Positions 1 to 64,000 of a stretch of 64,000 bases of DNA are shown here, in pieces. The notes beneath the pieces are model-generated. The model was not told the DNA's origin and did no database searches. It saw only the letters and a list, made by a program, of their open reading frames with translations. The translations under genes were made by a program, and so were the position numbers. The stretch spans positions 1,673,669 to 1,737,668 of the forward strand of contig NW_004457442.1 in assembly GCF_000313135.1 (NCBI RefSeq), in the 5' to 3' direction. The stretch comes from Acanthamoeba castellanii str. Neff (taxonomy: Eukaryota > Discosea > Longamoebia > Acanthamoebidae). Position 1 is the first letter of the stretch. Each line of letters begins with the position of its first letter.

Positions 1-45
1 CGACAAGCTGGCCGAGAGCCAGGCAGGTGGAGCAGATGCCACCAC

Positions 46-2547
46 TTACTGGCCGCCCTTCTTCTTCATGCCGGAGACCACGTCATCCACTCTAAGCAAA
101 AGACAGGCGGCCTCGATGGCGGTCTTGATGGTCTGCGCCTTGACCGAGTAGGGCTCGAAGACGCCGAGGCCCATCATGTCGGCCAGGGTGCCCTTCACGC
201 CGTCAATGCCCCACGACTGGTTCTTGCCCTCGGCGTGCTTGGCCCTCAGCTCCGTGAGCACGCGCACCACGCTCGCGCCGCAGTTCTCCGCCAGGGTCCT
301 GCCGTGCGCCAAACAACGCGCGTGAGTCCAGCGCACGCAACGCACGACATGCGACCAACGACACGACGCGCTACGAAAACGGAAAGAGCGAGAGAAGAGA
401 AGAGGAAGGAATGGTTAAGCTTACCTGGGAATGACTTCGAGAGCGTTGGCGACGGCAATGTAGGGCCACTGCTCGACACCCTCGATGGCCTTCGACTTCT
501 CCCGGAGGGCCTGCGAGATGGTCATCTCGGAGGCACCACCGCCGGGGCACAGACGCGGGTCCAGCAGGATGTTACGGGCCACGCAGGTGGCGTCCTGAGA
601 GAAAAGAAGAGCAGGACAAACGACGTGATGAGAACAATGGCTTTCGGCGATACTGTGATGCGTTGCAGAGTGCTGTAGCGAAGGGGGGAAGGTACCTGGA
701 GGTTCCTCTCAACCTCCTTGAGGACGTCCTTGCTGGCGCCGCGCAACAAAATGGTGCAGGCCTTAGGCTCCTTGCAGTCCTCGATGAACGAGAAGTACCT
801 GGATTCACGCGAGCGTTAGCCGAGCCGAGATGTGAAATGGCAAGATAACAATGAAACACTAACTAAAAGCGTGCCCAGAATGCTCAGAAATACCACTACT
901 CGTATTGTCAAGATCATGAGATTCAGACACACAAAGCAGTCATCACAGCGCCGGGTGCACAGACGAAGACGCGAGGGGGGGGGCTAAGAGAGGGCGGGGG
1001 CTACATACTCATCACCAATCTTCCTGACCTCGAAGAGTCCGCACTTGGTACCGAGATCGGACTCCTTGGCCTCCTCGACTCTGTTCACGATGACGGCGCC
1101 GACAGCTCGGGCGATTCTGTTGTTGTCGGTCTTGCGGAGCCTGCGGAGCGCAGTGATGTTGTTCTTCACGAAGTAGTGCTGCACAAGATCTGTTGCGCGG
1201 GAAGTGCCATAAGTGAACAAACGAGGTAGTTGTTGGCGAGGGGTGCGGTCTCTGCCGTACCGGAGACACCCTTCTCCGTGATGACGAGGTCGGGCTTGAG
1301 GGCGATAATGTGGTCGCAAGTCTTCTTGACCCACTCCTCCTCGGCCCTCAGGATCGCCGTCCAGTCGCCCTCCTTGGTGACATCCATCATGATGTTGTTC
1401 TCGCCCTTCGTGTACTCGAGGGGGCAGTCGAGGAGGAGAATGCGGGGGTTCTCAATCCTGCGCTTCATCTTCGAGTGCAGCACATCCTTGTTGAGCATCA
1501 CGCCCTTGAGCACATAGCTGTCCTCCAGTTCGCCACCAGGCACCTGCGCGCGCACACACACACCAGAGGGAGGGAGGGAGGGAGAGAAAGGGCTGTTCAC
1601 CGATCGTCCAAGAGAAAGCTTGGGTGGCAAGAGGTGGATACCTTCTCAATCTTGACGTAGCGCTTGATGTCGATCTCCTTGCGGTTGCCATCTTGGTGGA
1701 CAACAGCGGAGACGGAATCGAGGGCAAGGTCGCACATAAGATCCATCCAGCGGCTGACGAATTTGGTGGAGAGGCAGCTCCTGATAATGCTCAAAAGCTC
1801 TTCACGCTTGGAAATGTCAACCTTGATGGCGAGCTTGTCGAGGGCCTCGATGGCGTCGTCCCTGGCCTTGAAGAAGCCACGGATGATGACCGTAGGGTGC
1901 ATGTTCTTCTCAAGGTAGGGCTCTGCCACGGTGAGCATCTCGCCGGCTGGAGATAGAAATCACACGATGTCAAAATTGCAATTTTAATGCCAGATGGAGG
2001 GAGGCATCGAGAAGAATCCTCATCGAAAGAAATCACAAAGAAATCGTAGGCTAGCGTACCGAGAATGATGACGGAGGTGGTGCCATCGCCGACCTCCTCA
2101 TCCTGGGTCTTGCTGAGCTCGATCATGCTCTTGCCGGCCGGGTGGCTGACCTCGAGCTCGCGGAGGATGGCATTGCCGTCGTTGGTGAGAACGATGCCGC
2201 CCATGGAGTCGAGAATCATCTTGAGCATGGCGCGCGGGCCAAGAGCTGTGCGCACAACGCTGCAGACGGCCTTGGCAGCGGCAATGTTGTTCCTCTGCGC
2301 CTTACGACCGCTCTCGCGCTTCGTGTTATCGGCTACATAAATGGGAAGAAGCGTAAGTAGATGTATGCCGCGATCGTGCAAATGCTTTGTAAATGATAAG
2401 ATAAACAGCAGATCAGGAAGCAAAATTGCTGCTGCTGGCCATGCATCGATAAAGGCAGCACGGGACGCATATTGAAACCCCTCTGGGGACGAAATTGGAG
2501 TACGCACTGAGCACAAGAATGGGAGCCTGCATGGGAGGGGCGGCCAT
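46..2547 (-). CDS. CCT3: T-complex protein 1 subunit gamma (CCT3/TRiC chaperonin)
   Basis: Spliced gene for the gamma subunit of the cytosolic group II chaperonin, which folds actin and tubulin inside a hetero-oligomeric double ring using ATP. Approximate exons on the minus strand are 2547-2510, 2331-2061, 1947-1643, 1544-1224, 1190-1005, 797-697, 597-424 and 300-46. The start MAAPPMQAPILVL joins to DNTKRESGRKAQRNN, as in other CCT gamma N-termini. The chaperonin ATP-site motifs NDGNAILREL and GDGTTSVIIL are present, as is the family signature KMILDSMGGIV. The C-terminus GMKKKGGQ is typical. The predicted length of about 540-550 residues matches the family. Donors are GTGCG or GTACG/GTACC. 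The gene looks complete and undamaged; only the exact exon joins are uncertain. Confidence 0.95.
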
Positions 2548-2723
2548 TGTGTGAGATGCGAGATGAGAGGACAGAGACAATCGAAGGCCCGAACGGAAAA
2601 GAGAGCGAGAAAATGGCTCCTTTTCCCAGCCATTTTTATTTGTAATTTCTTCCCCCGCTCACCACGGCGCAAGAAGTCTGTACAGGAGGGAGCGAAGAGG
2701 CTTGCTGTGCAAGCAGTGCTCGA

Positions 2724-3625
2724 CTAAAGGGACTGTTCAAGGAAATGAACTCTTCGCAGGCTCTTCCAATAAAGCGCGAATGTGATGATCCAGCTCCCCG
2801 TCCACGCGAACGTTCGCAGCTTGGCCAACACGATGTTGGAGCCTGGCGGCAGCGTGAGTGTACGTGAAAGAGCACATGCGGCGATGGGTGTAGGGATGCC
2901 TACCATAGATGTAGAAGATGGTGTAGAGCAAGCGGAGAAGCACATAGGCCAGTGCTAGCCTGTCGGCCACTCGCGCCTCCACCTTTGAGGAAAAGAGAAG
3001 TGAGTGGGAGAGATTAGCGAGACGAAGCACAAGCGAGGATGATACCCGGGTGATGATGGCGAGAAGGATGGCCGATGCATAGACGGGGTAGGACTCCACC
3101 CCACTGGCATGCGCAGCAAGGCATCGCCTTTGAACAGTAGATACAATACCGTCAGCCGCAGTGACCATGCAGCTGTGGGGCTCACTTACCGCATGTACGA
3201 CAAGACTGCCTCCTTGTGCTCTTCATCCTCTGCCCTGTGGTGTCGACGGCCAGTGAATAACAATCTTGGAGAGGGCAAGGAAGAGGGTGCGGGTAGAGCT
3301 AAAGTCACCTGTAGATATTGGATCGCGGTTCGATCTCATCCCAAGAGTGCTGGCCCAATCTGCGCATGAATTTGCGACGATAGAGGAAGACGGGACCCCA
3401 GGCAAGCCCCACGCATGCCCCCAGCGATGCAAGGGAGAAGGCCCACGGTCGCCGCCAGAACGAGAGTGAAAAGGGGAAGACCGGTCCGCTGATGGTAGTC
3501 TGCATCCCGGCCTCTGCTGCGGTCTGGATGAAAGATTGCAGCATTGAGGAAGGGGGGAAGAACTGGTCCGGGCGGAGGAAGGCTGCAGCGGGCGACGAGA
3601 GAGTTGCAGACACTTGCGCACTCAT
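2724..3625 (-). CDS. MAPEG-family integral membrane protein
   Basis: Spliced minus-strand gene. The N-terminal exon (3625 to about 3315) encodes a 106-residue stretch with a hydrophobic segment around FSLASLGACVGLAWGPVFLY. Short exons then give AEDEEHKEAVLSYMR and a core containing GVESYPVYASAILLAIITR, RVADRLALAYVLLRLLYT and IFYIYG. It ends with a tail that stops after RRVHFLEQSL. The pattern 'N/A-G-x-E-x-x-P-x-F ... LA-x-x-YVLLR-x-xYT' is that of MAPEG proteins (membrane-associated glutathione/eicosanoid metabolism enzymes and their uncharacterised relatives), which are four-helix membrane proteins. The long N-terminal extension is unusual for the family. The substrate cannot be inferred. 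The start at 3625 is the first ATG of the open frame. Confidence 0.7.
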
Positions 3626-3705
3626 TTGATGTTGAGGCCAGGTTGTGAAATCACCATTTTTCTCTTTTTTTTTAACACGCCCCTTCGTTACCCTATTTAC
3701 CGCCG

Positions 3706-4801
3706 TCAGGCGTAGGGATCGTCGTCTTCATAGGACGAGGAAGACAATCGCGGTGGTGTGGCGTTCGGAGAGGGCGAAGAGTTGGGATGGAAGAGAGGCG
3801 CCGGTGGGGTGAGCATGTCGAACAGCTCGCTCTGCCGCCGCTTGTCCACGTAGGGCATCATTTCCCACGACGTGAGGTAGACAATGAGCACGTCCCGGTT
3901 GGCTTGGGCTACCACGTCGTCCACAATGAGCCGCTTGAGGTGCAGATCCTTCGCGTACATCTCCACGAGCTCCTCAGCCAGCGAGACTGGGCGGCCCAAA
4001 GCGACAAAGAGGTGCGTGCAGGTGAGCGACTCGTCATAGGAGGATTGTTGAGGAGCGTACCAGCCTGAGCGAGGGTGAGGGTGTTGGTGACGGGCGCTTG
4101 GCCCATCATCTCGTCTTGATTGTGCACGCCACGGGAGAAAGAAGGAGCGTTGGGATGTTGCCAGTGGATGTGGGAAGTGGTTAGCAAGGGTGCGTTGGTA
4201 CCTCCTTTAGCCGCGGCGAGTCGCAGAGTCGTGCGAAGAGGGAGCAGCGCTTGCTCCATCTTGCCGTGCGTCAGTGCCTGGAGCGACATGGTGCAACACA
4301 TGATTCCCAACCCAACATGGACAAGAGGGTGAGGGTTGAGCCCAATCGACCTGGTGCATGTTCGTGGTCAGGGCTTCACGCACCAGTTCGTGGCATGTTT
4401 CGCGAAGCAGCTTGATGTAGTGTCGGCACTGCTCGTGCAGCTTCCCCTCAACCCGCTCGATGATCTCCTCGCACGCACACGCCCCATTACTCAACGTGCC
4501 ACCTGCAAGCGAGCAGGAAAGAGACGTACCTCGGCGTTGTGACGCAAGCAACCCCAGTGAGGGGCATCTACGTATCTGAGCGCAAGGAAGGACGTGTTAA
4601 TACAATGCTAACGGCGTGCGCACACGCTGAAGAGGACCGCCGTGCGCACAGCAGCTCCATCTTGGCATTGATTAATCTGGTAAGCCGATTTTCGCCCTTG
4701 CGGCTCGTCTCGCCCCACGCCTCCCTGTGTGCCGCTAGCCCCTGCACCGTAGACGCGAGGGCAGGCCCCAATCGCGATCCTCCCTCCGCTCCGCCTTGCA
4801 T
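3706..4801 (-). CDS. CINP-like protein (cyclin-dependent kinase 2-interacting protein homologue)
   Basis: Spliced minus-strand gene. The first exon (from 4801) carries a segment with ENRLTRLINAKMELL. A coiled-coil-like exon follows (EEIIERVEGKLHEQCRHY, with KLLRETCHELVREALTTNMHQ after it). The last exon begins LAEELVEMYAKDLHLKRL, contains the residues DVLIVYLTSWEMMPYVDKRR, and ends in an acidic tail (EDDDPYA). In animal CINP the C-terminal block reads LLEMYRKELLLKRT followed by a 'LTLSYLSMW..QPYV' segment. The match in order and spacing supports homology. CINP binds CDK2/CDC7 and ATRIP in replication and checkpoint control. Function here is inferred from homology. The assignment rests mainly on the last exon, and splice joins in the middle are approximate. 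Confidence 0.6.
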
Positions 4802-4869
4802 GTTGGGAATAAACTCTCCTTTTTTTTATTTCTCACAAATTACAAAAAAAGTTCAAAACGCATCCAAAT

Positions 4870-5725
4870 AAAGGTTGGCAAACTCCCTTGTGAGAATGGT
4901 TGGAGGCGAATGGCCACAACAGGCGACTTCAGGTTACTGCCTGCGAGTTGTGGCCAAGGGCAAGCTACATGATGTGCCGCATCAAAGTTATTACAAAACT
5001 GCACAAGTGGAAGTGGAATGAGTATATCCTAAGCAGCAATGTGCAAGAGATATGTAACTGGCCTGAAACTGTGGAGTAGGTGTGGATATAAATAGTAGAG
5101 CTGTTATGTCATTACATTCCATCTTCACCACCCAGCATGGTAATAACCTCACAACTCATGACTGTCATCCCTGCCCTACATGCTCCACCACACTTGTCTG
5201 GCCCAGCCACCAATGCTTCCACTCCACCTCACCCACAACAGCCCAATGGTACCTCTTGGCAGACATCACAAAAGTGGCAACCTCAGCCTCTCTGCTCATG
5301 GCCAAACACTTGCACACCACAGTTCAGAGCTCAGCCCAAGCTCATCAGCTAGTCCCTTGCCAAAGCCACTTGCCTCCAAGCCCCTGCCAGAGCAGGCACC
5401 TGGTGTGGCCAACTTGTTTGAGGTCATCTGTTGTTGAAGCCAGCCCTTTTTTTGCAACCAGGTGCACTAGTGCTTTGGTAGGCTCTGTTCTCAATCTGCA
5501 CACCATCAGCAAGGGGCATCAATACACTGCTGGGTCAGCTGCAGCACCAAGGCATCACCAGGGAGAGCAGCCAATCAATGGACTCAGCCCCACCTGCACT
5601 CTGGACTCTGCCAGCTGCTGGTGGCACACAACCCTTCTATAAGCCCAACCAGTCCCAGCTGATCTTGCTGGGCTTCTCTCTGCAGGACTCAGTTGGCCTC
5701 ATGTACACAGTCAAGGACGGGCGCC
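4870..5725. other. CpG-poor island without a supported host gene, possible transposon relic
   Basis: This stretch between the CINP-like gene and the hnRNP gene has almost no CG dinucleotides and is rich in CA, TG and CC. The flanking host genes, by contrast, are full of CG. Its composition matches the large transposon at 10.0-22.0 kb. Open frames exist on the plus strand (for example 5082-5642, rich in His, Pro, Ser and Thr). They resemble no family I know, and several frames are open at once because the composition has few stops. I see no intact terminal repeats. It could be a decayed fragment of a related element, or simply promoter and 5' sequence of the downstream gene. Confidence 0.45.
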
Positions 5726-5897
5726 ACAGCCTTCATCCCACACGATGGCACAAGGCTGGCGGGTGGGAGCAGCACAGCCATCACAAGCTTGCGTCTCCTC
5801 ATCCACCAACGGCGGCCACAGTGACACGGCCCAGAGACACTTCGAAACAACATAATGCACTTCAAGAAATGATCGGGAAAATAAAAAGGAATCAAAG

Positions 5898-7275
5898 ATG
5901 GAAGATGATGGCCACGATGGGGTCGAGGTGGAGGTTGGAGGAACCTCCTCGTCGGTGCCATCGCCCGAAGAGCACCAGGCGCAGGATTCCCTGATCGATG
6001 TAGATGAGGGTGGGCCGCAGAAGAGCGAAGTTCTGCAATCGACTACCGAGGCGACTAGGGCTGGCGAACAAGGCAGCCGGCAGCCCACAGCAACGACAGC
6101 CACGGCATGCGATTCTAGCCCTTGCTACGGCCCTCAGGTGCAAGCCGCAACAGTGCCAAGAGCAAACGAAGAAGAGGAGATGAAGCAGGGAGGTGCGAGC
6201 TCTGGCGCTGAGGAAGAATCTCGACAACAAGATGAAACGGGCAACGAGGTGCCACACGAAGCTGCGTCGCGAGAGCCTCGCCTCGATGGGGCCGCGCCAC
6301 CCGCCTCGCCCACTACATCCGATGCCAACCACCGTACCGAGCAAACTCGTGGAGAGATTGAACCGAACGAGGAAGAACGCGTAGACGGAAGCGAGAACCG
6401 CACGAGCGACAACGTCACAGCCAGCGAAGTAGACGGGCAACAGGCGGAGGGCAAGACGGAGGAGGCATCATCATCACCAGCGGCCTCGCCCTTGGACGGT
6501 GTAAAGGGCGGCGCTGCTATTGCTGAAGACAAAGCGAACGCAGAGGTGAAGCGAGAGGGAGAAGAAGAAGATAGAGCGGAGAAAGACGGGGGAGAGGAAG
6601 AGGTGGTGGAGGAGGAGGAGGGAGAGGAAGAAGACGACGGACGCGGCCCGCCACCGCCCAAGGGGTCGGAGGTGTTTGTAGGCGGCTTGCACCGTGACGC
6701 CACCGAGGACGACGTGAGGGAGGTCTTTGCGAAGATCGGCGACATCTACGAGGCAAGCACGATCTTCCCCCCAGCTCGTGTGGTGTGCGGTGTGTGTCGT
6801 GTGTGCGGCCGTGATTGTATTGACGGCGTGTGGTCGTGGGTCATCGCAGCTCCGTTTGATGCGCGATCCGAAGACGGGAGCCAGCAAGGGCTACGCCTTT
6901 GTGCGCTACATGGAACCCACTTTCGCCGAACTCGCCGCCGATCAGCTTAGCGGCTACCTTATCATGGTTCGACCAGTCTTCCCTCTGCCTTCCCCGTCTG
7001 CTTCGTGCCCGGGCTCATCGGGTGCCTCCGCTTTCTCTCTGTGTGTGCAGGGTCGTCCGGTCGGGGTGCTCGTGTCGCAGGACAACCAATCGCTCTTCGT
7101 GGGCCACATCAGCCAGGACTGGTCTCTCGAGCAGCTCGAAGCTCACCTCAAGGAAGCGGGCATCCGGGGCGTGGACCACATCATCTTCCAGCATGTATGC
7201 TTAGCCACCACACACACCCCCAGCAGAACACATGTGCTAATGTCTAACAACAACAACAACAACAACAACAACAAT

Positions 7276-7313
<38 letters not shown>

Positions 7314-8341
7314 CGACGACGACGACGACGACGACGACAACAACAACGACAGGACCCGATGAACCCGACGAGGAACAGAGGGTTTGTGTTCATTGAGTTC
7401 AAGAGCCATCATGAAGCGGCGAGAGCGCACGGGAAGATGACCCGCGCCGACTTCCGGCTGAGCGGGCAGAAGGTCCGCGTGGACTGGGCCGAGCCCTTGA
7501 ACGAGCCCGGCGAAGACGTCATGTCTCAGGTTCACCCACGCACTGCACGCCCACGCGACACGCGACCGCACGCGGCCCGCTAATCTGTGTGTGAGATGGT
7601 GCGCGTCACCAGGTCAAATCAATCTATGTGGCCAACCTGCCGCTGGAGGTGGACAACGAGCTGATCACAACGCTCTTTGGCGAGTACGGGAAGATCGAGC
7701 GAATAGTCCTCTCCAAGAACCTGCCCACCGCGGTACCGCTCCCCCCCCCGCATACCGCCTTGGCGCTGTACTGCGCCAGTGAGTGGCGGGCGCCCACCCG
7801 CCGCCACGCTCACCCCGTGCGACATGCCTCTCGGACAGAGGCGAAAGGACTTCGCGTTTGTCAATTACGAAGAACGGGCAAACGCACTCAAGGCCATCGA
7901 CGGCAAGCACGGCTTTGAAGTACAGGGTACACGCACGCACGGCGCACGCACACACGCGTGACGCCGTCGCGCACGCGCTCACGCAGTCAGGCGCCTAACG
8001 ACCATGGTCAACCCCACAGGACGAACGCTGCAGGTGACGTTGGCGAAGCCGGTGGACGACACGACGAAGCAGGCCAAGGGGAAGAAGGGACCCTGGAAGG
8101 GAGGCGCGCCGACCGATCGAGACGGTGGCTTCCCGCCCCGCCACGGTACGCGAGGCGACCGAACGGGCCGGGGAGGCGGCATGGCGGGTCGTTCGGCCGG
8201 CCGGCGCCCGGATTCAAACAGGCAGCCCCCCCCCGCCCCTCCTACCCTCCATTCTTTACATTCTCACTCACGGCTATATCGTGTGTCGTGTGTCGTGTGC
8301 CGTGTGGCTATTTGTATCAACAATCTGCAGGGGAGGAATGA
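5898..8341 (+). CDS. SYNCRIP/hnRNP R-Q-like RNA-binding protein with three RRMs
   Basis: Spliced plus-strand gene. It opens with a long acidic, low-complexity N-terminal region (residues 1 to about 250, rich in Glu, Ser and Ala). Three RNA-recognition motifs follow. RRM1 starts at EVFVGGLHRDATEDDV and continues after an intron with GASKGYAFVRYMEP. RRM2 has SLFVGHISQDWSLEQLEAHL and NRGFVFIEFKSHHEA. RRM3 has SIYVANLPLEVDNELIT and KDFAFVNYEERANALKAIDG. The order, spacing and linkers (DWAEPLNEPGEDVM between RRM2 and RRM3; VTLAKPVDD after RRM3) match animal hnRNP R/Q/SYNCRIP. That family binds mRNA and acts in splicing, stability and translation. A basic tail follows. Joining the donor at 8147 to the acceptor at 8330 gives the stop at 8339-8341. 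An alternative longer Gly/Arg-rich tail would end at 8439. Confidence 0.85.
7246..7350 (+). repeat. (AAC)n then (GAC)n trinucleotide tract inside an intron
   Basis: About 105 bases of nearly pure AAC triplets pass into GAC triplets and then AAC again. The tract lies within the intron that separates the two halves of RRM2 of the hnRNP gene (donor GTATGC near 7196, acceptor CGACAG ending at 7352). It runs right up to the 3' splice site, where a pyrimidine tract would normally be. Its triplet period means it stays open in several frames, but the poly-Asn/poly-Asp reading is not part of the RRM fold. Confidence 0.9.
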
Positions 8342-8483
8342 GGGACGGACGAGGAGGTGTGAGAGGGCTGAACAGAATGCGATCACCGCATGATGGTGCG
8401 TTTTCTTCCCTGGTCGACCAGGCCAGACATTTCGAATAGCTTTCCACGTTTGATGATACAACGTTGACACATGGCCAGACGAC

Positions 8484-9681
8484 ATGCCGCCGTACGCGTA
8501 CGACAGCGACGGGCTGCCATCGCCGGGGCTCATGACGCCGCCGCCGCTCGAGATCGCCCTGTCGCCTCTCGGTAGCGGCATGCTGCCCCCGCCTTCGCCC
8601 GCGGGCGTCATCGTCGTCCCTACGCCGGCTCCCGGTGGCGGTGGGCTCACGTTCCGTTGCGAGCTGTGTGACCTCGGGCTCAACTCCGAGAGCCAGCTGA
8701 TGCAGCACTTCCAGGGACGCCAGCACTTCAAGGCCCAGCAGCTCCAGCAACACACGCGACAACCACCCATCAGTGCCGCACCCACTGCCGGCTTTGCCTT
8801 GCTTTTCTTTTAAAATGTTGTTTTTCATTTATTGAACTTTTTTTCCCCCAGATTACCCACCACCGAGCTACGCGGGGCCGGCGATGCCGTTCGACTCGTC
8901 GCCGATGATGGGCAAGGTACCAAACACAACCCACCCACTCTTTACGGGTTGCCTGACCATGTCGTGTGTATGTGTGTGTGTGTGTGTGTGTGGTGTGTGT
9001 GTAGCGCAAACGCATGCCGCCAGCGGGACACCAGGGATTCGCACGAAACCCCAGGCAGAGGTCGGATGATCACACCGTCGGGGTCCCGCCGTCCGGTTAT
9101 CTCGGAGGACACCAGCACCACCTTCCGACGGCCGACCTCTACGCACCGCCGCCATCGTATCCGCACCACTACTCTCCATCTCCGCCTCCGCCTCCGGCCC
9201 CTCACCACTATCACTATCACCACACGCCCTATGCCGCACCGCACCCGCCCTCTCCGGGACCCGTCTACTACGCTCCCTCGCCGCCGTCGCCACCCGACTA
9301 TTAGTACGCCACCGCTCCTCTTCGAGTGCCGCCCGTTCCTTTGGCTGCTGACGACTGCGCAATCCTGTGTCGCCCGCGCACGCGCACACACGACAGTGGC
9401 GGTTATGGGCAAGCTTACGGGGCGGGCTATGCGAGTGGTGGCTACGGCGCACCTGCTTATGGAGGGCAGTATCCGCAGTACCCTCCTCCCCAGGCCTATC
9501 CGGCCTATTCGCAAACCTACGTTCAGGTGAAGACTCGTCGTGTGCCGTGGTGTGTATTGTTTCGTGGCCATGCGTGCCCCATCGGTTATTCACATTCTGT
9601 GTTTTGTGTGCGTTGCAACAGTACACCCCGGTCGTTACAAGTGCTGGTGCAGCTGGTGTGCAACGCCGTGGGCAGCTATGA
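8484..9681 (+). CDS. U1-type/matrin-like C2H2 zinc-finger protein with Pro/Tyr/Gly-rich tail
   Basis: Spliced plus-strand gene beginning at MPPYAYDSDGLPSPGLM. A single zinc finger follows with the spacing FRCELCDLGLNSESQLMQHF then GRQH, i.e. C-x2-C-x12-H-x5-H. This is the U1C/JAZ/matrin type that binds double-stranded or structured RNA. Downstream exons give AGPAMPFDSSPMMGK and a His/Pro/Tyr-rich region (SPSPPPPPAPHHYHYHH). A GYG repeat region (YGQAYGAGYASGGYGAPAYG) comes next, and the last exon ends at QRRGQL. The final intron (donor GTGAAG at 9529, acceptor before TACACC at about 9622) is clear. The joins around 9290-9400, where a TAG interrupts the frame, are not. The gene begins about 140 bases after the hnRNP stop, so the two could conceivably form one longer transcript. 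I treat them as separate. Confidence 0.65.
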
Positions 9682-10044
9682 GAACATGCCACTATTGTTG
9701 TTAAGCTCTCAATTACATTGGAAACTCCTCGTACTGCGTTTTCGTTCCAAGAACGCAGTATTCCGATCTGGAGGTCATTCCTACACCTCCGCTTCCTGCT
9801 GACCCTTGCGCCTGATCTTTTAAATGCCTGCGGGGAAGAATGTGTGAGCTACCGCAGTGCCCAACCAGCGAACTAAACAAGAAAGGTCACCTGCAGGATT
9901 CCACGTCGTGGGACGGGACGACTTGTTGGGTTGTTCTTTGGATCGCTCCCGTTGTGCTTCGAATTGCTTATCGACGTGTGCTTCAAGTTTCCTTCCAAGT
10001 CCTTAGATTTGCTCAGTGATAAACCACTTGCAGCGCAGATAGAT
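9682..10044. other. Intergenic spacer between zinc-finger gene and transposon
   Basis: About 360 bases of host-like, moderately GC-rich DNA following the zinc-finger stop codon. No coding potential, RNA gene or repeat is recognisable. The spacer ends at the TTAA target site (10045-10048) of the transposon. Confidence 0.6.
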
Positions 10045-10048
10045 TTAA

Positions 10049-10129
10049 GGTGAGTTTTCCATACCTAAGGTAGGGACACAGAAAATGCGTGCCTGAGCTA
10101 CCTAGATGTGAAAGGTTTGGGTACCTAAA
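10049..10129 (+). repeat. Left terminal inverted repeat of the transposon
   Basis: 81 bases from GGTGAG to GGGTACCTAAA, preceded by the target site TTAA at 10045-10048. It is the reverse complement of 21886-21966 with one mismatch. It contains two internal ACCTA/TAGGT-like motifs that may be transposase sites; that is an inference. Confidence 0.92.
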
Positions 10130-10238
10130 TGAATAAAGACACATTAGCAGGCATGTTGTGCCAAGTAGTTGGAATGGGCAGGAAGGCGGGCAGTGAGAAG
10201 GTTTTGTGGTTGAGGTGTTTTTATTGGGTGAATGGCGA

Positions 10239-13200
10239 TCACACAGCAGCACCCTCAGTGTCAAAGAGGTACTCAGCAGTAGCGTGCTGTAGCTCAGCAG
10301 TTCTTGCTGCAAAGTCCGCTAGATACCTATGTTCATGGTCTTCATGAGCCCTTGCCCAAGTGCATGACATTCGTGCCCACTTGGTCAGGCAGACGTGGAA
10401 TTGATGGTTGGAAGGGTTGTGGCGGCTGCTCCTAACGTTGCTGTTGAACCTGAGAGCCTCAGAGTTGCGGGCAGTGATGGTGTTGGTGACATGCTGGTCG
10501 ATGGTGGTTCACATGAGGAGGTGGGCAACTATCACATGCTGCTGCTGCCCAAGCTGCCATGCACAGCACATGGCCTGGCGGTCAGTTGCTGGATTCCAGC
10601 TTGACTTAACAAAGATGACCTCGGTCACCTGCTGAAGGTTGATGCCCACGGCGCACATGTTGGTGGAGAGGAGGAGCACGCCATGCAGGGTCAAGCTGAG
10701 GAACTGTGCAAGTTGCTTGGCATGCTTCTCAGTGGGGATGCGGCCTGATACCTCAAGGATATCAAGGTTGCATGGGTGTTGCTTGTGAAGTTGGTGCCTG
10801 AGGATGGTGAAGGTGTGCAGGTGCTGCCCAAACACTGCCAGCTTCCTCCCCTCATCAAAGGCGCATTGCACTTGCCTGTGGGCAAGAGATGCGCAGGTGT
10901 CAGAGGGTGCATTGATCTTTATCTTAGTGGGTTTGCAGTAGGCAACTGAGGAACATGTACCTAGCAATGTAGCTGGTCTTGGCAGAGTGTGGTAGGTTGG
11001 CCCAGGTATCAGGCATCAATGCGACTGCAGGCGCCTTGCGGTGGATGGCAAGGCCTGCAGGTGGACAGTTGATGCTGTTGAGCACTTCCTTCCACTTTTC
11101 CATGTCACCAGGAGTGGCACTGGAATGGTGGGAGAAGAGTTGCTTGGGTGCCCGCTTGCTCCAGTCAGCCTCCATCCACTGGCGCATGGTAGGCAGGTCA
11201 CAGAAGTCCATGAGCTGCCTCTTGTTGATGGCACCGATCTGGTACAACCACAGGGGGATGGTGAACCAGTGCTGAGCAACCACGTGCGAGGTGTGTCTTG
11301 AGCATTGTTTGATCAGGTGCCAGCCCAGCACACCCTGCAGTGAAGATCTTGTGCATGACCATGTCAGGCGCCCAAGGTTCAAGGTACATGATGTGGAGGG
11401 TGATATCTGTGGAGGATCAAGGTGAGGGATGTGGATGTGTGTGAGGCATGGACAAGAAGGGTTTGCTGGTGTACCTGGAACTGCTACAAGAGGGCTCTTG
11501 TCCCTGTTGAGGTCGCCCTTGAGTCGATGAATGCAGAACTGGGCCAGGGCACTTTCATGGAAGAAGCAGCACATGCACTTTCCTGAAATTGCTCATGTTG
11601 TTGAAGATCTTCAGGTAGCTGAGGATGTTATCCTTGCTGGTCTTGAGTGGGAAGCCTGGATGGAGTGCAATGGGTAGAGTTGCAGTGGAGTGGTGTTGTG
11701 CTGTTAGAGAGGGGACTGTCACAGGTCAGGAGGGGCTTAGGTACCAGTCATGCCAATGGCAAGTTCACTCTTGACCTTCATGGCATGTTGGAAGCGGCTG
11801 GTCTTGTCATCCTTGAGGTTCTGCATCTCATCCCACACAACTCACTGCCAGACTGGCTTGTGCAACTGTGCAAATGAGTAAAACAAAAGAAGTGGTTGGT
11901 CACATGCTGTTCTGGCATGCAATGGAGAAATGGAAGGCAAAGTACACAGGGCTGGGGCAGCGTGTCATAGGTAACAATGACCACATGCATCTCATCCAAG
12001 GAACACTCATTCTTATTCACAAAATCCTGAAGTGCCTTGCTGCTTGGACAGGTGACAACATGGCTCAGCTTGGTACCCAGCCATTTGCACACCTCCTGGC
12101 GCCAGTTCTCAATGACCAGGGCACCTGGAGCTACAACAAGCGTAGGCCATCATGGATGTGCTGCCAAGGCTGCAAGAACCATGACTGCATGCACAACAAA
12201 CAGCACACATACATGCATGCATGCACACAGGCACATGCTCCTGATCAGAAGGGGTATCTGGGGAGGTAGGGGGGAAGGTGAGTCTGAGGTACCTGTTTTG
12301 CCCAGGCCCATGTCATCAAAGAGAAAGCAGCCACCAAACTGAGCCGTTTGCTCACACTTCAGGATGAAGTCCACTCTGTCCTTCTGGAATGGCAGCAGCT
12401 CACCTGTGAAGCAAGCTGACCTGCAGGGGGGAGTCATACAAGAGGTGAGACAACCTGTTCACAACATGCAATGCCTAGCTATTCTAGGTTCTGAAGCTAC
12501 CTTGACTGTGGCTCAGTGGAAGGAAGGTTGCTGCTATCGTCCTCATGCTCCAAGGGTGGGTCAATGGCGGGGAGGATCGTAGGAGGTGGCGAAGAGGAAT
12601 CTGAGGCTGGCTTGATGACCTCAGGCATGGACCTAACACGAAGATTGTAGCTCAAGGCAGCTTCAAGGGCCTCATTGGTGACCAAGGCGAAAGTGGCCAG
12701 CTTGGCAAGCAGAAGAGCGTAGAGCTGGTCTGGCACCTTGGCGCTCTGCGAAGAGGTGGTGCTCTGTTTCTTGGCGAGACTGCTGCACAGAGCAGCCTGC
12801 AGATCCTTGGGGAGGCAGGAGGTGCAGTAGTACTTGCCACCCTCACCCTTTTGGCCCCACCCAAAGGGGAACATCACTGCCTTGCAGGTGTGGCAGTTTG
12901 GGCTGGCCTTGAGGAGGCACAATGCCAGATGCTGATGTTCATCTTTGTCAAGCTTGAGCATGGCCTTGCCTGTGATGCTGGTCCACGTGTCCCACCTGAG
13001 CCCACGTGCCTGCACTGATGGCAGGTGAAGCTGGGTCAGGTCCATCATGGCCTCCAGTGGTTGAATGTTCTCCTGGAAGGCAAGGATGAGATGTGTGCAT
13101 CAGTGTTGGTGCTGGGCACCTTCCTCATGAGCTAGGGCAGGCATGAGAGGTCCATGGGCAGAGAAGGTACCCAGTGAAGGAGAGCAAAGTAGGAGGCATT

Positions 13201-15134
13201 GTCTTGACACTTTCATGCTGCACTGAGCTGGTGAAGAGTGTGAATGAGGGTGTGGATCATCTCAGGTATGCTGCAGTGCACAAGTAGGGCCATGTCACAC
13301 ATTGCATCCTGCAATGGCATGGGAATACATGCATGATGAGCAGCGTGAAGGAGTAGCCATCAACCAGGATGGTGCTTTTGAGTCATACCTGGACTGTCAT
13401 CTCAGGCACCAAGCACAGGAGGCACCACAGCAGCTGCAGCAAGTGTCGTCCTGCTGACATGCTGGTTCCCATGGGCACCATCTCCTTGATAGAGCTAAGG
13501 TCCAACATCAGGAGTGGCCAGTCCACTGCAATGCAGTCAGCCTAGTTTATGGCAAGGTAAAACGCAGCACTTAGGGCGCTACACAACCAACCATTTATGC
13601 ACTGGCAAGAAGGAAGAGGACATACCGCGGTCTGAACTGCATACCAGGTGCCTGGGCGAATGATGATGAGGTCTCCAGGATACTGGTTGAGCACAGCCAT
13701 GCGCACCTGATCGATGAGACACACACACATGCACACACACACACACACACAAGGAAGGCATGTGGTTGCACTAAGGATGAGTGAATGTTGTTAGTACTGT
13801 GAGGTTTGGTGCCTTACCAAAACTTGTCAGAGGTGCTGGTGTTCATGAAGAAGTTCAGCCTCAATTCATCAAGCTCATTCTTCACTGGGACTTTGGCCAT
13901 GATGGCAGACTGCTTCACCATCTTGAGCATCTGTTGTGTGGTGCAGGTTGTGAGCTGATCCCATCAAAAACTGCTGGGGATGGAGCAAATGGTTCCAGGT
14001 ACCTGTTGGTGTTGCCCTGTGTGGTCTACAAGAAACCAGCTACGAAATGGCACCTGGGCTGGTCCACGATCTGCCTGCTTTCTGTTTGCCCAGGCCTCCA
14101 GCGTCTCACCAAGCAACAACAAGGCCACAGCGAGGTTGCAGGTGGCTAGGCAGAAGGAGAGACTGTGCAAACAGGACAAAGGTACATGTCAACTGTGAGA
14201 TGGAGTTCACCAGCTGATGCCCAGACAAGTGAGAATGGCAATGCATGTAAACAGTGGGGAGTGTACTGTGAGGCATGGGGGAGAACAGCCAAACCAGGCA
14301 GAGTTACTGTGTTTATGGCAGGCAACTGGGCGATGACATTTGTTGACCAATGGAACCAGCACTCTTCACACCCTTGTTCATTGAGCACCTTGCTCAGTCT
14401 TTGGCTGGTGTGCAAGCTCAGTGGCAGGCTGGTGAGCGTGGGCACCCCCTTCTCCATGTCAGGGTTGAAGTGAAGCTTCTGCATCCCTCCTGCCAACCAC
14501 TTGTTGGTGTCTTGACTGGTACCTTGCACAAATGCCTGGAGTGTTTGGCTGGAAGTTGAGCCTGTGATTGGGAAATGAGGGGAAGGCTAATGGGTGGCAC
14601 AAAATCTGGCTTTGGCATTCAATGAGCAGGTCAGTACCCTCAGGGTCATTGGCAAAGGTGAGGAAGCTATCTGGTAGCTTCAATGGTCATGTGATTGGTG
14701 CTCCCCAGGCCTTCACGTCATTGTGATCTGCCTTGTGGCGTTCAAGCATGTCTACTCTGCTGGATGCGCTGATCTGCCCAGCTAGAACATCTCAGGTGGC
14801 CATTGTTGAGGTGATTGAATCAATGAGGCTGTGGAGGTGTGAAATAGAGGTGGTGAGTAGGAGTGGTGGCATCCAAGGCATGTTCTTTATGGTGAGAGAG
14901 GTTGGTACCTTGCCACTTGAGTGGTGTTCAGAAAGCCTGCTGCCATGACAGCAATCTTGTGCCTGGAATGCTGAAACAGCTCTGCCCCAAATTGCTGGTG
15001 CTTGACAACTGCCGCCCAGTCCTCGACAACTGCCTCATTCAAGCAGGTACCATACAACTTAGCACCTTCACTCAGCAGCCTTTTCTCGCTACCATAGCCA
15101 TCCTGGTAGGACGTGGATGGAGGTTTGGTCTAAA
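10239..15134 (-). pseudogene. SNF2-family helicase, transposon-borne and apparently decaying
   Basis: Minus-strand multi-exon gene. From the N-terminal side: exons of unknown function (15134 to about 13050); a Zn-binding stretch (12,497-13,048) with CHTCKAVMFPFGWGQ then YYCTSCLP; helicase motif I (12,300-12,400) with LPFQKDRVDFILKCE and FLFDDMGLGKTG; a motif II-like VVWDEMQNLKDDKTS near 11,800; and the helicase C-lobe at 10,511-10,967. The C-lobe has motif V (LLLSTNMCAVGINLQQV) and motif VI (NPATDRQAMCCAWQLGQ). Motif VI lacks the two arginines usual in QAxxRAxRxGQ. An in-frame TGA at 10509-10511 cuts the frame, although it stays open and SNF2-like afterwards (TTIDQHVTN) to the stop at 10239. 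Two more in-frame TGAs lie near 14,790 and 14,690. SNF2 proteins remodel chromatin or translocate on DNA. Here the activity is probably lost. The N-terminal limit is uncertain. Confidence 0.7.
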
Positions 15135-15367
15135 GAACCACATAGAGGTGTAGGTGAGTGGGTGAGCTCTCTTGTATGTGTGTGTGCGGATGTGTGTGGA
15201 GGCTTTGTGTTGCATTTTATGTTGCCAGTTTTAGTGATTGCACATCAATGGCGCTCATCATTAGGCATGTTGGTTTCAACTATACCCCTTTCTTGGTGCT
15301 GCGACTCCTGCCATGGGCACTTGCTTGCGCTGCCACATGTGCACGCACACATTGAAGATGTAAGCAC

Positions 15368-16310
15368 TTAGCTGTGGTGGCAGTAGAAGGGTTTAGCACC
15401 TTTTTTGCTGGCCCCCTTCTCCTGGATGCAGGGTGATTGGTGCTTGCCACTGGTGGTGGTTTTCATAGTTGCCTGCTCTTCTTCCTCTTCTTCGTTGTCC
15501 TGCTCCTCCTCACCTTCCTCCCCTTCCCCCTCTTCCTCATCTTCCCCCTCACCTCCTTCGCCTTCCTCATCACCACCTGTTGCCTTGCCCTTCGCTGCCT
15601 TGGTCAGTTGGGAGGTTGTCACCTTGGCGCGCTTGGTGAGATGCATGGCTGGTGCTTTGGCCTTCTTCACTGGCTTCATCTCTTCAACATCAGGGAATTC
15701 CTCCTTGCTACCTTCCTCCTTGTCCTTGTTGCTAGGTACATCATCATCTTTCGCCTTGCCCTTTGCTGCCTTGGGTGGTTGGGAGGTTGTCACCTTGGCA
15801 GGCTTGGCAACAGGCATGGCTGGTGCTTTGGCCTTCTTTGCTGGCTTGGTCTCTTGACAATGTCAGGGAATTCCTCCTCACTACCTTCCTCCTCATCCTT
15901 GTCACTAGGTACTTCATCATCTTTCACCTTGCCCTTCACACCTTGGGTGGTTGGGAGGTTGTCACCTTGGTGCACTTGGCGAGATGTGTGGCTGGTGCTT
16001 TGGCCTTCTTCACTGGCTTCATCTCTTCAACATCAGGGAATTCCTCCTCACTACCTTCCTCCTTGTCCTTGTTGCTAGGTACTTGGTTGTCTTTCACCTT
16101 GCCCTTGGCTGCATGCTTGGTAGCTGTCTTGGGTGTTGCCTCAGCCTCTTTGCCACCTTCCTCATCCTCACTCTCTGGGATGTGCTTCCTCTTCTTCTTC
16201 TTCTTCCTCTCCTTCTCCTTCTCACCAATGTCATCCTCATCAATATCCATTTGGGAGGCAAGGATGTCAGGTGAGGCTTGGAACAGTTGTGAGGGCTCCT
16301 CATCCAAGTT
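15368..16310 (-). pseudogene. Lys/Glu-rich tandem-repeat protein, frame broken between repeats
   Basis: The minus-strand frame starts near 16307 (MDEEPSQLFQASPDILASQ). It has an acidic segment, a poly-Lys nuclear-localisation-like run (KERKKKKKRKH), then about three copies of a roughly 60-residue repeat of the form VPSxKDxEEGSxEEFPD followed by KPVKKAKAP and KVTTSQPPK. It closes with a Glu/Gly tract and FYCHHS before the stop at 15368. The repeat units no longer share one frame. One base is missing near 15,940 (AAGGTGTGAAGG against AAGGCAGCAAAGG in the other copies), and the spacing changes again near 15,860. This may be a decayed gene, or very small introns may skip the shifts. The composition resembles chromatin-associated linker proteins, but no function can be assigned. 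It may be the N-terminal part of the helicase transcription unit or a separate gene. Confidence 0.5.
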
Positions 16311-16747
16311 GATGTAGGTTGGTTGGGTGCCTATTATGACACAATAGGGCTAGGTGTCAGTTCCAAAGGGGCAGTTGCTTAGGCAAGGTATCATGTACCT
16401 GTGTCCACACAAGTCCTGTTCCCCAAAGGTGATGGGGCTGGCAGTCTGGTGATGTGCAGCACCAGCACATGTGGTCTGCCTGAAGGTGCAAGACTAGTAG
16501 CACATAAAGGCAAGAGTGAGTAACACTCCACACAGCTTGTGTGTGCATGCAAAACGTCACAATGGGTACTGCTTGTGAGTGGAGTTGTGAAGCCTGACAG
16601 ACTGGGGTAAGGTGATAAGGCAGCCCCAGGACGCAAACCTGCCCTCCCACCAAATGTACCTGGTGAACCTGCTGATGTGTGATTGGGAGCAATGCACTCA
16701 GTGACATGCAACAAACAACACACAGAAAGGCAGGTGCGTGGTTGTGA

Positions 16748-17577
16748 CTACATACCAACACTTCCCATAAGTGCCATCTGCTGCACTTGAAGCACCATCA
16801 TCTGTAACTGGCTGTTACTCTTGCACAGGACTCTCAGTTCTTCTTTGTACTTTTCTGTGAGTTGGCAGACCTCCTCATGTAGTTGAGGAACTTGTGAAGT
16901 GTCAAGTTGGTGAGCCCAGAAGAAAAGCATGACACCAGTGCCATAAAGCCAGTAAGGTACCTGTAGCTCACACTCTCACCTGGCTGTTGCAGCAGCCATG
17001 AGCACCAGGCACCTCCTCCTCTTCATAGCCAGGCACTGGCTCCACAAGTTGCTCAAACTTCTCTTTGACCTTGAGGTACATGTCCTCATTGACAAGGTAC
17101 ACCCAAACAGGCTCCTTCTCAATGGCAGCCATGCAATCATTTGAGAGCTTCACTGCTGGTCCAAACAAAGTTCCATTCCAGCACTTCATCTGCATGACAA
17201 ATCAGTGTGTGCATGAGATTGCTTGGCACCATGGCACAGTACAGGTTTCTACATACATTGATCTTGGACACCATAGAACTTGGTTCTGCTGAACAGGCAG
17301 TTGACCACCTTTGGATCCTTGGCGCATTCAATGCAAAACAGCATTGTCAATTTCACAGCTTTGCCACTGTTCTGCATAGACTGCCATGCACCACCTTTGT
17401 CATGCAACCAAATAATGGACAGGCAGGAAGGTGGGAGGTGGAGCAACATACCAAGTACCTCCACGCCATGTAGAGCAGCAGGTTCGTCCTAGCCTGCTTC
17501 TCCTTATTCGCCAGCCAAACCTCCCAGTCTGACTCCTTGTCAACAGACCTGAAGTCACACTTCACAACTGGAAACGA
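16748..17577 (-). CDS. Unknown transposon protein, several exons with coiled coil
   Basis: Successive minus-strand segments look coding. They are: VKCDFRSVDKESDWEVWLAN after a clear acceptor near 17,566; GKAVKLTMLFCIECAKDPK and VVNCLFSRTKFYGVQDQ; CWNGTLFGPAVKLSNDC, with MAAIEKEPVWVYLVNEDMY and an acidic YEEEEV; and a predicted coiled coil at 16,748-16,930 (VPQLHEEVCQLTEKYKEEL). Donors GTACTT, GTATGT and GTACCT are visible. I recognise no domain. It probably precedes the Lys/Glu repeat region in the same transcription unit. The exon joins do not all resolve in one frame by eye, so the gene may be damaged. Confidence 0.4.
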
Positions 17578-18007
17578 AAAGAAACATTAGGTGGGCATCA
17601 GGTACAACACCACAAGCCTCACAGAATCAGGGGGGGCAAGGCTATACCAGGTAGCAGCAAGCCACCTGTGCAAGGCTGACAATGCTCAAGGAAGAGAACT
17701 TGGTAGGCAGTTTGTTGTAGGCCATTTGGGTTACCAAGTTGTCCATTGCACTTGCCTTGTAATGATGTGTGAATCAGTAAAGCAAGTGGACGCTATGGAA
17801 GGGCCTGGTCCTTGTCTCCATCACATACACAAGCTTCATGTCATAGAAGTGGTAGCAAAGCACATCTGGAGTGTGAATGCAAGGTTGCACATAAGTACAA
17901 CTGTAAAAGGCGAACTGATGCACCTCAAGATAACCAAATCAATTTGCCTCATGTGATTCACTTCAATGTACTAATGAATTCCTTGTCATTCACCCACCCA
18001 CACTACC

Positions 18008-18424
18008 ATGTGCAGAATCAACCCAAACACTGCATGGAGTGCTGCTTTGCTGGAAGTTACACATCTTCCTGCTATCCGCTGGGTGAATCTCATCGCAGCA
18101 GCCATGTGGACCAAGGACAATTACACTGCCAGGCAGGGGGCAACAATTGTTGTCATACCTAAAGTCATAGGAGCCAAACCTGCCAACAAGTGGCTCGCCT
18201 TAGCCATAGCCCGCACCAAGATGCAACATCTCCACACCCTCACACAGGAGGAGCACCTTGCTGAGCCAGTCTTCATCTTCCCCAAGTTCAAGGACCATGG
18301 GTTCAACCACATGCTGGAGAGACTAGCTGCCTGCCCTGCTGGACACACAACAGTCTTCATCTACAACCTCAAGGCCGACACCATGCAATCCATCTACATC
18401 AGCTCCAACCAGCCCGCTACCTAA
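18008..18424 (+). CDS. Hypothetical transposon ORF, plus strand
   Basis: Open plus-strand frame of 138 codons (MCRINPNTAWSAALLEVTHL ... SNQPAT) inside the transposon, upstream of the transposase. It contains IRWVNLIAAAMWTKDNYTAR and FIFPKFKDHGFNHMLERLA. Composition is protein-like, with Trp residues and alternating hydrophobic segments, but no family is recognised. It may be the last exon of a gene starting near 17.6 kb, since another open stretch lies at 17,591-17,956 in a different frame. It could also be a shadow in CpG-poor, stop-poor DNA. Confidence 0.35.
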   Translation: MCRINPNTAWSAALLEVTHLPAIRWVNLIAAAMWTKDNYTARQGATIVVIPKVIGAKPANKWLALAIARTKMQHLHTLTQEEHLAEPVFIFPKFKDHGFNHMLERLAACPAGHTTVFIYNLKADTMQSIYISSNQPAT

Positions 18425-18642
18425 GGTGCTTAGCTGCTCAGTACATAAAAATAAATTTACTCTTCTCCTTAGACTGAACACGTTCTTCAAATGCAAGTAC
18501 TTTCATCCATTTGCTGCAACACACGACACCCCCCAACTGACAAAAAGTTAACTTGTCCCTCGTGGCAGGTGCAGTGGGTGGGAGCTCCCACCCACCGCAC
18601 CTGCCACTCGCCCACCCACCCGCCATGTGAGGGGCAAGGCAT

Positions 18643-21600
18643 TTGTATCACCCAAGTCTCCCAATGACACACCCATTATGGGATAGCTTATTCACTGCAG
18701 AACCACCTCATAGGCAGCCCCCATCACACCTAGTGCAATGTACATTCTGCCCAGCAGTGGCGCCGCCCATGCCTACGGCCGCTGCCCGGCTTCAGGCATT
18801 TACACAAAACCTAAAAATAGGGATACCTCAAGGACCCAGGTAACACATGCACATCATGCCCTGATCTCCAGCCTAATTAGGCACAGCAGAGGTTGCCTCG
18901 CACATGTCTCAAGGCAGAAGTCACCAGGTTTGAGGGAGGCCTCTTTGCACTGCCCACATCAAGAACTTGTGCCTCAAGATGACAACTCTCACAATGAAGC
19001 GCTTGCAAGAGGTGCTTGAAGCTGAGAGAAAGGTTGCTTACTTCCCAAACATGGCAGCACACCACCAATATGACCAGTCCAAGTGTCATGCTCTCTCTAC
19101 TGCTCACACCAAGGGTCAAATCTGTGGTACCACAAACCTGCCCTGTTTCTCAACCACCAAAGCTGCAATCACAGCAAGTGCAGCAACCATGAGCCCTGTC
19201 CCCCTGCCAAACATGTCACCAGCATGTGTTTCTGTGTCCTGGTGCTTCCTGAGCCGGCAGGAGATGCTGCATGCCACACATGAGCTGCAGACTCAGGTGG
19301 AGAACAACCAGTGGATGGGTACCCCACAGCACCTTGCCTGAGCATATTTTGGTGGGTTTGTGCCCATCTCTCCAACACTCCACCATCACTGCAAGGAGCA
19401 GGGCAACCAGGAATTCATGGTAGACCTTGTTGTTGTGTTCCTTGTGTGTGCATGTGCCCTGACCTCTCACACCCTTCCTGTAGAGCAAAGCACTCTCATC
19501 ACACCTCAAGCCCATACCTCAGCTGCAGCCCCTTCCTTCCATTGCACCAAGAGGAGAGGGCTGGAGCAACACCATCATCAGCAAGGCCCTGCTCCTGCGC
19601 ATTGCACACAAGGCATATGCCAGGGACTGTTGCTGTAGGTGTCATGGACCACTCTCTGTGGAGCTTGATGAAGTGGGAGCAGTCACCACCAGCACCATCA
19701 CAAGCTGCCACCTGTGTTCAATGGTTGCTAGACTGTCAGGTACCCCCCAACAACATACCAGCCAAACCCAATGATAACACAAAACACTCACAACACACCT
19801 GTTACACAACATGAAGCTTCAGAGTCAGGCGATTTGACATCAACTAGTTGCATTGTTTGGGCTGCCCTTATGACCAAGTGTGGTCAGTGCCAGACAACAT
19901 GTCTGCTCAACATGCTTGATATGCCAGGCATCCCACAACGTGTGTGGAAGAAAGCTGAAGGTTCATGTTGGCCAGCCTGCTGCACGCCACCTGCCACCTA
20001 CAGTCACAGACACAACCTAACGCCACACACAACATCACCACACATAACACATGACACACAGAGCTACTTGGGCAGGTTGCAAAGGCTTTGTCCAACAATG
20101 TCCTGCACAACAACTGCAGCATCTGTGGCCTGAACAGCCACAAAGAGATATGTATGTCCACTCATACCTGCTCCAAGCTCTTTCCTCATGCACATGTAGC
20201 TCCAAAAGATGTCATGCTGCCATGCCATGTGGCACATGGTTTCTTTTGCTGTGTACAAGCACAGTGGCAATGATTGTGACTTACACCAATGGTTTTCTTC
20301 TCTCTCACACAGGGTTTGGTGTTCTGGACAGCGGCTGGGCAGAAAAGAGACAGTCAGGCAGTTGTGTACTCATCATGAAAGACCTCATCACCGGCAAGGT
20401 AGGATGAGCGTTCAGCACCACCCCACATTTGATGGTTGTAAAGCAGCCCACTAAGCTCTCTCTTACCTTGCTTGCTCAGCTGCTTGATGTAGAGACCGTC
20501 ATTCATGGACAGGACTACACTGGTGCCTCAACCAACATGGAATACACCACTGCCTTTGAGATGGGCTGCAGATTGGCTGTGGATGGGTGGACTGTGACAT
20601 CCATCATCACCAACCATGATGGAAAGATTCACTGTGCCTTTCACAGTGCTGGTACCTGGCTGCATACTCAAACCCTGAGCAACCAATGAACTGCTGATCT
20701 AACACACCATTCAGGGCATGTTTCCATGGCAGTGACCTACTGTGCTGGGCACCTGATGAAGAACTTCGCCAAAAGAGTGAAAGCCCTTGACGCCAACCTC
20801 AAGGTACCAAAGGGAACGCCAAAGCTGGCCAGTATGCGCCCTTCCTTCATGGTGGCACAAGCGCACCAATGCACCTGACAGAGCATTGTGCACACACATC
20901 CACAGGATTTGCAGATTGATGGAAGTGGAGGTTGGTCACAATCATGGACACATGCAGCACGATGATATTCAGTGCGCAGTGAATGTTGCCATGTCCCACT
21001 ACCAAGGGGACCACTCATTCTGTCCACCACATGAAACTACATCCCATCCTGCCACCACAAACATGCCATGCCCAGTTCTTCATTCACTCACCAACTCACA
21101 CATGTTCCACCATGCAGCAAAACCAGACCCATCAAGAATGAGGACCAGGTTGAAGCCATGAAGGAGCTGTGGAGTGAGTTGGTGGACTACCATGACTTCT
21201 ACCTGCCTGGTGTTACCACCAACATGTCTGAGGCTAGCCATTTGTATGCCAACCAACCAACCTACTGCCTACTGCTGATCTACCTCCACAAAATGACCTA
21301 GGCTCTTGCACCTTCAAGGGTTCTGCTAAATGGACAGGCAGCAAGATTATCAAGTACAGTGGAGAGGCCTTCAGGTTGCAGACCTGCCTCAGCATACTCA
21401 AGGAAGCTTGCCCTTCGTTTCACCTACATCTCCTCACCCTTCTCAACCAAACCTACTCCTCCTCTCTTGCTTTGCAACACCACTCTTGGGATGTGACCCA
21501 GGACAAGGCCAGGGAGTGGTGATGAGATCCTGCTGTCAAGAAGAAGCGGATTGTGAAGAAGTGGGGCACCTCCAAGACCAACTCACCAGCTAAGGCATCA

Positions 21601-21804
21601 GCTATCACTTACCAGCCTGAATTGCAGAAGCGCCTGAGGAAGAGGGCGCGAGCTGACAAGGCAGCACCACTACTCTACAACCACATCCTCACCACACGCC
21701 AGCGTCCTGCCCATGAACGTGATGACCCTTTCGCCTTTGTATCCAATGAAGATGAGGTCTCCACCTCATCCTCCAGCGAATCCTCTGGTTCTGCTGATGA
21801 ATAA
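18643..21804 (+). CDS. Kolobok-like DDE transposase
   Basis: Multi-exon plus-strand gene reaching almost to the right terminal repeat. Its order of blocks matches the 'Mutator-like transposase' domain found in Kolobok-type proteins. A leading block at about 19,830-19,960 (LTSTSCIVWAALMTKCGQCQ, then LDMPGIPQRVWKKAE) corresponds to the 'LNMP....W' region. The first catalytic strand is FGVLDSGWAEKRQSG (about 20,310). GQDYTGASTNMEYTTAFEMG is followed by a NHDGK turn (about 20,480-20,620). TYCAGHLMKNFAKRVKAL lies at about 20,735. HDDIQCAVNVAMSHYQGDH then FCPP lies at about 20,960-21,020. The last recognised block is VTTNMSEASHLYANQ (about 21,210). The final exon encodes a basic, nuclear-localisation-like tail (QKRLRKRARADK) and an acidic end, SGSADE. 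A possible Cys-containing N-terminal exon (VQCTFCPAVAPP) lies near 18,740. The start is uncertain, and the core frame looks undamaged. Confidence 0.72.
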
Positions 21805-21885
21805 ATGGCACTTCTTACCCCCATCCCTTGCGTTTTGCACACAGCTGTCCTACCTACCTTGGTAACATGCCATTCATATTTTATT

Positions 21886-21966
21886 TTTAGGTACCCAAAC
21901 CGTTCACATCTAGGTAGCTCAGGCACGCATTTTCTGTGTCCCTACCTTAGGTATGGAAAACTCACC
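21886..21966 (-). repeat. Right terminal inverted repeat of the transposon
   Basis: 81 bases reading TTTAGGTACCCAAACCG to GGAAAACTCACC, followed by the target-site copy TTAA at 21967-21970. It pairs with 10049-10129 with a single difference. The transposase stop codon (21804) lies 82 bases inside it. Confidence 0.92.
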
Positions 21967-22009
21967 TTAAACGTTCTCCATACAAGGGAAAGGATTTTAC
22001 AAAGTTGTC

Positions 22010-25000
22010 TTACACGACGTGGTCGAGTGAGTTGTCGAGGACGCTGGTCAAGAGCCGATCCAGTGTGCAGACCACCTGCTCCATGGTGGGCCGCTGCTCC
22101 GGTTCGGCGTGCCAGCATCGCGCCACCAGCTCCTGGAAGCACCCGCGCACCACCTCATCACCCTGGTGGTTGTTGTCGGCCACGGCGGGCGGCAGCGGCG
22201 GCCGGCGGCCGGCGATGACGTCCAGCGCTACCTCGATGAACGGCCGGCCGGCAAATGGCTGCTGACGCGTCAGCACCTCCCACATCACCACCCCGAACGA
22301 GTACACGTCGGCCTTCTCGTCGTAGTGGTGGTACCGCCGCTCATCGCTGTCGCCGTCGCCGTTGTCGCCATCGCCCGCCGATCTGTGTCGGCCCTGGCTC
22401 ATGAGTACCTCGGGCGCGGTCCAGCACGGCGAGCCGCAGCGGCCGGTCATGGTCTGGCTCTCGAGCTTCATCCGGGCGAAGCCGAAGCCGGAGACCTTGA
22501 CGCCCGTGCAGGCGTCGTCGATGACGAGCAGGGTGGAGGAGGTGAGGTGGCGGTGGAGGATCGGGTGGGGCTCCAGCCCGTGGAGATAGTGCACGCCGAG
22601 CGCAGCGGAGCGCAGAAGCCGCAGCTTCTGGGGCCAGCCGAGCGCGACCGACGCGTCGGAGAGCACGTCGCGCAGGCTCCCGCGCTTCACGTACTCTGTC
22701 ACAATGCACAGATTCTTCCGCATACACGCGCCTGTTCAACGCACCACACACATACAACACACAGCGGATTGGCTTGGATTCCACAACGACGTAAGAGAGT
22801 ATAGACGTACCGATGAAGAGGATGACGTTGGGGTGGTGGAGGTTGGAGAGGAGGGCGACCTCGGCCCGGAAGTCGAGGAGCTGGCGCTCGGGGACGGTGC
22901 GCGGGTGGTGGCCAAACCGCTTGACCACGACGTCGATCCCCTTCCAGCGGCCGCGGTGGACCATCGGCCCCAGGGGCTCGCCCACGGTGATGTCCCCCGG
23001 CGACAGGATCCACCGACACGCGTTGGCTGACGTCAGCACGTCCAGCTCGCCGTTCTCGTCGACTGTATCGGCCGCGGCGGCCATGGCGCCTGTCAACACG
23101 GCTGCGGCGCTGGGTCGGCGAGAGTTGATCTGGCCGTGGTGACGGTGGTGGCGATGGCGGCGGGAGCTGCGGTGGTAGTGATGACGTCGCCGGCCGCGCC
23201 GGTCGACATGCACGCCTACGTCTTCGCCGTCTCCGCTCTCGAGCGCCTCGTTCGAGCGGTTGGGTTTGCTCTCCTGGTCGTCGTTGCTGTCATCGTCGCT
23301 GTTGATGTACTTGCCGCGCCCGCTGCCCCCGTCCAGAGTCAAACGGCCCTCGAGCCCCGGTATCAGGAATTCGTACAATCTGACGCCTGCCCACACACCG
23401 TAAGTCACTACCGCACGACACACGCACGAACACAACACACACGTACCGAGTGGAATGTCGGGAATGTCGAAGGAGCCGAGGCATTCCACGGTTGGCATTC
23501 CACCGCCGGCGGACTGGTGGCTCTGGTCGAGCGAGTGGAGGGCCGCCTGGCTGAGCACGACGTGGCCGCCGAGCGCGAGGGCGGTGATGCGCGCGGCGGC
23601 GGACACGACCGGCCCCGCGTAGTCGACGCGCCGCGTCAGCGGGTCCATCGTCCCGCGCACTGGCCCCACGTGCACGCCCATCCGCACTCGCGGCCCCCAA
23701 TACACCACCCTATGCGTATGCGTGTCGTGAGCGTGTGCGTGTGCGTGTGCGTGTGCGATGGTGTGCATGTGTGCGACGTGGAGCGTACCGATTGTCGGTG
23801 GGGTCGCGCTCCTCGGCAGCGGCCGGGTGTTGGAGGAGCGACGCGGGCCAATCGACCGAGCCGAGCATACTGGCCTGCACGTCGACGCACCAGGCCACCG
23901 CGTCGTGCGTGTGCTGGAAGGCCATGCAGAACGAGCCCTCGCCCGTGCTGTGATGGGTCGGCATCGCTGGCGCCACGTCAGCATCGCCGCCACCGTAGCC
24001 GTCGTCGCGAAGGTGGTGGTCCACGGCGGGCGAGGCGCACAGGACCTCGTACCCGCTGTGCTGACGCAATTGCGAGCGCAGCAACTGGTTGTAGGCGAGC
24101 GTGGCGCGCTTCATGCCGGCCGGGTCGAACTCCCAGAGCGAGGCCGCGCTCGCGATATCGGCGAACACGATCGTCACATCGCCTGCGGGAGGGGGCACTG
24201 ATCGCGCCGGATGTGCCATCGCCGCCGCTACCCCCTTCGCACTTCTTCGTTCTTCCCGACCGCCTTCGCTCTTTTGGCTGTCGCTTTCGCTCTCGCTTTC
24301 GTATTCACATTCGCTCTTTTCGCCGTCGCCATCGACGGTGCTGTGCTCCGAGTCAGAGTCGCGGCCATCGTGATCATGATCAGCGTAGTTGCCGTGGTCG
24401 TGGTCGTGACGATGATGGTAGTAGTGCATCGACGAGTTGACGGAGAACATGGAGCGGACCGAACCCGACGGCAGGGTCCACGACGAATCCAGGGCTTGCG
24501 GTCGATCGCCCGCCACAAGCGCAGCTGCTGCAGCTGTCGACAATTGTCGCAATGTCGACGCACGGTCGGATGCCGCGCCCGCCAGCGAAGAGGACGGGTC
24601 GCTGTGGCGGCTGCCGTTGTGGCCACCGCGCCGCGGGGTGGCTGTACCCTCGAACATGGCGCTGAGGCGCGTCATGGCCTCGAGAAAGCTCGGGCGGGCG
24701 TGCGGCTCCTCGTGCCAGCACGCGTAGATGAGGTCCTCGTACTCCTCCGGGCACAGCTGTTGCGTGTTCTCCGGCATCCACGGTCGCATCTTATCGCGAA
24801 TCACCGCCACCGCCACTGCTGCCGGGCTTCATGTGTGTTGCGTGTGGTGTGTGCGGTTAGTCACGATACGACCACTGGCAGGACACACGGACGGTGCGAA
24901 CCTCATGCCGGCGTAGGGCTGGAGACGAGTGAGCAGCTCCCAGAGGACGATCCCGAAGCTGTATACGTCGGCCAGAGCAAGGTCGGGCTGGTCTTCCTCG

Positions 25001-28000
25001 ATGATGATCTCCGGCGCCATCCAGTGAATGCTCCCCACGACCTTGTTCCCGCCACCCTTCTTCAGGTCCTCCTTGAACTGCGTCAGCCCGAAGTCGCTCA
25101 CCTACATCACATACACGTATACATCAGCATGCAGCTCTGTGACCCACTCGACAACGCGCGACACCAGGTGTGAGGAATGAACCTTGACATTCCATTTGGC
25201 GTCGAGCAAGAGATTGAGCGACTTTAGGTCGCGGTGCACGATGCCCGAGGAGTGGAGGAAGTGCATGCCCTTGGCGCTCTGGTAGGCCATCTTGGCCTTC
25301 AGCTCGAAAGGAAGCTCCGAAATCAGCTCGTTGTGCAGCAACTGCTTGCCACCGGCAAACCGCACACGGTCAGTAAACAAACAGATCGTGACACGAACGG
25401 GCACGGCGTACGTCGTAGAGGGAACCGAGCGTCATGTACTCCATGACGATGCACATCTTGGGCGGCTTGGTGCTGGCGGCCATGAACAGCACCACATTGG
25501 GATGCCTCAGCGAAGTCATCACACGCACCTATACACGCAATGTGAATCTGGTCAGCCGCACGCGTGTGTGATGTGATCGCGTGTGCGGTTGGGTGTGTAC
25601 CTCTTCCTTGAAGCTCTTCTCCATGTCGCGGGTGATGCGATCGGCGGGCATGACCTTGACGGCGACCTCGGTGCCCTTCCACAAGGCCCGGTAGACCTCG
25701 CCGTAGCCGCCTACGCCCAGCTGCGGCCCCATGGTGAGCTCGTCGTAGTCGATCTCCCAGTCCTTGTCCGGATCGCCGCGCCTCCGCCATGCGATTGCAC
25801 ACGTCAGCAGGAGCGCACACACGAAGATCACGATCACCACCACCGTCGGTATGGCAATGCCTGTGCGTCGTCGCGTGGAATGCGAAGTGCGCACGGGTCA
25901 GAAGCTGTGTGCATTCCCTAAATGTCAACGCTTTCGAGGGTACCAAGGACGATAGGCAGGGTGGCGGGGGAGTCGTTGCTGCACCGCCGTTGGCAGAAGG
26001 TGCCGCACCAGCCCTTGTTGCACAGGCACGAGTTGTTGGAGCAGGAGCCCGCGCCCGAGCATAGCTCGCCATTTTGCACGCAGCCGTGCACCGAGCTCAC
26101 GGGTCTACCCTGGCATGTGAAGTTGGCCAGCAGGTTGAAGAAGTGGCGCCGCAGAATGTCGACCGATGTCGCCAACACGAATCCTTGCCTGCGCACGTGT
26201 GTGTGGCGTGTGCGTGTGCGGTCAGCAACTGACTGATCACTGTGGCTATCGATAAGTTCGCGCAACCTGCTGGCGATCTGTTCGGCCGCGGAGCTAGTCT
26301 GGGACCAGTAGAGAAACTCGGCTAGAGCGGCGGCCTTGGCGCAGTCCTGCATCGCGCTTTGTCGATAGATGAACGAGCCGAACGTCACCAGCGGCCACGT
26401 ATACCTGCCCGGACCTGCCACACGCACCACAGACCAAGTGCGAACTCGTCGGCTCGAGCACCTAGAGGACTGAATGACATAGAAGGTGGACGTACCGAGC
26501 GCGAGGGCGTCGTAGGAGATGCTCCGGGAGCCCACGGCCACGTAGTCGTCCAGAGCACTAATAACCGAACTGGTCGTTGGGGCTACGGCGAAGCCCGCCG
26601 GATTGATCAGTGCGGCGGGGTTGATCCCTCGTGTCTGGAATGTGCAACACGCGATGTGTAAGCAATGATAGTCGTAAGGATTTGCAGAGAGCTGGTGGGC
26701 GTACGATGATGAGGTCGTAGTTGGTCCAGAATGTGAATGAGTAGGGCGTGGAACTCATTAGGGGAATCACTCCGGCGACATCCGCCGTGACGATGGACCG
26801 GTTGACCGCCGACTGCACTGGGAACTCGGCCATGCTGCCCGACCCTACCTGAAATCGAGGAAAGCAACGCACGACACACGGCAACCGCAAAACGACACAT
26901 GACACACGGGGGAAGCGATGTCAGGAAATCGGCTGGTGGGCTGATTTGCGGCAGAACGCACCAGAGAAGCAAACTCGGGCACGCGCGCACTAAGCACCGC
27001 GGTGAAGAGCCGTGTGACGGCGGATTGGATGGACTGGGTGATCACGATGATGGGCTGCGCCGGTAGGAGGGCGGCCACCTCTGGCGTGTTCAGGTTCTTG
27101 ATGCGCTGGTCGTTCCACATCGTAATCGAATTGAGATAGATCGCTGCAATCACGTTGAAGTCCAGCACTAGACCCTTCCCGACCTCTGGCAGATGATACC
27201 CTGACCAAACCGTCACCAACCCTGGGTCAGCACTACTCGAACGCATAGCTCAAATTCTCCCATGTACGCCCAGCGGTGACCGGCTGTTGTGAGGAATTCG
27301 TGGAACTGCATGTACGCACCTGGGGCTATTGCAAAGGCGGCCGCGGGCATGAGGGCCACGTCGTCCATGACGCCGAGCCACCGCGCGGAGAGCCCGTCGT
27401 TGGTGGTGCCAAAGTCCTCGTCGCCCGTGGCCAGGTTCTTCTTGGCCTCCTTGGACGTCGACACGTAGTACTTGACCTTGGCCGACAGGCCGCTCTGCGC
27501 CACGGCCCACGATGTGTAGAGCGGCAGCGCCGGGCCGATGCCAATGAGGTAGGGCGTGGTGACCGCCTTCTGGCCGTTGCACTGCACCGAGACCAGTCGG
27601 TCGATCAACCGCTTGCGCAGCGAGACGTTCAGCGGCACGAAGTCGACCTCGTCCAACGCCACCTCCGACACACTGCAATATCGCTTAGCAATGTGTGCGA
27701 TTTCGCACACGGCACGACACGACCAACAACATGACACGACACACGCAAGAAGAAGCACACGTACGCGTCATTGGTGTAGATCCAGGAGACGAAGTTGAGC
27801 TGCTCCTGAATGTTGGTGCAGTCGAACGTCTGCACGTCCTTGTTGATCGAGAAGTAGGAGATGAAGGAGAACGGCCACGAGTTGGCACCGCCGGCGTCGT
27901 AGATGTCGATGTTGAACTCGCCGTCGTCAAACCAGTCGGAGAAGTCGTTCATCGCCGACCCGACCGTCGTAGCGTTGGGCTCGACCAGGTTGCCGGCCCT

Positions 28001-29212
28001 GTTGATCATGTTGACCCACCCCAGGCCCTTCTTCCGCACTTGCCCATAGTTGAGGAACGTCATCGAATTGGGGTTGGCCTGCAAATCCCATTTTGATTGT
28101 AAAGTATATCATTAACGCAGATCCGTGTGCGATGGTGCGTGTGGCGTGCTGTGAGTGGCGTGTGATCTGGCGTACCCGGAGAAAGCTGATTCGGTTGTCA
28201 GAGGTCACGCCCGTCGGCATGGCGGTGCCGGTGAGCGCAGGGCGCATGAGGGCGAACGTGCGATTGGCCTCGGCGAAGGCCCGCGCGAATTCCGGGCTGA
28301 AGTTCTCGAGCGCGCGCTTGAAGATCTCGATGGCCGACAGCGTCGAGTTGGAGTCCGAATAGCCCAGCATGATGGGCTCGGCGGGCAGCTTGTCGGCCAG
28401 CAGCGGGTTGAGTCGCTTGATGATCGGGTCGTCCCATGTGGCGATGTTCCCCGCCCATATGAGTCCGATCGTCTCCCGGTCCAAGACCTAGTCAATGAGT
28501 CATTGTCGTCAATAGAGTCAACTGTCGTCAAAGAGCAGTATGCCACGTCAGCTTGCGTACCAGGTGGGGGTCTTGGGGGCCGAGCGTGGAGATGTTGTAG
28601 GCCAGCACCATGGCCTGGGCGGCCAAGGGGAACTGGGCGAGGTTGCCCAATCGCGCCTCCTCGTTTGTCGGAATCGCGCGGTCCAGCACCATGAAGTCCT
28701 GCACGCACATGACACACGTCAGCCCAAGCCGCTCCATGCTACGACACACGACACACGACACACGCGTGTGCGATACCAGAGCTCCATTGGAGTATTGGGC
28801 GAGGGCCGCAGTTGAGCCGATGGCCGAGTAGTTGAATCTGCGGACACGCCACAGGTTCTTCCTGGTCAGCCGAGAAAGAGGAAAGAGGTTTGGGGGGGGG
28901 GAGTTGGCAGTTCGACATACCCAACATCGTCGCGCATGAAGTGGTACGCGCGAAACCAGGCGCTCAGCAGAGGCTCGGTGTTGGACGAGCCCGCGCCGTA
29001 CAGCATCAAACCATAGGTGGGTGCCGCTTGCACTTTGCATGCCCGAAAACGCACGCCACACAACATACGACACGGCAAACACACGACACGCATTGAGCAC
29101 ATTTCCAGCCCACAACATCACATTGTCGGGGGGGGGTACCAGGCGAGAAGTGAAGAAGGAGGATCGAGGCGAGCAGTGGAAGCAAGATGGAAGCCGCGCA
29201 AGATACTTGCAT
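22010..29212 (-). CDS. Giant receptor: two PstS-like ectodomains, EGF-like module, TM, TKL kinase, nucleotide cyclase, pseudokinase
   Basis: One heavily spliced minus-strand gene of about 2,000 codons. It starts with a signal peptide (MQVSCAASILLPLLASILLL). Two phosphate-binding-protein-like ectodomains follow: the first begins LMLYGAGSSNTEPLLSAW with WAGNIATWDDPIIKRLNP; the second contains GYHLPEVGKGLVLDFNV, LNSITMWNDQRIKNLN and QPIIVITQSIQSAVTRL. Then come a Cys-rich EGF-like segment (GELCSGAGSCSNNSCLCNKG) and a TM helix (about 25,790-25,870). Kinase 1 has LGVGGYGEVYRALWKG, VAVKVM, HRDLKSLNLLLD and SDFGLTQF, all needed residues present. The cyclase domain spans about 24,200-23,500 (VTIVFADIASAASLWEF; VDYAGPVVSAAARI). 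The C-terminal kinase has HRHLTSSTLLV and SGFGFAR, so it lacks the catalytic Asp, Asn and DFG Asp. Receptors of this general style are typical of Acanthamoeba. The ligand could be phosphate or another small molecule; that is inference. Confidence 0.85.
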
Positions 29213-29939
29213 TGTGTGTGTCGGTTGCTAGCTTACCCTCCCGGCTTCCCTCTTCGCACGCGTGTGCACTCTTGCTCTCTTCCTCTTCCCTTGTCTTCGT
29301 GTCTTGCTGGCTTGATGTGTTGTCTCAGCTAAGCGTGGGGGTGGAGCACCGCAAGTTGTTGGTCCAGCTCGGGGGGGTTTGTGCGCGTCTGCGTGCTTTC
29401 GAGTGCACTTTCACTCTCGGAGCCACACACGTGTGGGAAGCCGACTCCGCGAGTCCTTGGCCACTGCCCTATCGGGGTAGGCCACCAGCCCACGGAAGGC
29501 GATTGCCGAGTCGTCTGCACGTGATGACACCTGGTGACACACGGAGGTAGGCGTCCACAGAACGGCAATGACAGCCTCAAGAATGCACCGCGGCGTTGAA
29601 CACGGAAGGAGCGAGACGAAGGCTTGAGACTGGCTTTCTGTCTTCTTGGCCTACAAACGCCAACCCCGGCGCGCCTATGAGAATTCTCACTGGCGGGGGG
29701 GGGGCAGAAGAGAGCTGTGCCACGCACGTTTTGACCCATTCCTGCCTACATGAACTTCCCGACCACTCTTTGGGTCGCGTCACTCGTGTCCACTGGTGTC
29801 TGGTCGCTCCAAAGGACTAAGAAGGGCGTGCACACGCATCTTCACCAAGCCGCTCACGGAATGAAAAAAAAGCAAGGATAAAAAGCTCCGGGCTTTTTTG
29901 CGTATTTTTAAATAAATAAAATAAAATAGAGGTGTGCAG
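29213..29939. other. Intergenic region with no supported gene
   Basis: Upstream region of the receptor and downstream region of the MFS transporter. A minus-strand open frame at 29,329-29,739 is low in recognisable content and probably spurious. An A/T-rich stretch at 29,860-29,930 (AAATAAATAAAATAAAA) likely belongs to the 3' end of the transporter transcript. Confidence 0.5.
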
Positions 29940-32251
29940 TCAGCGAGTGAGGGGTGTGGTCTCTGTGGGCCAGAGAGTGGCAGTGTCACTACTCCCGGGA
30001 GTGGGTTTGTAGACGTCGTCGGCGTCGGCGTCATCAGCGACACGGCGAACGGACGTGAGTTGGTCGATCTGGTGCGCCGTGAGGTTGAGGATGTTGTCAT
30101 TACACGCGCGGTTGAAGAAGAAGAGCGCCACGGCCACCAGCACCCCCAGCAGGTTAATCCCCGCGAACACCAACATCGGCACAGTGAACGATCCTTCACA
30201 GCGCAAGACACACGACACACGACACACACGACACGCACGACACACACGACACACGACACGGGTCAACTTCGGGTGCAGAGCAGGGGCGAGCGCGGAAAGC
30301 TGCGCGGAGGTACCAAGGGCGTTGCGAATGGCGCCGATGAGGGACGGGAAAATGAGGAGCGAGAGGTTGAACATGACCCCGCAGATCCCATAGGCCGTGC
30401 CAAACACCCGAGGCGACACTGCATGGCCCCAATTTAAGCTTCAGTCGCCACAACTCATAGATCGGCAGGCAGGACGTACCGACAAGCGAGATGGCGGCGT
30501 TCACCGACGAATTCAGGACGGCAAAGGACACCCCTGTGTGCGCGTGCGATCGTGCATCAGAAATGGCGTCCACGGCGCACGCGAAGGGTAGAAAAGGAAG
30601 TAGATAGGAACCAACCGATGAGCATGAGCCAGAAGACGGGGTCCATCTTGTCGAGCGCCAGAACGGCAAATGAGGCGGCCATCAGGGCACAGCAGCCGAT
30701 CCAGATCCACACCCGCTGTCCTGCAGGACCAAGGCGATGTGTCAGCGTTGCCTGGCGTGTTGCGTGCGCGTGTGCGGTTGTGTCGTGTGTGTTCAACGAA
30801 CCGATGGCGTCGAGAATCCAGCCGGCGATGGGCGCCAACAGCACGGTGACGTTCATGAGCGCGATGATGGTGCCGGCCATGCTCGCCGAGTAGCCCGCGG
30901 TCTCGATCAGGAACAATGGTCCAAAGGACATCGACACGAAGATGGAGCACGTCGACAGGCAGTTGATCAGCGAGAGGCACCTGTGGCGGCCAGGTCGCGC
31001 GCAAGAGGTCAGCGCCCGAGCATCCAACAATTTGATGCGATAGACTGTACCAGAAGCTGGCCGGGAACTCCTTGATGTCGCTCAGCCGCATTTTTGAGCC
31101 CTCGACGCTCGAACTGACGCCTTTGTGGTGGTCGTGAAGGGAGGGTTGGGATCGAGGAATGCAACACGCGGATGGGTGGGAAGGTACCGCCGATTTTCTC
31201 GCGCAAGGTGGGGCCGTCGATGCATACATAGAGAAGACACGTGAGCCACGCAAACGCCGACACGCTGAAGGGGTTGTTGTGGTGAGAATGGTCATCACCG
31301 CACGCACGACGACAGAGGGGGCACACGGAGGGTAACGCACATAAAGGAGGTACTGACGGCAAGGGTCAGGCCGCCTTTGGAGATGAACGGCAGCAGAAAG
31401 AATACGCTGGCATTCCCCAGCTGGCCCCACACGTTGCTCATGGCGAACGCCATGTTGAGCCACCACGCCTCGACGAAATTTTGGCACTGCATAGTGTTCG
31501 TTAGCGCGTTCCTTTGTCGCTGTGTGCCGTGTGTATAGAGAAAGAGAGTACGATAATGGCCTGCATGGCAACGAGGAGCGATTCGCCAAACCCGGCCGCC
31601 AGACGGCCGCCGGCCATGGTCAAGAACTCGCGTCGGTAGCCACCGTAGGTGAGCACCGCCGTGCCGCCCACCATGATAGACGACATCAGCATCGCAGTCC
31701 TATATTCGTGTTAGTTGCGTGACACACTCAGAAGATAAATGCAACGCGCGCGACGCCGCGCACAACACGCGACGCTACACATGCATGCGTGAACAGAGGA
31801 GCGCACTTCTTGGCGCCGATCTTGTCGATGAGCAGGCCGCTGAGGAACACCATCACAGGCGTGAAGATGGAGTAGGCTGTGCAACACAAGCATTGGAGCG
31901 GGGCAAAGAGGAGTGTGAGACAGGGAGCCAGTGGTGCGGTCACGCTTGGGCCACACTTACCAGAGTAGAGCCACCCGATCTCCTCGGCCTGCAGGCCCAT
32001 CTCCTCCTCTACATACATAATCTCGATTAATATCTGGAAAAAAAGATGAGATAAATTAGCAAAAAGGAGATGGGGGTACCGAGCTCGCTGCCCAGAGCAC
32101 CGATTACGTCGTAGGTGAAGAAGATGGCAAAAAACGGGTTAACCGCCAAGAACATGACAAATCCCTGCAAAAATCGGTGAGATGAGATTAAATTTCTATT
32201 CACATCAATGGCCGAGCGTACTTTGAGGAGCGAGGTCGTCCATGGCATCAA
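29940..32251 (-). CDS. MFSD1-like major facilitator superfamily transporter
   Basis: Spliced minus-strand gene starting MMPWTTSLLK (32251). About twelve hydrophobic segments are spread over roughly nine exons. TM1 is GFVMFLAVNPFFAIFFTYDV. TM2 is preceded by GLQAEEIGWLYS and followed by VYSIFTPVMVFLSGLLIDKI, then the cytosolic loop with GAKK. Further segments are AMLMSSIMVGGTAVLTYGGY, AGGRLAAGFGESLLVAMQAI, MAFAMSNVWGQLGNASVFFL and SASMAGTIIALMNVTVLLAP. The second half includes IFPSLIGAIRNALGT and PMLVFAGINLLGVLVAVALF. The 'GxGxESL' pattern and the W-L-Y-S/D-K motif resemble MFSD1, a lysosomal MFS protein that exports dipeptides in animals. The acidic C-terminal tail (RRVADDADADD) ends at 29,940. 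Substrate and location here are inferred. Confidence 0.65.
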
Positions 32252-33085
32252 ACAAGGCGTTGTAACAAAGTGGTCTCGTCGTTAAACAGGACAAGAAGCA
32301 CAAAAGCACAGCCCCTCTAGAGTGCTGTGCTGGTACAACAAGTTTTCTGGGAAGGCGCACTCAGTGGAGGTTTCGCGATGGCCCGAAGCACACTACCTGG
32401 CCCGTTCTGCTGTGCGAGGGCCCCTTGCACAAGCGGGCTCTCGAGGGTCATGGCCAACCCTTTGGCTGACGTGCAAACTTGTGACCTACAGGATCCGACA
32501 TTCTCGGTTCTCCTGATCACTCTTTACACTCAGTGAATGCGCATTGCTGACCTCGTACATGCGTGTGCCACGCGTATAGTGAGTCGTGTGTTGAAAGCAG
32601 CTGCCAGCCCTGTTGATCCTGGTGGCGATCGTGACGGTGGTGGCGGGGTCTTGTATTGACGCGCCAGCATGACTCCAGGTGGAGGAATGATGCCACCAAG
32701 CGCACCAAGGTCGACCGGCACTTCGTGCCACCAACCGTCGCTCCCACAAAGCAACTGTTCGTGTGTGGTCTTGTTGTTCTTCATCACCTTGGTCTGTGCT
32801 TGCACGGCGCCGAATAAAGAGACACTCCACAATATTTCTTGATTGAGAATGGACGAACGTCGAGAATGATGTTGGTGCGCGATCGTGTATTAACTATACA
32901 AAGGGGGGTACGAGAGATGAAACGGGATGATGATGCTGCGAAAGGAGATGAGGAGTAGGGCGATCGATCGTTTCCCCCCACCGCTCGCGTAGCGTAATAT
33001 TCGTAATTCGTCGTCGGGGGGGCACGTGCGGGGGCGGCTCAAGAGGGCATCCGACGAGATGAGGCTCGGGGTCGAGGGGCGCCGC
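32252..33085. other. Intergenic region holding only a weak ORF
   Basis: Between the transporter start and the Rac stop. The only open frame of note is 32,530-32,832 on the minus strand (about 100 codons, MWSVSLFGAVQAQTKVMKNN, possible weak signal peptide, Pro-rich). It matches no family I recognise and is probably not a gene, although a small secreted protein cannot be excluded. The part from about 32,880 to 33,085 is probably Rac 3' untranslated sequence. Confidence 0.45.
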
Positions 33086-33676
33086 TTAGAAGAGCGAGCA
33101 CTTGCCCTTCTTCTCCTTCTTGGCGGGCGAGGGCGGGTTGAGGACGACGCGGATGGCCTCGTCGAAGACGTTCTTGAGGCCCTGCTGGGTGAGGGCGGAG
33201 CACTCGAGGTACTTGACGGCACCGACCTCCTTGGCGAGCTTGTCGCCTTGGTCCTGCTGGATGGGCTGCATCTTCTTGTCGGCGAGGCGCGCGATGGTGT
33301 CGGCGTCGTTCCTCAAATCGGTCTTGGTACCGACGAGCAGCTTGGGGGTGGTCGGGCAGTGGTGCATGATCTCGGGATTCCACTTGTTGCGGGCATTCTC
33401 GTACGAGGGAGGCGACACGACGGAGAAGCAGATGAGGAAGACGTCGGTCTGCGGGTAGGACAGCGGGCGGAGACGATCGTAGTCCTCCTGGCCGGCCGTA
33501 TCCCAGAGGCCCAAGTTGATGGCCTTGTTATCGACCATGACGTTGGCCGAGTAATTATCGAAGACCGTAGGGATGTACTCGCCGGGGAAGGCGTTGGTGG
33601 TGTACGAGATCAGAAGACAGGTCTTACCGACGGCACCGTCGCCGACCACCACGCACTTGATCGCTTGCATCGCCAT
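33086..33676 (-). CDS. Rac/Rho-family small GTPase
   Basis: Intron-free minus-strand ORF of 196 codons. The N-terminus [20 protein letters not shown] contains the P-loop GDGAVGKT. Switch I has [13 protein letters not shown]. Switch II has [15 protein letters not shown]. The guanine-specificity motif is TKTD in place of the usual TKLD. Next are the Rho-specific insert region ([13 protein letters not shown]) and the CSAL motif, then a polybasic tail ending in the CAAX-type box CSLF, which predicts prenylation and membrane attachment. Rac proteins control actin polymerisation, phagocytosis and motility through effectors such as WAVE and PAK. Residues equivalent to Gly12 and Gln61 are wild type, so normal GTP cycling is expected. 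Translation could begin at Met1 or Met3. Confidence 0.95.
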
Positions 33677-34175
33677 TGTTGATTAATTAAATGAGAGGGT
33701 CTGTCGGAGGAGGAGCAAAAAGTCGGAAGCCGTTCAGACGCGAGTTATACACGAGTCTTGTTGAAGGAGAGAGGGTTAAGAATATCGAACAACGTACCAA
33801 GATGCAGCTTTATGGGCGCTTCCTTCTGATGATGTAACGAAAATAATTTTCGTGTGTGGTCTGGTTTCGCGTTGCCGTTCGACGAAGGCAGTTGCTTTGT
33901 TGTCTCCACCACCCGCCTCTTTGATTTCCCGTTGGCCCGTGCCTCGATTATGTCGACACAAAACATCCTTGTTCGGCGAAGGCCCGCCCTTTCGCCGCAC
34001 AAGCACTTAGCCCTGTCCCTTCGCCTCCCGCTGGTTCAACTTTCGCCTTCTGGCCAGCAGACGAACCATCACCGCTACCGAGAAACCGAAGCTGTGACAA
34101 CCACATGTGTTTTTGATTTATTTATTCACATGCGACAACGGTTGGTGGTGTTGTCGTGCTGACTGCTTGCGCCGC
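33677..34175. other. Intergenic region and likely 5' leader of the Rac gene
   Basis: About 500 bases between the Rac start codon and the NKAP stop codon. A donor-like GTACC on the minus strand near 33,795 suggests a 5' untranslated intron for Rac. An A/T-rich patch near 34,110-34,130 is consistent with the NKAP 3' end. Open frames at 33,745-34,162 on both strands have no protein-like features. Confidence 0.5.
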
Positions 34176-36056
<1,881 letters not shown>

Positions 36057-36365
36057 GTCCTGCCCGCAGAATCAAAAATTAGAATGAAAAGTTGGATTCC
36101 TTTCTCATGCGATGATTGCAGCGCTTGCGCAAATGGAAGGAGAGATATTTACCACTTACTTGGCCGACGAGCTGTCTAAACACAACAAAGAGGCCTCTTG
36201 CTTGCTTACAAATCAACTCAACAATAAAAAGCTGGAATATTTCTTGCGTCACGGAGAAAAGTAGGCCCGGAAAAGCGTGGAAATGATGTTTTATTTTTAA
36301 TCCAAAATAGTTCTTCTTTTCCAGCTCCCCCAGACGATGAAAGGGATCGGGTTCGAAATTCGAAA

Positions 36366-38530
36366 TCAGGCGGACATCTTCTTGATGTACCACTGGGTGA
36401 ACTTGTCCACACCGGCCTGGAGAGGGGGAAAACTGAGTTGAGCAGGGTACCACACGCACATTCTATACTGACGAACGGCCACGCTGGTTTACCTCTTTCT
36501 TCTCCGAATAGAGGCCGGGCGTGTGACGCGACGAGTTGACGCCCATCTGGTTGAGCTCGCACAGTTCCCAATCCTGTGTTGCCAGCACGACCGCACGCGA
36601 TCACACGCAGGTGAGCAAAGACCAGTCCACAGGTTGGCCGCACTGCGAAGGCCCTTCATGTGCTAAGAATGTCACCTGCTCGGAGGTCCTCTGCCAGATG
36701 GGCAGGAGCCTGTCGAGGGTGTAGTCCACGCCCTCCTTGGCGTCCTTGTGCACTAGCCACCACACTCGCGCCTTTGTCTTTTGAGGACCAGCGGGCGTCA
36801 ACCTATTCAGACATTAGCGAATGTATAGTGGCCGTGTCGTGTCTAAGTGATGAACGCACCTTGTGGCGACGGCGTGGTCACCAGAGGCGTGAATCCAGAA
36901 GTTGGGCAGCGTGTGGACGCGCATCGATCCCACGTCCCTGGGCGTGCATCGCAAAGTCCATCAGGAGAGCTGCTAAAATTAAAAGAACATAGAAGGGGTT
37001 GGTTACCTGTCCTTGAAGGAGCCGAGGAGCGGATTGGAGACGGGCTTTCCGTCGAGGGACTCGGTCACGAAGCCCTTGCGCAGGGGCGTACGCGACGCAC
37101 GGTACCACCCTGCAGGCACACATACGCGTATCAGATCGTTGCGCGGTTTGGGCGCGCCAAGTGTATGCGGGGGAACCTGCGCCCGGGAAAGACGACGCGG
37201 GGGAGCACATCGTGTTGAGGCCCATCTGCTGCCACTCCTTCGTCTTCTCCGCCATAAACTGCAGTGCCCCGCCGCGGTTTCATCAGTAACAGTTACGATC
37301 GCCCGTAAGGCGAGAGCGCCGATGGAGATGGCACGCACGTTTTCGATCTCGTCCCGGTTGGACACGCTGGGATCAGTTTGCCGGGAGAAGCTCCCGTCGG
37401 CGTTCTTGACGTAGATGAACGCCTACACCCAACACCCAACTCTGATGAGTCAAACATTGAACGTGCACACGTGTGTGGTTGAGACAGTTAGTGCGGTACG
37501 GTGTCGTAGTTGGCCTTGATGTACTCGGGGTGGCCCACGTTGCAGTGGTAGCAATCTCTGCAAGATCGCGCGACGACGTGGTCAGTTTCCTGAAGGAATC
37601 AAGTCTTGTAAATGACATTTCCAACAGAGAACGCGCACCTGTTGTTCTCGTAGACCAGCTTCCAGTTGGCGTTGATATCGTAGTCTGCCACATGCGCCGC
37701 CTTGGCCAAATGGAACTCGTGCGGTTTGATCTGTTAATGCGTTCATTCACTCTTTTCGATTAGTGCGTGTCGTGCCGCGCTGCTACGTGCGCTCGTGACT
37801 GACCTCGTTCGAGATGATGGGGCGGGCCTCCTCGAACGGCAGCGGGTTGTCGGCGAGCGAGATCCACACGAGCCCGTCGACCTCCTCGGCCTTGGCCCGC
37901 ACCAGCCCAAAGTCCTCCGTGCGGAAGCCCTCCTGCTCCATCCACTTGGCCCGCAGCAAGCGGCCGTCGGGAGCGTAGGTCCACTGGTGGTAGGGACACA
38001 CCAAGCGGGTGGCCCGCCCTGCCTCCTTCGTGCAGATCTTCGACCCACGGTGTCGGCACGCATTGTAGAGCGCGCTGATGCCACCACTCTCGTCTGCATG
38101 CCATGTGCCGCGTCAGCCGGTCGCACGCGCCACGCGCAACAACGCAGGGTGAGAGGTACCGCGGATGACGATGATAGAGTCGTCGCCGATCTGGTAGGTG
38201 AAGTAGTCACCGGTGTTGGGGATCTGAAAGGTGAACCCGGCGAAGAGCCACGACGTCTGCCACACCTTCTTCATGTCCTGTGCCACGTGTTCGACCCCCC
38301 GCATACGCGCACGACAGGAAAAAGCGGTGAGGGTGCGTGTTTCCACCATACCTGGGGGACAGGCAGTGTACCATGCGGTGCAGGGCCTCGGCGTTGTAAA
38401 ACTTGGGCGGGAGAGACCAGCCCCGCTTGTACTGCCCCAGCAGCGCACCCAGCGCCGCCCTGCCGCAGCTTGGGTGAGCTGACGAGGGCAGCAGAGCTCC
38501 ACAGGCAGAGGAAGAGGGGAGTGTGCGCAC
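36366..38530 (-). CDS. Rieske [2Fe-2S] mononuclear-iron oxygenase, glycine betaine/ring-hydroxylating alpha-subunit type
   Basis: Spliced minus-strand gene. The N-terminal exon (from about 38,530) gives SLPPKFYNAEALHRMVHCLS. The Rieske domain has SWLFAGFTFQIPNTGDYFTY, then NACRHRGSKIC and LVCPYHQWTYAPDGRLL, i.e. the C-x-H ... C-x2-H cluster ligands. The catalytic domain contains [20 protein letters not shown], with the two-histidine iron motif and the bridging acidic residue. It is followed by GHPEYIKANYDT and downstream AGWYRASRTPLRKGFVTESL. The end is FTQWYIKKMSA before the stop at 36,366. The ECYHCN..HPE block resembles bacterial glycine-betaine monooxygenases (GbcA-like) more than plant choline monooxygenase, whose site reads differently. 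It would oxidise a small amine or aromatic substrate with a partner reductase not seen in this window. The exact start is uncertain. Confidence 0.78.
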
Positions 38531-39169
38531 TCGTCGGCGGCCTCCTCGGGCGTGTGGGGCTGAGATCCGTGGGAGACGGCTTCGGACGCCGTGCAGGGGG
38601 TCGCCAGACGACGCAGGCCTACGCGAGCCTGATGGGGTGTCGTGCTACCGACAGCCACACGGCCTGGCGCATGCGGTGAGCCTACGTAGGAAAAAAGCAA
38701 CAAGGCGCAAGAGCGTACATAGAGTTGTGGCTCGAGCTGTGCCGCCTGGTCTGCCAACGACTGCAAACACGCGCTACGTGAAACGAAGGGGGGGGGATGA
38801 AAAAATCTTAGTGGAGGCGGTGTTGGCCCACCTGTACGAGCAAGTGGTGAAATTGCGCCAAATGGCCTCACACACGAGCAAGACCACAAAAGATGCAAAA
38901 AAGATGGTCAGAGGGAAGGGACTAGGGGAAGGCTACCTTCATAACGGCTGTTCCAACGATGTAGGTGTGCGAGTGGATGTGAGGGTGCGAGGGAGTAAGC
39001 GAGCTGTTGCTTTTCGTGCTGGTGTTTGACGAGAGGACACACCCACAACAGGTTGGTGTCCCAAGCGGCCAGAAACAGACATGAAGCGAAGCCACCAACT
39101 GTACCAATCATTTTTCAAATAAGAAAAGAAAATAAATACTATCCAAAATCGAGTCGCAGGCGGTTCGGG
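38531..39169. other. Region with possible small minus-strand gene of unknown function
   Basis: Between the Rieske gene and the type I membrane protein. A minus-strand frame at 38,908-39,111 (MIGTVGGFASCLFLAAWDTN, partly hydrophobic) could be a first exon, with a later exon near 38,700-38,760 (SLADQAAQLEPQLYVRSC). No family is recognised, and the pieces could equally be upstream untranslated sequence of the Rieske gene. Confidence 0.3.
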
Positions 39170-40245
39170 TCAGTTGATGGCCCGGTAGACGGTGCGGCGG
39201 CGCTTGAGGTGGCGACACACGAGGAAAGTGGTGGTGAGGCCGATGAGCGCGATCGCCACGCCGCCGCCCACCGCGCACACGATGATCACCACCAGCTCCC
39301 ACGTCGGGAACCCCTGCTCGGGAGTCGCGCCCAGCATTACCCTCACGTACGCATTGTCTGCCACCACATTCACGCATGAGTTCCATTTATCGCGTGTGCG
39401 TGTGCGGTGGTGCGTGCGCTTACCAATTGGGATGCACGCGCCGATGGCGGTGCGGTTGTAGATGGCGCAATCGGAGCAGTCCTGGTTGCAGTTGACGCGA
39501 TAGGCCACGCGCAGGTCCTCGGTCGAGTCCCGCCCGTCGAGGTAGGACGTCATGAACGACGAGTTGATGAGCTTCGAGTAGGTGCACAGGGCGCTGTCGA
39601 CGTGGTACTGGCCGTAGGGCCGCATCGACGAGCACGTGTGGTCGTTGTAGACGCGGAAGGCCAGCGTCTGGTTCTGCTCGACGCGCCACGCCGATGCGAA
39701 GACGGTGATGGTCCCGTTGCTGTGGATGCCCTCGGCGGCCGCGCTGTCGCCGGTGAAGGCGTCGAACCTCGAGGTGGAAGTCGGAGTGGTGGCGTTGGTG
39801 TTGTTGGCGGGCAGGGTGATGTTGACCCTGGCGCAGGTGCCGAACGGCGCGCTGGCCTGGAACTTGCAGGTCTCCACCGCGCATCCTTTCTCGCACACGT
39901 AGCGGAACCTGTCCGCACGTTATGTTATTATTATTTTAATAAGTATAAGATAACTAACCTTATTTATTCACTAACTGCGGACGAATAAAAATAAAATTAA
40001 AAATAAATGAAGGTTGGGTTGGGGTGTTCGTACAGAGCGATGTTGCCGGAGGGGTTGGAGATGGTGTAGTAGAAATTGTAGGGGCGGGAGAAGACGCAGT
40101 CGCCGCCGCGGAGGGACTGTGGTCGGGCCATGAGCTTGGGTTCGGTGCACGATGAGTCGGCGAAGGTGGCGGCGATGATCTCCTCGCCTTCCGCCGTCGC
40201 TCGGCCCGTGCCGAGGCCAAGCACCAACACCACGACGGCCAACAT
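39170..40245 (-). CDS. Secreted/type I single-pass membrane protein, Cys-rich, unknown function
   Basis: Two or three exons on the minus strand. The start chosen at 40,245 gives a clean signal peptide (MLAVVVLVLGLGTGRATA, with an A-x-A cleavage site). An upstream ATG at 40,347 in the same frame would add 34 residues. The ectodomain has paired cysteines (KGCAVETCKFQ, then CNQDCSDCAIYNRTAIGACI) and several N-glycosylation sequons (NITLPANNTNATT). A single TM helix near the C-terminus (LVVIIVCAVGGGVAIALIGL) is followed by a short basic tail, HLKRRRTVYRAIN, ending at 39,170. No domain is recognised. The layout suggests a cell-surface protein. Confidence 0.65.
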
Positions 40246-40482
40246 TATCAACGGGCCAAATGATGAAGATTTCACCTTTCCCGCATTGAAAAATGAAAGA
40301 GATGAAGAACGAAGATTCATTAAAGAGGAGTAGTGCAGGAGACTCAAAAAGGAGAAGATGAAGTGAAAGCTTGTGCTTGTATCTTAGTGGTGATTCCAAA
40401 ATATTTTACTCCTCCGCCCACACGTTTTAATTAATGCAGCTTTATCAGCCCGTTTTTTTCCCAAATAGACTTACTCAGCTCA

Positions 40483-40553
40483 AGCTCCATGGTGTAGTTG
40501 GCAGCATGCGTGATTTTGGTTCACGTGACCCGAGTTCGATTCTCGGTGGGGCT
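40483..40553 (+). tRNA. tRNA-Gln (anticodon TTG)
   Basis: Folds as a standard cloverleaf without an intron. The acceptor stem is AGCTCCA with TGGGGCT (seven pairs, one G-T), with discriminator A at 40,554. The D arm is GTGT ... GCAT. The anticodon stem CGTGA/TCACG encloses the loop TTTTGGT, giving anticodon TTG, which reads CAA (Gln). The T arm is CCGAG-TTCGATT-CTCGG. The internal promoter A and B boxes are part of the arms. No clear T-run terminator follows within 20 bases. Confidence 0.9.
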
Positions 40554-40621
40554 AAATTAAATAACATATTACTATTGTTGCCAGTCCGGAAGATTTATCA
40601 TTTGTTTTTTCTCAACTGTGC

Positions 40622-41569
40622 GTGAAAGACAAGCAATCACTGAAGATGGAGGGAAGCGAGGAGTGCTCTGCATCGGGCACTCACCAACTGGTGGGTGAGC
40701 GAGAGGAACTCGTCAAGCTGGAGGCGACTTACGCCAACCTTGTCATCCGCAAGAAGATCCGCACCCTCTCACTGGCCTACCCCCAGTGGCGCTCCATCCG
40801 TGGCGACGGTACCCTCCAAATTATAACAAAAATGAGTCAATAATATGCACATGTTATTATATTTATATTTATATTTATATTTATTTATATACCACACAAT
40901 TGCAGGTAATTGCTTCTACCGAGCCTTGTGGGTCGGGCTTGTCGAGGACGCAGTCGGCCGAGGCGGTGACCCTGTCGAGGCGCTTCGCGGGCGCTTCCAA
41001 ACGGCGGAGGCCACACTGCAAGCGTCTGCCGCACCAGCGCTGACAGAAGAGGACTCGTGGCGGCAGGTGCGGCAGCACTTCGCCAAGGAGGAGGCGGAGA
41101 AGAAGACGGGCACGCGCGAGTGGGCGCGATGGTACGAGGACAGCGAGACCTCGGATATGTTCGTGCGCTATCTCAGGTGCGCATGCTAAAATTTAACTGG
41201 CCGTGTGTCAGCGTGCCAACGGTGGCTTGCCCTGTCTCGTTCGCTCACGACGTGCGTGCTGCGATCAGATCGCTGACGTCGCGATCGCTCGAGCAGCGAC
41301 GGGACGAGCTGGCGGTCTTCCTGCCCGAGGGCCAGGCCCTGGCCGACCGGCGCGCGCTGGCCGAACGCATGGGCGAAGAGGCCGAGCAGCTGGAGATGAG
41401 CGCCCTCCTCGCCACGCTCGACGTGGGCGTGCGCGTCTACCAGCTCGACCGCAGCGAGGGTCCGTTCGCCGTCTATATTCTGCCCGACGAGCGTTTCAAG
41501 GGCCGTGGCGAGCTGGTGACTCTGCTCTATCGACCCGGCCACTACGATCTCCTCTACAAGCGCGCCTGA
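40622..41569 (+). CDS. Otubain-type OTU deubiquitinase (OTUB1/2 homologue)
   Basis: Three exons on the plus strand. The N-terminal helical region ends at IRGDG and, after an intron at about 40,810-40,905, continues as NCFYRALWVGLVE. The join gives the otubain active site with Asp and the catalytic Cys (DGNCFYRA). The central helices include EEDSWRQVRQHFAKEEAEKK and SDMFVRYLR. After a second intron comes AIRSLTSRSLEQRRDELAVF. The catalytic His lies in LLYRPGHYDLLYKRA at the C-terminus, the canonical otubain end. Otubains cleave Lys48-linked ubiquitin chains or block E2 enzymes. Catalytic residues are intact. Translation begins at 40,622 or at the next Met (40,646). The gene lies 68 bases after the tRNA. 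Confidence 0.92.
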
Positions 41570-42309
41570 GTGAGACCCAGCCTCCTCAAGGCGAAGAAGA
41601 AGGCCCACCAACAAAAGCCGTTGATGTTGATGTCAACCCAGCATGGTCCGTGCAGGAGCCATCGACAGCTCGCAGGACGAAGATCGACGAGTGGGCGACT
41701 GAGCGCAGGGCGAGCGGCCCTCTTTCCCACATGCCGCCTCCACGTGCTAAGTCTGAAGTGGACGTGGGCGTGCAGTGAGCAGGTGAGACATGACAGAGGT
41801 GGTTGATAAAGTGTATTCTCTCATATGTACACAGCCCACGCACGCGCATAGAGTAGAGTTCAACAAATTCACAAAAGAGAAGATGGAGAGGAAGAAGAAC
41901 GGCGAAGGAAAGAGACAGAGTGAGTGTGTGTGAGAGAAGGCAGAACAGCGACACAACAGAGGAGGTGGAACCGCAGGCCCATTTTCTGCAGCCCGCATGA
42001 GAACATATGCAGCGGTGTCGATGATGATGACGCAGCCGCGCCCTCGTTTCCGCTCGTTTCGTTCGTCGCTTTCGTTCTTCCGCCTCACTCGCCCTTTCTT
42101 CTCTCTTCTTTCGCCGCTTGCCGTGCTGGGCTCGCCGCAAAAGCTGTCGCCCAACCCTCCGAGGAGCCGCTTAACTGCAGCACGGTACAACCATAGAGAG
42201 CTATCGGCATCAACGGCAACGCCAGCAACGCGAAGAAAGGGTGAATGTGTCCTACCTCTCCCCGAAGAGTTCCCCCGGTGTTCCAGAACATTGGCTGCTC
42301 GGCGGGCCG
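41570..42309. other. Convergent 3' region without a supported gene
   Basis: About 740 bases between the otubain stop (plus) and the ubiquitin-fold gene stop (minus). Overlapping open frames on both strands (for example 41,747-42,454 minus) extend through it, but they are Ser/Arg-rich with no recognisable motif. I regard them as untranslated sequence and chance frames. Confidence 0.45.
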
Positions 42310-42753
42310 TCAGCGCTCCTTGCGGATTAGGTGGACGACATCGCCCGGCGCGATGCTGTACTGCCTCACGCGCTTGTGGTCCATGACCTACGCCAGGCGC
42401 AAGAGCACAAGCCAGACACGACATGATGAGCAAAGGCACAAATGGCCAGCACAAAGCACACGGGACGTGTAACAGCGGAGTACCTCCATGCCGTCGAAGA
42501 TGAGGCGCTGCTCTTGATCAAACGTCAGCCCTGGTAGGAAGACAGAAAAGCAGGTGGGCAATTGATGGCAGGCAGGGAGCATCATCAGCGGAACGGGAGG
42601 GCTACCTCCTGTTTGGCAGATCTTGGCCTTGACGGTCTCGATGGTATCCGAGGGATCGATTTCGATTTCGACCATGCATTGCCGGGTCTTCTTCTTGGCT
42701 CCTCCTTTGGGCGACATGCTGCCCTTACTCTTGGCCTTCTGCGCCCCCTTCAT
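42310..42753 (-). CDS. Small ubiquitin-fold protein without a C-terminal Gly-Gly
   Basis: Three short exons: 42,753 to about 42,606; about 42,530-42,485; and about 42,388-42,310. The protein is about 95 residues. A basic N-terminus (MKGAQKAKSKGSMSPKGGAK) is followed by a ubiquitin-like fold: VEIEIDPSDTIETVKAKIC, then LTFDQEQRLIFDGMEV and VRQYSIAPGDVVHLIRKER. The order 'DTIxxVKxKI ... Q.RLIFDG ... L...GDVVHL' is the ubiquitin pattern. The protein stops right after the last beta strand, so it lacks the Gly-Gly needed for conjugation. It therefore probably acts as a non-conjugated ubiquitin-like adaptor. Phases at both introns are consistent. Confidence 0.75.
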
Positions 42754-43058
42754 TGTTCAAATTTGCGTACTATCAAGACTTCAAAATCTTCCCCTTCTAA
42801 ATCGGCCCTCGCAACCGAGGAGATCGAATCGAATCGAATCCCGGGCTTCTATTCGGCCAGCACCTCTTCCTCCTCTTCGGAATCAAACGTTTTCTATTGT
42901 AGCCAGGCGTGGCCCTTCTTCCTCTCTGAAAATGAAACGTAAAAGGAACACAAAATTCGGCTCGTTTACTGTCGACGGTGATGTCATTTTTATTTTTATT
43001 ATTAAGATTATAATTTTTTGTCAGTACAGATTATAATTTTTGTAAGTACTTCGCGAGG

Positions 43059-43491
43059 ATGGCGTCGTCATGCAAGAGCTTGAAGGAGGAGCTTGTGGCC
43101 TGCCTCAAGATAAGCCCCTGCATGCAGGACAAGGAGAAGACCTTCCACGAGTGCCTCAAATCAAAAGATGAAGATGAGATTGGCACGTACAAATCTCATC
43201 GTTATTGAGCGAGGATGGGGTGCCAACAACTCTGCCCTACATGCAGGCCAGTGTAGCAAGGTTCGCAGGGGCTACTTTGAGTGCAAGCGAGGCCAGGTAC
43301 CGCCAGCTCTCATCGGCGATTTTTGCGATTGAATGTATACACTATGTGAAAAACGATTGACTGTATTTGTTGTGGTTGATGTGGCGTATCAGTTGGACAT
43401 GCGGAAGCGATTCAAGGGGAATGTAGATTTCATTCGCAAGAGTCCCACGCAAGCACCAGCTCAGCCGCCAGCTGCCGGTGGCCGAAGCTGA
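43059..43491 (+). CDS. COA5: COA5/PET191, cytochrome c oxidase assembly factor
   Basis: Small three-exon plus-strand gene. Exon 1 begins MASSCKSLKEELVACLKISP with CMQDKEKTFHECLKS. Exon 2 gives CSKVRRGYFECKRGQ up to the GTACC donor at about 43,297. Exon 3 gives LDMRKRFKGNVDFIRKSP and stops at 43,489-43,491. The twin-cysteine arrangement and the ending 'CKR..LDMRxRFxGN' are those of PET191/COA5. This is a mitochondrial intermembrane-space protein required for complex IV assembly, presumably imported through the Mia40 disulfide relay. Exons are too short to show as one long frame. The first intron (about 43,200-43,250) has two possible donors. Confidence 0.85.
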
Positions 43492-44287
43492 GCCGGCACG
43501 CAGCGTGGCAGCGACCATGTACGTACCTGCGCTTGGCGCTTGGCCTCACCGTGCAAGGGCTGTCAGTGCACCAAGGTGTGTGAAGTGACTTTGAGTGTGT
43601 GCATGTTTAGGTATATAGCACACGCTCGGTCGGACGGCGCCAGCGACCACACACTCAGACACCGCAACCAGCCTCGGCCAACCACCATGTAGCAGTTGAT
43701 GTGGAGCACTCCACGTGCGAGTTAGTTCACCAGCATTTCGCAAGTTCCTTTGCTCACGCACATGCAGCCGCGTAGCGCTGCCCTGCTACAGGTGCCCACG
43801 CACACGCCCACGGCCTGTCCCAGGCGTGAGTTGGGCTTGTGTCCGTGGCTTTCTTTTGCGAGATCAGTCTTCGCGAGCGACGAGGTGGGCGCGGTCTCCC
43901 CGTCATCTGGCTGACGCACAACTAGCTCGCACCTGTGTGATTCGCCAATCCGCGAGCAAGCACGCTCGTGTGATTAAAAATTAATGTTGCACCACACGAG
44001 CGACACGCACGCTGTTGGCCCTCTCAACTCCGTGGCTCCGCTACAGCAACATTTGAATCTTGGCTTTGGCGAGGTTCAAACGTGGGGCCGGTGGTTAGTC
44101 GACCACCAACCGTTGGGTGGTGGACGACCACAGCTGTTGCGTTCCAGCCCCACCAGCTCGCCCGAGAACAGACAAGAACCGGTCGGACAGCCACACACCC
44201 CATTCATTCTGCCCCTTTCGCCTCGGTCACTCCACACAACTCGCTGTCGTCGCACACAAGCAGCACACAAGACCGACCAGAGGAGAG
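43492..44287. other. Intergenic region, no supported gene
   Basis: About 800 bases between COA5 and the following unknown gene. Open frames (43,715-43,984 plus; 43,546-43,761 minus) are Arg/Ser/Cys-rich with no recognisable pattern. The last 150 bases are probably promoter and 5' leader of the gene at 44,288. Confidence 0.5.
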
Positions 44288-46018
44288 ATGGCAACCCGAA
44301 TGAAGCAGTGGCGGTCTTCGTCCGCGCGCCGCCTTTCGTCTGTGTTCGGTCTCAGCGCCATGCTCGAGGAAGACGAGAACGACGGCGTGGACTCCTTCGA
44401 AGCCTTCACCTCCACCCTGCCCGTCCCCGCCCACCCCAAGCACAGCTCCGCGGCCGCCGCGACGACCACGACCACCAGGGCCACGTCGAAGCGAGGCAAG
44501 CGACGATCGCCGCGTCAGAGCAAGAACGACCAGCCGGCCGCATCTTCGTCCAGCTCGTCGCCCAAGGTGCCACCGCTGTCATGGAAGCTGCCGCAAGCCC
44601 ACGAGCCGCCGCTGTCGCCCCGCTCAGCCTCGTCACCCGCGTGCTTCGCCAAGCCGCCGGGCTATCGGGGCCACCGCAAGTTCTCGCTGCCGCAGCTCGA
44701 GGTGACGTCGTCACCGCACGACGACGGCCTCACCTCGTCGGCGTCGATGCCGGCCTCGCCTCGCCGGCTGCTCCAGTCCCTGTCGGCCTCCCTGCGCGCC
44801 CTGCGGGTCTATGCCCGGACCACCTCGGGCGACGAGTTCGGCGAGGCCGACGATGACCCATCGTCACTGCGGCGCTGCGGGAGCCACATCGAGTCGTCAT
44901 CGGCCGCTGCGGAGCGCAAGTTCCCGAACAGCCGACGCGGCGGAAGCGAGAGACGCGCACCCAAGAAGCTGTCTGCCACGTCGCCCTCCGTTTCGCCCTC
45001 CTCGCTGGCCTCGTTCATCACCGCCAACTCCCCCTCTTCACCCAGCTCTTCCGTGGTCAGATCGAGGTCATCTTCCTCTTCGTCTTCTTCGTCTTCGACT
45101 TCGGCGGCCTTGTCGCCCAGATCGTCGGCCGATCGCACGCTGGGGCGGGTCCTGGATCAGGTCAGCACCACGGAGGGCTACGAGCTTCTGACCGAGGCGC
45201 TCGGTATCAAGATCGTCTACCACCGCTTCAAGAAGCCCGTCTACAACAACAAGAAGACTGTGCGGCAGCCAACCGCCAAGGCCGCCGCCAGTGGTGGTGG
45301 TCTCATCGATGGCAGCAGTGATGACATCAGCGTCCTGGCGGTGAGCGCCGAGCACCTGCTGCGCAAGTACTTCGCGGTCGAGCAGGAGGAGAAGCGGCTG
45401 CAGCAGCTGCGAAAGGAGGAGGCCGAGGGCGACGACATCTCCCTCATCGCCCTCCCCGCCGTCGAGCTCACCTTCGACGGCCTTCTCGACCGCGTAGCCG
45501 CCCTCCACCCGCCCCTCCTCGACGCCAGCCAAGAATCGGCCCGGGAGGTGGACCAGGATATCGACCAGGTTGTCGACAAGAGCAGAGACTACCGGGACTT
45601 GGAGGTGTTCTACGACGACGCCGAGGGCTCGAGGGTCGCGGTGCTCGACACGGCCTCGCTCCTATACGTGGTGCGCGATTGGCGGCACCGACAGCAGCAG
45701 ACGCGACGCGAGGCGCAGGAGGAGGCGCGGAGGGAGCGGCGCGAGAGGTGGCGAAGGAAGATGGAGCAGATTGAGCAGAATGAGCGCGGCAGGAAGAAGG
45801 AGATGCTGACCAAGATCGGGAACATGAAGTTCATGCTCAAGTCGCGCAACCCTCCGGCGTCGGCGAAGAACGAAAGCGATTGCGGAAAGAGCGAAAGCGA
45901 AGGCGACGCCAGCCCGGAGGAGAGGGAGAAGAACGAAAGCGAAAGCAGGAGGCGCGAGAAGATGCGAGGCGTCAGTCTCAAGCTCCACATCTATGAGCAG
46001 AGGCCCAGGCAAAAGTGA
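44288..46018 (+). CDS. Unknown 576-residue protein, low-complexity N-half and charged C-half
   Basis: A single long intronless frame. I chose the ATG at 44,288 (MATRMKQWRSSSARRLSSVF), although the frame is open for 57 codons upstream without protein-like content. The first 280 residues are Ser/Pro/Ala-rich and probably disordered. A folded part follows: TLGRVLDQVSTTEGYELLTE, VELTFDGLLDRVAALHPPLL and LEVFYDDAEGSRVAVLDTAS with LLYVVRDW. The acidic turn in a 'F-Y-D-D-A-E-G ... V-L-D' setting is faintly like the OPCA motif of PB1 domains. The rest is a charged helical region (EARRERRERWRRKMEQIEQN), ending at RPRQK. No family assignment is justified. A cytoplasmic or nuclear scaffold is only a guess. 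Confidence 0.7.
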   Translation: MATRMKQWRSSSARRLSSVFGLSAMLEEDENDGVDSFEAFTSTLPVPAHPKHSSAAAATTTTTRATSKRGKRRSPRQSKNDQPAASSSSSSPKVPPLSWKLPQAHEPPLSPRSASSPACFAKPPGYRGHRKFSLPQLEVTSSPHDDGLTSSASMPASPRRLLQSLSASLRALRVYARTTSGDEFGEADDDPSSLRRCGSHIESSSAAAERKFPNSRRGGSERRAPKKLSATSPSVSPSSLASFITANSPSSPSSSVVRSRSSSSSSSSSSTSAALSPRSSADRTLGRVLDQVSTTEGYELLTEALGIKIVYHRFKKPVYNNKKTVRQPTAKAAASGGGLIDGSSDDISVLAVSAEHLLRKYFAVEQEEKRLQQLRKEEAEGDDISLIALPAVELTFDGLLDRVAALHPPLLDASQESAREVDQDIDQVVDKSRDYRDLEVFYDDAEGSRVAVLDTASLLYVVRDWRHRQQQTRREAQEEARRERRERWRRKMEQIEQNERGRKKEMLTKIGNMKFMLKSRNPPASAKNESDCGKSESEGDASPEEREKNESESRRREKMRGVSLKLHIYEQRPRQK

Positions 46019-46166
46019 AACTCGGAGAGTCTCGAGAGCGAGAGTTCCCTGTACAGCTTGTGAACAACAAGACACAACTTTTTTATTTATAACTCCATGC
46101 TACCATAAGTGGTTTTGGTGTCCTGCTGGTGTCGGATAAGAGTCGCACAGGTGGTCGTGCAGGTTC

Positions 46167-46349
46167 GGGCGACGTTTGGGGTAAGTGTGGAATCCCGCCT
46201 GTTACCATTGGTGGCTAACACCTGCCAGTCCGGAACCGTGACGCCCTGCGTTCTGTCCCTCTGCCACTAGGGACAGAGACGCCGGGCGTTATATTCACTC
46301 TAACAAGGAGGTCCCAGTTCGACTCTGGGAACGTCGCCCACCACCTTTT
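46167..46349 (+). ncRNA. Putative RNA polymerase III structured RNA
   Basis: The ends form a perfect 10-bp helix: GGGCGACGTT (46,167-46,176) with AACGTCGCCC (46,330-46,339). Inside lie a hairpin around TGTTACC..GGTGGCTAACA and a long interrupted hairpin of about 19 pairs (ACGCCC, GCGT and TCTGTCCCT with their complements around CTGCCACT). There is also a tRNA-like T arm, CCCAG-TTCGACT-CTGGG. The T arm matches a Pol III B box (AGTTCGACTC), and a TTTT terminator lies at 46,346-46,349, just after the closing helix. The layout resembles small Pol III RNAs such as vault-like RNAs or a tRNA with an unusual insertion. I could not fold it as a normal tRNA. Identity is open. Confidence 0.5.
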
Positions 46350-46432
46350 ATTGATAGCGTGTTGTGTTGTTGTGTGTCGCGGTGTGGGCGCAGTGACGTC
46401 GGCTTCGTTCGTGGCGTCACCAATCGGAATCC

Positions 46433-48510
<2,078 letters not shown>

Positions 48511-48809
48511 GTTGCTTGTCTCTCTTTCTTATTCTCTCGAAAATAAGAAAATAAACCTTGCACAATTCGGCAGATAATTTCATCAAACTGTTTCGTTTTG
48601 CCAAACAATTCAAAATAGCAGCTGACGTCAGCAGGTGATCCTGGTTCATCTTGCCTATTTGTCGACTCTCCGCTGTCTGCGTCGTTTTCGCCCGCGTTTG
48701 GTACAACACAGTCCCGCTTGCTCCGTCCATCCAGAGATCCGCGCAGCCAGTAGGACCTAGGTCCTTCGACAGAGCAATCCACTTCATCGATCATACAACA
48801 CAGTAAAAG

Positions 48810-51105
48810 ATGCGGAGGCGCGGAATCGCTCACTTTACTTCGGCAGGCATCGCCAGCCGCACGACCCAGATTGGTGCTCGATCGTTCGAGGGCATTCGAA
48901 GGGGCCTTTACTCCACCTCTGCGCAGCTGGCAGAACTTGATGTACGCCCTCTTCTAACCATCAATTTTTCATTCGGAAGTATGCCCAGCTGAAAATGCAC
49001 ACCAATTTGCAATCTTTTTAAGTTTGTTGCTTTTCTCTTTGATTTTATGTTGTGAAATGAGCGTTGGCAACGTTCATTCATTTGTTCCAATTTAATTCCT
49101 CTTCATCCACTCTATTCTTTTATTTTAATTCCTTCTTCATGCGTGTAGCACAACAAGCTCGTCATCGACCGAACGAAGGCGCCTAAGCCCAAGATCCCCA
49201 ATGAGCAGCTGGTCTTCGGCACCCAGTTCAGCGACCACATGCTCACCGTCGAGTGGGACAAGTGCGCCACACCTTCCCGCTGTGGCTCTTGCCACACCTG
49301 TGCTGGCCCGTTCTCATCACCTTTCTTTTATTCAACACCGGCTGCCACAGGGAGAAGGGATGGGACAAGCCCCACATCAAGCCCTACCAGAACCTATCGC
49401 TCGACCCGGCCTCCTCCGTCTTCCACTACGCGCTCGAGGTTCGTGTCTTGCACGAGAGCTGTGTGGTTGGTGCTGACCGGGTGTGTAATGATGATAATAA
49501 TAATACTTATACCATCAACTCTCGCTCAATGCACTAGTGCTACGAGGGCATGAAGGCGTACAAGGACGCCAACGGTAAAGTCCGTCTCTTCCGCCCCATG
49601 GAAAACATGAAGCGTTTCAACCGGTCCTGCTCCCGCCTCGTTCTCCCCGTACGTTCCTCTCCTGCGTGTGCGGGGTGCGTGCGTGCGTGCGTGCGTGCGT
49701 CCTGAAGGTGACTCACCCGATGGTTTGTCGCGAGGCCAGACCATCAAGGAGGAGGAGCTGTTGGAGTGCATCAAGGAACTGGTGCGAATCGACAAGGACT
49801 GGGTGCCCCAGGGCAAGGGCTACTCCCTGTACCTCCGACCGTGCATGATCGCCACACAGGTGCGCCCCTGTCACCCCTAAACCGCTCTATTACTTTTTCC
49901 CACGATTGATTCAATTTATTGATAATTAACTCTTTTTTTCCTTCTCCTTCTTTTTTCTGCTTCAGAACTTCCTCGGCGTGGCCCCAACGGGCAAGGCGCT
50001 CTGCTTCGTCATCCTGTCGCCCGTCGGACCCTACTACCGCAGCGGCACGTCCTCCCTGGTTCACAATTAACGCAATTATCATTGTCTCATTCTTGCGTTG
50101 CGTGCCGTGTCGTGCTGCGTCCCGTTAGGCTGGAAGCCGGTGCGACTGATCGCCGACACCAAGTTTGTGCGCGCCTGGCCCGGTGGTACGGGCAACTCCA
50201 AAGTGGGCGGGTACAGCGGCCATCCCCGTTGTTGCCAGTAATCGGTGCGCATAGGCACTGACAGCACCGCAACGACACACACGCAAACGCAACAGAAACT
50301 ACGGCCCGACGGTGCTGTCACAGAAGGAGGCGGAAAAGATGGGGTACAACCAGATCCTGTGGCTCTACGGCCCTGACCACCAGGTCACTGAGGTGGGCAC
50401 CATGAACATGTTCGTCGCCTTCCAGCACAAGAACGGTAGAAACCCTCCCCATCTTCCCCTAGGAGCTATTTTTCAACTATATATATTATTATTTTTATAT
50501 TTTTGAAATGTCTTTATTAATAATTCATGTCTCATTGAAAATGGTGTTAATTTTATGGGAATATTTGGGTACAGGCGAGAAGGAGCTGGTGACTGCGCCC
50601 GCGACTTCCGAGGGCGTGGTACTCTCCGGCATCACGCGAGACTCGATCATCCAGCTCGTCAAACAGCTCCCCGGCTGGCGCGTCACCGAACGGTACGTGT
50701 GAACCCTGTGACTGTGCGGCCAGGCCTGGTCGATGGCGGCTTTACCTGAACGTGTGTCAATGGAACGCGCAGGCCGTACACGATGAAGGAAATCGTGGAC
50801 GCGCACGACGAAGGGCGACTCATTGAAGCCTTTGGCTGTGGAACGGCTGCTGTCGTGTCGCCCATCCAGGCGATCGGCTACAATGGCAAGGTAAGGACTC
50901 ACACTCGCCACGACCGCACACAACGCACGAACGCACAACATGCCGAAGCAAAAAGTTTGCTTATGGTTGCGGTTTATGGCAGGAAATCTCGTTCCCTCTT
51001 GGGAACAGCGGGCAGGCGGGCAACCTGACACAACACCTGGCCGACACGTTGGCCGCCATCCAATACGGCGAGGTTCCGCACGACTGGTCCATCGTCATCG
51101 ACTAA
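48810..51105 (+). CDS. Branched-chain amino acid aminotransferase (BCAT), probably mitochondrial
   Basis: Plus-strand gene with about ten exons. The N-terminus [20 protein letters not shown] looks like a mitochondrial presequence. Conserved blocks are [31 protein letters not shown] and [20 protein letters not shown], then [14 protein letters not shown] and [13 protein letters not shown]. The PLP lysine region is [16 protein letters not shown], followed by [29 protein letters not shown] and [17 protein letters not shown]. The last exon ends HDWSIVID. These are class IV aminotransferase hallmarks; the enzyme interconverts Leu, Ile and Val with their 2-oxo acids using 2-oxoglutarate/glutamate. 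The PLP lysine lies four residues before the exon junction. It looks intact. Confidence 0.93.
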
Positions 51106-51622
51106 TAGAGAAGAGCTCTCGATGCGCACACATACAAAACGTGACACACACACACACACGCCTCCTTCCCTGTGTGGCTCTAGCACTGCCTCATCCCTCC
51201 GATTTTACTTTTCGTAATCTCCTTCATCAAGGAACTGGGGTTTTTGGTGAATACACCACTACACTTTACATAAGGTAACCTTCCACCTGCCCACAACAAG
51301 TATGGCGCCCTTTCCAGATGCGGCTTAAATCAGCCTTCGGCGTTGGTAAGCAACGAGTGCTGACCAGCGATAAAGCCTCATTGCCACAGTTGCTTCGCCT
51401 GGATTGGCGGTTATTTAATGAGTGCGCAGCAGACTTGCCATTGACGCAATTCTCTTCCTCTTGTCGATTCAACCATCCACCACCTACATCGCACAGCCCT
51501 TCTCACGTACGCTCCGTTCTCCCTCGTCCTACTCTCCACAGTCCCTCCACCAATCTTTCATCTCATCGGCACTCTCAATGATGGTTCAACATGTTTACGT
51601 TCGTGTAGCTCCATCGACAGTC
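51106..51622. other. Spacer with possible 5' leader of the Cys-rich gene
   Basis: About 500 bases after BCAT. There is a CA repeat at 51,139-51,160 and low-complexity TC-rich sequence around 51,460-51,560. The frame of the downstream Cys-rich gene is open from 51,422, but this part is not protein-like. I see no RNA gene. Confidence 0.4.
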
Positions 51623-51841
51623 ATGGGTTGTGTCCACTCCGCGCTATGGTGCAAGCACTGCGACTCGGGTCCGGGCTGCCTCTACGTGTGGGGCTGCAAC
51701 GGCCTGGTGCAGGAGGGCCAGTACGCCCGCCAGAACAAGCGGCAGCCCGTGGCCCTCGAGGTGTTCACCTGCACCTACTGCGAATGCTACGACTCCTGCT
51801 GCGGCGGCCCGCCTCTCCTCCCCAACGAGAAAGAGACATAG
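51623..51841 (+). CDS. Small Cys-rich protein with predicted N-myristoylation (MGCVHS)
   Basis: Start chosen at 51,623 because it gives MGCVHSALWCKHCDSGPGCL, a textbook N-myristoylation site (Met-Gly, Ser at position 6) with a neighbouring cysteine that could be palmitoylated. The frame also has an ATG pair at 51,580. The 72-residue product has about eleven cysteines (CKHC, CLYVWGC, CTYCECYDSCCGG), suggesting metal binding or disulfides. It ends LLPNEKET. No family is recognised. Codon use is GC-rich and host-like. It might be a membrane-anchored zinc-binding adaptor, which is inference. Confidence 0.5.
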   Translation: MGCVHSALWCKHCDSGPGCLYVWGCNGLVQEGQYARQNKRQPVALEVFTCTYCECYDSCCGGPPLLPNEKET

Positions 51842-51960
51842 ATGAGACCAGCCGAAACTCTTCTTTCTCTTGCCTGCAACCAATCTTTCTTTCGCCGTCG
51901 GCTCCTATTTCCTCACGGCCAAAATAATGATCACTTACAGGGTGGTAGTGGTGAGGAAGA

Positions 51961-54900
51961 TCACAAGCTTAAGGCAAAGGAAACAACCACGCGCAGTGTG
52001 GCCCCTTGCCCTTTCGCTTCGGCTTCGTCATTTTGACTACCATCCTCCTGCGCCTTCTCTTTTCCTTTTTCTTCTTGTTCGGCCTCTCCGGTCGCGACGT
52101 TCGGTCTGGCGGACTCCTCGTGCTCGTCGCTGTCGTCGTAGTTGTCCTTGCCTCCCGAGCGGTGGAGCTTTTGCATGAGTCCCCAGAGCCATCCTCGCTT
52201 ATCGCTCTTTCCTTTCGCCTCATCGCCCTTCTTCGCTCTTTCGGGCGCTTCGTCGTCGAGTCCCCTGTATTGGCGCAGGGTGGTGGCCGTGAACGGCACA
52301 TCCAGCTCGATGCTCCCGTCCGACAGGCCCGACGTGATGGCCTGCGTGGCCACCTCCGCCACGCCCACCCACACTGGTGGATCCGCACGCCTGTATCTAT
52401 CCCCATGCCTGCATTTTTTTATCAAAGTGAGTATAACCAACGACACACGACACACACGACACACACGACACACACGACACACACGACACACACGACACAC
52501 ACGGCACACACGGCACACACGGCACACGGCACACATGACATAAAAGAAATGAAGCGTGCGTTTCGCGATCGGGTGAAGTGCGGAAGAGGCCGAAACGAAA
52601 CGCGAAGCCCATTGTAGGCTCTTGGTCGGCGCCTGCGGTGGTGAGGGGATCTTCCATGAGGGCAAGGCAGGTGCAGGCCACCTCGCTCTGCCATCCGTCC
52701 AGGCCGCCGTCGTCCGTCGGCCGCTGGGCCAGGCGCGTCATCTCACGCGGCCCTGAGCCCCGCTTGGCGCACAGCTCTACGTACTCGAACCCACCGCCGC
52801 CAGCCATGTTCGGCGCCGACATAACTGTCGACACCCCAGGACCAGGCAGGTACAGTTAGCGCAGACTTGTGTTCGTGCACAGCGGAGGGGGACCAAACTT
52901 ACGCTTGACCGTGAACTGAACGTTGGCGAAGAGATAGTACATCCTCTGTGTTGCAAATCAGTGTCAGTGTGTGTCGTGTGTATCGTGTGTTATGCGTGTC
53001 ATGTGTGTCGTGTGTGTCGTGCGTGTAATGGTGTAGAATACCTGCAAAAGCCAGCGAGGGTGTGCCTCGGAGCTGCTAAGGCAGAGTCCACCGGACCTGA
53101 AGCAGTCAAGTGCGTAGAACCGCATGTGCTTCTCCAACATGCCTGCTTGCCCCGCCTCAAACTGCGCGCCATCGGCAGCCCGGGTGCTGACCTTCAGCTG
53201 GGACTCGGCCTTGACCCTCACGGTGTCTTTCAACAGTCCGACCAGTTCCTCATCACTCACCGTCTACCACACACACACACCGCACACACACACCGCACAC
53301 ACGTTAGCCACGAGCCATCGTCGGAGGAGGCGGACTCAGAGTACCGAGGAGAGTGTGAGGACGTTGTCGATGCTGTGGCGGTTGGCCTCGAGCCACCCGT
53401 GCATGCACTGCCAGTGGGGCGCCCTGATGCTCCACTGGACCCGCGGGCCGGCCGGCTGGTGGGTGACCAGCAGCTGCAGCATCTTGGCCGCCATGAGCAG
53501 GTTGCGCTTCTGCTGGAGCGACAGATTCTCGAGCATCTGGCGCGTGCTGAACATCGGGAAGCCCGTCCGCATGATCGCAATCGCGCCCACGGCCAGCAGG
53601 CTGACCTTGTCCTCTTCCTCCTCTTTGGCGGCCACTTCGTCGACGGCGGTGGTCGCTTCCTGGTTCCCTGCGGCGGTGGTGTCGACATCGCCACCCGCGC
53701 GGTCGCGCGCTGGGCCGGGCTTGGTAGTTGCGCGATGCAGGCGGCGCACGCATGATCTCAGGTGCGACCAAATCAGCCTCGCCTCGCTGCACGCCCGACG
53801 ACCACGGAAGCCGCGGCACCCGCGTAGTTAGTTCTCTCGACTCAGGTGGTGCGTACAGGAAAACAGAAGCGAGCGAGCGAGAGGCGGGGCGCACAGCGGG
53901 AACTGGAGCGATTGGATCATCGCCACCATGCCATCGCAGGCTCGCTGCAGGCGCTCCTGATTTTGGGGAATGACCGCTGCGTCGGTCGCCCGGGCCGGCT
54001 GTCGCACAACGCAGCGTTTTAGTAGTGTGTTGTGTTGTGTGGTGTTGCGTTGCGTTGCGTTGCGCTGGTGATGCTTGTGTGCATTGTTGGGCGAACGTAC
54101 GTCGAGTTCCATTTCGCCATCGAAGAGGCTCGACGCGAGCAGAGGGAGAAATTTCTCGCTGAGCGAGGCCTTCAGGCGCTCCTGGAGCCAGAAGGTGGGG
54201 ACCATGATAGCCGCCGAGGACCACTTGCAGAAGGCGAGGTTCGCCGCCGTTCCCGTCTGCTTCGCCACTGCGACAAACAGTAAACACCATCAAAACACCA
54301 GACGAAGACGACGGCGACGACGGCGACGACGCCGAGTAGAGAACCTGATGTTGTGCGAGCAAGATGGGCCTCGAACAGGGGAAAGATGAGCAGGTCGTAG
54401 ACGAACTGTGCCGGTAGCTTGACAAGCGCGTGGCTGATGCTATCCAGCCCGGTCGGCTGCTTCACGAGCCAATCCGTCATGAACTCGCGGCTCATCAGCA
54501 CCTGGGTGTGATACACGCGCCGCGCGCCGCGCGCACACACAACTTCGAGTCAGCGCCACCCACGGTACAAGGCGGTGGCGGCAGGTGAGTACCTCGGCCA
54601 CTGCGGTGGCCATGCGGTCGGAGTTGTAGTGCGGCCGCAGGCATGCCACCAAGGCACGCTTGTGGCGCTCAAAGAAGCTCAGCCACTCCACGACGCTAAC
54701 TTCTTCTTCGACTCCAGTCGCCGTGCCGCCTGTGTACGTGCGTTTCAGCCAAAACCGCACGCATTACACAACACAACACAAGTACCACGGTTGTGGTCGG
54801 TATCAGCCTCACCAGCAGCTGTCACTGTGGCGGGGGCAGCAGAGGCGGCGCCGCGGGCCAGGTGTGGCGGAATGCCATCGAGCACGAGCGAGCACCAGCG

Positions 54901-55144
54901 CACGGCCCGTTCATGGGGTGAGCGCCGCAGCACCACCTCCCACAGCTGCCTGTCTACTCTTACCCCCCCCCGCACTGTACAGTTAGCATAGTGGGGGTCG
55001 AAGAGGGTTGGGGGGGGGCGAACCACGGGCGAGGCGGAGGGCGCGGCGACAGGTCTCAGCCACGCGTAGCAGGTCGCGCGGGTCGTCGAGGTGGCTCAGC
55101 ACCGTCAACGCCACTTCGTCTGGCACCCTCGCCCCAAATAGCAT
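51961..55144 (-). CDS. F-box/RasGAP-like protein A (full GAP domain)
   Basis: Spliced minus-strand gene starting at 55,144 with an F-box (MLFGARVPDEVALTVLSHLD then DPRDLLRVAETCRRAL). The next exon carries ERAVRWCSLVLDGIPPHLAR. A RasGAP-like fold follows: VEWLSFFERHKRALVACLRP, VLMSREFMTDWLV, LPAQFVYDLLIFPLFEAHLA, then LFDGEMELDV and QNQERLQRACDGMVAMIQSL. The second half of the GAP domain is present at about 53,340-53,750: VGAIAIMRTGFPMFSTRQML, corresponding to the FLRFxxPA region of RasGAPs, and NLLMAAKMLQLLVTHQPAG. A conserved C-terminal module follows (RMYYLFANVQFTV; MGFAFRFGLFRTSP; PVWVGVAEVATQAITSGLSD), then a charged tail. No clear arginine finger is seen. It may link Ras-type signalling to ubiquitin ligases (inference). 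Confidence 0.6.
52440..52540 (+). repeat. (ACACACGAC)n-type minisatellite in an intron
   Basis: About 100 bases of near-perfect ACACACGAC units drift into ACACACGGC. The tract lies within an intron of the minus-strand F-box/RasGAP gene A, between the FRFGLFRTSP exon and the PVWVGVAEV exon. The orientation is such that the transcript reads GTGTGTCGT. Confidence 0.85.
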
Positions 55145-55237
55145 CTTATTTATTTGTGTATTTTCTGTTTGTGAGTTTTTTGGTTTTTGTGGTTGGCTGG
55201 TTGGTTATAGGTTACCTGCACCACAAACGGACCAGCA
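55145..55237. promoter_or_regulatory. Shared bidirectional promoter of the head-to-head F-box/RasGAP pair
   Basis: Only 93 bases separate the two start codons. The spacer is A/T- and T-rich on the plus strand (TTATTTATTTGTGTATTTTC, then TGGTTGGTTATAGGTTACC), in contrast to the GC-rich coding exons on both sides. It must hold the 5' ends of both genes. No specific factor sites are claimed. Confidence 0.55.
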
Positions 55238-57669
55238 ATGCTCGGCGAGACGGTGCCGGATGAAGTGGCGTTGACGGTGCTGAGCCACCTCGATGACCCG
55301 CTCGACTTGCTGCAAGTGGCGGAGACCTGCCGCCCCGCCCGACGCCTCGCCCGCGGTTCGCCCCCCCCCAACACTCTTTCCTCATTCCTTCAACGACGCT
55401 GACCGGGGGGGGGGGTTGGGTAAGCACAGACAGGCAGCTGTGGGAGGTGGTGCTGCGGCGCTCGAGCCACGAGCGGGCCGTGCGCTGGTGCTCGCTCGTG
55501 CTCGACGGCATTCCGCCACACCTGGCCCGCGGCGCCTCTGGTGGGACCGAAGAAGTGGGCATAGTGGAGTGGGGGCGCTTCTTCGCGCGCCACAAGCGCG
55601 CCCTGGTGGCGTGTCTGCGGCCGCACTACCCCTCTGATCGCATGGCCACGGCACTGGCCGAGGTACTCACCTGTGCCACCACCAGCCTGCCTGCTTGATT
55701 TCTTTTGCGCGTGGATGCGTGTGCGATGGTTGATGTGCGACGTGGTGCCAGGTGCTGATGAGCCGCGAGTTCATGACCGATTGGCTCGTGAGGCGTCTGC
55801 CCAGAAAGGACCACAATGAGCACTTGAACGCGCTGGCCAAGCTGCCGGCCCAGTTCGTCTTCGATCTGCTCATCTTTCCTCTGCTCGAAGCCCAGCTAGA
55901 GTGCTTCGTATCAGGTCAAACCCTGACTGTACAGCCCCTCTTCGCTTCGTTCTTTGCTCATCCTTCTTCTTCTTCTTCTCGTTCGTTCTTTATCGCTCAT
56001 GTGCAGAGCCGCACCTGACGAGGACACCGAAGCTCACGTCCGTGGCCATTTCGCTCGTCACACGCTGGGCTAGCAATCGTATGGGGACGGCCATGACCAA
56101 GTCTTTCACTTCACTTGTGCCATATTTCTGCTCCCTTTTCGATTGTGAAGTGGAAATCGACGTACAGCACCCCTCCGCACACGCATGCACAAGATACAAC
56201 ACCTCTCTCTCTGAAACCAATTTTTCATGTGACAGCCGGCACGGGTGACGGACAATGCGGATCTCTCCCCAAACCAAGAGCGCCTCGAGCGTGCATGCGA
56301 CGCCCTGCTGGACGCGCTACAATCGCTTCAGTTCCCGCAGTACACCTACCGCACACGCACACAGATGGTGGGGCTGCTGAGAGATGCGGTGCGGCCCGAG
56401 GGCGAGAGCACGATCCCAGCCATCGACGCATGCTTCGAGGCGGACGATGCGGGCGTGTTGGAGAAGCGCATGCGTTCCTATGCCCTCGAATGCTTCAGTA
56501 ACGGACTGCCAGCTCACCCTCGCTGGCTGCTGCAGGTACCTGGTCCGCCCCACACGTGCGCACGCTCCCTCGCACCACCGCACTGATCCGTGCAACACCA
56601 CACCACGCAGAGAATGTACTATCTGTTTGCCAGCGTACAGTTCACTGTCCAGCGTACGCCGCACCCGCACCCGCACACGATACATTGGGCTTTGGCTTGG
56701 CCTCCTCACTGAGTCTTGGGCCTGGCAGTTGTCTCAAGCTCACGCACGGCTGGCGACCGTGAGTTCGAGCACGTCGAGCTGTACGCGATGAAAAGCACTC
56801 GGGCGCTCGGGATGACGCGCCTGTCCCAGAAGCTGCCGACGGGCGACGGGCGCGCGGACGAATGGCAGGGAAAGGTGTACCACAAGCGCTGCCTGGCCGC
56901 CATGGAGGGGCCTCTGGTCTCCACCGCAGGCAGCAAAGGCGCCGGAGAGGAGATCACAATGGGCTTCGCGTTTCGTTTCGGCCTCTTCCGCAAGTCACCC
57001 CATCGCGAAAAGCACGTTCTCCCTTTATCGTGTGCGTGTGCGTGTGCGTGTGCGCGTGCGCGTTCGTGTGCGTGTGCGCGTGCGCGTGCGTGTTCGTGTG
57101 TGTGCGTGTGCGTGTGCGCGTTCGTGTGCGTGTGCGTGTGCGCGTGCGCGTGCGTGTTCGTGTGCGTGTGCGTGTGCGTGTGCGTGTTCGTGTGCTTGTG
57201 CGTATCTTTTAGTTGGTCGTGGTAGAGTGGCTCACAGAGTAGATACAGGCGTGCGGATCCGCCGGTGTGGGTGGGCGTGGCGGAGGTGGCCACGCAGGCC
57301 ATCATGTCGGGCCTGCCGGACGGGAACATCGAGCTGGATGTGCCGTTCACGGCCACCACCCTGCGCCAATTCAGGCGCCCCGACGACGAAGCGGACACGA
57401 TCGCGCCCAAGCCGACACCGCCCAATACCTGCGATGCCACCAAAAGCTTCACCAAAACAGTGAAGCGCGGTGGGAAAGAGAAGAGCGAAAAGCGCGGATG
57501 GCTCCGTGGACTCGTGCAGAAGCTCCACCGTTCCGGAGACGGCAAGGAGCAGGAACAACAACAAGAAGAGAACGAGGGAGAAAAAGAGAACAATAAGAAG
57601 AAAGAGAAAGAGAACATGATGGAGGAACAGATGCGTGTGGTGGTCTCCTTTGTGCTGTTGAAGGAATAG
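55238..57669 (+). CDS. F-box/RasGAP-like protein B (paralogue lacking the second half of the GAP domain)
   Basis: Spliced plus-strand gene, a paralogue of the adjacent minus-strand gene. The F-box starts MLGETVPDEVALTVLSHLDD. The exons that follow match copy A nearly word for word: ERAVRWCSLVLDGIPPHLAR, FFARHKRALVACLRPHYPSD, VLMSREFMTDWLVRRLP and LPAQFVFDLLIFPLLEAQLE. Then come LFDCEVEIDVQ and NQERLERACDALLDALQSL. At that point copy A continues with about 500 bases encoding the second half of the GAP fold. Copy B goes straight to MVGLLRDAVRPEGE and MLEKH-like VLEKRMRSYALECF. The C-terminal module (RMYYLFASVQFTVQ; MGFAFRFGLFRKSP; PVWVGVAEVATQAIMSGLPD) is kept, and the tail ends VVVSFVLLKE. GAP activity is therefore unlikely. 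Confidence 0.6.
57029..57205 (+). repeat. (GTGCGTGTGC)n-type low-complexity tract in an intron
   Basis: About 175 bases composed only of GTGTGC, GTGCGC and TTCGTGTGC units. The tract lies in an intron of the plus-strand F-box/RasGAP gene B, at the same position as the ACACACGAC tract in copy A. The unit differs between the two copies. Confidence 0.85.
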
Positions 57670-57827
57670 TACAAATATGTTGTCATTTAAAATGGAAAAA
57701 GAAAATGTGTCGTTTTTTCCCTTTTTTCCTGGAGGCCACACATCCCGTAAGATTCCGCCTCGGTGGAGACTTCTTCGCAAAGGTGATTGTTTTATGACTG
57801 CCCTTTTCTTATAATGCTTCTCTTTGC

Positions 57828-57873
57828 CTGATTGATTGATTTATGGTGTTAACACCATAAATCAATCAATCAG
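57828..57873. repeat. 46-bp perfect palindrome centred on GTTAAC
   Basis: The sequence from CTGATTGATTGATTTATGG through GTTAAC to CAATCAATCAG reads the same on both strands over 46 bases without a spacer. It sits between the end of F-box/RasGAP gene B and the start of the MYND gene, 22 bases upstream of the latter's ATG. It could form a cruciform or hairpin. Confidence 0.95.
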
Positions 57874-57894
57874 ATTAAATTAATATCCAGGAAA

Positions 57895-58729
57895 ATGGAC
57901 GAGCATGCGCAGCCTGAGGCTGGCGTGGCCACTACCCAGCCATACGCTACCACGACCGCAACCACCGACGCGGGGAATGCTGCCACTCCCCGTACGTCCG
58001 CACGCTGCCACTCCCCTCTCCGTCGCGCATGCTCACACATCACTGTGCGGTGTTCGATGGTCCGCTGGTCCGGTCTGACAGAAAACGCGGTGGACGCCAG
58101 CAAGCTGCTGAGCGGCTACGGCCAATGCAGCATCGAACCCAAGCAAGTCGAGGAGGTCTTTGTGCGCTCCCAGCTCAACCAAAAGTGCGCACCTTCTGCC
58201 CTGCTCTGCCTTGCCTCGCGAGTCCGCTCACCGACATTCGCGTGCGTGCGTGCGTGGGTGGGTGCCGCGTGCGTGCGGTCTGGCCGGCAGAGTGTTCACC
58301 TACTTTGCCGAGTGGTGCCGGGACAATCGCAAGCTCTCCTCGGCCTTCTTCAAGATCCCTTTGGACGTCGACGTCGGCGGTGCGTGCGTGTGCGATTGTA
58401 CCGCTCAGTGCGCGCGTGCCCCTCTCTGCTGACTCGCTCGACGCAGGAGCGGCCGAGGGCAAGCCCGAGCGTTGGCAGATCAAGACCATCGACACCGGGC
58501 GGTTCATCAACTTCAAGTACCGAGCCTCCCCTTCTTTTGAGTGTTGGCGGACGCACAGGCGCACGGACGAAGACTGAACGGGTGCTTTGACGCTTGCGTT
58601 GTGGGCGACCACAGGTGGCGAAAGGTGATCTTTACGGCCATCCCGGCGCTCCAATCCGACAAGGAGCTGTTCGGACTCGCCATCAAAGTCCTCGAAACGA
58701 CTGCCGTGCCGCTCATGGTTTGAACATTA

Positions 58730-58765
<36 letters not shown>

Positions 58766-60181
58766 CCGTCAGAGAAAGTGATATTTTGTTGTATCGCCAG
58801 GCCTTGCTGAGCCGCTACGAGCGTAGCGGACTGTACGCATCAGTCCTGTCCGTCGACGTACCCTTCGAAGTCATGCACGCCTTCGTCGTCTCCCAGAAGC
58901 GTCAAAACGAAATCGAAAGCCGACGCGACGCTGGTAAGCCTGCGCACACCGCACACGACGCAAGCAATGACACGACACACGCACAGGCAAAGTGTCCGTC
59001 AACTAACGCTTGAGTTGACAGGAGAGGAGGGCTACGAGCAGGACAAGGCGGCGCAGATGACCAGGGAGGAGCACGAACGCATGCGGACCCTGTGGCGGCG
59101 TCATGGACTCGGGGACGAGCTATACCGCCGATTCATGATGTATCTCCTCAACCAGCGCAGCCAAGGAATGGACAGTACGCACCCCCCCTCGCAACACATG
59201 CCCCGAGCGAGTGTGAGTGCGGTTCGGTAATCCGATGTTGTGTGTGTGTGTGTGTGTTGCAGGTGGAGCGGATGAACCACCGATGATCATGCTGCACTCG
59301 CGGCCGGACGACAAGCACATGGTGGTCTGGTTCCGCGACTACGACTTGCTCGTGCCCCACTTCCACCACAAGATCATGACCCTCGGTACGGCTGTGCCTT
59401 TTTTACATGTGTGAATAAACTCGTACGAAATAATAAGAAATAGCAAAACATTGTATTTGTATTTCTTATTATTTTAATGTATTTACTAATTTATACTACA
59501 CTATTGCAGGCCAGCCGCCGGAGGTCGAGTGCGCGTTTGTTAACTGGCCGATCGTCGACCATTCGCCCGACCAGGATCGCCCGCAGGTGATGTGCGAAAA
59601 TCCCAAGTGCGACAAGACCGAGGGACCCTCCACCGATCCCACCATCATGCAAACCTACGAGAAGCACCAAGGTGCGTGACACGCACACGCCACCACCGCA
59701 CACGCACACGCACACGGAGTTAAAATGTGCTATTTTTTTTAGGTCCGAGGGACAAGGATGAGACTATGTGGCTCAAGAAGCGCATGGCCATCATCTGGCG
59801 GGAGAAGTACCAGCCCGCGGTAGACCGCGAGGTGGCCGAGTTTGCCGCCGCGCATCCCGATGCCACCGAAGACGACAAACAAAAGAAACAGGTGCGTGTG
59901 CGGTGGTGCGGGTGTGCGCGTGCGGTGGTATGTGTGCGAACCTTGGCTGACAGCACACACGTGCGCGCCCTCAGGAGGAGCTGATCGAAAAGTACGAGGT
60001 GGACGCGGACAAGGAGCAGGAGGTGCAGCGACGCGAGATCGTGGCTGAGTCGCGCGCCAAACTCAACAAGTGTGGGCGCTGTAGGGCCGTGGCCTACTGC
60101 AGCGTCGCGTGTCAGAAGGACGACTGGGCGCGCCACAAGGCCGTCTGCACCGCCTCCTCCTCCAAGCCCGCCACCACCTGA
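57895..60181 (+). CDS. MYND-type zinc-finger protein with separated metal-ligand pairs
   Basis: Plus-strand gene with about ten exons. It begins MDEHAQPEAGVATTQPYATT. The middle is mostly helical (NAVDASKLLSGYGQCSIEPK; VFTYFAEWCRDNRKLSSAFF; WRKVIFTAIPALQSDKELFG; MTREEHERMRTLWRRHGLGD; MVVWFRDYDLLVPHFHHKIM). A first Cys pair, VMCENPKCDKTEG, is followed about 100 residues later by KCGRCRAVAYCSVACQKDDW then RHKAVC. The latter is the second half of a MYND finger (C-x2-C-x4-YC-x3-CQ-x3-W-x2-H-x3-C). The first pair would complete the finger across a long charged insertion. MYND domains bind proline-rich peptides in transcriptional or assembly partners. The N-terminal region resembles nothing I know. 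The end is at 60,181. Confidence 0.7.
58729..58766 (+). repeat. (ACGC)n microsatellite in an intron of the MYND gene
   Basis: Thirty-eight bases of pure ACGC/GCAC repeat, placed in the intron between the exon ending AVPLM and the exon beginning ALLSRYERSG. Confidence 0.9.
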
Positions 60182-60266
60182 ATCTAAATCAACTCCCTCC
60201 CAACCCGTTCTTTTTTCTTCTGTTCTTTGGCGCTTAGCAGATGGAACTGAATGCTTTTAATCAACA

Positions 60267-60780
60267 TTAAAACAGTGCGCACCGCTCACAATCAATGAGC
60301 GCGGCCGCCTTTACGCGGTCCCTGCACTCGTGGCACCAGAAGAACTGCCCCGCGGCGTGCATGGTTGGCGCGACGGACACGCACGCGATGCAAAAGTTCC
60401 TTCTGCAATTGCGCTGGACACACTGGTGCGTGGCCGGAACGCCTAGGTGATTGGCGCAGTACGGGAACGAAAAGGGAGGCATAACGGCGGTTTGCTCGTG
60501 AGGAGTTCTCTCATCCTGCAAGCCGGTTATGATCTTGAGTCGGTCTCCCATCTTTGTAACGCCGAGCTCTTTCAGTTCAGCGTGCCCAAGCCTGCTCAAA
60601 TCTTCCACAGAGATGCCTGGGAAGATGATGATGATGAAGTAAACACGTCAGCAGGCCAAGATGGAATACGGGATTAAGAGTCGTGCCTTCTTTCTCCATC
60701 CGTTGCGAGTGCTGTTCGGCATCAGCGACATCTACCCCGAGCTGGCACAGTTTGTCACGAAGTAGGGGAGGTTGGGTCAT
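60267..60780 (-). CDS. Small SAM-domain protein with a Cys/His zinc-binding C-terminus
   Basis: Two exons on the minus strand. The first (from 60,780) gives MTQPPLLRDKLCQLGVDVAD. After an intron at about 60,620-60,680 comes SVEDLSRLGHAELKELGVTK with MGDRLKIITGLQ. Together these make a SAM domain (the 'DL..L...LKELGV...G.RLKI' signature). The C-terminal half has regularly spaced ligands: YCANHLGVPATHQCVQRNCR then NFCIAC, and FFWCHECRD. This pattern resembles a B-box-like or other treble-clef zinc module and ends CERCALF at 60,267. SAM domains mediate oligomerisation or RNA/protein binding. The gene converges on the MYND gene with 85 bases between stops. Confidence 0.68.
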
Positions 60781-61029
60781 GGGGGCAGCTGCTGGAAGGG
60801 TCGGCCGGGAATGAAACTACTTTCTCGAAGACAAAATGGCCCATTTTCAAGCAGCACGCCCCCAATTGCGGAGCAGGCTTATAAATTAATTACACACAAA
60901 AAAATGGAGGAAAAGCGGGCCGGTGCCAAAAATAAAAGTACAAAAAATGAAAACAGTGCTCAAAAGAAATAAAACAAAGGAAAATGAAAATAAAACGCAC
61001 AAGTGAGGGAAAAAATGTTCATTTTTTTT

Positions 61030-64000
61030 TCAGTCCATAGAGACGGAGGGCTTGCGGAAGGACGGCTGCCGGCCGTCGTCGAATCCTCGGGGCGTGGGCG
61101 GCTTGGGCAGCGGCTTGCCCGTGGCCTGCTGCGCCAACAGCGACGGCAGATTCTGCACCACCTGTGTGGCGTGGATTGTGAGTTGGTGGGTGCGGTGTGC
61201 TGCGCGTGTGTCGTGTGCGTCGTTGTGTCGCGCATGTGTGTGTGTGCGGTACCTGGTAGAGGGAATTGGAAACGAGGGCCTTGCCCTTGTCGAGCGACTG
61301 CCAGGTGCGCGAGGCCCGCTCGAAGTCGCCGATGCGCTCCACCACGTTGACGTGCTCCGACCGCCCGATGTCCACCGTACTAGTACGTCCCACCCACAAT
61401 CAATAAATAATAATCCTATTTCGCATAAATCATAAATAATAATATAATAATAACCAGTAGTGCGGGAGGTTGACTCCGTACGTGGGATTCCTGTTGAGGA
61501 CGACGTCCATGACCTCGAGCGCCTTGCGCCAGCGCTCCGTGCCGTATTGCTTGCCCACCACAGCGAACAGCGCTGGAGCTGTGGTGATCACAGTCAGCCA
61601 CAGCTCACGCACCACCGCACACGCCGACACGACACACGACACGCGACACGCAACACGCAACACGAGCGCACGTACAATCTTCCTTGGCGAGGACGGACTT
61701 CTTCCATTTGACGGCCTTGGTCATGCCGGCCATGAGGTCGAGGATGTAGCGCTTGTAGACGTTGGGGCCGATGTCCAGGAACTCGGCGAGCAGCGAGAAG
61801 GCGTACATCTCCTCCGTCGGGAAGAACTTCTTGGCGATCATCGAGCCCAGCTTCTTGCCAAACTCCTTCTCCGTCTTGAACACCGACTGCATGCGTGTGC
61901 GGTGGTGAGTGCGTGTGCGGTAGTGCGTGCGTGTGCGATGGTGAGTGCGTGTGCGGTCGTGTGTGTGCGTGTGCGTACCTTGGCAAAGTTGCAGAGGAGG
62001 TCGGTGAATTTCTGGAGCTGGACCTTCTGAAGGATCTGGGCGAGATCGAGCGCGAGCTTGGTGCCGGCCTCCTTCTCGTAGTTGGCCATCAGCCACGGCG
62101 CCAGTCCCAACTGTGTGTCGTGTGTGTCGTGTGTGCCACGTCAGCATCACCGCCACCTTAAGACCCATCTCGAAAAAAAGAAGAGACGCACGAGCGAGGT
62201 CAGGTAGCGGTGCTGGGGATCCGGGTGGACCTCCACCAGCGCGTTCTCGGGCGGCAGCAGCGCCACTTGCTTGAGCAACTGCACACAGGACGCGTCAGGC
62301 GCACGACACGCGTGACACGACACACGCACGACCGCACACAACACGCGACCGCACACGCACACGTGCGCGAGGTTGAGGGATTGAGGGGGGGTTTGAAACC
62401 TGGATGGTCTCGGCGGCGGTGAAGTCGGAGGTGAGGCCCTTGAGCAGGAGCGGCTGGAGGCCGGTGAAGGCGGGCTCCCGGTTGGCCGGCATGTTGGCGA
62501 CAAAGTGCTGATAGATCCGCGGGTCGCTGAAGTCCATCTTGGCGAAGAACGCCTCCAGCACCTTCACAGCGAGTGCCCCAAAGTTAAGGAAAAAACACAC
62601 GACACGCACGATACGACACACTACATGGCACACGACACACACGACACACGCGATTGGAAAGGATATATAAAAACTCTTGCTGGTAGTCGGCGTAGAGGAC
62701 GGAGGTGATGGCCCAGAAGATCTGGTGGTACTTGAGCAGCTCCTCCGCTGGCGTGGCCTCGATGATCACCTATTCACAGTGCACTGTGAAATCAGCACCC
62801 GCGTATGCGGTCACGCGTGTGCGTGTGCGGTGGTGAGCGTACGATGAAGGTGTGCATGATGTCGATGGCGAGGCCGATGCGGTCGATGGGTCGCTTGGCC
62901 TCGTGCTTGTACAGAATGCTAAGAATGACCGCGACGGCCTCCTCGTTCAAACTACAGCCCAGCGGCAGCAGTGCGCGATAGACGTGGAACGAGCGGTACA
63001 CGTAGTGCGCCGGAATGCGCCCGATCTTGGCCGCCCACGAAAGCGCTGTGTCGACACCACACGTGTTCAGCTTCTCCGCACACACGTCACCGCACACGCG
63101 TCACCGCACACACGCACGACCGCACACACGTCACCGCACACGCCCACGCACACGCACACGCGGGAGTACCTTCGGCGCCCCAGGAAGAGGGGAGGAGGGT
63201 GAAGGAGGGGAGGAGGGTGACGACCTCGGCGACCCACTGGCCCAGCTGCTTGGCGCTCTCGATGTCGAGCGCGGTGATGGTCGGGTCCTCGTAGGCCCAC
63301 GGCCGGCGGTCGCCCAGGGCCTCGATCCGGGCCAGGAACTTGGCCGCGGGCGAGTCCCGCTCGAGCTTGCCCACCTGGCCCGACGTCAGGGAGTAGACCA
63401 GGTTGGCCAGGAAGATGCGCGCGTGGCGGTGGATGAGCGCGTTGGGCGAGTCCAGGTTGAGGAACAGCACATGGAACACCACCTGCAGGTGGTCGCACAG
63501 CTCCACGATGTGCTCCACTCCCAACTCTACGTGTGTGTGCGGTCAGTACGTGCGGTTAGCGTGTGCCGTTAACGACGTGTGCGTGTGCGATGTACCGATG
63601 AGGAGGATCATGCAGGCCTCGAGGCTGGAGAGGGCGTGCTCCTGCTTCTTGTCGACGGTCACGATGCGGCTGAACTCCCACTTGCTGTTGCTGCCGCCGC
63701 TGGCGCTCTTCTCCATGCTCTGGCCGGCGCCCAGACCGTCCTCGCTCTCCTTCTCCGACAACTCCTGCGTTGTGCAGTTAGCACATGAAGCGTGTGTCGT
63801 GTGTCGCGCGGTGTGTGTCGTGCGGCGTGTGCGGCGTGTAGTTACCTCGGCAGAGTCCTCCTTCTCCTTGTCGCCTCGCTCCTCGTCGGCGAATTTGATC
63901 TGGGTGGTGTCGTAGAGGCCAGCGATCAGCAGATCGATGGTCGCCACGGGGTCCACTCTGCCCAGGAACACGGCAATCTTCCTACCCGTCGGCAGGAATT
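61030..64000 (-). CDS. Furry/Mor2/Tao3-like cell morphogenesis protein, C-terminal part (gene continues beyond the window)
   Basis: Long helical-repeat protein on the minus strand. Its 5' part lies beyond position 64,000 and its stop is at 61,030. Exons include IVELCDHLQVVFHVLFLNLD with RHARIFLANLVYSLTSGQ, WAAKIGRIPAHYVYRSFHVY, EEAVAVILSILYKHEAKRPI, KYHQIFWAITSVLYADYQQE and VKVLEAFFAKMDFSDPRIYQ, with FTGLQPLLLKGLTSDFTAAE. Later exons give MYAFSLLAEFLDIGPNVYKR, WRKALEVMDVVLNRNPTYGV and finally FDDGRQPSFRKPSVSMD. The 'F-x-GLQPLLLKGL' block and the order of helices match the C-terminal domains of Furry-family scaffolds, which work with NDR kinases in polarised growth and cytokinesis. Introns are short and rich in GTGCG/CACGA repeats. 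Confidence 0.72.

What the first reader, a model, noticed from the sequence alone, without database searches (positions are those of the whole stretch)
10045..21970. Giant Kolobok-like TTAA transposon that carries its own SNF2 helicase
81-bp inverted repeats differing at one base are flanked by TTAA on both sides and enclose 11.9 kb. The plus-strand transposase shows the block order of the Kolobok-like DDE family (LDSGW..., YTGASTNME, CAGHLMKNF, MSHYQGDH..CPP, TTNMSEASH). The minus strand holds a SNF2 helicase and other proteins. Known Kolobok elements are usually far smaller, and SNF2 cargo is known to me mainly from other superfamilies (for example elements with TET/JBP genes). A transposon bringing its own remodeller could open or target chromatin for integration.
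Basis: partly seen in the sequence, partly recalled or inferred. Interest (0 to 1): 0.9.

Follow-up and report, generated by a model that had tools for sequence, protein, structure and literature searches.

The report
Amoeba transposon with chromatin-opening gene
An 11.9-kb dead jumping gene in an Acanthamoeba genome carries, besides its transposase, a gene that seems to join a histone-demethylase-like part to a chromatin remodeller, which suggests that it once brought its own tool against the silencing that its host applies to such elements.

Summary
In detail: 81-bp terminal inverted repeats (one mismatch), TTAA outside both, 11.9 kb between. The plus strand has a transposase with DDE-like motif order. 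Over the whole 38.4-Mb genome Pfam PF20700 matches once (E 0.0067, below cut-off), in this element's other copy. TTAA, 5'-GG...CC-3' ends and CxxH fit Kolobok (PMC9587614); no Kolobok profile could be run. The minus strand has SNF2 (E 1.6e-23). (1) SNF2 lies in one spliced frame with a CxxC...CxxC motif and the end part of a JmjC domain (E 6.8e-5, 23.7 bits, cut-off 24; 26.8 bits with a tentative exon): a predicted JmjC-Zn-SNF2 protein. (2) The copy is dead. CpG ratio is 0.18 against about 1 in the flanks; against a second copy (C248, 5.1 kb, SNF2 present) 102 of 136 doublet differences are CA/TG, so each copy lost CpGs separately. The host is Acanthamoeba (profilin II), where CpG methylation and H3K9me mark young transposons (PMC12344493). 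Most likely: a TTAA transposon whose accessory protein opposed silencing. That function is inferred; no empty site or intact copy was seen.

The parts
10045..10048 (.). TTAA, presumed target-site duplication, left
10049..10129 (+). left terminal inverted repeat, 81 bp, starts 5'-GG
10239..13706 (-). JmjC-Zn-SNF2 gene, traced part: exons 13706-13626, 13541-13389, 13308-13171, 13072-12501, 12420-12293, 12184-11946, 11865-11745 in one frame (three TGA inside), then exons from 11655 on with frame breaks; SNF2 C-lobe exon about 10875-10241; stop TGA 10241-10239, AATAAA about 10225
13500..13706 (-). end part of a JmjC domain (VLNQYPGDLIIIRPGTWYAVQT|ADCIAVDW); Tyr stands where the C244 relative has His
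12815..12895 (-). CxxC...CxxC motif (CHTCK...YYCTSC) between JmjC and SNF2
   Evidence: sequence
10239..12420 (-). SNF2 ATPase exons: DDMGLGKT, WDEMQNLKD (in place of DEAH), GMTG, C-lobe GINLQQ...DRQAMCCAWQLGQ
13813..15107 (-). tentative upstream exons of the same gene (frames uncertain, two TGA; the last of them does not join 13706 in phase as I placed its border)
15371..16349 (-). Lys/Glu-rich ORFs with three diverged ~172-bp direct repeats; may be a separate gene or an N-terminal part
18008..18424 (+). ORF3, unknown protein with an AATAAA about 18450; similar piece in C244
18979..21804 (+). transposase gene: exons about 18979-19419, 19484-19739, 19848-19960, 20062-20151, 20313-20398, 20480-20651, 20715-20805, then frame-broken coding to stop TAA 21802-21804; TGA/TAG stops and small indels inside
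20327..20329 (+). candidate catalytic D1 (VLDSGW)
20618..20620 (+). candidate catalytic D2 (NHDGK)
20741..20752 (+). CxxH signature (CAGH)
20997..21035 (+). His/Cys cluster HYQGDHSFCPPHE, candidate zinc finger; kept in C248, DHSFCPPHE also in C229
21230..21232 (+). candidate catalytic E (TTNMSEASH); Lys in the C248 copy
21886..21966 (-). right terminal inverted repeat, 81 bp
21967..21970 (.). TTAA, presumed target-site duplication, right; 39 bp from the stop codon of a host kinase ORF

Best explanation
The stretch 10045-21970 is an old, inactive copy of a large cut-and-paste DNA transposon of an Acanthamoeba genome, with 81-bp TIRs at TTAA. When alive it encoded a DDE-type transposase of Kolobok-like kind on one strand and, on the other, a JmjC-zinc-SNF2 protein. 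SHOWN: the ends, the genes on two strands, SNF2, the end part of a JmjC domain in one spliced frame with SNF2, a second copy carrying the same TIR, transposase and SNF2, and CpG decay of each copy after they parted. INFERRED: the transposase cuts at TTAA; the JmjC part removes a repressive histone mark (H3K9 methylation is the candidate, since H3K9me1/3 goes with 5mC in A. castellanii) while SNF2 moves nucleosomes, so that the element's genes stay expressed and its ends accessible; the host methylated the inserted copies at CpG and they were lost by C-to-T change. Structure about 0.9; Kolobok membership about 0.65; anti-silencing role about 0.42.
For: TIR/TTAA; five genome matches to the 21-bp TTAA+TIR tip, TTAA kept in 5 of 5 although three mismatches were allowed. 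Transposase: motif order; PF20700 has one match at E 1 in the whole genome and it is C248:131984-132280, inside the second copy's D2-CxxH region, while piggyBac PF13843 and MULE PF10551 match only elsewhere. SNF2. JmjC: E 6.8e-5 on the single-frame 477-aa peptide that also holds SNF2 at 9.3e-21, E 7.6e-6 with upstream pieces; seven exons and the start of an eighth with GT-AG borders in consistent phase; related exons in C244 with His in PGTWH. SNF2 is no recent host capture: the best-scoring match outside the element's copies is 29% identical. Transposase exons diverged less than non-exon sequence between copies outside CpG (38 differences over 1849 sites against 71 over 1777, Fisher p 6e-4). 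CpG. Host; 5mC at CpG with H3K9me in A. castellanii (PMC12344493 section 6).
Against: The assembled 748-aa transposase matched no Pfam family at E 10 and none of 1070 protein candidates scored at E 10; frames of the C248 copy gave no transposase family either; PF20700 is below its cut-off (19.3 against 26.5 bits) and rings in C248, not in the window. JmjC is 23.7 bits against a cut-off of 24 without a tentative exon, only its end part was found, its presumed iron-binding His reads Tyr here, the C244 piece alone gave no Pfam match and PDB gave no JmjC. SNF2/JmjC exons show no codon-position bias in the non-CpG differences (14, 12, 12). The candidate catalytic E is Lys in C248. No transcript, no intact copy, no empty site. 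TTAA could be part of the TIR rather than a duplication. Two of five tips have no more of the element beside them. PMC12344493 reports no overall 5mC enrichment on DNA transposons.
Confidence: 0.47

Rival explanations
1. Same element, but the SNF2 protein serves transposition itself: it clears nucleosomes from the ends or the target so that the transposase can cut and integrate.
For: SNF2 is kept in two copies with the transposase; the insertion lies 39 bp from a host ORF's end, a single case.
Against: Does not call for a JmjC domain in the same protein. No target preference could be measured with one full copy.
Confidence: 0.26
2. Passenger genes: the element picked up a chromatin gene that has no role in its life.
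For: No codon-position bias in SNF2/JmjC exons between the two copies.
Against: The same gene is in both copies, and JmjC-linked exons also occur at C244; matches outside the copies are 22-39% identical, so capture was not recent; SNF2/JmjC exons differ at 38 of 1341 sites outside CpG against 71 of 1777 in non-exon sequence.
Confidence: 0.17
3. The transposase is not Kolobok but a separate or MULE-like (PF20700) group that also uses TTAA.
For: Only PF20700, which Pfam names Mutator, matched, and below cut-off; no Kolobok model was at hand.
Against: MULE model PF10551 matches other loci only; TTAA, GG/CC ends, CxxH and a His/Cys cluster before E are the printed Kolobok features (PMC9587614). 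MULE duplications of 8-11 bp are recalled, not tested.
Confidence: 0.25
4. A remnant of an integrated virus or a viral composite rather than a transposon.
For: Acanthamoeba holds many methylated viral insertions (PMC12210455 passages); methylated islands could look alike.
Against: Six-frame Pfam scan of the element at E 1 lists no capsid, polymerase or packaging protein; exact TIRs with TTAA; intron-rich genes; no exact match to the TIR tip in viral contigs (that collection may leave out records of this genome).
Confidence: 0.04
5. CpG loss is not methylation decay: the element came from a CpG-poor donor.
For: CpG ratio 0.18 inside, about 1 outside.
Against: 102 of 136 doublet differences between the copies are CA/TG, which needs CpG in their ancestor and separate losses.
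Confidence: 0.02

Closest known systems
Kolobok superfamily (PMC9587614)
   Same: TTAA, 5'-RR...YY-3' ends, TIRs, DDE-type transposase with CxxH, His/Cys cluster before E, accessory gene on the other strand in some lineages
   Different: Accessory proteins named there are DEDDh and PD-D/ExK nucleases, His-Me nuclease, RecQ helicase and KolX; not SNF2 or JmjC. Here 11.9 kb and intron-rich. Acanthamoeba does not occur in that paper's main text.
KolobokH and Kolobok-1_CCri (PMC9587614)
   Same: A Kolobok with its own helicase; in Kolobok-1_CCri the helicase is on the complementary strand, as here
   Different: RecQ helicase there, SNF2 ATPase with JmjC here
DNA transposons with TET/JBP dioxygenase in fungi (PMC12730594)
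   Same: A DNA transposon carrying an Fe/2-oxoglutarate-type enzyme (class recalled for JmjC) that may undo silencing
   Different: TET/JBP acts on 5mC; here a JmjC-like domain fused to SNF2; other transposase groups, no Kolobok in that paper's main text
Kinetoplastid JBP2 (recalled, not looked up)
   Same: Dioxygenase domain and SNF2 in one protein
   Different: A host gene with a TET/JBP domain, not JmjC, and no transposon
VANC anti-silencing proteins of Arabidopsis VANDAL transposons (PMC10398659, abstract start in a listing only)
   Same: Transposon-encoded factor that counters epigenetic silencing
   Different: VANC is described there as a sequence-specific protein; no JmjC or SNF2 recalled

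Membership tests
Kolobok | TTAA target-site duplication | tested here: inconclusive
   TTAA outside both arms and at 5 of 5 tips, but the search pattern held TTAA (3 mismatches allowed) and no empty site was found in this assembly or in viral contigs
Kolobok | Termini 5'-RR ... YY-3' (PMC9587614) | tested here: met
   5'-GG ... CC-3'
Kolobok | DDE order with C/DxxH between second D and E | tested here: met
   D1 303, D2 373, CAGH 393, E 558 in the read-through peptide; motif level only; E reads K in C248
Kolobok | Zinc finger between CxxH and E (almost all but Kolobok1) | tested here: inconclusive
   HYQGDHSFCPPHE in window and C248, DHSFCPPHE in C229; ligands not proven
Kolobok | Placement in the Kolobok DDE tree | not testable with these tools
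PF20700 (Pfam name Mutator) | Score over curated cut-off | tested here: not met
   19.3 bits against 26.5; yet the only match in the genome at E 1 and inside the second copy
piggyBac | PF13843 match | tested here: not met
   two genome matches, C148 and C175, not this element; none by hmmscan
MULE/MuDR | PF10551 match | tested here: not met
   two genome matches, C238 and C190, not this element
SNF2 ATPases | SNF2-rel_dom and Helicase_C | tested here: met
   1.6e-23 and 7.6e-10; best PDB matches 1z63 and Ino80
JmjC | PF02373 over curated cut-off (24 bits) | tested here: inconclusive
   26.8 bits, E 7.6e-6, profile 61-112 of 114, when 15 residues of a tentative upstream exon are included; 23.7 bits, E 6.8e-5, profile 79-112, on the single-frame peptide
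JmjC | Iron-binding His in the PGTWH stretch (position recalled) | tested here: not met
   Tyr in the window, His in C244; region not present in C248
KolobokH | RecQ helicase | tested here: not met
   SNF2 instead

The most novel reading that the evidence does not exclude
A lineage of TTAA DNA transposons in Acanthamoeba encodes a one-protein chromatin eraser, JmjC demethylase fused to an SNF2 remodeller, as a counter-weapon against H3K9me/5mC silencing; and the host answers with CpG-specific mutation of inserted copies at roughly 50-65 times the background per cytosine, fast enough to suggest an active RIP-like process rather than plain decay of 5mC.
Probability: 0.25. Interest if true: 0.88.

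Novelty: new variant of a known kind. Interest (0 to 1): 0.71.

Why it matters
Several Kolobok lineages are told apart by their accessory proteins, and none named in the parts of PMC9587614 that I read has a chromatin enzyme. A transposon with a JmjC-SNF2 protein would show that mobile elements can carry an eraser and a remodeller in one protein against host silencing, in an amoeba whose methylome, histone marks and strain genomes are public, so the idea can be tested. The paired CA/TG pattern gives a sequence-only record of CpG silencing in Acanthamoeba, and may explain why DNA transposons there showed no overall 5mC enrichment: old copies have few CpGs left to methylate.

Tried and rejected
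Empty site: a query of the two joined flanks found only the two flanks themselves in this assembly, and a 23-base exact join found nothing in viral contigs.

Homologous proteins: transposase, none of 1070 candidates at E 10; JmjC-SNF2, 345 proteins at E 0.001 among 7991 scored (more candidates existed), of which the 120 listed show SNF2 (PF00176) and, as far as I read the list, no PF02373, so no relative with the same layout was seen. PDB with the JmjC stretch: four weak hits, E 1.1-1.2, all one glucosaminidase. Rfam on 4000-24000: none. Frames of C229 on the minus strand: no Pfam family at E 1.

Considered and dropped: a viral origin; a CpG-poor donor; treating C229 and C244 as full members. 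C229 (CpG-poor island about 79.25-90.4 kb) shares a transposase block (68% over 25 aa) but I found no TIR pair at its edges; a DEMQKL...SRHFQH trace there lies on the same strand as its transposase block, unlike the window, and BLAST did not report it. C244 (island about 8.4-22.2 kb) shares JmjC-linked exons and an ORF3 piece, but no SNF2 domain or convincing transposase match was found.

Claims that such an element is not in print rest. Papers: PMC9587614 abstract, outline, sections 9 and 10, passages; PMC12344493 section 6 and passages; PMC12210455, PMC10799480, PMC12730594 passages; all others search listings only. Of the four papers with Kolobok and SNF2 only PMC10799480 was opened (passages); they tie KolobokH to DEAD and Helicase_C domains and name SNF2_N as a non-TE domain.

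Full report
1. What is there. The window is G000:C124:1673669-1737668 of a 38.4-Mb genome in 250 contigs. A profilin on the same contig is identical over 125 of 125 residues to PDB 1f2k, profilin II, which I recall as Acanthamoeba castellanii; so the host is an Acanthamoeba. The element runs from TTAA 10045-10048 to TTAA 21967-21970. Its 81-bp TIRs differ at one base, 10113. The right TTAA is 39 bp from the stop of a host ORF whose relatives are named protein kinases.

2. Transposase. Plus-strand exons from 18979 to the stop at 21802-21804 give, in order, LDSGW, YTGASTNME, NHDGK, CAGH, HYQGDHSFCPPHE and TTNMSEASH. D1-D2 are 69 and D2-E 184 residues apart in the read-through peptide. Pfam found nothing in that peptide at E 10, nor in the plus frames of the C248 copy, and the protein collection nothing. 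A whole-genome search with PF20700 (Pfam name Mutator; that it is a DDE domain is recalled) gave exactly one match at E 1: C248:131984-132280, E 0.0067, 19.3 bits, below the 26.5 cut-off, in the D2-CxxH part of the second copy of this element. piggyBac PF13843 (two matches) and MULE PF10551 (two matches) ring elsewhere in the genome and not here. By the printed definition of Kolobok (PMC9587614, passages and sections 9-10 read: TTAA, 5'-RR/YY-3' ends, C/DxxH, a zinc finger before E in almost all lineages) the element fits in what could be tested; placement in the Kolobok tree could not be tested.

3. The accessory gene. SNF2 is secure. The exons upstream of it contain VLNQYPGDLIIIRPGTWYAVQT|ADCIAVDW. 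From 13706 to 11745 seven exons with GT-AG borders, and the start of an eighth at 11655, keep consistent phase from there through a CxxC...CxxC motif to SNF2 motif III; three TGA interrupt the frame. The borders are my choice by eye; the agreement of phase is the result. The 477-aa peptide of these seven exons gives SNF2-rel_dom at 9.3e-21 and JmjC (PF02373) at E 6.8e-5, 23.7 bits against a cut-off of 24, profile positions 79-112 of 114. With pieces further upstream JmjC reaches 26.8 bits, E 7.6e-6, profile 61-112, but the nearest of these pieces does not join in phase where I placed its border. So the parsimonious model is one JmjC-Zn-SNF2 protein, with the first part of JmjC not recovered. 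Beyond 11655 the SNF2 part has frame breaks and one more TGA. The SNF2 Walker B motif reads DEMQ. The stretch upstream to about 15107 is tentative; a Lys/Glu-rich repeat gene (15371-16349) and further minus-strand pieces to about 17.5 kb may or may not belong to it. ORF3 (18008-18424, plus) is unknown.

4. Relatives in the genome. C248:128297-133441 is a 5.1-kb copy, 86-90% identical, lacking element positions 1-34, 1241-2690 and 3484-8826 (position 1 is 10044); it keeps the SNF2 C-lobe, exons that follow JmjC, the transposase and the right TIR. Two more tips, C248:133641 and C94:587744, share only 43 and 31 bp. C244 has JmjC-linked exons (55, 46, 46 and 64% identity over the four matched pieces), with His in PGTWH where the window has Tyr, and an ORF3 piece, but no SNF2 or convincing transposase match was found. 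C229 has one transposase block. SNF2 matches outside the element's copies are 22-39% identical, 29% in the best-scoring one.

5. Decay. CpG observed/expected is 0.18 in the element and 0.92/1.08 in its flanks; in the window, 300-base stretches below 0.45 fall only in the element (with the stretch that overlaps its left edge) and between about 4.8 and 5.8 kb. Aligned with C248 (4787 columns after dropping three columns around gaps), CG/TG/CA states are CA-CA 456, TG-TG 420, CA-TG 99, CG-TG 39, CA-CG 25, CG-CG 7. Over all columns CA/TG makes 102 of 136 doublet differences; the next commonest doublets have 3 each. If decay goes equally to TG and CA, the ancestor had about 2 x 99 + 64 + 7 = 269 CpGs here (277 with all columns), of which 58 (window) and 23 (C248) remain, about 21% and 8%. 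Elsewhere 137 of 4461 columns differ, 49 transitions and 88 transversions. CpG loss is then about 4.0 events per CpG over both branches against 0.031 changes per other site (0.040 outside exons): about 50-65 times per cytosine. I recall factors near 10-15 for methylated CpG in mammals; so a more active process is possible, not shown. Transposase exons carry 38 non-CpG differences over 1849 sites (codon positions 9, 10, 19) and non-exon sequence 71 over 1777 (p 6e-4); SNF2/JmjC exons 38 over 1341 (14, 12, 12).

6. How it most likely worked. In A. castellanii 5mC is almost only at CpG, sits preferentially on young retrotransposons and on some DNA transposon inserts, and goes with H3K9me1/3 (PMC12344493, section 6). 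A transposon with its own JmjC-SNF2 protein in such a host is best read as carrying an anti-silencing tool, as fungal transposons carry TET/JBP (PMC12730594, passages) and VANDALs carry VANC (PMC10398659, listing only). Shown: the gene content and the decay. Inferred: demethylation, remodelling, and their use. The alternative that SNF2 serves cutting or target choice is open.

7. Known or new. Searches of open papers for Kolobok with SNF2 (4 papers), Kolobok with Acanthamoeba (0), KolobokH (3), JmjC with SNF2, DNA transposon and transposase (1), and JmjC with terminal inverted repeats and transposase (3) gave, in the listings and the passages that I read, no description of such an element; subscription papers and Repbase were not searched. 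I file it as a new variant of a known kind: a probable Kolobok with a new accessory protein, seen here only in dead copies.

Noticed in passing
window 4930-5650: A second, short CpG-poor island (CpG ratio 0 from 5001 to 5600) between normal stretches; probably another decayed element.
   Followed up: partly
C244:6781-6814 and 22412-22445: A perfect 34-bp inverted repeat 15.6 kb apart; one arm lies at the edge of a 14-kb CpG-poor island that also holds a weak integrase (rve, E 0.0013) match near 16.7 kb.
   Followed up: partly
C248:124000-133641: CpG-poor block with the 5.1-kb copy and, 200 bp to its right, another TIR tip: nested or neighbouring insertions; long N runs further out on both sides.
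   Followed up: partly
C94:586884-588556: 187-bp inverted repeats (97%) about 1.3 kb apart in a CpG-poor stretch, with a related TTAA tip at 587744 between them.
   Followed up: no
window 15568-16121: Three diverged ~172-bp direct repeats coding a Lys/Ala/Glu-rich stretch on the minus strand.
   Followed up: no
window 10044-21971: Several predicted introns begin GTACC, and AGGTACC recurs beside the inner TIR edges; a family-wide splice-site habit may exist.
   Followed up: no
window 22010-22735: Host kinase ORF next to the insertion has a 99% identical protein in JGI data (P0121, longest contig 5,940 bases), a possible source of an empty site.
   Followed up: no
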